Translations under genes and position numbers: made by a program
The notes under the pieces: generated by a model
Databases searched by the model: none
Told to the model about the DNA's origin: nothing
Seen by the model: the letters and a program-made list of their open reading frames with translations, nothing else
Shown here: piece by piece, positions 1 to 43,437 of the stretch
Position numbering within the stretch: position 1 is the first letter of the stretch
How the letters are laid out: every line of letters starts with the position of its first letter
Assembly (NCBI GenBank): GCA_035530055.1
Contig: DATKVN010000075.1
Location: 1-43,437, forward strand
DNA length: 43,437 nt
Direction of reading: 5' to 3'
Source: a bacterium
Lineage (GTDB): Bacteria > UBA6262 > WVXT01

Positions 1-1050
1 TCCCCAAAACTCTCCTTTTTTAGAAGATGGTACAATATTTGAAAATACAGTATCTACTAAAACTCGACTACCCCCAAACAGGGCAGTAAGAATCATAAGC
101 CCGATTGCTTGACCAACATTTTTAACAAAAGCAAAACCTGATATGGTAATAATTTGAAAAATTGCACTAAAATAAAGAATTTTTTTAACAGCAAATTTGT
201 CAGCCAGATACCCGTATACGATTGTCGCTGGCAAGCCGACTAAAAGAGGTATAGCGAACAATAACGGAATCTTAGAATCCGGAACGTTAAAAGCATCTTT
301 AAAAAAAAGGGGTATAAAGGGTAAAATTAAACCAATCCCAAACATAAAAAGGAACATTAATGCTATAAACTTTACCGGTTCTTTTTCCACAAGTAATTCT
401 TCCAGATGCACACGTAATTTCATCCTAAATCTAATTTTTTCTATATGGTCAGTTCTAGCCCTTTTTTTAAATTCTATACTCCAAGAGGGTTCCTTTATCT
501 TCAAGACAATGATCCCAGTAAGCAATAAAAGAGTAGCAACAAAATAGAATGCAAACGATTTATTCACTCCATACAGAATTCCGCCAACTGAGTTTATTAA
601 TAAAGCACCAATAATCCCGAAAAATGCTAAAAAACCGAAGGCCTTACCTCTCTGAGCAACTCCCACAATATCGGATATGAGAGGAAGCATCGGTCCTTGA
701 ATTAGACTTATCCCAATCCAAATCCCCACTAAATAAAATATAATTGAGATTAATTTAGTGGACTGACCACAGAATATAAAAGAAATGATAGCAATAATAA
801 CTCCTGTCAATATGAAAGGCGTTCTTTTGCCTAAATATGTTGAAACTTTGTCACTATAGAAAGCCGCCAGAGGAAATACCACCACTCCAATTAAAGGGCC
901 CAAACCCATTATTATACCGATGACGGCCTTGCTTTCAGTGAATAATGAAAGAAATAAGGGGATTAGGACTCCAATAAAGGTATGAGTTGCTCTAATCCCT
1001 ATAAATGATGAACCTATTAGGCCTAATCTAACCTTGGATAATTCTCTCAT
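1..1050 (-). CDS. MFS transporter, partial (C-terminus outside window)
   Basis: Major facilitator superfamily permease of the inner membrane, probably the exporter of this cluster's product. About 350 codons are open from ATG at 1050 to the left edge with no stop. The product is a run of hydrophobic helices. Between the first helices lies a loop containing YSDK and GKRTPF, resembling the MFS A-like signature (D/R-K-x-G-x-R-x-P). A charged central loop around residues 190-215 separates the N- and C-terminal bundles, and a second loop contains GYLADKF. The start overlaps the stop of the upstream GT2 fragment as ATGA, so translation is coupled to it. The substrate cannot be read from sequence. 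Export is inferred from position at the end of a biosynthetic operon. Confidence 0.85.
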   Translation of the reverse strand, partial: MRELSKVRLGLIGSSFIGIRATHTFIGVLIPLFLSLFTESKAVIGIIMGLGPLIGVVVFPLAAFYSDKVSTYLGKRTPFILTGVIIAIISFIFCGQSTKLISIIFYLVGIWIGISLIQGPMLPLISDIVGVAQRGKAFGFLAFFGIIGALLINSVGGILYGVNKSFAFYFVATLLLLTGIIVLKIKEPSWSIEFKKRARTDHIEKIRFRMKLRVHLEELLVEKEPVKFIALMFLFMFGIGLILPFIPLFFKDAFNVPDSKIPLLFAIPLLVGLPATIVYGYLADKFAVKKILYFSAIFQIITISGFAFVKNVGQAIGLMILTALFGGSRVLVDTVFSNIVPSSKKGEFWG

Positions 1051-1256
1051 TTTTTATTTCTTATTTCTGAATGGAGATATTTTATTCTATTGTTACCTCT
1101 TTTATATTCATTTACTAAATTTTTCATCTCATTATTTTCACTCTGATCAATAATTGTCAAATCAAAATCAGGATAGGTATTTGATAGAATGCTCTCTATC
1201 GCAGATTTTAAAAATATCAGACGGTTATATGTACATATGATTACTGAAACCTTCAT
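1047..1256 (-). pseudogene. Truncated GT2 glycosyltransferase, N-terminal fragment
   Basis: Encodes 69 residues matching only the start of family 2 glycosyltransferases: VSVIICTYNR, then SNTYPDF and IIDQSENN. It closely parallels the first ~65 residues of the full GT2 gene at 2533-3471 (SVIICTYNRP, SNTYPDY, IIDQSNTD). It lacks the DXD metal site and the acceptor half, so it cannot be a working transferase. The start is 2 nt after the Gfo/Idh stop and its TGA overlaps the MFS ATG. It is most likely what is left of a duplicated gene after deletion. Retention as a leader that couples MFS translation is possible. Confidence 0.75.
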
Positions 1257-1258
1257 GT

Positions 1259-2416
1259 TTAGTAGTCTAATAACGGTAGCTCCACTGCTCGTCCTTCTCG
1301 GCAGCTGAGATACACTGCCTCAGCAACTTCTTGCGCCTTGACAGCTTCAAAAAAACTGGGAACTATTTGTCTTTTCTCCTTTATTCCTATTAAAAAACGA
1401 ATTGTATTTTCGGCTATACCCCAAGCCCATATTCGTAGAAAATCTCTTCCAGGGAAATCCATCGATTTTGACATATCATTAATTTTTTCAGTCATATGCA
1501 TTAATCTCAAGGCTTTATATTTCTCACCATATTTCATCAGCAATTTCATCAGCAATGGTCCAGCGTTTTTCTTCTCTTCCTTATCACTTGACTTAGGAAA
1601 ATAAGTCAAATCTAAAAAAGGCCTTACAACGCATTGACCTTTCGAGCCAATAATCTCAAATTCGAAGTTATGACCAATGGACCGTCCAAAATAGCTTACA
1701 GTGAAACTACCTTGAGGAATTTTATCAAATACCGCAACCGTCTGGGTTAAAATATCACCACATTGATCGCCACTTGGTGTCTTGAATGCTACAATTTTCT
1801 TCAAATCGCCAAATAAAAATCTTGCGACATTTACCATATGACATCCAGATTCAAAAAGAACTCCGCCACCTTTTGATTTATCAAACCTCCAACTGATTCT
1901 CGGGTCAGACGGAACAATTCCCTTGAGAGCATAATCACTCCAATCAACTCGATAGCTTCCTCCTTCATCTAATATAGCACGCATGTAGTATAAATCACCC
2001 AAGGCTCCGCTTTCAATCATATTCTTAGCTTCTATAACTACTGGATCGAGAATGTACTGTAAGCCAGTCGTATGATATATCCCTTTCTCTTTGGCTAACT
2101 TATATAATTCCAAACTCTTATGTACATCAATAGCTAAAGGTTTTTCGCACAAGGTATGTATATTTCTCTCAATAGCATATCGTGCGATTTCTTCATGAAA
2201 TATAATAGGGGTACAAATAAAAATAACGTCAGGTTTTGCAGTTTCTATCAATTCTTGATAATCAGAAAATAGTTTTACTTTGCTCGCTGCAGAAATTTTA
2301 TTTCTTTTCCCTTCATCTTTTTCGACAATACCACACACTTCCACCCAATCCAACGAAGACAGAATAGAATCATAAATCTCACCTATCATTCCATACCCAA
2401 TTATTCCAACTCGCAT
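1259..2416 (-). CDS. Gfo/Idh/MocA family NAD(P)-dependent sugar oxidoreductase
   Basis: Soluble dehydrogenase of 385 residues, the usual family length. The N-terminal Rossmann fold begins with GIIGYGMIG (residues 4-12). The family EKP motif is CEKPLAID, with E91-P93. The C-terminal half carries the alpha/beta substrate domain with GGGVLFESGCHMVN, including the conserved His. Such enzymes oxidise or reduce a hydroxyl of a sugar, inositol or nucleotide sugar. Here it probably tailors a sugar used by the neighbouring glycosyltransferases. AAGGAGGTG lies just before the ATG. The exact substrate is unknown. Confidence 0.85.
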   Translation of the reverse strand: MRVGIIGYGMIGEIYDSILSSLDWVEVCGIVEKDEGKRNKISAASKVKLFSDYQELIETAKPDVIFICTPIIFHEEIARYAIERNIHTLCEKPLAIDVHKSLELYKLAKEKGIYHTTGLQYILDPVVIEAKNMIESGALGDLYYMRAILDEGGSYRVDWSDYALKGIVPSDPRISWRFDKSKGGGVLFESGCHMVNVARFLFGDLKKIVAFKTPSGDQCGDILTQTVAVFDKIPQGSFTVSYFGRSIGHNFEFEIIGSKGQCVVRPFLDLTYFPKSSDKEEKKNAGPLLMKLLMKYGEKYKALRLMHMTEKINDMSKSMDFPGRDFLRIWAWGIAENTIRFLIGIKEKRQIVPSFFEAVKAQEVAEAVYLSCREGRAVELPLLDY

Positions 2417-2532
2417 ATCACACCTCCTTTTTCATTTTTCTTAAAAAGCATCCGGTCACTACTCTAAAGCCTCCGTTGTCACGTCAGTCCTCATTTCAAA
2501 CCTTAATTCGCACCATTCTTCTCTAATTAACA

Positions 2533-3471
2533 TTATTTCTCTCTCAAATATACCATATTCCTTTTATCAACATTAAATTTCATACTCTTAATTATTCCTT
2601 TTAGAAACGAGATGAGATAGATTCTATATATCAAAACCAATAAATATAATGAATCTAGGAGTGAAAATTTTAGCGAAATAATATTATTAGTATATACGAC
2701 CAAATCAAAAGGAATTAAAATCAAAAGTAATAACACTGCATTAAAATCCATACATCGAATATGTTTACAAAATGTACCAACCGTTCCAATTATATAACGC
2801 TCGAATAGTAATTTTCCCTCTTCCCAAGTTCTAAAACCATGGTGCTCTACTTCTATTGTAGGAACATGGATTATCTTAAATCCCTTTTTTAGTGCCCTGT
2901 AAACAATATCATATTCTAATGCTGCTTTCAGTTCTCCTCCTGGCCCTAAGACTTCATCAAAATATCCCACCTTTTCAAAAAAGTTCTTCCTTACGACCAT
3001 ATTTGCTTGCATTATTCCTCCCGTACCCACTTTCTTAATGGAAAGAGGCCCTTTAAATTCAGCATATCGTATTTTATTAGCAGGAATGAATCCTCTTCTT
3101 ACGTCATGTTCAGCAGGCTTTACACTGCCAAAAACTATTATTGAGTCTGTGGTAATTCTGTCTAATGTAATAGCTATCTTTTCGAGCCAATCTTCTGAGA
3201 CGACACAGTCGTCATCAGTAAATGCAATAATATCTCCTTCGGCCTCTTTCACACCTAAATTTACAGCTCTAGATTTTCCTCGCACCGACCATAAATATTT
3301 TAAATGTGAGTTTTTAGTGATACATTTTTCAACTATCTTTTTTGTTTCATCTGTATTGCTCTGGTCGATAATTAAAAGCTCATAATCAGGATAGGTATTG
3401 GATAGGACACTTTTTACGACACGCCCAATGTCATTCGGCCTATTATATGTGCATATAATTACAGATATCAT
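2533..3471 (-). CDS. Family 2 glycosyltransferase
   Basis: GT-A fold glycosyltransferase of 312 residues. It opens with ISVIICTYNRP, the nucleotide-sugar binding strand. It has GKSRAVNLG (about 65-73) and a DXD-type metal site FTDDDCV (D86-D88). The segment LGPGGELKAALEYDIVYRAL provides the acceptor-side ED-like region. The C-terminus has two hydrophobic stretches (about 238-290) that probably sit in the membrane. It would transfer a sugar onto a lipid- or membrane-linked acceptor. A 116-bp gap separates it from the downstream dehydrogenase. A truncated copy of its N-terminus lies at 1047-1256. Confidence 0.85.
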   Translation of the reverse strand: MISVIICTYNRPNDIGRVVKSVLSNTYPDYELLIIDQSNTDETKKIVEKCITKNSHLKYLWSVRGKSRAVNLGVKEAEGDIIAFTDDDCVVSEDWLEKIAITLDRITTDSIIVFGSVKPAEHDVRRGFIPANKIRYAEFKGPLSIKKVGTGGIMQANMVVRKNFFEKVGYFDEVLGPGGELKAALEYDIVYRALKKGFKIIHVPTIEVEHHGFRTWEEGKLLFERYIIGTVGTFCKHIRCMDFNAVLLLLILIPFDLVVYTNNIISLKFSLLDSLYLLVLIYRIYLISFLKGIIKSMKFNVDKRNMVYLREK

Positions 3472-3540
3472 TATTAAGCCTTAATTATAAGTAATCGCTA
3501 TGCTCTAAGTAAGTAAAAGAACAATTGTAATAGATGAACC

Positions 3541-4833
3541 TTACATTTTTACTCGTGAGTTTTTAATAACTTCCTTGTAGACTCTTATTATTTTCTTTAC
3601 TTGCTCTTTAGGATTAAAATCCTTTCTCACAGTCTCATAACCATTTTTTATTAATCTATTCCTTAACTGATTATCACCCAGTAACCTCATTATTGTTTGG
3701 GCCAGTGCTTTATGGTCTCTGGGTGGAACTAATAGACCATTTTTACCATTCACTATATATTCTTTTATAACGCTTAGTTGGCTACTAATAACTGGAATGC
3801 CAGCTGCCATTGCTTCCAAGTTAACAAGCCCGTAATTTTCGTGAAGTGTAGGAAAAGCCATTACCTCTGCTAATTTATATATAGCAGGCATCTCCTCTTT
3901 TGGTATTTCTCCAGTAAATATTATGTTGTTTTCTAATCCTAACTTTTTTATTAAACTTTCTACTAATTCTCCATAAGATGATGGCATCCATTTCTGTTTT
4001 ATTCTCCCGGTAAGAATAACTTTGCATTCTGGATAACGTTTTAATACAAGAGGCAAAGCCCGTATTAAATATTCAACTCCCTTCTGAGGGACTATTCTGC
4101 CAACACATAAAATAATTTTGTTTTTTTGACTCAAATTAAATCTTTTTCTTAATTTATCTCCGCCATCAACTCTTTTTTTCTTAAGACAAACCCAATTATT
4201 GATATACACAACATTATTTTTTAAACCCTGATATTTAACTAAATCTTCTTTATCCTTTCTGCTGACGAAAATTATTTTATCAGCGTTACTTAAAAAAAGT
4301 CTTCTCATCCTCATATCAAATATTCTATATATAGGTTCTGATTTATAGAATCTCTCCTGTTCACACCTGATACATTTATTCTCATTGTAGCCTTCGCACA
4401 TTCCCTGATAACAATCATTATTTACTAATACTCCGTGGCTTGTATGCATTGTTAAAACTACAGGCTTATAAATCATATATTTTACAAAAATCGAAGTATA
4501 ACAGGAAAATGGGTCGTGAGCATGAATAATATCAATACCCACTTCTTTTAATTTTTTGGCTATAATAAAAGCCTCCTCAGAAGTAAAAGCCTTGAGTCCA
4601 CCAATTCGCCTCTGAGAAATAGATTTTTTATGAAGAATATTATCAATAGGACTTTTTACATCAAGAATTTTGAATTTGAATCTTCTTTTCTTAAGGTTTA
4701 GATAATTTTCATAAGTTGTAATAAGAAATACCTTGTGTCCTTCTTTAGCTAAAGAATCCGCCAATTCATAAACATGGGTTTCTATTCCACCTGTTTGGGG
4801 TAAAAAGAATTTTGATAACAAGGCTATTCTCAT
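3541..4833 (-). CDS. Family 4 glycosyltransferase
   Basis: GT-B fold retaining glycosyltransferase of 430 residues. The N-terminal acceptor domain shows PQTGGIETHVYELADSLAKEGH (the Gly-rich loop of GT4). The C-terminal domain has VGRIVPQKGVEYLI, the nucleotide-sugar binding start, and the EX7E motif in HENYGLVNLEAMAAG. A Cys-rich insertion around residues 135-160 (CYQGMC, CIRCEQE) may bind metal and is found in a subset of the family. The start lies 1 nt after the stop of the radical SAM gene, with its AGGAG inside that gene. The donor sugar is not predictable. Confidence 0.88.
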   Translation of the reverse strand: MRIALLSKFFLPQTGGIETHVYELADSLAKEGHKVFLITTYENYLNLKKRRFKFKILDVKSPIDNILHKKSISQRRIGGLKAFTSEEAFIIAKKLKEVGIDIIHAHDPFSCYTSIFVKYMIYKPVVLTMHTSHGVLVNNDCYQGMCEGYNENKCIRCEQERFYKSEPIYRIFDMRMRRLFLSNADKIIFVSRKDKEDLVKYQGLKNNVVYINNWVCLKKKRVDGGDKLRKRFNLSQKNKIILCVGRIVPQKGVEYLIRALPLVLKRYPECKVILTGRIKQKWMPSSYGELVESLIKKLGLENNIIFTGEIPKEEMPAIYKLAEVMAFPTLHENYGLVNLEAMAAGIPVISSQLSVIKEYIVNGKNGLLVPPRDHKALAQTIMRLLGDNQLRNRLIKNGYETVRKDFNPKEQVKKIIRVYKEVIKNSRVKM

Positions 4834-4834
4834 A

Positions 4835-5908
4835 TCATCCTCTCCTTGCAGATCTTCTTGATAAATAATCTACATCATATCCATAGAAGGAAGAACATCT
4901 GCTACATATTGAAAAAAGTCCTCTTCTTTTTAAGACATTCCTGAACCTTTCTGCTCTTTCCCCATACCATATATCAAGGATATTCTGGGTAAAAATGTTT
5001 CCAAGAATATAGTCAGGATAGTCAGTACAAAATACTACGTCGCCGTTAGGCAATATACCAATGCGCTCATTAATAGCAGCGCACTCTGTATATCCGAAAG
5101 TATAAGTGGGTTCCTCCAGGAACTTTTTAACATCTCTCATACAATCAAGAAGAATTAATCTTGAACTCCCTTTGGATTGCGCAATTTCATGGAAGGCTTT
5201 TTCTACCTCTTCAGGATTTATACCTATGTGATTCGTACTTATCCAACCATCGCAAGAAATTGCATCACATTCCAAAAAGGTTTTCATCTCCCACTTATAC
5301 CGTTTCCTCATCTGGGGTGTATGAAACCATGCAATCTGAAAGAAGAAAGAATGTGCATCAAAATTATCTTTTATGTAATTGAAGAAATCTATTATATATT
5401 TATAATTTTCATTAGTAATGGTATAAAGAAATTGTAATTGGGGAAGTTGCCTCATATGTTCTTTCTTTATTTTCTCTATCTTTCTTAACCCTTTCATAAC
5501 TTTCGAAAATACACCTTTGCCTCGGATACTATCATTAATTTTTTCCGGTCCATCTAAAGAAACTGCTACCCTGTCAACATTTGACACAATGTCCTCCGCG
5601 TATTCTTCCAAAAGAGTGCCATTTGTTATCATTGCTGATCTTAATTCTTTAGATTTGATATATTTCATTATTTCTCTTATATCCCGGTATAACAACGGTT
5701 CTCCACCCCAGAAAACGATTGTAGGTTTATACTTTGATATTTGGTCAAAAAATTTATACCATTTTTCTACATTTATTTCTTCTCGAAATAAATTAAATTT
5801 TTTATTGCGATAGAATCCTTTCGGTCCCCATTGAAAACACATTTTACATCTCAAATTACAGCGTTGAGTAAATTGCACACCAATAAATTCAGGAAATTTA
5901 ATGTTCAT
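4835..5908 (-). CDS. Radical SAM/SPASM domain enzyme
   Basis: Radical SAM enzyme of 357 residues. The catalytic 4Fe-4S motif is CNLRCKMC (C17, C21, C24). FWGGEPLLY carries the GGEP SAM-binding motif and SLDGP follows. C-terminal cysteines in YTECAAIN, VVFCTDYPD, LGNIF and CSRCSSFYG form a SPASM/Twitch-type auxiliary cluster region. SPASM enzymes usually modify peptides (RiPP maturation) but also act on sugars and alcohols. Here it sits among glycosyltransferases and 11 nt after a GT1-type gene. No precursor peptide is obvious, so the substrate is open. Confidence 0.87.
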   Translation of the reverse strand: MNIKFPEFIGVQFTQRCNLRCKMCFQWGPKGFYRNKKFNLFREEINVEKWYKFFDQISKYKPTIVFWGGEPLLYRDIREIMKYIKSKELRSAMITNGTLLEEYAEDIVSNVDRVAVSLDGPEKINDSIRGKGVFSKVMKGLRKIEKIKKEHMRQLPQLQFLYTITNENYKYIIDFFNYIKDNFDAHSFFFQIAWFHTPQMRKRYKWEMKTFLECDAISCDGWISTNHIGINPEEVEKAFHEIAQSKGSSRLILLDCMRDVKKFLEEPTYTFGYTECAAINERIGILPNGDVVFCTDYPDYILGNIFTQNILDIWYGERAERFRNVLKRRGLFSICSRCSSFYGYDVDYLSRRSARRG

Positions 5909-5919
5909 CTGTTCCTTAT

Positions 5920-7209
5920 TTAAAGATGTCCCTTTAATAATTTTACTGCTAACCCTGCACCCTGATAAGCAGCAATATCCTGTTGTACTTTTCTGGCCCC
6001 TTCTTTATACCTTGGATTATTTTTGATTTCATCGACCATTGCACAAATATTACTTGGTTCGATTTGATTTGGATACATCCACATACCAGCACCTAATTCT
6101 TTTATCCTTTCCGCATTACTTAATTGTTCTATACTAAAAGGCAACGCTATACTGGCATTTCCATAAGCTAAATTTTCCATCAGTGTTCCTAATCCACCAT
6201 GACATAAGAGAATCACATTTTTTAATCTAAGGATAAGATTACTTGGGACATATGGCGTAATTTGGATATTCTCTGGTAAATTCTTTAATCTCAAATCGGG
6301 ATTTGCTATTACCACTTGTACATCAGTGTTGCCAAGTACCTGCAAAATTATCTCATATACTTTTCCTACCCTATCTCGTACAACGCCCGCCATTCCACCA
6401 AAAGTTACATAAATAACTGGTCTTTCATCGTCGATTTCTAAGTCAAAATGTGATAAATTGTAATCACTATTTGAAAATATAGGACCCACATATTGAGATG
6501 CTGGTTGGGGACCGATATAGTAAGTATTAATAGGTAACTCGGGTACTACACTTATAGAAGGAGTGGATGGAATGAAACTTAGCTCAGGGGATAATAGCAA
6601 GTCATAAACACTATTTACTAAAGGTAATTTAAATTTTTCTAAAAATGGATGAAAATTCCTTGCATTTTTTTCAGCTATAGCCAAAAAGGTATCTGGTCCC
6701 ATACTGGCTAGCATAGGCTTGACTCCATGTGGAAAAATAATCTGTAACCACGATTCAAGAGCTTTTTTATTGGAATCTCTTACCTTGTAAAGCGGTTCAG
6801 CAGCGGCTTTAATTCCAGAAGGTATCTGTATTGCCAAGACAATAGATATCCACTTTATTTTGGTTGCCCGAGCAGAAATACCAGTAGTGTATCGACCATC
6901 ACTAATAATCAAGTTAGGTTTAAAATCATCAATAATCTTGAGTTCTTCAGCAATACACTGTTCAATATAACCTGGTTTACTGAAGCTTTGAATCTTCTGA
7001 AAGAAGTCAGGTTTATCTTCTTCTTCTGTTAGTGGGTAGACTTTATCGAAACCAGCACTCTTAATAAAATCACATCGCTCTTTCTTTACCGCAAAGGTAA
7101 TATTGAAATTTTCACTTTTCAACTCATTGGCAATTGACAAACAACGTATAATATGTCCAAGACCTGTAGATATGGGCTCGAAGAGAATCCTGGTTTTTTT
7201 GCCTTTCAT
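5920..7209 (-). CDS. GT1/MGT-like UDP-glycosyltransferase
   Basis: GT-B fold glycosyltransferase of 429 residues, related to macrolide, flavonoid and MurG-like transferases. The N-terminus has the STGLGHIIRCLSIANEL acceptor-domain loop. The C-terminal domain has IYVTFGGMAG and the donor-binding signature CHGGLGTLMENLAYGN followed by ALPFSIEQLSNAER, the classic HGG..E...P..QQ..NA pattern of natural-product glycosyltransferases. It most likely glycosylates a small hydrophobic aglycone made by the cluster. It starts after AGGTGTGATAG and is followed closely by the SPASM radical SAM gene. Confidence 0.87.
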   Translation of the reverse strand: MKGKKTRILFEPISTGLGHIIRCLSIANELKSENFNITFAVKKERCDFIKSAGFDKVYPLTEEEDKPDFFQKIQSFSKPGYIEQCIAEELKIIDDFKPNLIISDGRYTTGISARATKIKWISIVLAIQIPSGIKAAAEPLYKVRDSNKKALESWLQIIFPHGVKPMLASMGPDTFLAIAEKNARNFHPFLEKFKLPLVNSVYDLLLSPELSFIPSTPSISVVPELPINTYYIGPQPASQYVGPIFSNSDYNLSHFDLEIDDERPVIYVTFGGMAGVVRDRVGKVYEIILQVLGNTDVQVVIANPDLRLKNLPENIQITPYVPSNLILRLKNVILLCHGGLGTLMENLAYGNASIALPFSIEQLSNAERIKELGAGMWMYPNQIEPSNICAMVDEIKNNPRYKEGARKVQQDIAAYQGAGLAVKLLKGHL

Positions 7210-7223
7210 CTATCACACCTACT

Positions 7224-8018
7224 TTAAAGTTTAGTTGCATCTAAAATATTATATTTTTGGCGGAAAAGGTCGACAATTACAAACTTAGGAGCAATTATTG
7301 GTTCTCTTTTAATCGGTAAAATATCTTGTAATAATATTATTAAAGATTCCGCAGCAAGTAACGAACCAGCCAAGTTGCAACTTAAAGAAAGAGAAGGAAT
7401 TTCATGCGTCTTCATTTTATCTTTAATTAAATCTATACACCAGGGAACAGAATATTTTTTGATATGAAAAGGCATATTCTTATTCCAAGATTTCGTAAAA
7501 TCTTCATGCTTCATACCGAATGGTGAAAACCCCATAAGTGTGGCTCCAAATCCCACAATTGAACTTGTGAGCATAAAAATTCCTTTTTTTCTTGCCTCTC
7601 GATATAATTCTTTTCTCGACTCGTAATTTACAAAGTAATCTAAAGAGTCTATAACAATATCAACGTTATCCAAAAAAGACGAAAGAGAGTCAAAAGGAAC
7701 TCCTTTACAGAATTTTTTAATATTAATTGTTGGGTTTATGTCTTTTAAAACTTTTTCATAAACCTCTGCTTTATTTTTTCCTAACGTTGATTTGAAAGCC
7801 GCCCACTGACGATTAACATCAGGCTCATCAAATCTACCTGGATCGGCTAACCTAAATCTACCCACTCCCAATCTGGCAAGCGTGACAGCTGATGCGCCAC
7901 CAACGCCGCCACATCCTGCTATTGCTATTGTAGAATTTCTTAACTTTTTTACACCCTCTTCTGTCAAAAAAGGGATGCTTCTGGCAAGAAAACTATAATA
8001 CTTATCCCCTTTGACCAT
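7224..8018 (-). CDS. ThiF/MoeB/HesA-family E1-like adenylyltransferase
   Basis: E1-like enzyme of 264 residues that would activate a carboxylate, typically a protein or peptide C-terminus, as an acyl-adenylate. It has the ATP-binding loop GCGGVGG (35-41), the strand RLADPGRFDEPDVNRQ (about 56-71, with conserved D, N, R, Q), Lys in GKNKAEV, and the conserved Asp in VIDSLDYFVN. The paired CXXC zinc cysteines of MoeB/ThiF are not present and I see only isolated cysteines (C36, C105 and the C in VPWCID). No ubiquitin-like or ThiS-like partner ending in Gly-Gly is found in the window. AAAAAGGAGG precedes the start. Target unknown. Confidence 0.85.
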   Translation of the reverse strand: MVKGDKYYSFLARSIPFLTEEGVKKLRNSTIAIAGCGGVGGASAVTLARLGVGRFRLADPGRFDEPDVNRQWAAFKSTLGKNKAEVYEKVLKDINPTINIKKFCKGVPFDSLSSFLDNVDIVIDSLDYFVNYESRKELYREARKKGIFMLTSSIVGFGATLMGFSPFGMKHEDFTKSWNKNMPFHIKKYSVPWCIDLIKDKMKTHEIPSLSLSCNLAGSLLAAESLIILLQDILPIKREPIIAPKFVIVDLFRQKYNILDATKL

Positions 8019-8287
8019 TTTATTTATGCCTCCTTTTTAAAAGGAAATATTTCTTATTACATAAACTACTTTAATAAATTAATAAATCAACTATTAATTT
8101 TACGCCATTATATTAATTTAAGAAACCATTAAGTCAGTCAGGAAATCTCTCGTCAATAGCTTTGTATATAAAGCTTTTACCTCACAGGGATGAATTCAAT
8201 TTCCTGATATATCTCCCAATAAAAACTTTATCAATATAACTCTCAAGCTGAACTACTGTGTCCCATCATCTCCTTTTTATATGTCCT
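8019..8287 (-). other. AT-rich intergenic region with a possible decayed short ORF
   Basis: This 269-bp gap splits the alpha/beta hydrolase and the ThiF-like gene. Minus strand, 15 nt after the hydrolase stop, an AAAAAGGAG site abuts two ATG codons that open only an 8-codon frame. One base off, a 27-codon frame without a start reads on (containing QLESYIDKVFIGRYIRKL). This looks like a short gene broken by a single-base change. A weak promoter-like TTGACG about 120 bp before ThiF may restart transcription. Nothing else is seen. Confidence 0.3.
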
Positions 8288-9085
8288 TTAACCATCTGAT
8301 AAGAAACGTTGAATTATAGAATTAAAAACTTCTGGTTTCTCAATTTGAGGATAATGTCCTGCTTCTTGTATCACTTCTAAAACAGAATTAGGTATTAATT
8401 TATTAAAAAGACTTCCCATGTCCAACGGTAAACTTCTGTCTTTCTTTCCCCATATAATTAAGGTAGGAATTCCGATCTCTGAAAGTCGATCTCTTAAATC
8501 AGTAAGATTCCCCATTAACTTACTAAATGCATATTTGGATGATTTAAAAGCATCATTTAAAACATCATCCGTTACATATTGAGAATTGAAAAACATTGCA
8601 TTGCGCATCATTGACTTAATTGCACTTTTTCTCATAATCCAGCAACTCAACAAATAACCTATAAATGAAACCTTAAATAAAAAGAGTAACTTAGGTAATT
8701 TTGAGGGTAATATTCCCCCACTATTAACTAAGATAAGTTTCTTAACTTTTTTTGGATATTCAACAGCCATACTTAAAGCAATTTGTCCCCCAATAGAATG
8801 GCCCACAAAAATTGACTTTTCTATTTCAAAGTATCTCATAAATTCATTTAGGAATTGAGCATAATAAATGGTGCTGTAATTTACTTTAGGTTTATCAGAT
8901 TCGCCCCAGCCAGGGAGATCTAAAGCATAAACTTTATAAGAATTCGCTAATTCATGGATTGTGTTAATCCAACAAAGAGACGAAGTAAACATTCCATGGA
9001 TCAGAATTATAGGTTCACCATACCCTTTAGTTCTGACAAAAATCTTATTATTCTGTATAAATGTGTATTTACACTCCATATTCAT
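8288..9085 (-). CDS. Alpha/beta-fold hydrolase
   Basis: Alpha/beta hydrolase of 265 residues with a complete triad: Ser97 in GHSIGG (nucleophile elbow), Asp216 in WGKKDRSLP and His244 in EAGHYPQIEKP. The oxyanion-hole strand is LIHGM (about 29-32). A cap domain of helices lies near residues 125-190. This family hydrolyses esters, thioesters, amides or C-C bonds. In a biosynthetic operon it could release or trim an intermediate. It lies between the B12 radical SAM gene and the ThiF-like gene. The substrate cannot be told. Confidence 0.88.
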   Translation of the reverse strand: MNMECKYTFIQNNKIFVRTKGYGEPIILIHGMFTSSLCWINTIHELANSYKVYALDLPGWGESDKPKVNYSTIYYAQFLNEFMRYFEIEKSIFVGHSIGGQIALSMAVEYPKKVKKLILVNSGGILPSKLPKLLFLFKVSFIGYLLSCWIMRKSAIKSMMRNAMFFNSQYVTDDVLNDAFKSSKYAFSKLMGNLTDLRDRLSEIGIPTLIIWGKKDRSLPLDMGSLFNKLIPNSVLEVIQEAGHYPQIEKPEVFNSIIQRFLSDG

Positions 9086-9131
9086 GCTAGATATCCTACT
9101 TAATCAGAATCTATTAGAAAAATTCAAAAAA

Positions 9132-10796
9132 TTATTCTCTATTCCCTAAATTTATCCTCTCGATCAAATCTTCTAATAAACGATAATCTCCATTCAAAAG
9201 AGTCTTATTTATTCTATGGTCAAGCGTATCAACTGGAATATTAACTTTCGCTGCAATTAAAGGATATAGAGGATCAACACTTTTTATCCCTTTTTCTCTT
9301 AGGGTCTTTTGCATGCTCTCCCACTCTTTTACTAGGCTTTTAAAGTCCTGTCCATTTATCTTATACGGTAATGGAGGCAATTTATCGGGACAGCCTAAAT
9401 ATAACGAACAGAGATTAAACATAATATATTCTAGAAATCTTTCTTTACTCATCAGAATCTCGATATTATAACTGGAAGCATCTTCTGCCCACGCTATTCC
9501 TGGATAGATTACTGGAAACAACACATTTGTCGCATCCAACGCTAATTCAGAGATGAACTTGATAGTATCATTTTTAGTTTCGTCATTATCAAAAGGGGCA
9601 GGATAAATAAAACTCCCTGAAACAAAAAGTCCAGCTTTTTTAGCCAAGATAACACTCTTTTTTATCTGTTCAAGCCTTATCCCCTTTTTCATCTTATCAA
9701 GTATACCTTGATTGCCTGATTCGATACCAAAAAACACTGAAATCCCACCTGCATTTTTCATCTTTTGGAAAGAATTCCCCCCCGAAGATCGGGCATCAGT
9801 TAATATACAAAATTTAACTTTAAGGTTTTCTTCCACGATCTTTTCGGAAACTTTTTCGATTAATCTCTTGGGAGTATTGGAACCTCCAAAATAGAAAGTA
9901 TCAACATTATATCGAGAAAGGTAGTATTTTATTTCTTTTACTATTCGCTCAGGACTTTTGGATCTTTGCTTAACTCCACTTTTAATAGAATGACCACAAA
10001 ATGCACATGAGTATGGACAGCCCCTAGAGTCTTCAACTATAATTATTTTAATCTTTTGATTATTATTTAAACTTAGATAAACATCTTCATCATATACCGG
10101 TAAAGGTAGGCTGTCTAAGTTTTCTATTCTTTTTATAGGAGTAGTCACTATTTCACCATTTTTCTCAAAAATAACATTTGGTATATCCTCAAGGTTCCTT
10201 TGCCCTACAACATATTCAGCCAATTGAACGATTGTCTCTTCGCCTTCTCCACGCACTAAAACATCAAAATCATTAAAGACTTTTAAAATTTTATCTTTTG
10301 CTATATCCACTGCTGGACCACCACCAAAAATTTTTATTAAGGGAATTTGTCTTTTAATTTTTTTAACCATTTCACACGACTTTCTAAAGGATTCTCCATT
10401 CCACAATTTAAATCCTATAAAATCAATGTCTTCTTCGTTAATTTTAGAAATAAGCTTTTTTGTAACCTCATTTGTGTATCGCCACTTTATTATTCTTAGG
10501 ATATTCTTAATCAATAAAATTTGAAGATTCACAACAAAGTTTGTTGTCCATCTTTTCCTTTTATCCTTTTCAAGAAATAATTTCTTATTCCATTTTGTAA
10601 GGAACGGGGGATTTAATCTTCGTCTCATCTCTAAGGTCCCAAAATCTAAAATTTTTGTTTTATGGCCATTTACAATAAGCGCTGAAGCCAGACTAGCAAG
10701 ACCATTATCTGGAAAAAAACAATCTATACCAAAAATATCAGTGACGAAACTTATGAGAAGACTTTTTGTCTTTTGTTTATTTTCTCTTAATTCCAT
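9132..10796 (-). CDS. B12-binding radical SAM enzyme
   Basis: Class B-like radical SAM enzyme of 554 residues. The N-terminal half resembles a cobalamin-binding Rossmann domain (NGLASLASALIVNGHKTKILD, DFIGFKLW, IKIFGGGPAV, LVRGEGEET) but lacks the DXHXXG His ligand. The radical SAM core has CPYSCAFC (C260, C264, C267), then FYFGGSN and SVFFGIESGN. Relatives methylate unactivated carbon or phosphorus or rearrange carbon skeletons, and many act in natural-product pathways. The C-terminal ~120 residues are extra and unassigned. The ribosome binding site is weak. It follows a second radical SAM gene by 48 nt. Confidence 0.87.
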   Translation of the reverse strand: MELRENKQKTKSLLISFVTDIFGIDCFFPDNGLASLASALIVNGHKTKILDFGTLEMRRRLNPPFLTKWNKKLFLEKDKRKRWTTNFVVNLQILLIKNILRIIKWRYTNEVTKKLISKINEEDIDFIGFKLWNGESFRKSCEMVKKIKRQIPLIKIFGGGPAVDIAKDKILKVFNDFDVLVRGEGEETIVQLAEYVVGQRNLEDIPNVIFEKNGEIVTTPIKRIENLDSLPLPVYDEDVYLSLNNNQKIKIIIVEDSRGCPYSCAFCGHSIKSGVKQRSKSPERIVKEIKYYLSRYNVDTFYFGGSNTPKRLIEKVSEKIVEENLKVKFCILTDARSSGGNSFQKMKNAGGISVFFGIESGNQGILDKMKKGIRLEQIKKSVILAKKAGLFVSGSFIYPAPFDNDETKNDTIKFISELALDATNVLFPVIYPGIAWAEDASSYNIEILMSKERFLEYIMFNLCSLYLGCPDKLPPLPYKINGQDFKSLVKEWESMQKTLREKGIKSVDPLYPLIAAKVNIPVDTLDHRINKTLLNGDYRLLEDLIERINLGNRE

Positions 10797-10844
10797 ATAG
10801 ACTCACAATTATTTTTTTGTTAAAATCAGGCTATTCTCATTTTA

Positions 10845-12191
10845 TTATTTTAAATTGTGCCGTTTATAATTGGCGAGGACCTGTTGATACTGTTTTTCGA
10901 CAACTTTGTCTTTGTCTGATAAATTGTTTTTAATTTTAACAAATCTATTTCCATAAATGCCAACTAGTAATTTAGTACAACATTCCAAAAACTCATCAAT
11001 AGATAATTTTGTAGGACGAACAACCATATGAAATCCATCAAAGAATTGCCAGTCATTAGTAATAAGATTATGTTTTTCCTTTTCATATAAATCGGTCCCA
11101 GGCCCTGGGGTTAAAAAAGGCACTACAACAAAAGTCAACTTCATCTTTTTTATATAATTTAGTAGGGCATCAAAGTCTTCTTTGGAAAAGCTCGATTCAA
11201 TTAAAAAATACCCAATTATTTCAACACCATTTTGCTTTAAAATATGAATTGCATTTTCATTGTTGGCAATTGAGTTATTTTTATTATGCCTAATTAAATC
11301 CTCATCACGGAAAGATTCCAAACCAACAAGAATAGCGTCTAAACCAATTTCTCTCCACTTTTCAATAATATCAGGCCTTCTCGCAATGGAATCCGACCGG
11401 CCATAAATGAAAAATCTTTTTTTAATACCTGCCTTTCTAATAGCCTTATATAATTCTTCAAAAAAGTTTAAGTCTAACATTGTATTGTCATCTTCGACAT
11501 TTACAAGTTCTTCATCAATAAGCATCAGCTCATTGACAATCGATTCAACACCCCGCTTGGTAAAGGTTCCATTTGAAAATTTCCAGCATGTACAAAAATC
11601 ACATTTATATGTGCAACCCCTTGTGGTAAAAATTGCACCAACAGGTCTTCGTCCATGTCGATTATAAAGTACCCTATGGGCTCTTGTTAAATTGCGATTA
11701 GGTAGTGGAAAATCGTCTAAATTTTTTATTCGTTCTCTACTCGGTGTGAAACATAATTGCCTTCCCTCTCTATATGCAATTCCCTTGACTTTAGAGAAAT
11801 CTCTTTTTAATCTATATGCTTCTACTAATTCAGGAAAAGTTATTTCTCCTTCACCAATGACAATCACATCAACAAATTCTCTTTTAAATTCCTCAGGAGC
11901 TAGTGAAGCAAAAATCCCTCCGACAACAGTCAAGATATTTGAGGAGTATTTTTTTACATCTCCTAACACACTACAGACAACTTCATATTCTGGTGCAACA
12001 CCTGTAATTCCAACTATATCTGGTTTGAAATCATCTAATTTTCTCATCAAATCAGAATCAATCCTCATGTCCAATATTTCCATCTCATGAGTATTTACAT
12101 TTGCTGCTATTGTCTCCAATCCAAGTGGCTCAATCAAACCAGGTGTCATAGCAGGATTCCACAATGGCGGTTGAATTAATAATATTTTCAT
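10845..12191 (-). CDS. B12-binding radical SAM enzyme
   Basis: Second radical SAM enzyme of the cluster, 448 residues. The N-terminal B12-type domain runs from KILLIQPPLWNPAMTPG through EPLGLETIAA, VGITGVAPEYE and VVGGIFASLAPEEF to VIGEGE. The DXHXXG His is absent here too. The core cluster motif is CTYKCDFC (C193, C197, C200), followed by EDDNTMLD and LVGLESF. The overall form is that of the P-methylase/BchE-like group. A good AGAGGAC site precedes the ATG. Two such enzymes in tandem suggest successive radical steps on one scaffold. Confidence 0.88.
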   Translation of the reverse strand: MKILLIQPPLWNPAMTPGLIEPLGLETIAANVNTHEMEILDMRIDSDLMRKLDDFKPDIVGITGVAPEYEVVCSVLGDVKKYSSNILTVVGGIFASLAPEEFKREFVDVIVIGEGEITFPELVEAYRLKRDFSKVKGIAYREGRQLCFTPSRERIKNLDDFPLPNRNLTRAHRVLYNRHGRRPVGAIFTTRGCTYKCDFCTCWKFSNGTFTKRGVESIVNELMLIDEELVNVEDDNTMLDLNFFEELYKAIRKAGIKKRFFIYGRSDSIARRPDIIEKWREIGLDAILVGLESFRDEDLIRHNKNNSIANNENAIHILKQNGVEIIGYFLIESSFSKEDFDALLNYIKKMKLTFVVVPFLTPGPGTDLYEKEKHNLITNDWQFFDGFHMVVRPTKLSIDEFLECCTKLLVGIYGNRFVKIKNNLSDKDKVVEKQYQQVLANYKRHNLK

Positions 12192-12252
12192 AGTGTCCTC
12201 TTTTGCTAATTACGGTTTTATATAAAAAATTCGATTTTGTTGAGTCATTTCC

Positions 12253-15200
12253 TTAACGCTTCAACTTATTTTGCAATTTTTGAACTTTAGCCATTTGGTA
12301 TTTATTGTCTATCTCTGTAAATTTATCTACTGCTTTTTGAAAAGCTCGTTTTGCTAGATTGTATTGTGTTAACGTCAAATATAATTGCCCCAGAGATACT
12401 TGAGTCAGCCCTTCCTGAATCGGATTATCAGTCTCTTGAGTGATAGCTAAGCTCTTATTTAAAAATTCCCCGGCCTTTTCAAACTGTCTTCTTTCCTGAG
12501 CAATTTGTCCCAACAAACGATAAATATGAATTTGATAATAAATATTCTCTAATTCAGGGTCGCTAACAATCTGGTGCGCTTCCTCAACTAAAGAACTGGC
12601 TTCATTTAATCTTCCAAGTCTCATATAAATATCACCTAAGGAATAAAGAGATAAAATTAATCGCTCTATACGATTCTTTTTACCAATATCAATCGCGAGT
12701 TTTAATTCATTTATTGCTTCTTTCACTTTATTTCTTTCAAACAATAATAAACCAAGTAACGCTCTACCATAAGATTGCTCACTATTACATGATATTTCAA
12801 TAGCTGCTTTTATAAGTTTATTTATCCATCTTTCAGCTGATTCGAATTCTCCTCTTTGCAGCGTAGCAAGGCTTAGATGTGCATATAAATGGATACTATT
12901 GGTTAACGGTTTTCCCATTTTCTTATTCAAATCATTAAGGATTTGAGCCTTAATTTGAAATTCTGAATAGCGCCCGCATAAAGCATATCGCTCTACTTCA
13001 ACATGAACAGCCCAAAAAAACCCATCAAAAAGATTGAATTTCTGAGAGATCTCAAGAATTTTCTCCAAATATGTTCTATCAAACTTTTTCCCTTGATAAA
13101 CAAAAGCTATTTCCCTCATAAAACAACATAGCCCATACAGAAACCACGATTCTCTATCTACTAATTGACTCTTGGATTTCTCAAAACATTCAATTGCTTC
13201 TTCCATAAGTTTCCTTGCTAATCTGTGCTTCCCAATAAATCCTAAGGCTTGAATTTGAGTTGCTAATATCCCTCCTTTCATAAAAGATTCTGGATCTGGC
13301 AGATACTCCAAATTTCTATTAGCTACTTCAATACTTTTTTCATTTTCTCCTATGAATGAATAAGCAAAGGCTAAATTAGCTTGGCTCATAATCAATTTAC
13401 GGATAATGGTTGGATAATCACCTTTGAGTCTCGGTTTGGGATATCGGGGTTGATTTAATTTAGTTTTAATTTTGTTAGATAAAGCCCTTGGCAAATAACT
13501 TATTAACTTAAAGAATCCTCGCATCAGTTTTATTACCCTTTGGACGTCTCCATAAGCGTGGAAGATTTTTATAAGTTTTTTACTCGCCTCAACACAGACT
13601 TTAGGATCGGTATCTACTGTTATCTGACTAAGTTTCTCCAAGGTATCTATCATAACTGTCTCTTTTTCGGGATAATCTATGACTTCGAGTAAGTCAACCC
13701 CCTGTTTTAATAACTTAGAAGCTTCTATTAAAGCATTATTTTGCACCGCTCTGTTTCCTGCCATGATAAGATATCGAACCGCTTTTTGTTGACTCAAACC
13801 GTTGCTGAAATGATAAGCTAATTCGCTTGCAACTATCTCTTTGTTTTCACCAAAACGTTCTTCTATAATAGTTCCTGTTTTTTCGTGTAATTCCTTTCTT
13901 TTTTCTTCATCAAGTTGATGATAGAGGGCTTCTCGGACACGGTCATGGGTGAAAATATATTGTTTCTCCTCAGTTTTCATAAATTGATGTTCAATCAGCT
14001 CATCCAAGATTTCGAAGAGTTTTTCATCTTCTAATGCACTTAATACCTTTAGAAAAGATAACTCTAAACCTCTATCCACCACAGAGGCGATTCTGGCGAG
14101 ACCTAAGGCTTCAGGACTAAGAAATTTCAAACGGCGGAGTATGGTGGCTTCAATTGAAGTAGGTAATTCTAATGTGCTTATATCTATAGGTAATATCCAA
14201 CAGCCTCGCTCTAATCGTAGTTGTTCTTCTTCAATTAACGCCCTCATCGTTTCACTAACGAAAAAGGCATTTCCAGCAGTAGCAGTATATACATGTTCGG
14301 TAAAATCTTCGGTCAATTCTATCCGACCCAACATCCCTTTAATTAATGATTGAATATCGTCTTGGTTCAAAGTTGATAGTTTCATTAGTTGCGTAATCTC
14401 TTCTTCTACCGTTTGAAAAATGATGCTGGTAGATCCCACCTCATCATCACGGAATGCACCCAAAATCATAATTGGATTAGATCTTGTCTCTCGAATGCAA
14501 GCATTCAGTAATTCCAAAGTGGCAAAATCAGACCAGTGTAAGTCTTCTATGCAAATAACTATTGAGGTAACTTTTGATATATCTTTTAACCATCCGGTAA
14601 CTTGCTCAAATAAGCGCACCTTTTCTCCAACCTCATCTAATTTTGGAGCAGGCTGGTAACCCTTCCTCCTTAATTCTGGTATAACCTTAACAAGCACTGA
14701 ACCATATTTATCTAATATCTCTTTTTTAGTTAACGGCAGTAAAGGTCTAAAACCATCTGCTAAGGGTTGATAAGTAGTCATTCCTTGTTCGAAACATTGC
14801 CCTTCCATAAAGGGGACTTCCGCTAGTTGGACTTTTAATTTAAACTCTTGAATCAAGCGAGTTTTTCCTACCCCGGCTGGTGCAGCAATAAAAATACTCT
14901 CACCCTTCCCTTGTGTCGTTAGAGTAAAGGCCTCTTTCAGTTCTTGCATTTCCCTTTCCCGCCCTATAAGTTTACTGCAGTTAAGATAGCTTTTCCTTTG
15001 TTCAAAGGTCTCTATAGCTATTTTCTCGCCAGTAACTTGAACTAAATCATTAATTAATTCAGCTGTTGTCTGATAGCGTTCATTTTGATCTTTGGCGAGG
15101 AGTTTTAGTATTATTTCTTCCAATTCCTCAGGGGTGTCTTCTCTAATTTGGCGAAGAGGAATAGGAGATGTTTGGATATGTTGTCTGATAATATCTAATG

Positions 15201-15846
15201 TCTTGTTACCCACAAATGGGGGTTGCCCAGTTACCAATTCATAAGCCATTATACCTAACGAATATAAATCGGAGCGAGCATCAATAATACCACCTTCAGC
15301 TACTTCAGGTGGTAAATAAATAACAGTTCCAGTTATTTCGCCACCGCTAGGTAGCCCCATCTGGTCCATTAGACCAAAGTCCATCAGTTTGACATTTCCT
15401 TCTGGAGTAACGCGAATATTTGCTGGTTTTATATCTCGATGAACCAGAAGCCTGGAATGAATGAAATTTAATACCTGGCAGGTCTGAATGAGAATACGAT
15501 AGATTTCCGAAAAACTTAACTTCCTTTCTCTTAAAATATCCCGTAACTCCTGACCCGGGACAAACTCCATAGTTAGATACTCGTCGCCATTTTCTAACAC
15601 ACCGTAATCAAATACATTAACTGTATTTGGATGTTTTAATTTAACCATAGTCCGAAACTCTTGTCTAAAGTGCAGAGACACTTCCTTTCGTGAGATAAAG
15701 GTGGCAGAATCTTCCTTTTTATAGACCTGTTTGAGGGCCATTTCTCGTTGTTCTACTGTGTCATAGACCCGCCAAACTCTCCCCATACCCCCTTCACCGA
15801 TTTTATCAATTATCCTGTATCGATTCGCTAATAGGGGTTCTGTCAT
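12253..15846 (-). CDS. Ser/Thr protein kinase - AAA-type ATPase - TPR signalling protein
   Basis: Large cytoplasmic sensor-regulator of 1197 residues. Domain 1 (about 10-270) is an active-looking Hanks kinase: GEGGMG loop (17-22), Lys39 in ALKQ, HRDIKPAN (Asp137), DFGL (156-159) and PPE (179-181). Domain 2 (about 290-560) is a predicted STAND/AAA ATPase that starts with LIGRERE, has Walker A APAGVGKT (322-329) and Walker B VICIEDLHW (430-438). The rest (about 700-1190) is helical TPR repeats that would bind partners. There is no C-terminal DNA-binding domain, unlike LuxR-type relatives. The ATGA overlap with the small RHH-like gene upstream suggests the two small proteins are its output or targets. 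Confidence 0.92.
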   Translation of the reverse strand: MTEPLLANRYRIIDKIGEGGMGRVWRVYDTVEQREMALKQVYKKEDSATFISRKEVSLHFRQEFRTMVKLKHPNTVNVFDYGVLENGDEYLTMEFVPGQELRDILRERKLSFSEIYRILIQTCQVLNFIHSRLLVHRDIKPANIRVTPEGNVKLMDFGLMDQMGLPSGGEITGTVIYLPPEVAEGGIIDARSDLYSLGIMAYELVTGQPPFVGNKTLDIIRQHIQTSPIPLRQIREDTPEELEEIILKLLAKDQNERYQTTAELINDLVQVTGEKIAIETFEQRKSYLNCSKLIGREREMQELKEAFTLTTQGKGESIFIAAPAGVGKTRLIQEFKLKVQLAEVPFMEGQCFEQGMTTYQPLADGFRPLLPLTKKEILDKYGSVLVKVIPELRRKGYQPAPKLDEVGEKVRLFEQVTGWLKDISKVTSIVICIEDLHWSDFATLELLNACIRETRSNPIMILGAFRDDEVGSTSIIFQTVEEEITQLMKLSTLNQDDIQSLIKGMLGRIELTEDFTEHVYTATAGNAFFVSETMRALIEEEQLRLERGCWILPIDISTLELPTSIEATILRRLKFLSPEALGLARIASVVDRGLELSFLKVLSALEDEKLFEILDELIEHQFMKTEEKQYIFTHDRVREALYHQLDEEKRKELHEKTGTIIEERFGENKEIVASELAYHFSNGLSQQKAVRYLIMAGNRAVQNNALIEASKLLKQGVDLLEVIDYPEKETVMIDTLEKLSQITVDTDPKVCVEASKKLIKIFHAYGDVQRVIKLMRGFFKLISYLPRALSNKIKTKLNQPRYPKPRLKGDYPTIIRKLIMSQANLAFAYSFIGENEKSIEVANRNLEYLPDPESFMKGGILATQIQALGFIGKHRLARKLMEEAIECFEKSKSQLVDRESWFLYGLCCFMREIAFVYQGKKFDRTYLEKILEISQKFNLFDGFFWAVHVEVERYALCGRYSEFQIKAQILNDLNKKMGKPLTNSIHLYAHLSLATLQRGEFESAERWINKLIKAAIEISCNSEQSYGRALLGLLLFERNKVKEAINELKLAIDIGKKNRIERLILSLYSLGDIYMRLGRLNEASSLVEEAHQIVSDPELENIYYQIHIYRLLGQIAQERRQFEKAGEFLNKSLAITQETDNPIQEGLTQVSLGQLYLTLTQYNLAKRAFQKAVDKFTEIDNKYQMAKVQKLQNKLKR

Positions 15847-16100
15847 TTTTTACTCTTGTTTTTAGAAGTATTTCTAAAGGCTTGCAAAAATCTTTCCTCT
15901 GTTTCTTTTTCAGACTTTACTCTAGAAACGTCGATCTTCATAGGCATAACTATTTTAATAAAGGTATTAAGTATGGAACTCCGAGATGGTTTCTTTCCTC
16001 CACAGAATCTCATTTCTCGAGCTATTCTATCGATGAACTTAATTTGCCTCTTGTTCATTCCGATATTGGTCACAAGTAAATTTCTATTCTGATTTTTCAT
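15843..16100 (-). CDS. Small ribbon-helix-helix-like protein 2
   Basis: Basic protein of 85 residues, not matched to a named family. A short strand (NLLVTNIGM), a helix (KRQIKFIDRIAREM), a Gly-Gly turn (FCGGKKPS) and a second helix (RSSILNTFIKIVM) fit a ribbon-helix-helix DNA-binding fold. The tail ends in KSEKETEERFLQAFRN. It aligns along its whole length with the neighbouring 99-residue protein. It starts within the last 17 nt of that gene, and its own stop overlaps the kinase start by 4 nt. I infer a DNA-binding or adaptor role under the kinase; that role is unproven. Confidence 0.75.
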   Translation of the reverse strand: MKNQNRNLLVTNIGMNKRQIKFIDRIAREMRFCGGKKPSRSSILNTFIKIVMPMKIDVSRVKSEKETEERFLQAFRNTSKNKSKK

Positions 16101-16383
16101 TTGCTAACTTACCTTTGTTTCTGTTCATTCTTCGGAACTCTCTAAGCGATTGAAGAATTCTCTTTTCTAAATCTGCCTGAGTTCTAATATTTTTGCAGTC
16201 TACCTTTAGCCTCACAAAGGCATTAATTAAGCTTCGAATAATATATGACTTAGGAAGTTTATAACCCCCACTAAGCTTCATTGAAATACCCAGATTATGA
16301 AGCCAATCATCCGTCTTTTTATCCAGAGAAAGGGGGATACGGAATAGGTTTTTTTCTACATCAGATCTAAATCTTTTCTTCAT
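16084..16383 (-). CDS. Small ribbon-helix-helix-like protein 1
   Basis: Basic protein of 99 residues and paralogue of the next gene. It follows the same plan: strand NLFRIPLSL, helix DKKTDDWLHNLGISM, turn KLSGGYKLPKS, helix YIIRSLINAFVRL, then a helical tail with DLEKRILQSLREFRR. The layout suits a MetJ/Arc-type DNA-binding dimer with a long turn, and the two paralogues may form a heterodimer. It is the first gene after the structured leader and terminator, with AAGGTG upstream of the ATG. A DNA-binding role is inferred from the predicted fold, not from a known homologue. Confidence 0.75.
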   Translation of the reverse strand: MKKRFRSDVEKNLFRIPLSLDKKTDDWLHNLGISMKLSGGYKLPKSYIIRSLINAFVRLKVDCKNIRTQADLEKRILQSLREFRRMNRNKGKLANEKSE

Positions 16384-16404
16384 TTATAGTTATCACCTTA
16401 TAAC

Positions 16405-16441
16405 AAAAAACCGAACTGCTCTCTTGCAAAAAGCAGTTCGG
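16405..16441 (-). terminator. Intrinsic terminator in the leader of the RHH-kinase operon
   Basis: Minus strand: a perfect 10-bp stem CCGAACTGCT/AGCAGTTCGG with an 11-nt loop, followed directly by TTTTTT. It ends about 21 nt before the first start codon, so full transcription of the operon needs readthrough. An upstream AGCAG (near 16465-16471) could pair with CUGCU of the left arm as an antiterminator. Confidence 0.9.
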
Positions 16442-16655
16442 CTAATAAGTTAATTAAAGACTTCTCTGCTATCTTTATAATTGGTTTCGGTAGCCCGGCC
16501 GTCATTCTCACTTTTTCCTTGCTGACCCGTAACTTTGCCGCGTCTCGTAAAGTGGCCCAAACCAACTACGGAATCGCGCCCCGGGGCATCCCAAATAATG
16601 GTTTACCGGGGGCCCCTACCTCTCGGTAGGTTTGCCTTTTCGTTCCAACTTTTCT
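16411..16655 (-). ncRNA. Structured 5' leader, candidate riboswitch or attenuator
   Basis: About 245 nt between promoter and start codon. A closing helix pairs AGUUGG (16650-16645) with CCAAUU (16484-16479). Inside are a perfect hairpin CCUACC-GAGA-GGUAGG (16630-16615, GNRA loop), a GC-rich hairpin (about 16613-16577) with UAAACC in its loop, and a helix ACUUU/AAAGU (16553-16532). The terminator follows. Pieces resemble the c-di-GMP-I (GEMM) aptamer: GGCAAACC plus a GNRA hairpin, GCAAAG, GGGUC, and GGCCGGGCUACCGAA near the end. The spacing does not fit the standard form: about 70 nt are extra. It may be a variant or another class. Confidence 0.65.
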
Positions 16656-16661
16656 GTCTTA

Positions 16662-16690
16662 AATATACCACAAAAGTTACATTTTGTCAA
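16662..16690 (-). promoter_or_regulatory. Sigma-70 promoter of the RHH-kinase operon
   Basis: Minus strand TTGACA (16690-16685), 17-bp spacer, TATATT (16667-16662). Start of transcription is expected near 16655. This is the best promoter in the left block and may serve the genes leftward for 16 kb, since no clear terminator was seen between them. Confidence 0.85.
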
Positions 16691-16778
16691 ATGTCTTTTT
16701 ATGCTTTTCAAAATTCTTACTTAGGAGTATTAAACAAAAGGGAAATAATACCTGGTCCGAGTTTGCTTCATCATATAG

Positions 16779-17957
16779 CTAACAAAACTTTTTATATAGT
16801 CTTAATGTATTTTCAGCAACAATCTCCTTGGTATATTGCTGCTCAACCATCTGCCGTCCCGTGTGTCCCAGTCGCTCCCTTAATTCCTTGTTGCCTAAAA
16901 GGCAGTTAATCCGAGAGGCCAAAGACTCAAAATCCTTGACTGGAATGATGAATCCATTAATGCCATCTTTGATAATCTCCGGCATTCCTCCTGTTTTAGT
17001 AACCACCATTGGCTTACCTGATGAAAGGGCTTCCAACATCGTCAGTCCAAAAGGTTCAGACACGGATGAGGGATAAACACAAACCGAGGAAGCAGCGTAG
17101 AGCTTGGGCATTTCTTCCAATCGAAAAGCATCAATTAACACATTATCCTCAAGACCAAGAAACTCAACCAGACTTACCATATAGGCAATGTCCTTCTGTT
17201 GGCTCTGGACCCAGTCTATAATATTCTTTGTGCCCGCAAGCACCAGAACTACATCAGGAAACCTCTCCTTAATTATACGCAATGCCTTTATGCTCACATC
17301 GCAACCCTTAGCCAACCCCATCCTTGCAGGATGAAATATCACCTTCTTTCCTCGCAGGACAGGATATTTCTTAAAGACAGCCTGCGCATTTACTTTAGGG
17401 GAATAAATATCCTGGTCAATACCATGATGGATAACCGTGATGTTTCTGTGATTATAGCCAGTTCCGAGAATTTCTCTCTTTATAAAATGGCTGACAGCAA
17501 TAATATGACTCCACTTAATATTCTTCGTCAAATCCAAAAATAAATTATCATCCCATACATTATGCGCTGTTAAAATAAGGGGAATGCCTCTCTTGGTGCT
17601 TATTTCTTGAATTGCCAATGCATGGATTTTGCTAAAATAATGCATATTGTGGACGTGGATACAATCAGGTTTTGTCTCGTCGATGAAATTATCAAATACA
17701 GCTCTTACCTCTCCAGAAATACCATCTACCCCTCTTTTACTAAGCCAGTTTAAATCCATAATGGGTTGGCGAAAGATGCCCACACCTTTATACCTATCTC
17801 TCCCCTTCTCTCCTTCAAATGCACCAGTAAGAAGATTGACCTTATGGCCCATTTTAACTAAAGTTGGTAGCAATATCGTTAAATGCGTCTCCACTCCTCC
17901 GATAATAGGAGGAAAACCCCAATGCAGATGAGATATGCTTAACTTTTCTTTTGCCAT
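16779..17957 (-). CDS. Family 4 glycosyltransferase next to GH65 phosphorylase
   Basis: GT-B retaining glycosyltransferase of about 392 residues. The N-terminal loop is PPIIGGVETHLTILLPTL. The C-terminal domain has FHPARMGLAKGCDVSI and the EX7E motif in SEPFGLTMLEALSSG. I prefer the ATG at 17957 because AAAAGGA is then 6 nt upstream; an ATG at 17963 abuts that site. It is third in an operon with beta-phosphoglucomutase and a GH65 phosphorylase, 12-18 nt after the latter. It may build the disaccharide that GH65 cleaves (a trehalose- or kojibiose-like sugar), but its specificity is not visible. Confidence 0.85.
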   Translation of the reverse strand: MAKEKLSISHLHWGFPPIIGGVETHLTILLPTLVKMGHKVNLLTGAFEGEKGRDRYKGVGIFRQPIMDLNWLSKRGVDGISGEVRAVFDNFIDETKPDCIHVHNMHYFSKIHALAIQEISTKRGIPLILTAHNVWDDNLFLDLTKNIKWSHIIAVSHFIKREILGTGYNHRNITVIHHGIDQDIYSPKVNAQAVFKKYPVLRGKKVIFHPARMGLAKGCDVSIKALRIIKERFPDVVLVLAGTKNIIDWVQSQQKDIAYMVSLVEFLGLEDNVLIDAFRLEEMPKLYAASSVCVYPSSVSEPFGLTMLEALSSGKPMVVTKTGGMPEIIKDGINGFIIPVKDFESLASRINCLLGNKELRERLGHTGRQMVEQQYTKEIVAENTLRLYKKFC

Positions 17958-17975
17958 TGTCATTCCTTTTAAGAT

Positions 17976-20306
17976 TTATAAATAGTAAGCCTGCACTTCC
18001 TTTGCCGGTCTTTTTCGCTCAAATTCAAACGGCTTATCGCCAGCCAATTCATGCAAAACACCGAATACTCTTATCTTAACCTTCTTCCTGCCCGGAGAAA
18101 CAAGCTGAATTTTTATTTTATTACTTTTGACTTCCAGTCTAAGCAGGTTTCCTCTCCAATGCAGGGAAAAAAGGATTTTCCTCCATATTCTTGGCATTTT
18201 GGGATTGATTGACAATATCCCTTTCTCTATTTTCACCCCGGCAAAACCATTTATCAAAACCTGCCAGATTCCCCCCATACAAGCTGCGTGAATGCCTTCA
18301 TTTGTATTTTTATTAATATTGCTTATGTCAGTACGCAGAGCAGCATGGAAAAATCGATAACCTCTGCTTCTATCTCCTACATCAATAGCCATACGGGCAT
18401 ATACCGGGAGGCTCAACGAAGACTTGTGTATTGTCCGGTCAATATAATATGCATAGTTTTCTCTTTTGGTCTTATTGCTGAAAACGTCTGAAAGCAGATA
18501 CAAAAGCATAATCACATCTGCCTGCTTAACAAGTTGTGTTTTTCCATAATCTCTGGGAGTCAGTTTCTCCGAGACAACAGGTATAAAATTCTCATCCCAA
18601 TCAGTTATTTTAATTCTCCTCTTTCTAAAATACCCATCGAATTGCTCAATTATCTGCCCCTTACCCATGTTTATGCTGATGCGGGCAGAGATATTCTTCC
18701 ATTTTGCTGCCTCTTTGGCTGAAAGTCCTATTTTTTGAACCAACTTTCTATAGACCTTTATATTTAATTTCCTTAACTTCTTAAACATATTATAGGCCAT
18801 AAGCAAATTCCACTTTGCCATCATATTAGTAAAAGCATTATTATTAACATCTACGTGGAACTCATCAGGGCCGATAACCTGTTTAATTTCGTATTTCTTC
18901 TTCCTCTTATTGTATTCAACGCGGCTGGCCCAAAATTTTGCTGTCTCAAACAATATTTCGTAACCGTAATCCTGAAAAAAATTCTCGTCCTGCGTAGCAT
19001 TATAATAGTGATAGAAGGCGTAGGCAATGTCTGCGGTTATATGGTGCTCCATCTTACCCGTATGGATTCTGATTACTTTTCCGTCTAAATCTTTAGCCCA
19101 CCCGGGTGTCTCGTCTTCTCCTGAATCAGCAGATTCCCAGGGGAACATCGCCCCTTTAAACCTATTTTTCTTAGCCCTCGCTCTTGCCGCGTCTAATCTT
19201 CTGTATCTGTACACTAGCATATTCTTAGCTATATCAGGCAATGTATACAAATAGAATGGAAAAAGAAAAATTTCAGTATCCCAGAATATATGCCCGCGGT
19301 AACCTTCCCCTGTCAATGCTCTTGCTCCTATACTGGATGAACCATTATCTTTTGGTCCACATGTTAGCATATGATAAATGTTGAACCTGAAATTCTTTTC
19401 AACTTCCGGGTCACCCCATATGGAAACTTCAGCCACATTCCACAAACCTTCCCAGGCGCGAATATGTCTTCTCAATAAGCAATCGAAACTGGCGTTAAAT
19501 GCCTTTCGGAATTTCTTCTCTGACAATCTCTTTATATTATCTAAATCTTCTCCTTTAGAAATAGCCTCCACGCAGAATATCTTGGTAAATACAACAGTCT
19601 GATTCTTCCGCAACTTCAGCTCAAATATATTATCTTTTGCTGCAGTCTTTTTGCCCTTAGTCTTATAATAAAAACCACTCCGGAAAATTGCCGTATGCAA
19701 TTTACCAAAAGTCTCAACTATAAGATATCCCTCATTCTTAAATTGTCCTAATTCCTTGATCCTGAAATGTCTTTTGCGTCCTTCCGTTACGGTTCTAACA
19801 TTATACACAGAAGTATCTATTCCCGTTTCGATGGATGCTTCCACTCCATCATCCAAGGGCGTAAAAATAATCTGCATAACGCCGATATTCTCATCGTGCA
19901 TGGACACAAATCTCAAACTTTGATAATCGTACTTTCTTTTCTTACTGTCCTGGTAAATAGTATGCCGGCACAAAAGCCCATGCCTTAAGTTCAAAATTCT
20001 TCTATGTTCCACAACATCCATGGTAATAACGCCCAGTCTTTCTCCATCTATCCCTATCTCGAAATTAAAAGGATTAGGTAAGTTAACTAACTCGGCAACC
20101 TGGGAACCAATTCTATCATATACTCCTGCAATATAGGTTCCCGGTGTGGCCTCATAAGGTATCTCTTCCAAAACAGCGCGGCTTCCCAAAAAACCATTCC
20201 CCAGGGCAAGTTGAGATTCCCTCACTCCCTGAAGCAACTTCACCCAACCCTCCTCCTTAATCAGCCAGGGATATTCAGTATTGTATTTAGAGTAATAATC
20301 TTTCAT
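17976..20306 (-). CDS. GH65 family disaccharide phosphorylase
   Basis: Glycoside hydrolase family 65 enzyme of 776 residues, the normal length. The N-terminal beta-sandwich starts with WLIKEEGWV, LALGNGFLGSRA and GTYIAGVYD. The (alpha/alpha)6 catalytic barrel has RGHIFWDTEIFLFPF and IGPDEFHVDVNNNAFTNM, which carries the catalytic Glu. The C-terminal small sheet contains LSINPKMP and WRGNLLRLEV. GH65 phosphorylases split maltose, trehalose or kojibiose with phosphate to beta-glucose-1-phosphate. The ATGA overlap with the beta-phosphoglucomutase gene supports that reaction. Which disaccharide is used is not settled by sequence. Confidence 0.92.
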   Translation of the reverse strand: MKDYYSKYNTEYPWLIKEEGWVKLLQGVRESQLALGNGFLGSRAVLEEIPYEATPGTYIAGVYDRIGSQVAELVNLPNPFNFEIGIDGERLGVITMDVVEHRRILNLRHGLLCRHTIYQDSKKRKYDYQSLRFVSMHDENIGVMQIIFTPLDDGVEASIETGIDTSVYNVRTVTEGRKRHFRIKELGQFKNEGYLIVETFGKLHTAIFRSGFYYKTKGKKTAAKDNIFELKLRKNQTVVFTKIFCVEAISKGEDLDNIKRLSEKKFRKAFNASFDCLLRRHIRAWEGLWNVAEVSIWGDPEVEKNFRFNIYHMLTCGPKDNGSSSIGARALTGEGYRGHIFWDTEIFLFPFYLYTLPDIAKNMLVYRYRRLDAARARAKKNRFKGAMFPWESADSGEDETPGWAKDLDGKVIRIHTGKMEHHITADIAYAFYHYYNATQDENFFQDYGYEILFETAKFWASRVEYNKRKKKYEIKQVIGPDEFHVDVNNNAFTNMMAKWNLLMAYNMFKKLRKLNIKVYRKLVQKIGLSAKEAAKWKNISARISINMGKGQIIEQFDGYFRKRRIKITDWDENFIPVVSEKLTPRDYGKTQLVKQADVIMLLYLLSDVFSNKTKRENYAYYIDRTIHKSSLSLPVYARMAIDVGDRSRGYRFFHAALRTDISNINKNTNEGIHAACMGGIWQVLINGFAGVKIEKGILSINPKMPRIWRKILFSLHWRGNLLRLEVKSNKIKIQLVSPGRKKVKIRVFGVLHELAGDKPFEFERKRPAKEVQAYYL

Positions 20307-20953
20307 TTCTTAAATAATCCCTCGATTGTTTCATAGTCTACTTTGGATAAATCTTCCACAACGAGGTTTGCCTTTGTCAGTCTTTTGGCATTACCGTAGC
20401 GGTCAATCCCGATGCAAAGCATCTTTCCGTTTACTGCAGCCTCAATGCCTAAGACGGCATCTTCAAACACAACACATTCTACATAAGCACAACCTAATCT
20501 CCCGGCAGCTAACTGAAAAATCTGAGGGTCGGGCTTGGCCCTGGTAATGTCGTTACCATCCACTATGGCATCCGCCAGATAAATAATCCCCGCCCTTTGC
20601 AAAATCCTTTTACAGTTCCGGCTCGAGGAGGCAAAGGCTATTTTCTTATTATGACTTTTTAACTCCTTAACTAAATCTATAGAAGAGGCATACACAGGAA
20701 TCTCTTCTTTCTCGATGAACTCAAGAAAATATCTCTGTTTCCTGTCACCGGCTTCTTTTAATTCTGCTTCACTAATGTCCGTCAAGATTGCCCTTGCCCC
20801 GTCATATCTGGGAATACCATCAACCTTACTTTTATACTCATCAAAAGTAAAATCTATCCCGTATTCAGAAAACATCTTCTTCCATGCCTTAAAATGGATT
20901 GGCACCGTATCAACAATTACACCATCCAAATCAAAAATTGCTCCCTTAAACAT
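20303..20953 (-). CDS. pgmB: Beta-phosphoglucomutase (HAD family)
   Basis: HAD-superfamily phosphatase/mutase of 216 residues. Motif I is FDLDGVIVDT with nucleophile and acid/base Asp pair. The cap domain runs over about 15-85 (FKAWKKMFSEYG, VDGIPRYDG). Motif II is the Ser in FASSSRN, motif III the Lys in RAKPDPQIF, and motif IV FEDAVLGIEAA. It converts beta-glucose-1-phosphate from the coupled GH65 enzyme to glucose-6-phosphate. I start at the ATG at 20953, which has GGGGAGG 10 nt upstream; an ATG at 20974 would lie on that site. Confidence 0.92.
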   Translation of the reverse strand: MFKGAIFDLDGVIVDTVPIHFKAWKKMFSEYGIDFTFDEYKSKVDGIPRYDGARAILTDISEAELKEAGDRKQRYFLEFIEKEEIPVYASSIDLVKELKSHNKKIAFASSSRNCKRILQRAGIIYLADAIVDGNDITRAKPDPQIFQLAAGRLGCAYVECVVFEDAVLGIEAAVNGKMLCIGIDRYGNAKRLTKANLVVEDLSKVDYETIEGLFKK

Positions 20954-21070
20954 TAGACTGCAAGTCCTCCCCATATGTGTAATTGATAATCTTGCTCTTA
21001 TTTAACTCTAAATTACGATGTTCGCGGCCTTCGAGTCCTTCGGCAAACTACTCACAAGCATATGTATTTA

Positions 21071-21490
21071 CTATAGTAAATTTTTTAATACTGGTCTTAA
21101 CACTGCCTTTATTAGAGACAATGAAATAATTCCTATTAATACAACAATAACCGTCCTGTAGTTAAATTCGTTAAGAACGAGTCCCAATGCTAAACTTGCT
21201 GCCGGAGGATGTTCCGTATTTGTAATTACCATTACAAATATCGCTAATCCCACAGACATCGCACCAAACACTACATATGAAAACTCCTGGATAATGGGTA
21301 GCTGCCTCAGCAATGGCACCAAAGATAAGTAATGACAAAGGCAACCTGCAGCTATTCCCACTAGATACCCTCCTATCAGAAACCTCGGTCTTGACGCCTG
21401 TGTCTCAGCATTGTGAATACTATAAAAGAACTAGCACCCAAAGCAACAATTATGGCGGCATTTGATACGACATCTAGGATTAACAGTACA
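21071..21490 (-). pseudogene. HPP-family membrane protein, frameshifted and 5'-truncated
   Basis: The last 96 codons encode three to four membrane helices with the family signature NTEHPPAASLALG, typical of the HPP protein (a nitrite transport or membrane integrity protein in cyanobacteria and plants). Upstream, the same gene continues in two frames: ETQASRPRFLIGGYLVG joins the tail, but the preceding NAAIIVALGASSFIVF is in another frame. So there is at least one indel near 21415-21420. The 5' end stops at a 281-bp transposon remnant beginning at 21498. The product is probably not functional. Confidence 0.8.
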
Positions 21491-21497
21491 ATTCTCG

Positions 21498-21778
21498 AAT
21501 TCTGGGGACACAATACTTAATTAGTCTTTATGCCCCTCTTTTCCCCCTTTTCAATATCCTTTCTTTTATTTTCTCAAGTTCACAAAGAAATTTCTCGTCA
21601 CCTAATGGTCGATTCATGCATGCATGTTTTTAAAAAGATTCCTATCTGTATGTCTATAATCTTCAACCACATATTACCATAAGAATACTTAGTTATAACC
21701 ATACGGGCTATTCGTGCCATAGCATAACCAACACACCAGGATCGTATCTGGATAATTAAGTATTGTGTCCCCAGAATT
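21498..21778. mobile_element. 281-bp remnant of a REP-associated Y1 transposase element
   Basis: Bounded by 26-bp inverted repeats that read inward as AATTCTGGGGACACAATACT. On the minus strand the interior ends with codons for NRPLGDEKFLCELEKIKER and KRGA-stop, the usual tail of REP-associated (Transposase_17/RAYT) proteins. The catalytic HUH and Tyr portion is deleted. It truncates the HPP gene. The first ~85 bp (minus strand) recur almost exactly at 34754-34862. Confidence 0.8.
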
Positions 21779-22310
21779 GCTTAGAACAAAATTTTCATTG
21801 ATAGAATACTACAACTGCAAAGAAAAAGCAAGATAGTTTTTGCTAATTTCGGCCCAACAACGGTCATTTCTCAAGAAGATTACAGGAAGATTACAGGAAG
21901 GATTTTCAGAGGAGTGCAGGCGGTGGTTGCTGAAGGCCACCTTTCTGGCTCGGCAGCTCGCCAGCCTATACGCTGTAGCATAACTTACGAAGAATAGCAT
22001 TAAGGGCAGGCGTGCTTGTGTACTCCTCTCCCGAATGTAGAAATCCAGAGGAGAAGTCCTTCGGGGTCGTCGTCCACCCCTTAACATCGAAGAAGTTCAA
22101 AGTAGTTACTCAAAGATGTCAAGGGTTGCCGAGCCATCAATCCAAAAAAGCAAAAAGGCAAATTTGCCCCCACCCAAATTTGCCTTTTGAACAAAATTTT
22201 CTCAGTCGGTTAAAATTTTACCTTCTATCTGCATCGTATCAGTTAAGTTTTTTAACAAACAGGTCTCCAACTTAAAATTAGGAATTATCTCAGAGGCCAA
22301 ATAAAAATTC
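21779..22310. other. Intergenic region without convincing genes
   Basis: Between the transposon remnant and the ArsR promoter. Open frames occur on both strands but none has a ribosome site or recognisable product. A short 11-bp direct repeat (GAAGATTACAG twice, about 21875-21897) and a bidirectional terminator at 22153-22188 are the only structures I see. Confidence 0.5.
22153..22188. terminator. Bidirectional intrinsic terminator
   Basis: Perfect 14-bp stem AAAAGGCAAATTTG / CAAATTTGCCTTTT with an 8-nt loop CCCCCACC. A-runs and T-runs at each base allow function on both strands. It separates the leftward genes from the plus-strand operon. Confidence 0.85.
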
Positions 22311-22338
22311 TTGACAAAATAATTTTTTATTATATACT
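22311..22338 (+). promoter_or_regulatory. Promoter of the ArsR-led operon
   Basis: TTGACA (22311-22316), 16-bp spacer, TATACT (22333-22338), about 50 bp before the start codon. The inverted repeat ATATGA-8-TCATAT starts at its -10 end. Confidence 0.8.
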
Positions 22339-22358
22339 ATATGAGTATCTGTTCATAT
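22339..22358. promoter_or_regulatory. Operator-like inverted repeat for the ArsR regulator
   Basis: ATATGA-N8-TCATAT, a 6-bp perfect dyad overlapping the expected transcription start. Its size and position match operators of ArsR/SmtB repressors, so the gene just downstream probably represses itself. Confidence 0.65.
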
Positions 22359-22389
22359 AGTTAATTAATGATGAGAAAGGAGGCCAGTG

Positions 22390-22761
22390 ATGAGAATCGA
22401 GAAAGCCCGCCAGATTTTAAAGTCCTTTGCTGATGATACTCGCCTCAGGGTCATAAATCTTCTCAATAAGCAAGAATTAAATGTAACCGAACTATGCGGA
22501 ATTCTTCAATCCAGTCAATCAAATCTTTCCAAACATCTTACTCGACTACGATTAACAGGGGTGGTAGACGATAGAAGAGCTGGTCTTAATGTCTATTATC
22601 ACTTAATAAAACCGAAGAACAGGACCCATCAGGAGTTACTTAATTCTATTACTGTAGGCCTTGCAGATTTAGAGATCTTTAAACGGGACATAGGAATGCT
22701 TAAGGAGTTAAAAAAGTCAGCAAAAATAAACGCCACCAAGAAAGAAGGTAGTAAGAAATGA
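22390..22761 (+). CDS. ArsR/SmtB-family transcriptional regulator
   Basis: Winged-helix regulator of about 123 residues. KSFADDTRLRVINLL is the family opening. ELNVTELCGILQSSQSNLSKHLTRLRLTGVV forms the helix-turn-helix, and DDRRAGLNVYYHL the wing. Only one Cys stands where metal-sensing members have CVC, so metal sensing by the classic alpha-3 site is unlikely. The ATG at 22390 has AAAGGAGG 7 nt upstream. An operator-like dyad overlaps its promoter. The next gene overlaps its stop (ATGA), so it leads the operon. Confidence 0.9.
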   Translation: MRIEKARQILKSFADDTRLRVINLLNKQELNVTELCGILQSSQSNLSKHLTRLRLTGVVDDRRAGLNVYYHLIKPKNRTHQELLNSITVGLADLEIFKRDIGMLKELKKSAKINATKKEGSKK

Positions 22762-23155
22762 AGAGATATTTAGTGGCAGCGGCAGTATTGGCACTGGGTC
22801 TCTTGATTTGCTCCGGCATATCCCTCGCACAGGAGGAAGCGGAAGAAGAGATAGAATACTCTTGGGGTATAGTCAGTAGCATATCTTCTGACCAAATCGC
22901 GGTTATAGAGTGTGACCACGATACTTATGAAGATGTAAATGTTCCTATACTATAGACCCAGAGGTGAAACTTAAAAATGTAGAGGCACTAAAAGATATCA
23001 AAGCCGGTGACAGTATTGACATTGACTACGTGGTTAGAGACGACAAAAAGGTAGCTAAAATTATCGCTGTTGAGAAACCATCCAAAGAAGAATATACGCC
23101 TTCGGAAACATATGAGGAAGAGCCCGAATATTATCCAGACGAAACAGAATATTAA
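22758..23155 (+). pseudogene. Secreted acidic protein, interrupted by a frameshift
   Basis: Starts with a clear signal peptide (KRYLVAAAVLALGLLICSGISLAQ). The mature part EYSWGIVSSISSDQIAVIEC...EDVNV stops at TAG 22953. The same domain continues one frame over as YTIDPEVKLKNVEALKDIKAGDSIDIDYVV and ends in an acidic, Tyr-rich tail at 23155. Adding one base near 22944 would restore a single ~132-residue beta-rich secreted protein resembling DUF5666-like domains. This could be a real mutation or a sequence error. The second part could restart at GTG 22964. Confidence 0.65.
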
Positions 23156-23189
23156 ATAAGACAAAAAGCAGAAGAGAAGGTATAAATAA

Positions 23190-23318
23190 ATGAAAAAATT
23201 TATTTATCTTGGGGGTTTATTGCTTACGTTTTGCACATTAGTTCTTAGCGGTTGCCAAGGAAGAGTTGAAGAGCTCTCAGAAACAGAGACTGAAGCATCT
23301 GAATTCGATTTTGAATAA
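23190..23318 (+). CDS. Small lipoprotein
   Basis: A 42-residue precursor. A short basic start (MKKF) and a hydrophobic core (IYLGGLLLTFCTLV) lead to the lipobox LSGC, so Cys would be lipidated. Only ~19 mature residues remain (QGRVEELSETETEASEFDFE), strongly acidic. AGAGAAGG lies 9 nt before the ATG. It could be an anchor peptide or entericidin-like lipoprotein; function unknown. Confidence 0.6.
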   Translation: MKKFIYLGGLLLTFCTLVLSGCQGRVEELSETETEASEFDFE

Positions 23319-23328
23319 AAGAACTCAG

Positions 23329-23457
23329 ATGCTCTATATCATCTTGGGCGGCAAAAAACAAAACTTAAACAAAGAAATAGTTGAAAAGTACAGTCTTAAG
23401 CCAGGAATGCGTACTCTCTTTACAGGATTTAAGATTTTCGAAAATAATGAAAAATAA
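23329..23457 (+). CDS. Hypothetical 42-residue protein
   Basis: Short frame MLYIILGGKKQNLNKEIVEK then YSLKPGMRTLFTGFKIF. It starts 10 nt after the lipoprotein gene and overlaps the start of the next tiny gene by 11 nt. No family recognised. The ribosome site is weak. Its place in a tight row of small genes is the main support. Confidence 0.4.
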   Translation: MLYIILGGKKQNLNKEIVEKYSLKPGMRTLFTGFKIFENNEK

Positions 23458-23587
23458 GGAAAAATTATCAAAAGGAATCCGCAAATACATCAGGCGCCAG
23501 AAGATGATAATTCGAAGATTGGCCAGGGATAAGGCTGAGGAGAATAGATTAATAAGGGAGCTTTTAGATAGGTTTTATAAGGATTAA
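23447..23587 (+). CDS. Hypothetical basic 46-residue helical protein
   Basis: Frame from ATG 23447: KNKEKLSKGIRKYIRRQKMI followed by IRRLARDKAEENRLIRELLDRFYKD. Very basic and likely one long helix. It overlaps the previous small gene and is followed by GGAGG of the Cys-rich gene. No family recognised. Confidence 0.45.
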   Translation: MKNKEKLSKGIRKYIRRQKMIIRRLARDKAEENRLIRELLDRFYKD

Positions 23588-23603
23588 AGGAGGCAAGAAA
23601 AAG

Positions 23604-23774
23604 GTGTGTTGCGAGGAATGTCCTAAATACGAAGAATGTGAAGAGAATAAAAGCTTAAAAGATAATTGCTGTTCTAAATGTCCGGAGTATAATGACTGCG
23701 TAGGCATGGATGATAGAAGAAAAGATTCGTTTAAAGATTCTTTCAGAAATAGAGACCTAGAAGACTATTTTTAA
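23604..23774 (+). CDS. Small Cys-rich protein with duplicated CCxxCPxYxxC motif
   Basis: A 56-residue product from GTG 23604, with AAAGGAGG 10 nt upstream. It holds two copies of a four-Cys unit, CCEECPKYEEC and CCSKCPEYNDC, about 21 residues apart, eight cysteines in all, then an Asp/Arg-rich tail. This suggests two metal sites (Zn or Fe-S) or a redox protein. I do not know a named family. It lies 31 nt before the first glycosyltransferase of the operon. Confidence 0.7.
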   Translation: MCCEECPKYEECEENKSLKDNCCSKCPEYNDCVGMDDRRKDSFKDSFRNRDLEDYF

Positions 23775-23805
23775 GCTAAGACCATTTCTGGAGGAAGGAG
23801 CTGGG

Positions 23806-25038
23806 ATGATTAACTTTGTTTCCACTTTTCCACCGATAATGTGTGGAATAGGGAATTATACCAAATATCTGGTTTCTAAAATGCCCAAGAGTTGCTGGCG
23901 AGTAACTTCTTTGAGGTTAGATGGATTTTTAAAGGTTGAGGAACCTTTTGAATTGGATAAACGAGTAGCATATACTATTTCTTTATCTAATCCTAAGCTT
24001 CCTTCTCTTTTAGATGGGGAAGTCCTCTGGTTTGAGCATGCCTTTGGTATGTGGGGTAGGAAGTCTCCCTCTTTCCTTACATTGATTAAAGAGGCAAAAG
24101 AAAGAAGAAAAAGAACGATTGCCAGTCTTCATACCATCCATTTTCAATCCGCTGAGACACCTCAAGGGATGCAGGAAAAGGAAAAAAGGCTACTGGAGAA
24201 GGTTTTACCTTTAATCGATGTTTTAACAGTTTTCACCAATGGAACCTGTCAGGCAGTCATCGAGACATTTCCCGAATATAAAGATAAGGTAGTAGTATTA
24301 AGGCATGGGGTTTGTCTTTATCCTGAAGTTAACCAAAAAGAAGCCGGGAAGAAACTGTTGAGTTATTTGATTAATCGAGCAGGTATTTCTCAAACACAAA
24401 AGAAAGAACTTCAATCTTTGGATAATCTCTTTTTCTCGGATAAGGTAATTTTATTGGGTAATTTTGGATTTATTACCCAAGATAAAGATCCCCTTAAACT
24501 TTATCAACTTCGCCAGATCCTTCAGGCCAGATTTCCCACCTATCAAGTAATCGCTATTTACATTGGAAGGATTCAGCAAAGAAAAGATAAAAAGATGGAG
24601 GAGAGTCTACCCATCTTAGAAAGGCTAAAATCTATTCACGATGGAAGAAAAAATTTATTCTTTGAAGATTATATTCCTGAAAGTATCTTTCCTTTTGCCT
24701 TCCAAGCATTAGACTTTGCTGTATTTTGGTGTCGTAATGCTACCCAGTCAGGAAGAATGGCCCATGCTCAAGGGGCAGGAGTTTGTGTAGTTGGCCGAAA
24801 TATTGAAGGGATAGGAGAGACTTTAAAGCTTTCTGGACTGCCACAAGTTGATACCTTGGAAGAGCTGGCAGAGAAAATAAAAATACTCACCTTAAAACCT
24901 GAATTAAAGGAAAAGGCGCTAAGATCGAATTGGCGCTATGCTCAGCAGTTCTCTTATGAGGTTCAGGCTCAAAAACATCTTTTATTAGAAGAGATAGTTC
25001 GATCTGGAAAGAAACTCCCAATTCTGGACCGAATCTAA
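23806..25038 (+). CDS. GT-B-like glycosyltransferase
   Basis: Protein of 410 residues with a GT4-type N-terminus (STFPPIMCGIGNYTKYLVSKM, the Gly-rich loop) and the pattern EHAFGMWGR, ASLHTIHFQSAET, NGTCQAVIETFPEYKDKVVVLRHG. The C-terminal part has LLGNFGFITQDKDPLKLYQL and AIYIGRIQQRKD. The usual EX7E motif is not seen; its place has RNATQSGRMAHAQGAGV. Probably a sugar transferase acting with the three paralogues downstream. Donor and acceptor unknown. Confidence 0.78.
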   Translation: MINFVSTFPPIMCGIGNYTKYLVSKMPKSCWRVTSLRLDGFLKVEEPFELDKRVAYTISLSNPKLPSLLDGEVLWFEHAFGMWGRKSPSFLTLIKEAKERRKRTIASLHTIHFQSAETPQGMQEKEKRLLEKVLPLIDVLTVFTNGTCQAVIETFPEYKDKVVVLRHGVCLYPEVNQKEAGKKLLSYLINRAGISQTQKKELQSLDNLFFSDKVILLGNFGFITQDKDPLKLYQLRQILQARFPTYQVIAIYIGRIQQRKDKKMEESLPILERLKSIHDGRKNLFFEDYIPESIFPFAFQALDFAVFWCRNATQSGRMAHAQGAGVCVVGRNIEGIGETLKLSGLPQVDTLEELAEKIKILTLKPELKEKALRSNWRYAQQFSYEVQAQKHLLLEEIVRSGKKLPILDRI

Positions 25039-25048
25039 GGGTTTTATA

Positions 25049-25468
25049 ATGGTCTTTATCTTAGAAAACTTGGCTTTGGGTAACATCGGGGATGCAGAAA
25101 ATCCTTCCCAGGAGATAACTGCACTTCTCAATGTGGCAGACGATATTGAATTATATAAACCTGCTAGGAAATATTATAAGATTCCTCTTAAAGACGGACC
25201 ACCTACTCCCGTAGAAAAGATGCTCGAGGCAATTAACTGGATAGAGAAGAATATAGTCTCGGATAAGATATTGGTTTTTTGTACATACGGTGCGGGAAGG
25301 TCTGCATCTGTGGTTATAGGTTATCTATGTAGCCTTGGTTTTGATTATACAGAGGCAGTAAAATTTATTCTTTCAAAGAAGCGACATGTAGAGCCCTTGC
25401 CTTTATTGGCTAAGACTATAAGAATGGCTTTAAAGCAAAAAGAAGCTTTATTTAAGGTGACAAAATGA
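25049..25468 (+). CDS. Dual-specificity / tyrosine phosphatase-like protein
   Basis: Cys-based phosphatase of 139 residues. The P-loop is VFCTYGAGRSAS (C78-x5-R84), with Asp50 in LKDGPP as the likely general acid and a DSP-type helix VVIGYLCSLGFDYTEAVKFI after it. Members dephosphorylate proteins, phosphoinositides or sugar phosphates. With inositol phosphate synthase in the same operon, an inositol- or sugar-phosphate substrate is possible. It starts 10 nt after the GT gene and overlaps the next gene as ATGA. Confidence 0.85.
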   Translation: MVFILENLALGNIGDAENPSQEITALLNVADDIELYKPARKYYKIPLKDGPPTPVEKMLEAINWIEKNIVSDKILVFCTYGAGRSASVVIGYLCSLGFDYTEAVKFILSKKRHVEPLPLLAKTIRMALKQKEALFKVTK

Positions 25469-26565
25469 AGATAGGAATGATGTCTGCCTGGAATCAGGAC
25501 TCCGGCGCATCTATCCCTGCCGAGTTAATCGGCAGGGAATGGGTAAAGATGGGCCATCAGCTTTCGGTCTTCACTTTCGTTAGGTCTAATTTCCATGGAA
25601 CAGCTATTGTTGGTGAGGATGAGGACTATGTATCCCGCTGTTTTACTACCTCACAAGCGAAACCGCCCTTTTTAAATCCCCAGCCTATCCTTAAAGAGAC
25701 TTATGATATATTTATTACCCAAGATTTGGGGATGTTTCCTCAGGATGAACTGGCAAAGATATTTCCTCTTATTAAACCAAGGACAAAGACTGTAACCGTA
25801 ATTCATCATAATAAACTTCCAACTAATCCTTCATTCTATCAGTTTGATTGGGATGCCATAGTTTGTTTTGATGATAGGTATTACAATTTTTTAAGTAAAG
25901 GCTTCCCTGAAGAAAAACTTCATATTATACCCTATCCTTGTTATCCCAAAAGATGGGCAGATAAATTTAAGGCAAGAGAGAAGTTGGACCTTCCTCAAGA
26001 TAGATATATTCTCCTTCTCTTTGGACAAAGAGCGGTTAAGGAACATCTGGCGCTTTTGCCAATCTTGGAGAATATCAGTTGCCGTTTTCCCATTCTGCTT
26101 TTGGTAGTCTCAAAAAGGGATTTGGATCAAATAAAGACCTTCAAGGGGAGTCACTTAGAGATTTTAATCAGGGAAGAGGCTCCGGACATAGAGAGGCTCT
26201 ATAGTTATCTTCACGCCTCAGATGTATTACTTTATCATCGCAGCTCTCCTTCAGGGGTAGTAGTATCATCTACCGCCTATCAATGCCTAGGTTCTTGCTG
26301 CCCTATCTTGGCTTTAAAGTCAAACTATTTCTATAATATGGACGGAGTAGTCTTTACCTATACCAATTTTGAGGAGTTTGAAGCTAATCTAATAGAAATC
26401 CTAACTCAAGGGCCAAGATTTTATAACTGGCAAGGAACCTTAGAGGAGTACTTAAGTAGAAATTCAGCCGTCTCTATAGCTAATCAATATATTGAGCTAT
26501 TTCAGTTTTTGTTAGAAAAGAAAGTAGTCAAGAGAGATGTAGAATGGATAACATCTATGCAGTAA
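25465..26565 (+). CDS. Glycosyltransferase-like protein, paralogue 1 of 3
   Basis: Protein of 366 residues opening with KIGMMSAWNQDSGASIPAEL, a GT4-type N-terminal loop. It shares GEDEDYVSRCF, ITQDLGMFP, FYQFDWDAIVCFDDRYYNFL, IIPYPCYP and LYSYLHASDVLLYHR with the genes at 27744 and 30600. EX7E is replaced by SSPSGVVVSSTAYQCLG. Two tandem Rossmann-like halves fit a GT-B fold. It overlaps the phosphatase by 4 nt and the manC remnant by 22 nt. Confidence 0.75.
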   Translation: MKIGMMSAWNQDSGASIPAELIGREWVKMGHQLSVFTFVRSNFHGTAIVGEDEDYVSRCFTTSQAKPPFLNPQPILKETYDIFITQDLGMFPQDELAKIFPLIKPRTKTVTVIHHNKLPTNPSFYQFDWDAIVCFDDRYYNFLSKGFPEEKLHIIPYPCYPKRWADKFKAREKLDLPQDRYILLLFGQRAVKEHLALLPILENISCRFPILLLVVSKRDLDQIKTFKGSHLEILIREEAPDIERLYSYLHASDVLLYHRSSPSGVVVSSTAYQCLGSCCPILALKSNYFYNMDGVVFTYTNFEEFEANLIEILTQGPRFYNWQGTLEEYLSRNSAVSIANQYIELFQFLLEKKVVKRDVEWITSMQ

Positions 26566-26942
26566 TTATGGCCGGAGGAAGAGGTGAAAGATTTTGGCCT
26601 TTAAGTACAGAAGAAAGGCCTAAACCATATCTCTGTCTCTTTGGAGAAAAGACTCTTTTTCAGGCAACTGTGGAAAGAATTAGCTCCTTTATCCCCGAGG
26701 AGAGGATTTTCCCGGCTCTTTCCAGACAACATTTGGCTAAAGCTTTGGAGCAAGTTCCTGCTCTACCAGAAAAAAATTTTATCGTCGAGCCCGAAGGAAA
26801 AGACACAGCTGCCTGCATTGGCTTGGCTTCTCTCTATCTGGAGAGATTAGACCCAGAGGCGATAATGGTAGTTTTGTCCTCCGACCACTATATCTCTAAT
26901 AATGAAGAATTCATTAATCTGTTTAATGTGGACAAAAGATGA
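26544..26942 (+). pseudogene. manC: Mannose-1-phosphate guanylyltransferase, N-terminal third only
   Basis: Encodes 132 residues: VIMAGGRGERFWPLSTEERP (nucleotide-binding loop), KPYLCLFGEKTLFQATVERI, FIVEPEGKDTAACIGLASLYL and VVLSSDHYI. These match the start of ManC, which normally runs 350 residues or more. After LFNVDKR the frame stops in an ATGA overlap with a manB fragment. The metal-binding and mannose-binding parts are gone, so GDP-mannose cannot be made by this copy. Confidence 0.85.
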
Positions 26943-27037
26943 AGCTTAACCCTGAAATTTTTAGAGAATACGATATAAGGGGTGCGGTGAATGAAGACTT
27001 AACTTCTGAAGTAGTTGAAAGCATAGGCAGGGCCTAA
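26939..27037 (+). pseudogene. manB: Phosphomannomutase N-terminal fragment
   Basis: 32 codons, MKLNPEIFREYDIRGAVNED to VVESIGRA, the characteristic start (FREYDIRG) of phosphomannomutase/phosphoglucomutase. The frame then runs into an inverted-repeat element and stops at TAA 27035. The phosphoserine, metal and sugar-binding domains (about 330 residues) are missing. Confidence 0.85.
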
Positions 27038-27459
27038 GCCTGAATTATGCGTGAAAATGCCATATTTCTAACCATCTCTTGACGATAATAGTGTTTGAGT
27101 TTTTTACAAATTTAGGAAGATAGAGACTCATTGTATTAATAAATAAAGAAGTTGGAGTAACGAAACTTGTTTCGCGCTTGACGAGACGCACCGCAAGCGG
27201 TGCTACTCCAACACATATTTAAATTCTATCTTTTGACAAAACCGGTGAATCAGAAACATTCCACTAAAGTGAGTAAGGTGGGTTTCTCCGAATATAATTT
27301 GCAATTTTCTGATACCTTTTGGCATATTCCGTAAAGTTCCCCCTAGGGGTAGATTGTGGAATAGACAGTTTTTCAACAGCATTGTACAAAATTACATTCG
27401 GAAATTCAAATAAATTTTGTATAATTATGCTCATAACTCACGCATAATTCAGGCTAAGG
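27033..27459. mobile_element. 427-bp non-coding inverted-repeat element inside manB
   Basis: Ends are inverted copies of CCTNAGCCTGAATTATGCGT plus GA (22 bp, one mismatch). No transposase frame lies inside. It interrupts the manB remnants, with about 1 kb of manB missing. I read it as a MITE or an IS remnant left after deletion. A second structured palindrome lies within it at 27151-27212. The IS family cannot be named. Confidence 0.75.
27151..27212. repeat. 62-bp nested palindrome with two inner hairpins
   Basis: Outer 9-bp arms GTTGGAGTA/TACTCCAAC enclose two small hairpins, CGAAA-cttg-TTTCG and CACCGC-aa-GCGGTG. The form is like a REPIN or small palindromic repeat nested in the larger element. 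Confidence 0.7.
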
Positions 27460-27723
27460 ATAGACTGCCCTGATTCCAAGAAAGATAAAGTTGTAGGTGA
27501 AATATCAAAATATTTTAACTCCAAATACTCCTGCATTAATATAGATGGAGTAAGAATTCTGTTTAGCAATGGCTGGGGCCTGCTTAGAAAATCCAATACC
27601 TCGGCTAAACTTATCTTAAGATTTGAAGCCAAAACAGAAAAAAGATTAGAAGAGATTAAAGACATCTTCATTAAAAGGCTTAAGAAGTATTCCCAGATAG
27701 ACATTAAACCACTTACAGAATAG
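27457..27723 (+). pseudogene. manB: Phosphomannomutase C-terminal fragment
   Basis: After the inverted-repeat element, the frame RIDCPDSKKDKVVGEISKYF, NIDGVRILFSNGWGLLRKSN and TSAKLILRFEAKTEKRLEEI continues to TAG 27721. This is domain 4 of phosphomannomutase (phosphate-binding GWGLLRKSNTS loop). There is no start codon or ribosome site of its own. Confidence 0.85.
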
Positions 27724-27743
27724 TTACTTTGGAAGGAGGCTAT

Positions 27744-28787
27744 ATGAGAATTGCGATGATGAGTGCCTGGAACACAGATAGTGGAGTAGCTGTGCATGCA
27801 GAGCCATTGGGCAGAGCATGGATAAAAATGGGGCATAAGTTGACTGTATTTAGTTTCATCAAGGATGATTTCCATGGAGAAGGATTTACCGGCGAAGACG
27901 AGGATTATGTAATCAGGTGCTTTGGCACTCAAAAGCAGACCAACTACTTAGACCCCCGGCCTATTTTAACCTCAGACTTTGATATCTTCGTAGTTCAGGA
28001 CTTACGTATGCTTCCAGTAGATAAGTTAGCCAAGATATTTCCCTTGATTAAAAATCGGGCTAGGACAATACATATAGTGCATGAAAATAAATTGCCTGAA
28101 GATGCCTGGTTTTATCAATTCGACTGGGACAAGGTAGTCTATTTCGCCCAGAGACAGGAATTCCTGAAAGAGATTTATCCTGACGCTGAACTTATCCCTT
28201 TCCCTTGTTTTAAAATAAGAAAGGAAGATAAAAATGAGGCCAGGAAGAAGTTAGAGCTTCCCCTGGATAAGAAAATCATCTACTCCTTTGGCCAGCGCGG
28301 CTATCATTCCTATCTACGAAACTTACCTGAGGAGATTAAAGATGAGGCAGTGCTTCTGCATGTTGTCTCCAAAGAATACCAGATGGTTGAAGAGGAATCC
28401 CCTCCTGATTGGATGATTATTAGAAGAGAAGATGTCTTATCTCGCCAGAGATTTGATGACTATCTCTTTGCCTCGGATGCAGCTATTTTTCATAAGTTCC
28501 AGAGCCGTTATCATGCTGTTGTTTCCTCTACGGTCTTTCAGGCATTGGGTTGTGGTTGTCCCATCTTTGTCCCCCAGCAGTCGGATTTCTTTCATCCTCT
28601 GCAGAATGAGCTTATACGTTACGGAGATGCCGAGGAATTAAATAATAAGCTGCTCGAATTACTTGAAAATGAAGGGGCATATAAAAGGATTGAAGATGCC
28701 GCAGAAGGGTTTGTGTTAATGAATTCTCCAGAGAAGATAGCCAAAAGATATATAGGGCTATTTACTGAATTCTTAAGAGCTAGATAA
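27744..28787 (+). CDS. Glycosyltransferase-like protein, paralogue 2 of 3
   Basis: 347 residues from ATG 27744, which has GGAAGGAGG 5-8 nt upstream; a TTG further up overlaps that site and is less likely. RIAMMSAWNTDSGVAVHAEP, GEDEDYVIRCF, VVQDLRMLP, FYQFDWDKVVYFA, IPFPCFK and FDDYLFASDAAIFHK match its paralogues. EX7E is replaced by YHAVVSSTVFQALGCG. The stop shares its last A with the ATG of the GH130 gene. Likely a GT-B enzyme whose product or substrate involves mannose. Confidence 0.77.
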   Translation: MRIAMMSAWNTDSGVAVHAEPLGRAWIKMGHKLTVFSFIKDDFHGEGFTGEDEDYVIRCFGTQKQTNYLDPRPILTSDFDIFVVQDLRMLPVDKLAKIFPLIKNRARTIHIVHENKLPEDAWFYQFDWDKVVYFAQRQEFLKEIYPDAELIPFPCFKIRKEDKNEARKKLELPLDKKIIYSFGQRGYHSYLRNLPEEIKDEAVLLHVVSKEYQMVEEESPPDWMIIRREDVLSRQRFDDYLFASDAAIFHKFQSRYHAVVSSTVFQALGCGCPIFVPQQSDFFHPLQNELIRYGDAEELNNKLLELLENEGAYKRIEDAAEGFVLMNSPEKIAKRYIGLFTEFLRAR

Positions 28788-29710
28788 TGCGAAAGAAAAA
28801 TTTTATAATCGGGCCATTTGTGGATTATCCAAAGAACCCAATTTTAAGTCCGGGTAAAGGTTTTACATCGAAGGGTGTATATAACCCTACAGTGATTAAA
28901 GAAGAGACAAATTTTTTTATGCTCCTTAGGGCTGAAGGAGGAGACTCTTTAACGGGAAAGATAGGTCTTGCCAGAAGTGGCAACGGCATCCAATTTAGTT
29001 TGCACCCTGAAGCGGTATTAGTGCCTTCCGCGGATTTCGACAAGTTTGGCTGCGAAGATCCAAGAGTGGTGAAATTTAAGGATACATATTTTCTTACTTA
29101 TGTGGGAAATAGCGGAAGGTATAATGTGGGCAATATCTGTCTTGCTACATCAGTTGACCTTTTACATTGGAAAAAACATGGTTCAATTCTGCAGCCAAAG
29201 AAAGGAAGATGGGATAGTGGCCAGATAAAGGCTGGGGTTATCCTTTCAGAGAAGATAAATGGAAAATATCTTATGTATTTTATGGGAGAAGAAAAACCCT
29301 GGAAAACAGCCATTGGAATAGCTTATTCAAAGGACCTTTTTCACTGGTATGAACCACAGGATGAACCTATTGTAGTGCCTCGTAAAGGTTATTTTGATTA
29401 TCAGGGAGTGGAACCGGGTCCAAACCCTGTTTTGCTCAAAGAAGGAATCCTTTTTATTTATAACGGCTGGGGGAAAGATAGTATTTATAAGCCGGGTGGA
29501 ATATTATTCTCTATAGATGCACCAGCAAAGATTATTAAGAGAGCAGATAAACCAATATTTCTGCCTTCTCGGAATTATGGGAAAAAGTTTGGCACGGGCA
29601 ATCATATAGTTGCTGAAGGACTTATCACGTATGGAAATAGGTGGCTTCTCTACTACGGAGCAGCGGATAAACTTACTTGTCTGGCCACATATAAGAGGGG
29701 GGCGAAATGA
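28787..29710 (+). CDS. GH130 family beta-mannoside phosphorylase, copy 1
   Basis: Five-bladed beta-propeller enzyme of 307 residues. Family marks are VYNPTVIKEETNFFMLLRAEGG, GCEDPRVVKFKDTYFLTYVG (EDPR at 90-93), KAGVILSEKINGKYLMYF and WLLYYGAADKLTCLATY. GH130 phosphorylases split beta-mannosides with phosphate to alpha-mannose-1-phosphate, or run in reverse to make them. Start TAATG overlaps the GT paralogue and its end overlaps GH130 copy 2 by 4 nt. The subfamily and exact linkage cannot be read here. Confidence 0.88.
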   Translation: MRKKNFIIGPFVDYPKNPILSPGKGFTSKGVYNPTVIKEETNFFMLLRAEGGDSLTGKIGLARSGNGIQFSLHPEAVLVPSADFDKFGCEDPRVVKFKDTYFLTYVGNSGRYNVGNICLATSVDLLHWKKHGSILQPKKGRWDSGQIKAGVILSEKINGKYLMYFMGEEKPWKTAIGIAYSKDLFHWYEPQDEPIVVPRKGYFDYQGVEPGPNPVLLKEGILFIYNGWGKDSIYKPGGILFSIDAPAKIIKRADKPIFLPSRNYGKKFGTGNHIVAEGLITYGNRWLLYYGAADKLTCLATYKRGAK

Positions 29711-30588
29711 AACTAAGACGTTACCAGGGCAATCCCATCTTAAAGCCCAAAGTAGAAAATGAATGGGAATCCAGGCTTGTTTTTAATCCTGCAGCTATCT
29801 ACCATAATGGCCTATTCCATTTGTTCTACCGGGCTATGGGAGTGGATAATATCTCCAGAATTGGCTATGCGGTAAGTTCAGATGGTTTTGATTTCTCTCG
29901 ACTGGATAAACCTGTTTTTATTCCCGAAGGTAGATTAGAAACAGGAGGCTGTGAAGACCCCAGGGTTGTCAGGCTGGAAGATAAGTTTTATATGACTTAC
30001 ACTGCCTATTCGCAAGTCGGAGTAAGGGTGGATTTGGCCTCGACAGTGAATTTTATTAGCTGGAAGAGGTTGGGAGTAATATTACCAGATATAAATAATA
30101 AAGATGCGGTTCTGTTTCCAGAAAAGATTGAGGGTAAGTATGTAATGTTTCATCGGCCAATGGATGAAAAGCCCTTAAGTATCTGGATTGCTTATTCAGA
30201 TGATTTAATCAACTGGAATGGCCACAAGAAAGTTATGACACCAAAGGCCGGAAATTGGGATGGAGTAACCATTGGCGCAAGCTGTCCACCTTTAAAGACA
30301 GAAAAAGGGTGGTTGCTTATCTATCACGGAGTTGATGAAAGTTCAACATATAGATTGGGAGTAGCATTATTTGATTTAAAAGACCCTTGGACGCTATTAC
30401 ATAGACACCCTGAGCCAATCCTTGAACCCCAAGAGGATTACGAACTACGTGGAGAGGTGCATCAGGTAGTATTTGGCTGTGGTGCCTGTGAAGTTGAAGG
30501 CACCTACTTTATTTATTACGGTGCGGCGGACAGGGTAGTTTGTGTAGCCACTATAAAAAAAGAAGAATTGATGAAGCTTTTTAATTAA
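29707..30588 (+). CDS. GH130 family beta-mannoside phosphorylase, copy 2
   Basis: Beta-propeller protein of 293 residues, paralogue of the gene before it. RYQGNPILKP, LVFNPAAIYHNGLFHLFYRA, GGCEDPRVVRLEDKFYMTYT (EDPR at 83-86), VLFPEKIEGKYVMFHRP, WDGVTIGASCPPL and YFIYYGAADRVVCVATI. The two copies may differ in chain length or direction of use. Alpha-mannose-1-phosphate formed here would normally feed ManC, whose gene in this operon is broken, so synthesis of a mannoside from an outside source is also possible. Confidence 0.88.
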   Translation: MKLRRYQGNPILKPKVENEWESRLVFNPAAIYHNGLFHLFYRAMGVDNISRIGYAVSSDGFDFSRLDKPVFIPEGRLETGGCEDPRVVRLEDKFYMTYTAYSQVGVRVDLASTVNFISWKRLGVILPDINNKDAVLFPEKIEGKYVMFHRPMDEKPLSIWIAYSDDLINWNGHKKVMTPKAGNWDGVTIGASCPPLKTEKGWLLIYHGVDESSTYRLGVALFDLKDPWTLLHRHPEPILEPQEDYELRGEVHQVVFGCGACEVEGTYFIYYGAADRVVCVATIKKEELMKLFN

Positions 30589-30599
30589 GGAAAACCAAA

Positions 30600-31697
30600 A
30601 TGAATATAACAATGATGAGCCGCTGGAATATTCCCTGCGGGGTTTCTACCCATGCAGAACTTCTGGGCAGAGCATTGGTCAAGCTCGGTCATAATCTTAA
30701 GGTTTTAGCACCTGCAGAATATGAGAATTATCAAACTGACAAAGATGAGTCCTATGTTTTGAGGTGTTATAGGCTTCCTAAAAAGAAGGAAGGGTTTTTC
30801 TTTGATCCCGAACCTTTTCTGAAAGACGATTGTGATGTCTTTATAGTGCAGAATCTTGAGATCCTACCAATGGAAGAACTACTTAAGATATATCCCAAGA
30901 TAAAAGAGCGAGCTAGGACCGTCTTTGTAGTCCATGAAGGTAAACCGCCTAAAGATTCAACCTTCTATAAATTTGACTGGGATGCCGTTGTCTGTTTTGA
31001 TGAACGATATAGAAAGTTTCTTTGTAACATTTACCCTGAGGATAAGATACATATAATCCCCTATCCCTGCCATCCTCTGATGCCCGGAGATAAAAAAGAG
31101 GCCCGGCTCAAACTGAATCTGCCACTGGATAAAAAGATAATCTTTAACTACGGCATCGGGATATATCGCCACCTTCATCTTTTACCGACAATAGAACGTG
31201 TAAGTAAAAAATACCCGCTTATTTTTCTTACCCTGACCCATATCCAAGAATGGTACGATTTGTTCGATGTAACCAGGATAAGATATAAATTTATTGAATT
31301 AAGAAATGGGAAGCTACCCGTCAATACGCTTTACACCTATTTACACGCCTCGGATTGTCTTTTAATCCATAAAGATTCAGCTGAGGCGGTAGTTGTTCCT
31401 TCAACTGCTTATCTTGGTTTAGGGGCAGGCCGGCCTATTCTGGCCTATAATACCAACTTCTTTGCAACCTTTGACCAAGAGGTCTTAAAATATTCAAGTC
31501 TTTCCGAGGCACTGGAAGATGTATTTGAGGAAAGGGACAATGTTAAGTCCGTCTTAAGGATAGCCAAGGAATTCGTGAAGGAGAATTCATCGATTGAGGT
31601 GGCTAAAAAGTTTATTCAGCTTTTTGAAGCGCTATTAAACCTCGATAGAGATACTAATCTTCCAAAGAGAGAAGCAAAAAAACTTCTAACGGGGTAA
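30600..31697 (+). CDS. Glycosyltransferase-like protein, paralogue 3 of 3
   Basis: Protein of 365 residues: NITMMSRWNIPCGVSTHAEL, DESYVLRCYRLP, VQNLEILPMEELLKIYPKIK, FYKFDWDAVVCFDERYRKFL, IIPYPCHPL, LYTYLHASDCLLIHKDSAEA. More diverged than the other two but with the same order of motifs, so the set arose by at least two duplications with GH130 genes placed between. EX7E again absent. It starts 12 nt after GH130 copy 2. Confidence 0.76.
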   Translation: MNITMMSRWNIPCGVSTHAELLGRALVKLGHNLKVLAPAEYENYQTDKDESYVLRCYRLPKKKEGFFFDPEPFLKDDCDVFIVQNLEILPMEELLKIYPKIKERARTVFVVHEGKPPKDSTFYKFDWDAVVCFDERYRKFLCNIYPEDKIHIIPYPCHPLMPGDKKEARLKLNLPLDKKIIFNYGIGIYRHLHLLPTIERVSKKYPLIFLTLTHIQEWYDLFDVTRIRYKFIELRNGKLPVNTLYTYLHASDCLLIHKDSAEAVVVPSTAYLGLGAGRPILAYNTNFFATFDQEVLKYSSLSEALEDVFEERDNVKSVLRIAKEFVKENSSIEVAKKFIQLFEALLNLDRDTNLPKREAKKLLTG

Positions 31698-31726
31698 AAT
31701 ATGAAATATAAAGGCAGAGGTAAAAT

Positions 31727-32821
31727 ATGGGAAGAATCAAAATTGCCGTCCTAGGAGTTGGCAACTGCGCCAGTTCTCTGGTGCAAGGAATAGAGTTTTA
31801 TAAAAATTCACCAGAAGAAAAGGTTATTGGCTTAATGCACTATGATGTTAGTGGGTACAAGGTGGAGGATGTCGAAGTAGTGGCCGCCTTTGATATCGAT
31901 AAGCGAAAGGTTGGCAAGCCCTTGAATGAGGCGATATTTGCCAGACCGAACTGTGCTAAAATATTCTGTTTCCACATTCCTGATAATGGCGTAATCGTTA
32001 AGATGGGAAATGTTTTAGATGGCGTAGCTTCCCATATGAAGAACTATTCTGAAGAGCGCGCCTTTGTAATAGCAGATGAGGCACCTTCTGATGTAGTTAG
32101 TGAGCTCAAAGAAAGCGGTGCTGAGATTTTGGTCAATTTTCTTCCTGTAGGTTCAGAGCAGGCAACCCGTTTCTATGCCCAGGCCTGTTTAGATGCCGGG
32201 GTTGCCTTGGTTAACTGTATTCCGGCATTTATTGTTTCTGACCAAAACTGGAAAATTAAATTTGTAGAAAAGGGCTTGCCTTTAGTAGGTGATGATATAA
32301 AGTCCCAGGTTGGCGCTACTATCACTCACAGAGTCCTGACCAGGATGTTTAATGACCGAGGCGTAAAGTTAGAAAGGACATATCAGCTAAATACTGGTGG
32401 TAATACCGATTTTCTCAATATGCTTGAGCGTTGCCGACTTAATTCCAAAAAGAACTCCAAGACCGAGGCAGTGCAGTCGCAGTTAGGTAAGCCTTTAGAA
32501 TCCAAAAACATCCACATCGGTCCAAGCGATTATGTTCCCTGGCAGAAGGATAATAAAGTCTGTTTTATCCGGATGGAAGGAAGAGGCTTTGGAGATATAG
32601 CTATGAATCTGGAGTTGAGACTATCCGTTGAGGACTCGCCAAATTCAGCTGGCGTGGTTATTGATGCGATAAGGTGCTGTAAGTTAGCCCTGGATAGAGG
32701 GATAAGCGGCCCACTGGTTTCTGTATCTGCATATACGATGAAACATCCTCCTGTTCAATATCCAGATTATAAAGCTAAAGAGATGATGGAAGAGTTTATC
32801 GCCGGGAATCTCCAGAGTTAA
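31727..32821 (+). CDS. ino1: Myo-inositol-1-phosphate synthase
   Basis: NAD-dependent synthase of 364 residues, the short archaeal/actinobacterial form, making inositol-1-phosphate from glucose-6-phosphate. Marks: IAVLGVGNCASSLVQGI (NAD loop), VVAAFDIDKRKVGKPL, LVNCIPAFIVSD, GDDIKSQVGATITHRVL, QLNTGGNTDFLNM, and the catalytic Lys-rich LNSKKNSKTEAVQ. RBS AGAGG precedes the ATG. In this operon it would supply inositol phosphate to the transferases, giving an inositol-containing lipid head group or compatible solute. Confidence 0.93.
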   Translation: MGRIKIAVLGVGNCASSLVQGIEFYKNSPEEKVIGLMHYDVSGYKVEDVEVVAAFDIDKRKVGKPLNEAIFARPNCAKIFCFHIPDNGVIVKMGNVLDGVASHMKNYSEERAFVIADEAPSDVVSELKESGAEILVNFLPVGSEQATRFYAQACLDAGVALVNCIPAFIVSDQNWKIKFVEKGLPLVGDDIKSQVGATITHRVLTRMFNDRGVKLERTYQLNTGGNTDFLNMLERCRLNSKKNSKTEAVQSQLGKPLESKNIHIGPSDYVPWQKDNKVCFIRMEGRGFGDIAMNLELRLSVEDSPNSAGVVIDAIRCCKLALDRGISGPLVSVSAYTMKHPPVQYPDYKAKEMMEEFIAGNLQS

Positions 32822-32823
32822 TT

Positions 32824-33405
32824 ATGATTAAGAACTTATTATTAGCTTTTATCCCAATATTTGTGGCAGTTGACGCGGTAGGAGTTTTACCAATTTTTGT
32901 CTCACTTACTCAGGAACTTAAGAAAGAGGAAAAATTAAGAATTATTTTTCAGTCAATGCTCACAGCTATATGCTTAGCGGTGGGTTTTATATTTTTAGGC
33001 AAAATTATATTTAAACTTCTCGGTATTACCTTAGGCGATTTTATGGTAGCAGGAGGTGCTATTCTTTTCTGTATTGCCATAATGGATATAATAAATCCGG
33101 GGAAGAAACGCCGTATACCAAGTAATGAGTTAGGTGCCGTTCCGTTAGGCACGCCCTTAATTGTTGGTCCTGCTGTATTAACTACCTCCTTAATTATTAT
33201 TGGTGAGTATGGTTTATATGCTACATTGTTCTCGGTTTTAGCTAATGTTATATTAGCCGGCATAGTCTTTTCTCTTTCCGGAATTCTAATAAGGCTTCTT
33301 GGCGAAGCAGGCTCTAAGGCCCTCTCAAAGATTACGAGTCTGCTTTTGGCTGCCATAGCTATTATGATGATAAGAAAAGGGGTGGCACAAATTTTTAATT
33401 TATAA
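32824..33405 (+). CDS. MarC-family integral membrane protein
   Basis: Six-helix membrane protein of 193 residues. Family features are FIPIFVAVDAVGVLPIFVSL, GDFMVAGGAILFCIAIMDII and GAVPLGTPLIVGPAVLTTSLI, with further helices to the end. The function of MarC proteins is unresolved despite the name. Starts 3 nt after the inositol synthase stop, so it is cotranscribed, and a terminator follows. Confidence 0.88.
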   Translation: MIKNLLLAFIPIFVAVDAVGVLPIFVSLTQELKKEEKLRIIFQSMLTAICLAVGFIFLGKIIFKLLGITLGDFMVAGGAILFCIAIMDIINPGKKRRIPSNELGAVPLGTPLIVGPAVLTTSLIIIGEYGLYATLFSVLANVILAGIVFSLSGILIRLLGEAGSKALSKITSLLLAAIAIMMIRKGVAQIFNL

Positions 33406-33542
33406 AAGGTAGCTTTGATATGTCCAAAAGAAAAAGACGCGGTAAACTCAAATGAAGGTCAAAGAAAGCAAATCATGGAAGAAAGCCAAATCTTGGCTAA
33501 AAAATGAAAGCTTATGTCTCTTTTTTTTGTTTTAGATTTAAG

Positions 33543-33580
33543 CGGGCAAGTTTCATTTGATTTGCCCGATTTTATTTTTT
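33543..33580 (+). terminator. Intrinsic terminator after the carbohydrate operon
   Basis: Stem CGGGCAA/TTGCCCG with a 12-nt loop, followed by ATTTTATTTTTT. It ends the plus-strand operon that starts at the ArsR promoter. The 220-bp gap before the next gene otherwise holds two tiny unsupported frames. Confidence 0.85.
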
Positions 33581-33626
33581 GGCAGAATTCATAACGTTAT
33601 GAGCAAGGAGATAGGAGGGAAATTGC

Positions 33627-34775
33627 ATGAGCAACAAAAGAGAGAGGGATTATGATGGTATCCGTAAGGATATAGAGCGGCAATGTGTATTAACATATAA
33701 ACCCAAGAAGTGCTACACTTCCTATACGCTTTTCAGTACATATATGGGTAATATTTTTTACCTCATAAATATGGAAGGAAACGTCGTTCACACTTGGCGA
33801 ATAAGGGGGGCAAAAGTAGGAGAAATCCTTCCCGACGGGCACTTGATATATGGGCATATGTGGAATGGATTAGTGGAAATTGATTGGAATAGCAAAGAGC
33901 TTTGGTACTATAAGTGTTCTCAGCATCATGACTTTGCGGTGATGCCCAATGGTCATATGGTGATACTGTGTGGAATTCGAGGGAAGGATTTTCCCCTGCG
34001 GCTTATTTTGGAGGAGAGACGCGACCCAAAAGTACGAGAGGAGGGTCCCTTTGCTACATGCTATATCATAGAAGTTGTTCCGAACACGAATGAGATAGTG
34101 TGGGAGTGGTGGGCGGACGAACACATAGAAGAACTCAAAAAGATTGGCGTGAAGTTTCCCATCCAGGCAGACGATATTTTCCACACAAATGCTTGTGAGG
34201 TTCTCCCCGAAACAAAGCTCGGTAGGCAGGATTCAAGATTTAAAGCTGGAAACGTACTATTCAACCACAAAAATCTGAACATAATTGGCGTGATAGATAA
34301 GAGCGACGGAAAAATTGTATGGGCTTGGGGACCTGGGATAGTAGATAGGCCGCATATGCCCACACTGATTCCTGACCTGCATCCAATTACAGGAGAAGTG
34401 CTTCCTGGAGCGGGGCATTTTCTGATATTTGACAATGGACCAAATCGAGGTTTTTCTAGAGTGATAGAATTGGATCCTCTAAGCGAGAGGATTGTCTGGG
34501 AGTACAGCCCAGATGGTTTTTGGGGTAGTGGGGGTGGTGGTTCAAATAGGATGCCTAATGGAAATACAGTTATCTGTGAAGGAGGGTTTCGTGGTAGGCG
34601 CGGTAGACTTTTTGAGATTACTCCTGACAGGGAGGTAGTATGGGAATACTTAACCCCTTATTTTGATGGGATGGGGGGACACGAAATTTATCGTTGTGTT
34701 AGATATCCTCTCCACTATATAGAAAATATACTCAAGAGGCATATTCAAACCCAATTCTGGGGACACAATACTTAA
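33627..34775 (+). CDS. Arylsulfotransferase-like beta-propeller protein
   Basis: 382 residues, no signal peptide. It has the repeated propeller pattern of the ASST family: GNIFYLINMEGNVVHTW, GEILPDGHLIYG, HHDFAVMPNGHMVIL, NTNEIVWEWW, DIFHTNACEVLPET, SDGKIVWAWGPG, GGGGSNRMPNGNTVICEGG, REVVWEYLTPYF. ASST enzymes move sulfate between phenols with a catalytic His; candidates here are HHDF and FHTN. The last residues (QFWGHNT) and the stop come from an inserted repeat at 34754, so the native C-terminus is lost or altered. GGAGGG precedes the ATG. Confidence 0.8.
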   Translation: MSNKRERDYDGIRKDIERQCVLTYKPKKCYTSYTLFSTYMGNIFYLINMEGNVVHTWRIRGAKVGEILPDGHLIYGHMWNGLVEIDWNSKELWYYKCSQHHDFAVMPNGHMVILCGIRGKDFPLRLILEERRDPKVREEGPFATCYIIEVVPNTNEIVWEWWADEHIEELKKIGVKFPIQADDIFHTNACEVLPETKLGRQDSRFKAGNVLFNHKNLNIIGVIDKSDGKIVWAWGPGIVDRPHMPTLIPDLHPITGEVLPGAGHFLIFDNGPNRGFSRVIELDPLSERIVWEYSPDGFWGSGGGGSNRMPNGNTVICEGGFRGRRGRLFEITPDREVVWEYLTPYFDGMGGHEIYRCVRYPLHYIENILKRHIQTQFWGHNT

Positions 34776-34862
34776 TTATCCAGATACGATCCTGGTGTGT
34801 TGGTTATGCTATGGCACAAATAGCCCGTATGGTTGTTAATTAAGTATTGTGTCCCCAGAATT
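34754..34862. mobile_element. 109-bp miniature element, same family as 21498-21778
   Basis: Terminal inverted repeats reading AATTCTGGGGACACAATACT inward on both sides (right end about one base shorter). The left ~85 bp match the minus-strand start of the 281-bp element with two or three differences, then jump straight to the terminal repeat. It is an internal-deletion derivative without coding capacity. Confidence 0.85.
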
Positions 34863-34887
34863 GCAAATCCCTTACCTGTGCATAATT

Positions 34888-34966
34888 TGGTAGCGCCAAC
34901 GGGATTCGAACCCGTGATCTCTGCCTTGAGAGGGCAGCGTCCTAAACCAGACTAGACGATGGCGCC
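34888..34966 (-). tRNA. tRNA-Glu (anticodon CUC), CCA encoded
   Basis: Cloverleaf on the minus strand: acceptor GGCGCCA/TGGCGCT, anticodon stem CTGCC/GGCAG with loop CTCTCAA (anticodon CUC), T-arm GGGTTCGAATCCC, ending ACCA. 79 nt with encoded CCA. It lies 26 nt after the rmuC stop and may share its transcript. Confidence 0.95.
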
Positions 34967-34992
34967 ATTGACTACAATCGTAAATTCTTACA

Positions 34993-36027
34993 TTACTGGG
35001 ATTCTTGGGGAATTTCTGGAGGTTTCTCTTCTCCTACGCTTAATAATTTCTCCCCCAGTCTATCAAGTTTCTTCTCAGCTTCCTCGTATTTGGTTCTACT
35101 ATTAGATAGGTGTTTCCCCAATACCTCAAAATCTTCCTTGAACTTAATCAAGTCTCCATGGAGGCGAGTCAGATTACCTAAAATCTCTTCCGCAGCTTTC
35201 TCGATTCTCAATCCTTTCAGCCCCAGGACTAAAACCTGCAAATAGGCATAGAAGCTGTTGGGCGAGACTGGAATAACTTTCTTGGAAAGCGCGTAAGAAC
35301 TGATCCCTTCTCCTGCACCAACAGTCTCGTCCTTAATTATCGTTTCATAATATACATTTTCAGCGGGGATATAGAGGAGTGCAAAATCGAAAGTATCTTC
35401 ATCCGGCAAAATATACTTATCGGAAATATCGTCAATATGTTTTTTGACATCTCTCACAAACTCCCTGCGACTTCCTTGTTTCTCATCTTCACCACTGCTT
35501 TCTAACATCTTTTTGAAGTTCTCCAATGGAAACTTAGAATCTACTGGAACAAGCCGCTTTCCCAGGCGAATAACCGCATCCACAATTTCTCCATTCTTGA
35601 ATTTGTGCTTGAGAGTGAAATGTTCTCGTGGCAGAATCTGTCCCAAGAGATTTGCCAGCAGGAACTCACCCACTTCGCCACGAAAGGTAGGTGCCCTGAG
35701 AAGGTCCTGAAGGCTGGATATATCTTTTCCCACTTCGTAAATTCTCTTGTTCGCTTCTTCCATTCTCCCTAAGCTTTCCTTTACAGAAGTGACGACTTGA
35801 GTAGTATCGCCGAGCCTGTCACTTACCTGGCTGGTAACAGCGTTTAATTGGTTTGTCAACTGAGTGGTCAGGTTTGCTATCTGCTGTTGCATTACCAGAA
35901 GCGCCGGCTCACTTACTCCCTTTGCCTCCAAATTCCTAATCCTTCTTCTCGCACTCATGGCCATCCACATCACAAGAATAACCAGAATGCCCGCTCCCCC
36001 AATTAAAACCCATATAGTCAATTCCAT
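34993..36027 (-). CDS. rmuC: RmuC-family DNA recombination protein
   Basis: 344 residues from ATG 36027, chosen because GGAGGG lies just upstream; a GTG at 36051 lies before that site. An N-terminal membrane helix (LTIWVLIGGAGILVILVMW) and a coiled coil (about 20-100) are followed by the RmuC core: FRGEVGEFLLANLLGQILPR, VDAVIRLGKRLVPVDSKFPL, DFALLYIPAENVYYE, VIPVSPNSFYAYLQVLVLGL. RmuC limits rearrangements at inverted repeats and has a predicted nuclease fold. The gene is complete. Confidence 0.92.
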   Translation of the reverse strand: MELTIWVLIGGAGILVILVMWMAMSARRRIRNLEAKGVSEPALLVMQQQIANLTTQLTNQLNAVTSQVSDRLGDTTQVVTSVKESLGRMEEANKRIYEVGKDISSLQDLLRAPTFRGEVGEFLLANLLGQILPREHFTLKHKFKNGEIVDAVIRLGKRLVPVDSKFPLENFKKMLESSGEDEKQGSRREFVRDVKKHIDDISDKYILPDEDTFDFALLYIPAENVYYETIIKDETVGAGEGISSYALSKKVIPVSPNSFYAYLQVLVLGLKGLRIEKAAEEILGNLTRLHGDLIKFKEDFEVLGKHLSNSRTKYEEAEKKLDRLGEKLLSVGEEKPPEIPQESQ

Positions 36028-36054
36028 TAATTTCCCTCCAGTTAAAAGCACTTC

Positions 36055-36152
36055 GGGCGACCGCGAGGGTCGCCCCTACGTGACCAAAACCTTTACGGGC
36101 ATAAAGCCCTACACCGGAAAAATTATTACGGGGACAAGCCCCTACACTACAT
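36055..36152. repeat. Three short palindromes each ending in CCCTAC or similar
   Basis: Between the Fe-ADH and rmuC genes: GGGCGACC-gcga-GGTCGCCC then CTAC; GGGC-ataaa-GCCC then TACA; GGGG-acaa-CCCC-type hairpin then TACA. They look like units of a dispersed palindromic (REP-like) family and could also act as terminators. Confidence 0.6.
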
Positions 36153-36198
36153 ACTTTAGGTTATTATACCAAAATTAAGAACCTGAAACAAGGAGAGT

Positions 36199-37350
36199 CT
36201 ACATCGACCTCTTGTATATTTCCTCTATCTCTTTGGTACTCGGGCGGCGTGGATTTAATGAGAGGACGCGCTCGTTCTTGCCAACGGTTTCAGCAAAACC
36301 AGCCAAGGACTCCTCCTTCACTCCTATCTCCTTCAAGCCCCTGGGTATGCCTATCTTTTCTGACAGTTCCCTTACTGCTACTACACTCAGGCGGGCGGCG
36401 TCCTTTTCCAATAGACCTTCTACCTTCTTCCCCATTGCCACAGCAATGTTTTTATATTTAGAAGGATTGGCCACGAGATTAAACTCCATTGCTTCAGGCA
36501 TAAGTAAAGCATTTGCTAGTCCATGGGGAGCTCCATAGTAGAGGGTGATCGAATACCCCATGCCATGAATTATTCCTGCCCCGGAGGAAGTAAGCGCGAT
36601 CCCCGCAATTGAAGAAGCAAAGAGCATCTTTTTCCTGACTTCTATATTTTCCGGTTGGGAAACTGCCCCTGGCAAAGCCTCAGCAATCAAGCGTATCGAT
36701 TCTAAAGCCAATATGTCACTAACCGGATTTGCCTTGGTACAGACATAGCTTTCAATGGCATGACTTAAAGCATCCACTCCTGTATTGGCGGTAAGAGAGG
36801 CAGGCATACTCAGGGTTAACATCGGGTCGAGGATAGCAAGCACAGGGCTAATATGAAAGCTACCGATTATCTGTTTCAGCATTTTCTTCTGGTCGGTAAC
36901 GACTGCATATTTTGTAACTTCACTCCCCGTTCCCGCTGTAGTGGGGATAGCGATAACAGGAATAGCCGGTTCTTTTACCTTATCCGTCCCGAAATAATCA
37001 GTAATACTGCCCTTGTTGGTCATAAGCAGGGCGATTCCCTTTGCTGCGTCCATCGGGCTTCCTCCGCCAAGACCAATTACTACCTCCACCGCGCATTTCT
37101 TGGCAAATTTTGCTCCTTCTTCAACTGTCTCCACGCTCGGGTCGGGTTCTACTTTATTAAATACCTCTACCCTAAGATTTTGGGAAGTAAGAGAATTTAT
37201 CACATCGTCCAGACTACCCGCCTTCTTTGCCGAGGACTTCCCTGTAACTATCAAAACCTTCTTGCCAAATTTCTTAGCTTCTTCACCAACTCTTTTCAAA
37301 CTTCCTTCTCCAAAGATAATTCTTGTTGGAGAATAGAAAACAGATTCCAT
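36199..37350 (-). CDS. Iron-containing alcohol dehydrogenase
   Basis: Group III alcohol dehydrogenase of 383 residues. NAD-binding GGGSPMDAAKG, the loop IPTTAGTGSEVT, and metal ligands in TGVDALSHAIE (Asp, His) and HGMGYSITLYYGAPHG (His, His). It oxidises primary alcohols or reduces aldehydes with Fe2+ or Zn2+ and NAD(P). AAAAGGAGG lies 6 nt before the ATG. It stands between rmuC and the nuclease genes, with no evident pathway partner. Confidence 0.92.
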   Translation of the reverse strand: MESVFYSPTRIIFGEGSLKRVGEEAKKFGKKVLIVTGKSSAKKAGSLDDVINSLTSQNLRVEVFNKVEPDPSVETVEEGAKFAKKCAVEVVIGLGGGSPMDAAKGIALLMTNKGSITDYFGTDKVKEPAIPVIAIPTTAGTGSEVTKYAVVTDQKKMLKQIIGSFHISPVLAILDPMLTLSMPASLTANTGVDALSHAIESYVCTKANPVSDILALESIRLIAEALPGAVSQPENIEVRKKMLFASSIAGIALTSSGAGIIHGMGYSITLYYGAPHGLANALLMPEAMEFNLVANPSKYKNIAVAMGKKVEGLLEKDAARLSVVAVRELSEKIGIPRGLKEIGVKEESLAGFAETVGKNERVLSLNPRRPSTKEIEEIYKRSM

Positions 37351-37373
37351 GTTTACCTCCTTTTCCCCTCACC

Positions 37374-40300
37374 TCAATCCTCTCCCCCTTGGGGAGAGGA
37401 GGATTTTATCTCACAGACTAATTTATAATCGCAAAATTCGCATCTTTTTGACTTAGCGACCGGTTCGAAATCTTCTTCCCGAATTTTCTTTATAATTGCC
37501 TTTATTTTCTTTTCTAAATCACGCTCCATATCCTTTTCAATTTTTATGGTGACCAGTTGATTATGCCTCAGCCAGTATAAGCTCAACTTTTCCACAGGAC
37601 TATATCCTAAGACCTTCTCCGCCCCCCATTTGTAAAGCATCATTGGCAAAACGTAAGGCTCTTCATTCTTCTGGCGATTGGTCTTGTAATCGATAATATG
37701 GTATCCCTGCCCGGAAGGTCTATCGATTCGGTCGATTATTCCCCTGATTTCGCAACCTTCAATAAAAAGATGGAATGGCTCTTCCACTCTAACGATTTTA
37801 CCAATTCGGTTCTCTGAATTATACAAAAATTTTAGAAGAATTGGCTTAGCTTCTTTCTCATAGATATTTTGAATCTCCCTGTCACCAATTCCATGAGCTT
37901 TCGCCAGTGAACGGAATTTACTCATCAATTTCGATTCTTTCCATTCTTTTCCTTCTTTTCTTGATAAAATGTATTCTTCCAGAGTTTTGTGAATTACTGT
38001 CCCGAACGTCGACTCTTCAATCATCTCCTCCTCTTTCTCTCTTTCCAATCCCGGGTCCGGAGGGAGATTGAACAGGTAAAGATATTTGTATCTTAAGGGG
38101 CACTGGTCAAAAGTGGCAAGCTGGGTAACTGTAAAAGAAGGAAGAGAAATCTCGTGGGAAGGAAGCGACTTATAGGAAGAAAATACGATATCTTTTATCT
38201 CTTCTAATGTCAGCGCCTCAATCCCCTTCTCTTTTCGGCTTGGCGGATAGACTTCTTTCTCCCGGATTTCTTTCTCTTGCAAAAACTTCTCCCTCCTGTT
38301 TTCAATTAAGGGAGAGAACTCTTCTTTTATTTCTCTCTGTTCATCGAGAAAATAAGCCATAAACGGACTCAATTCCCCTTGCGCGTTCCCGGTGCCGGAA
38401 ATTATCAATTTCTCTCGCGGTCTGGTCAGGCTAACATAGAGAAGCCTCTTCTCTTCCATGTCGATCTCTTTTTTCTTCTTTTTCCTTTCTTCTCTGGTAG
38501 ATATAACCGACTTTTCATCATAAGCATAAAATGGAGAAGCTCCTCCCACGAAAGGGAAAGTCTTATCCTTAACGTTAGCTAAGAAAACGATGGGAAATTC
38601 CAACCCTTTTGCCTGGTGAATAGACATTATACGCACAGCATTCTCTTCGCCAGGTTTAGCTTCGCTCTCCACCACTCCCTGTTGAGTGACTTCTTTTACA
38701 TAGGCGATGAAATCTTCCAGTGTGGAGAAGATATTTCTCTCCTCAAATTCCTCAACGAGGCTGAAAAACTTCTGAATATTTGCCAGGGTTCTCCTCCTTT
38801 CAGTAGGAGGTAAACTCTGGGCATAATGTAAATAGTTGCTCTGGGTAATCACCTTATATACCAGCTCGCCTAAACTGTAATTACTCTTTTTCAGAAAGAA
38901 TCTGTCCAAGAAGGCTTTGCAATTCCTGAGCGCCTTCTTATCCTCTTCCTCAATGTCAAGACCATCCAACTTCCCCAAACCATCGTAGATGGGATAACGC
39001 TTCCTCACCATCTTCTCTTCGTCTTCGATTTCTTGCTCAGGAAAGACACTGGCCAGAGAAGAGAGACTGGAATTCTTGATTCTGAAAATGGGTGACCTCA
39101 ATAGCCTCACCAGAGAAATGTCATCAAAGGGATTATTGATTGCCCCCAGTAATGCTACCAAATCTCTTATTTCTGGCCTTTCGTAGTAACCTGTCCCACC
39201 CGTAGTAATAAAAGGAATCCCGTGCCTCCTCAGGGCCTCCTCATATATTCCTACGGGAGTCCTGATTGCTCTTAAGAGTACCGATATATCCTTAAGCTGC
39301 AGACTCCTTTCCCGGTCTTCTTCTCTTATTGGATTTTTTAGACGGTAGTCTCCCAACAACTCGAGAATTCTCTGGGCAATAAATTCAGCTTCCTCCTCCC
39401 GGGATTCTGCCAGAAATATCTCCACGCCACATTCCTCTGCTTCCTTTTCTGAACTTATAGGCTCATAATCAGGAATTTCCGTTCCCAGCGCCTTATTGAC
39501 TACTTTCAGAATCTGATTAAAGGAACGGAAATTCTTAGTCAAGGAAAGGTTTAATTCAGATTTCTCGCTGAAATCTTCAATATTCTCAGGCTCCGCTCCT
39601 CTAAAAGCATAGATAGACTGCTTAACATCGCCCACCACGAAGTAGTTATGGGAGAACTGGCGCAAGAGTTTATCCTGAAGAGGTGTAGTGTCCTGGTACT
39701 CATCTACCAGGACATATCTAAACTGTTTCCGATACCTGTCTTTTATCTTCCTATTACTCTCGAGAAGATGTAGAGTCTCCAGGAGAATCCCGGAAAAATC
39801 GAAGTAGTGGCGCTTCTTAAGTTCCTTTTCATAGGAAGCATAAATTTTGGCAATGAGATGTGTCAAATTTTTCTTCTCTTCATCTTCTACTTTGGAAATC
39901 TCATGTAGAAGTCCCGAAGGGAACGTCGCCTTATTTCTTATTTCCTGGACATATACATAAATCCGACTCAAGAACTCATCCAGCCACTGGTCAATAGTGA
40001 CCCGGGGCAATTTCCCTTCCTCAAGTAACGCTTTACCTACCTTGCAGAAAAGGATTTTCGCCTCAATCTCGTTAATCACTCTGAAATTCGGCTCCAGGCC
40101 TATTTCCAGTCCATTCTCTCTAAGAAGCCGCGTGCAGAAAGAATCGATAGTACTAATATAGGCTTTCCTTGATAGAACTCCCCTGGGAAGAGACATATTC
40201 TCTAATTCTTTTTCCAACCTCTCCCGCATCTCTCCCGCAGCCTTATTGGTGAATGTAACCGCCAGAATACTCTCTACAGCCTCTTCGGGAGATACACCCT

Positions 40301-40439
40301 TCTCCAGGAGATTAGAAAATATTTTCAGGTACCTGTTTACCAGAACCGAAGTCTTCCCTGTTCCTGCTCCTGCCTTCAGGCAGACAGTACCTTCAATCTC
40401 ATCAACTGCCCTCTTCTGTTCTAAAGTTAACTCTCTCAT
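37374..40439 (-). CDS. addA: AddA-like UvrD-family helicase with RecB-type nuclease domain
   Basis: 1021-residue helicase-nuclease for DNA double-strand break processing. Motif Q/I is LTLEQKRAVDEI then LKAGAGTGKTS (Walker A 23-30). Ia is AVTFTNKAAGEM, II LVDEYQDTTPLQ, III VVGDVKQSIYAFRGA, V ALNIMSIHQAKGLEFP-like, VI YVSLTRPREKL. The C-terminal PD-(D/E)XK domain shows GIIDRIDRPSG and HIIDYKTN, framed by cysteines CPLRYKY and CEFCDYKLVC that suit a 4Fe-4S staple. The last residues overlap a dispersed palindrome. The partner AddB-like gene lies upstream. Confidence 0.88.
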   Translation of the reverse strand: MRELTLEQKRAVDEIEGTVCLKAGAGTGKTSVLVNRYLKIFSNLLEKGVSPEEAVESILAVTFTNKAAGEMRERLEKELENMSLPRGVLSRKAYISTIDSFCTRLLRENGLEIGLEPNFRVINEIEAKILFCKVGKALLEEGKLPRVTIDQWLDEFLSRIYVYVQEIRNKATFPSGLLHEISKVEDEEKKNLTHLIAKIYASYEKELKKRHYFDFSGILLETLHLLESNRKIKDRYRKQFRYVLVDEYQDTTPLQDKLLRQFSHNYFVVGDVKQSIYAFRGAEPENIEDFSEKSELNLSLTKNFRSFNQILKVVNKALGTEIPDYEPISSEKEAEECGVEIFLAESREEEAEFIAQRILELLGDYRLKNPIREEDRERSLQLKDISVLLRAIRTPVGIYEEALRRHGIPFITTGGTGYYERPEIRDLVALLGAINNPFDDISLVRLLRSPIFRIKNSSLSSLASVFPEQEIEDEEKMVRKRYPIYDGLGKLDGLDIEEEDKKALRNCKAFLDRFFLKKSNYSLGELVYKVITQSNYLHYAQSLPPTERRRTLANIQKFFSLVEEFEERNIFSTLEDFIAYVKEVTQQGVVESEAKPGEENAVRIMSIHQAKGLEFPIVFLANVKDKTFPFVGGASPFYAYDEKSVISTREERKKKKKEIDMEEKRLLYVSLTRPREKLIISGTGNAQGELSPFMAYFLDEQREIKEEFSPLIENRREKFLQEKEIREKEVYPPSRKEKGIEALTLEEIKDIVFSSYKSLPSHEISLPSFTVTQLATFDQCPLRYKYLYLFNLPPDPGLEREKEEEMIEESTFGTVIHKTLEEYILSRKEGKEWKESKLMSKFRSLAKAHGIGDREIQNIYEKEAKPILLKFLYNSENRIGKIVRVEEPFHLFIEGCEIRGIIDRIDRPSGQGYHIIDYKTNRQKNEEPYVLPMMLYKWGAEKVLGYSPVEKLSLYWLRHNQLVTIKIEKDMERDLEKKIKAIIKKIREEDFEPVAKSKRCEFCDYKLVCEIKSSSPQGGED
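37379..37399. repeat. Dispersed hairpin repeat overlapping the addA 3' end
   Basis: CCTCTCCCC-ctt-GGGGAGAGG, a 9-bp perfect stem within the last codons (PQGGED) of the AddA-like gene. This motif (CTCACC..CCTCTCCCC) is a common dispersed palindrome in bacterial genomes. It may also stop transcription weakly. Confidence 0.65.
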
Positions 40440-40466
40440 TCTTCTCCCAAAAAGGTGACAAAAATG

Positions 40467-40575
40467 ACAAAATGGGGACAGCGACCATTTTTTTCAAGCA
40501 GACAGCACTTTAAGTCTTATTAGAAAATCTAAGAATGGGACAGTCCCTGAAAAATGGTCGCTGTCCCTATTTTGT
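40467..40575. mobile_element. 109-bp miniature inverted-repeat element between the add genes
   Basis: Ends are inverted copies (26 bp, one mismatch) that include GGGACAGCGACCATTTTT. Inside is a small palindrome GGGACAGTCCC. Length and the GGGGACA core match the elements at 21498 and 34754, though the rest of the terminal repeat differs. It has no coding capacity and starts 2 bp after the AddB-like stop. Confidence 0.8.
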
Positions 40576-40577
40576 TC

Positions 40578-43437
40578 CTATTTGTTCTTGTCACAAAGGA
40601 AATTGAAGTCGCAATTCCAGCAGTTCCTTGGCTTCTGGGGATAGTATCCCTGGAGAATCTCCTTTGCCTTTTCCATGAGATGCTTTAGCGCTCCCTCAAG
40701 AGAATCCTCAGTGGATAAGATACTTTTCCCAGAAGAATATTGCTTACCTACTTCCACCGTTGCTTTGATATTTGCCTTGGGTTTTTCTAACTGTTTACGC
40801 AGCCAGTATATGGAGAGCCTTTCTACGGGCCTGTGCAAGCCTTCCCTGGCACCAAAAAAATAGATAGGTAACTGAAAACTTTCTCCTTCGTTCATTTTGC
40901 GACAGAGGCGAAACTCCATAAACGGACTCTTGCCGCTCTTATAATCAATAACTTCCTCAACTTTTTCCTCAAGCCTATCCAGGCGGTCTATTCTTCCAGA
41001 AAAAGTCAACCCGTCTTTCTGCCAGGTGAATTCTTTCTCCACCCCCTCAATGGAAAAACTCTCTCTTTCCCTCTCCTTCTCCAGATACCTGAGAAGAATC
41101 TTTGCAGCCAATCTCTGGTAGACGTCCTTCTCAAACAGAGTGGAAAAACTCCCCCCTTCCTGGGAAAATACCTTCCTAATTTCCTTCTCCATATCCCTTT
41201 TTGCCTGAGAAGAATGCAGAGCATCTTTACTATTGTATTTCTCATGAAAGGATGCAAGAATACTGTGGAGGAGCCTCCCAAAAATTAAAGCGGGTCTTGG
41301 CTTAATCCAGATTTTTAAGAGGAAGGAGAAGAAGAACTTTGCCGGACATTCGCTGTATGACTCAAGCTTATAGCCAGAGAACCTATAATCAGGAGAAATC
41401 TTCACTTTATCCCAGAGACACTCCTGGTCGAACTCTCCCTTAATTCTCATTATCTCATTATATTTCTCTCTATCAATCTTTTCCAGAAGTCCCTCTAAAT
41501 CCTTATTTCCTGTGATGAGCCAGAAGTTAACTAAATCCTCCCGGGTTAAAATTTCATCCTTCTCCTCAGGGCCGAGAACCGGTGGCTTATCGAGAAATTC
41601 TATCCCTCTCTCCTTACATTTCTCCAGTAGTTCGTCTTCCCTTTCTGCCCCCACGAATTTCAGAACTAAAGAAGATACAAGAGAATCGCGATTAGACTCG
41701 TAGGTTCTTCCATAAGTTAAATAGAGCTTCTTCTTCGCTCTACTTATAGCCAAATTGAAGATTCTCTCTTCTTCATTCAGGTGTTGGGAAAGTTCGGGAA
41801 GGGGCTTCAGTCTCAATCTCTTCTTTTCCCGAAGGTTTAAGAGTGATGATTCGGGCAAATCCCGGGGAAACTTTCCTTCCACAAGGCCGGTTACGAAGAC
41901 TATGGGGAAGAAATTTCCGCTTGCCCTTTGCACAGTCATAATCTGGACGCTATCCTCCTGGGGAATAAATGTAATAGCCTCCTCCCGGCCGTAGGAAGTA
42001 AGCATCTCGTCAAGATAACTCATAAAATCAAAGAAAGACAAATTGTTTTCAATCTTCTGGAATTTCTTCACCACTTCCAGAAAATAGCTCAAGTTTTGAG
42101 CCAATCTCTTATTCTTCGTCCCTGCCTGAAGATAACCGAACCTCAAGAAAACCATATAAATAAGCCTTTCCAGGGATTCCTTTTTGGCTTCTCTCTCCAT
42201 CTTTCTTAATGTTCCCAGAAATTCCCCAAGCGAGGAGATAGTATCCTCATCTAAACCCCATCCAGGATAGCTTGTGCTGGACCCAGCCCCCTGGGAAAAG
42301 TCCCGGGGTAATTTCTTCACCACCATTTTTATTACGGCCAAGAAAGGCAACCCTTTCCTCTCACTATAGGTCACCAGCCGCTGAACATCAACAGGATCGA
42401 TGTTGAACTCAGGGGCTGAAAGAGCCCTGAGCAGATGGGTGTTCATATCTTCTTCCTGCCCCCAGATGCATTTCAAAATAGAGATAATCTGGACAATTTC
42501 TGGCTGTTTGAAAAATGCTATGCCTCCCATTACCGCGTAATCAATATCGTAAATTTTCAAGGCGTCTTCTAAATTTTTTATTTCTCTGGAGACGCCGCGG
42601 CAGAGGATAGCAATGTCGCGATAATGGTAACCCTGGCGAGTCAAACCGTAAACCTTGCGGGCAATGAACAGAGCCTCTTCGCTTCCACTGCCACATTTCA
42701 CCAGTATTATCTGCGGGGAAGAGGTAACTACTTCGGAAAGCGAAATTATGCGGGGCTCAAAATCAGTTAGGAATCTTCTTTTCACCTCCTGGGGCAGGGC
42801 TCCACGAAAACGAAAGACGCTCTCTTCTTCATTACCGGAAAACAGTACCTCCTGTTTCTTCAAGGTTAAAAGAGAGAAGAGTTCGTACTCATTCAAATCG
42901 ATGTTCTGAAAGTCGTCGAGAAGAATATGACTGAATCTCTCCCTGTAATTCTTAAGGATATCCCGATGGCTCTTAAAAAGTTGAATAGTTTTTAACACCA
43001 GGTCCCTGAAATCTAAACGATTCTCTTTGTGCAGGTAATCCCGGTACCATATATAAATTCTTTTCAAATCTTTAAATTTCCCGTAGTCGGGCAGGCTAAC
43101 CCGGGGATTAAGTTTCCAAAGGTCAATGAAGTCGACCACCTCATCTAAGAAACCCGAAGTATGCTTGACGTTCCGATAGTAGTCTAGCTTCAAACTTTTG
43201 AGAATCTTACTCAACATCAGCCTTTCTTCTAATCCGTCGAGCACCTGAAAGTTGGGATAGATGCCAGGAACCCTGTTATAATTTTGCCGGAGAACCCTCT
43301 TGCAGAACGCAGTAAAGCTATTCACCCAGAACTCTCCATATCCCGGCTGAAGATGCGGCCTTAAAGCTCCCACCATCTCCTCCTGGTCAGTAAACACAAG
43401 TATCCTTTCCGGTGGAGCAATTCCCGAAGATATGAGA
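40578..43437 (-). CDS. addB: AddB-like helicase-nuclease, partial (N-terminus outside window)
   Basis: The frame is open to the right edge. The residues before the apparent GTG at 43397 read GIAPPERILVFTDQEEM, i.e. helicase motif Ia, so the real start and Walker A lie outside. Motif II is LLDDFQN, with Asp in place of the catalytic Glu. Motif III is LFSGNEEESVFRFRGA and motif VI NLAISRAKKKLYL. The nuclease domain has GRIDRLDRLEEKVEEVIDYKSGK, and cysteines SECPAKFFF and CWNCDFNFLCDK suit an Fe-S staple. This subunit probably scans or supports, with weakened ATPase. It is first in the addB-addA pair. Confidence 0.85.
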   Translation of the reverse strand, partial: LISSGIAPPERILVFTDQEEMVGALRPHLQPGYGEFWVNSFTAFCKRVLRQNYNRVPGIYPNFQVLDGLEERLMLSKILKSLKLDYYRNVKHTSGFLDEVVDFIDLWKLNPRVSLPDYGKFKDLKRIYIWYRDYLHKENRLDFRDLVLKTIQLFKSHRDILKNYRERFSHILLDDFQNIDLNEYELFSLLTLKKQEVLFSGNEEESVFRFRGALPQEVKRRFLTDFEPRIISLSEVVTSSPQIILVKCGSGSEEALFIARKVYGLTRQGYHYRDIAILCRGVSREIKNLEDALKIYDIDYAVMGGIAFFKQPEIVQIISILKCIWGQEEDMNTHLLRALSAPEFNIDPVDVQRLVTYSERKGLPFLAVIKMVVKKLPRDFSQGAGSSTSYPGWGLDEDTISSLGEFLGTLRKMEREAKKESLERLIYMVFLRFGYLQAGTKNKRLAQNLSYFLEVVKKFQKIENNLSFFDFMSYLDEMLTSYGREEAITFIPQEDSVQIMTVQRASGNFFPIVFVTGLVEGKFPRDLPESSLLNLREKKRLRLKPLPELSQHLNEEERIFNLAISRAKKKLYLTYGRTYESNRDSLVSSLVLKFVGAEREDELLEKCKERGIEFLDKPPVLGPEEKDEILTREDLVNFWLITGNKDLEGLLEKIDREKYNEIMRIKGEFDQECLWDKVKISPDYRFSGYKLESYSECPAKFFFSFLLKIWIKPRPALIFGRLLHSILASFHEKYNSKDALHSSQAKRDMEKEIRKVFSQEGGSFSTLFEKDVYQRLAAKILLRYLEKERERESFSIEGVEKEFTWQKDGLTFSGRIDRLDRLEEKVEEVIDYKSGKSPFMEFRLCRKMNEGESFQLPIYFFGAREGLHRPVERLSIYWLRKQLEKPKANIKATVEVGKQYSSGKSILSTEDSLEGALKHLMEKAKEILQGYYPQKPRNCWNCDFNFLCDKNK

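Follow-up and report, generated by a model that had tools for sequence, protein, structure and literature searches.

A low-GC3 operon with two B12 radical SAM enzymes, a ThiF-family adenylyltransferase and glycosyltransferases as a candidate pathway to a glycosylated metabolite

We analyzed a stretch of 43,437 nucleotides (the window), which is the entire contig DATKVN010000075.1 (C75) of a draft genome of 1.68 Mb that is 96% complete. Its first 16 kb contain an operon of 11 genes (g1 to g11) (Table 1), which probably makes a glycosylated specialized metabolite. The affinities of two of its enzymes, g7 and g9, lead us to propose tentatively that this product could be an exported, glycosylated acyl-chain metabolite, possibly an N-acyl amino acid. 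By sequence, the operon falls within none of the families tested and differs from them by a novel mix of genes for known kinds of chemistry. If the proposal is true, the operon would provide a testable route to anaerobic natural products in which B12 radical SAM enzymes tailor acyl or N-acyl cores before sugars are attached, made by bacteria that rule-based cluster finders would probably overlook.

Structure and composition of the operon

A previous sequence-only reading had described ten collinear genes at positions 1 to 12,191. All ten ORFs were confirmed: they are closely packed on the minus strand, carry the domains assigned to them (Pfam), and have intact catalytic motifs (CxxxCxxC in g5, g9, and g10, GHSIG in g8, HGG in g6, and EKP in g2). 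The extent had to be revised, as the unit also includes at its head g11, which codes for a Ser/Thr kinase-AAA-TPR protein, is separated from g10 by 61 bp, and has a GC3 of 0.30. At the other end, g1 is cut off and the cluster cannot be traced leftward because the contig stops at position 1; the extension in that direction suggested earlier did not succeed, with an end k-mer search for overlaps yielding no second occurrence of the first 23 bases of the contig in the assembly.

Table 1. Features of the operon and its upstream boundary in the window
Feature	Position	Strand	Evidence
g1, MFS transporter, truncated by the contig end, 350 aa visible	1..1050	-	Pfam MFS_1 4.6e-27
Remnant of a second GT2 gene, 69 aa	1047..1256	-	Pfam Glycos_transf_2 1.6e-10, profile positions 1-64 of 168
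g2, Gfo/Idh/MocA (GFO_IDH_MocA) sugar dehydrogenase, EKP at 91	1259..2416	-	Pfam 3.2e-22
g3, GT2 glycosyltransferase	2533..3471	-	Pfam 1.3e-30
g4, GT4 glycosyltransferase	3541..4833	-	Pfam Glycos_transf_1 7.2e-45
g5, radical SAM/SPASM enzyme, CNLRCKMC	4835..5908	-	Pfam Radical_SAM 4.4e-22, SPASM 8.2e-14
g6, GT1 (EryCIII/UGT-type) glycosyltransferase	5920..7209	-	Pfam EryCIII-like_C 5.9e-17
g7, ThiF-family adenylyltransferase	7224..8018	-	NCBIfam PRK08223 203 bits; BLASTP; tree
g8, alpha/beta hydrolase, GHSIG	8288..9085	-	Pfam 3.7e-37
g9, B12-binding + Radical_SAM enzyme of a widespread uncharacterized family	9132..10796	-	Pfam
g10, B12-binding + Radical_SAM enzyme, HpnR/BchE-like below both cut-offs	10845..12191	-	Pfam, NCBIfam
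g11, Ser/Thr kinase-AAA-TPR regulator	12253..15846	-	Pfam Pkinase 2.8e-48, AAA_16, TPR
Two small ORFs (85 and 99 aa) upstream of g11	15843..16383	-	No Pfam match
Intrinsic-terminator-like hairpin, 16 pairs + T tail, likely 5' boundary	16409..16443	-	Consensus match

Each of the 11 genes has a GC3 of 0.25 to 0.30 (mean, 0.27), compared with about 0.40 in 51 other genes taken from the window and three further contigs (P = 5e-7). The intergenic gaps are mostly 1 to 69 bp; the one between g8 and g7 amounts to 269 bp in all (205 bp from the g8 stop to the g7 start, plus the leader) and holds no minus-strand ORF of at least 20 amino acids. The sole Rfam match was a tRNA-Glu, so there is no known riboswitch in the operon. 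This arrangement supports g1 to g11 being one co-directional unit of distinct composition. The GC3 values also support a foreign or recent origin without by themselves proving a single pathway, and the operon was probably acquired horizontally. From layout and composition in this one genome, we infer that all ten genes serve a single product.

It is improbable that there is no single pathway and that two or three unrelated acquired fragments (g6 to g11 and g1 to g5) merely lie side by side, as the genes share one strand and equal GC3, most junctions have gaps of 1 to 61 bp, and, on this strand, the stretch from g11 to g1 has no terminator-like site except a weak one inside g5 (such sites are consensus matches and were not enriched over shuffles). 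What speaks for separate fragments is that the gaps grow toward g1 (69 bp, 116 bp between g3 and g2, and 208 bp between g2 and g1), that the last of them holds the GT2 remnant, a sign of past rearrangement, and that the g9/g10 pair occurs elsewhere without g1 to g8.

Glycosylation genes

As the sequence-only reading had stated, the unit has no PKS, NRPS, or terpene core enzyme. Genes for an acyltransferase, a ketosynthase, a carrier protein, or a nitroreductase are likewise missing from the visible 16 kb. Glycosyltransferase g6 shares the EryCIII-like C-terminal domain and the HGG motif with the GT1 enzymes of macrolides and enediynes (CalG1 and OleI; TIGR01426), CalG1 being its nearest solved relative, but it reached only 91 bits against the TIGR01426 (MGT) cut-off of 260, and the match of the N-terminal (acceptor) domain was weak. 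Among 193 genomes we found no orthologue of g6, the single weak match being confined to its C-terminal half, and neither GT1 nor ThiF orthologues were found in the genus. No NCBIfam model matched g5 at its cut-off.

The main rival to a specialized metabolite would make the operon a locus for a surface glycan or glycolipid, such as a capsule, an O-antigen-like structure, or an S-layer glycan. The radical SAM enzymes would then act on sugars or on a lipid carrier, and the MFS transporter and the kinase would be incidental. Three glycosyltransferases, the GT2 remnant, a Gfo/Idh dehydrogenase, and a SPASM radical SAM enzyme are commonly found in glycan loci, and a typical one in the same genus (L064, genome G003) has a different B12 radical SAM gene beside GT4, GT2, acetyltransferase, Gfo/Idh, and DegT genes. 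However, that locus lacks both ThiF and the g9/g10 pair, and the operon, cut as it is at position 1, lacks a flippase, polymerase, ABC exporter, initiating transferase, or sugar-nucleotide pathway gene. The natural-product type of g6 and the presence of an MFS exporter in place of a glycan exporter also argue against a glycan locus, so that we consider it somewhat unlikely.

The ThiF-family enzyme and its FeeM-linked relatives

The ATP/adenylation site of g7 is intact in an alignment with Escherichia coli ThiF, MoeB, and TcdA, with residues G35, G37, G38, G40, D59, R70, Q71, K83, D124, and D127 invariant. Its best NCBIfam model is PRK08223 (203 bits, below the cut-off of 266), followed by PRK14851 and PRK14852, with the ThiF/MoeB models well lower. 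Two PRK08223 members from another phylum (L146 and L147) adjoin FeeM and nitroreductase genes; near-full-length BLASTP alignments of g7 to them scored 115 and 104 bits, compared to 70 for E. coli ThiF, 54 for TcdA, and 52 for MoeB. In the tree, g7 grouped with these two proteins (93/84), and a four-row group adding L005 had values of 96/93, although identity to the FeeM-linked ThiFs is only 31 to 36%. The PRK14852 model itself spans a FeeM part (positions 32 to 201, matched by the FeeM of locus L066) and a ThiF part (approximately 311 to 589).

FeeM, ThiF, and nitroreductase together are the gene set of acyl-oxazolone makers. The ThiF homologue TyzB cyclizes N-acyl tyrosine with ATP (PMC10404671), TrzS, another ThiF homologue, carries out the ATP-dependent cyclization of N-acyl tryptophan (PMC12856293), and the stieleriacine loci contain the same trio of FeeM-type synthase, ThiF, and nitroreductase (PMC12479983). 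Like these pathways (TyzACB, TrzAS, OxzAB, and the stieleriacine type), the operon has a ThiF-family enzyme, predicted to use ATP and with its adenylation residues conserved, which may belong to the FeeM-linked clade. It differs from them in lacking an adjacent gene for FeeM or another N-acyltransferase (there is one FeeM-like gene on another contig, C105) and an adjacent or fused nitroreductase-family desaturase, and in adding B12 radical SAM enzymes, glycosyltransferases, and a SPASM enzyme, in a host that is probably anaerobic.

Searches for g7 itself in 145 relatives and 35 genomes of the phylum of G129 gave mostly partial matches of 23 to 40% identity and no orthologue. A search of viral contigs with ThiF yielded nothing, and plasmids searched with g9 and ThiF gave partial, low-identity matches only. 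A PRK14852 search in the relatives and in the phylum of G050 matched the window only, or nothing, and was uninformative, as was a single-sequence AlphaFold model of g7, unusable at a pLDDT of 43.5.

The affinity of g7 also bears on the modified peptide that the sequence-only reading had allowed as a product, in which the SPASM and B12 radical SAM enzymes and ThiF would act on a precursor peptide before its glycosylation. Such enzyme classes are known from RiPP pathways, and g9 has sub-cut-off matches to ApyD (141 bits) and rSAM_ocin_1 (117 bits). Nevertheless, no precursor-like small ORF was found in the gaps of the visible operon (one past the contig end is possible), Pfam detected no RRE/PqqD domain in any operon protein (divergent RREs could escape), and g7 clusters with FeeM-linked ThiFs. 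A modified peptide is therefore not supported as the product, a RiPP cluster being very improbable.

The B12 radical SAM enzymes and their neighborhoods

We scanned 84,980 species genomes with two peptide patterns derived from the g9 alignment and obtained 42 loci, of which 39 are nonredundant with a strong g9 match, at 29 to 41% identity and mostly near full length. Most come from metagenome-assembled genomes, and g9 forms a long branch whose position in the tree is not fixed. Near g9, none of the 42 loci has a homologue of ThiF, GT1, the alpha/beta hydrolase, or the SPASM enzyme, nor did the search for a ThiF plus B12 radical SAM neighborhood yield a second case, so the novelty claimed for the gene combination holds at this scale, and it appears to be a singleton within the searched genomes, from which close relatives of the source genome may be missing. 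The enzyme pair itself is less restricted, as g10 and g9 are found together in five other lineages, and within the genus one genome alone (G002) has orthologues of both (37 and 48% identity) in a different gene context. The independent scattering of homologues that had been named as evidence against a cluster was thus found in part: g9 and g10 keep together in other lineages and g1 to g8 do not travel with them.

The common theme among the neighbors of the g9 family is acyl chains, given the ketosynthases, FeeM proteins, and KAS III/ACP/AMP ligase genes found there. A FabF-like ketosynthase lies within about 8 kb of g9 in 20 of the 39 loci, far beyond chance given that a genome has only one to three such genes. 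Two-component genes occur within 6 kb in 31 of the 39, a weaker signal because they are common. Every g9-linked ketosynthase for which this region is available has Gln or Asn in place of the second catalytic His of FabF (C-H-Q/N), whereas the sole ketosynthase match in the source genome is a canonical FabF that keeps it, which marks the g9-linked enzymes as dedicated ones and not housekeeping FabF. The 7TM-kinase domain was recognized in nine of ten histidine kinases tested from these loci, in most of them accompanied by GAF and PAS domains. Regarding XrtA/PEP-CTERM systems, two of the kinases align over their full length with PrsK, and matches of the module kinases to the PrsK model TIGR02916 reach up to 198 bits, below its cut-off of 300.

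A FeeM-family protein directly follows g9 in four loci (L066, L067, L070, and L072), and in a fifth (L060, genome G050) FeeM lies two genes upstream of a g9-like gene, with an AMP ligase in between. Elsewhere FeeM is rare (3 of 116 genomes). The FeeM proteins of L067 and L070 match the PEP-CTERM/XrtA-associated acyltransferase model TIGR03694 below its cut-off of 112. The g9 locus of L072 (Aenigmatarchaeota) is nearly identical to that of L066 (Phycisphaerae), likely by mis-binning of one of them.

A recurrent set of C-H-Q/N ketosynthase, g9-type B12 radical SAM enzyme, and 7TM-GAF-PAS histidine kinase, often with a second kinase and a response regulator, was seen in many uncultured phyla, among them Omnitrophota, Elusimicrobia, Armatimonadota, and UBP13 (L056 to L059, L065, L069, L073, L075 to L078, L082 to L085, L087 to L089, L091, L092, L099, L102, and L104). 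A narrow search of open-access papers for such a system returned nothing relevant. The operon shares with this set a full-length g9, a g10 that is an orthologue of the partner enzyme, and an adjacent sensor kinase gene, but it lacks the C-H-Q/N ketosynthase and the 7TM histidine kinase, having the Ser/Thr kinase-AAA-TPR protein instead, and eight of its genes are absent from all the other loci. We speculate, with considerable doubt, that in these modules the C-H-Q/N ketosynthase or FeeM makes an acyl core for g9 to modify, alone or together with g10, and the 7TM histidine kinase senses the product. The g9 and g10 enzymes would then be a new class of acyl-signal-tailoring cobalamin radical SAM enzymes, quorum-sensing-like and outside the known autoinducer families, and the operon a glycosylated, ThiF-activated offshoot with a Ser/Thr kinase sensor. 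Such a set across uncultured lineages may outweigh the operon in importance.

One relative is cultured, so that the enzyme pair can be studied there. In Anaerobacterium chartisolvens DSM 27016 (L094:4774-18971), g10 and g9 precede KAS III, ACP-like, and AMP-ligase-like genes, together with ETF-like and acyl-CoA-dehydrogenase-like genes (acyl-CoA oxidation). With annotations made by eye except for KAS III, it is a candidate uncharacterized gene cluster.

The B12 radical SAM enzymes also raise a membrane glycolipid pathway, in which g9 and g10 would alkylate or cyclize lipid chains in the manner of HpnR and the glycosyltransferases would build the head group. Indeed, g10 shares the order of B12-binding and then radical SAM domain with the hopanoid C-3 methylase HpnR (TIGR04367) and the BchE cyclase (TIGR02026), which are its top NCBIfam matches (199 and 162 bits), g9 also matches HpnJ and the ladder-lipid B12 radical SAM model, and related g9 modules include ICMT/PEMT-like methyltransferases besides ketosynthases. 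All these matches are far under the cut-offs (650 for HpnR and 481 for BchE), however, and an MFS exporter and a GT1 are atypical for membrane lipids. Signaling or secondary metabolites would better fit the links to FeeM and ThiF and the sensor kinases that accompany g9 in most loci, and we regard this pathway as unlikely.

A FeeM-like gene elsewhere in the genome

The source genome codes for one FeeM-like protein (C105:1166-1915; 34.8 bits, cut-off 27), and none was found in its five nearest relatives (G001 to G005). The gene lies in the first 2 kb of its contig, and its neighbors have a GC3 of 0.26 to 0.30, the value of the operon. Behind the gene lies a TPR kinase whose TPR region resembles that of g11 (31% over 317 amino acids), a weak argument for a connection. 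Physical linkage of the gene to the operon is attractive but unproven; a co-directional joining of the two fits the composition, but it was rejected, there being no sequence overlap between the contigs. The row on C105 (L132:3-6499) consists of an HD-GYP-PilZ gene, the FeeM-like synthase, two PilZ-like genes, a TPR-GAF-histidine kinase, and an HD-GYP response regulator, the first four with operon-like low GC3.

Proposed pathway

Two of the operon enzymes, g9 and g7, have on independent evidence relatives that work with FeeM-type synthases, which points to acyl chemistry. For an acyl-chain product we infer the following steps and order from the enzyme families. The acyl chain would come from primary metabolism, an amino acid perhaps being joined to it by the FeeM-like synthase of C105. 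Enzymes g10 and g9 may modify the chain at unactivated carbons, by C-methylation or ring formation, and g7 could adenylate the carboxylate and then cyclize or activate it, as TyzB does in making oxazolones. The hydrolase g8 may trim or edit an ester, after which sugars would be added by g6 and then by g4 and g3, with g2 and g5 modifying the added sugars. The product would be exported by g1 under regulation by the g11 kinase.

This acyl-chain proposal is favored by the ketosynthase and FeeM neighbors of the g9 family, the affinity of g7 to FeeM-linked ThiFs, and the FeeM-like gene of the source genome. It is weakened by the absence of any acyl-core or nitroreductase gene in the 16 kb and by the canonical FabF being the only ketosynthase match in the genome, as well as by g7 scoring below the PRK08223 cut-off, the long branch of g9, and the separate contig that holds the FeeM-like gene. 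The organism may be an anaerobe, as its many radical SAM enzymes suggest. TyzC-type desaturation requires O2, which weakens the analogy with the acyl-oxazolones in a probable anaerobe.

Other genes of the window

Beyond the operon, positions 17976 to 20974 (minus strand) hold a GH65 phosphorylase and a beta-phosphoglucomutase-like gene, likely a disaccharide phosphorolysis set. A plus-strand region at 23806 to 32821 contains glycosyltransferase-like genes, a phosphatase-like ORF, two GH130-type ORFs, and a myo-inositol-1-phosphate synthase, along with a short nucleotidyltransferase-like ORF (26544 to 26942), and a similar gene set is present on contig C74 (L133). An arylsulfotransferase (ASST)-like protein is encoded at 33627 to 34775 (plus strand), and two tandem UvrD/AddA-type helicase-nuclease-like genes occupy positions 37374 to 43436 (minus strand).
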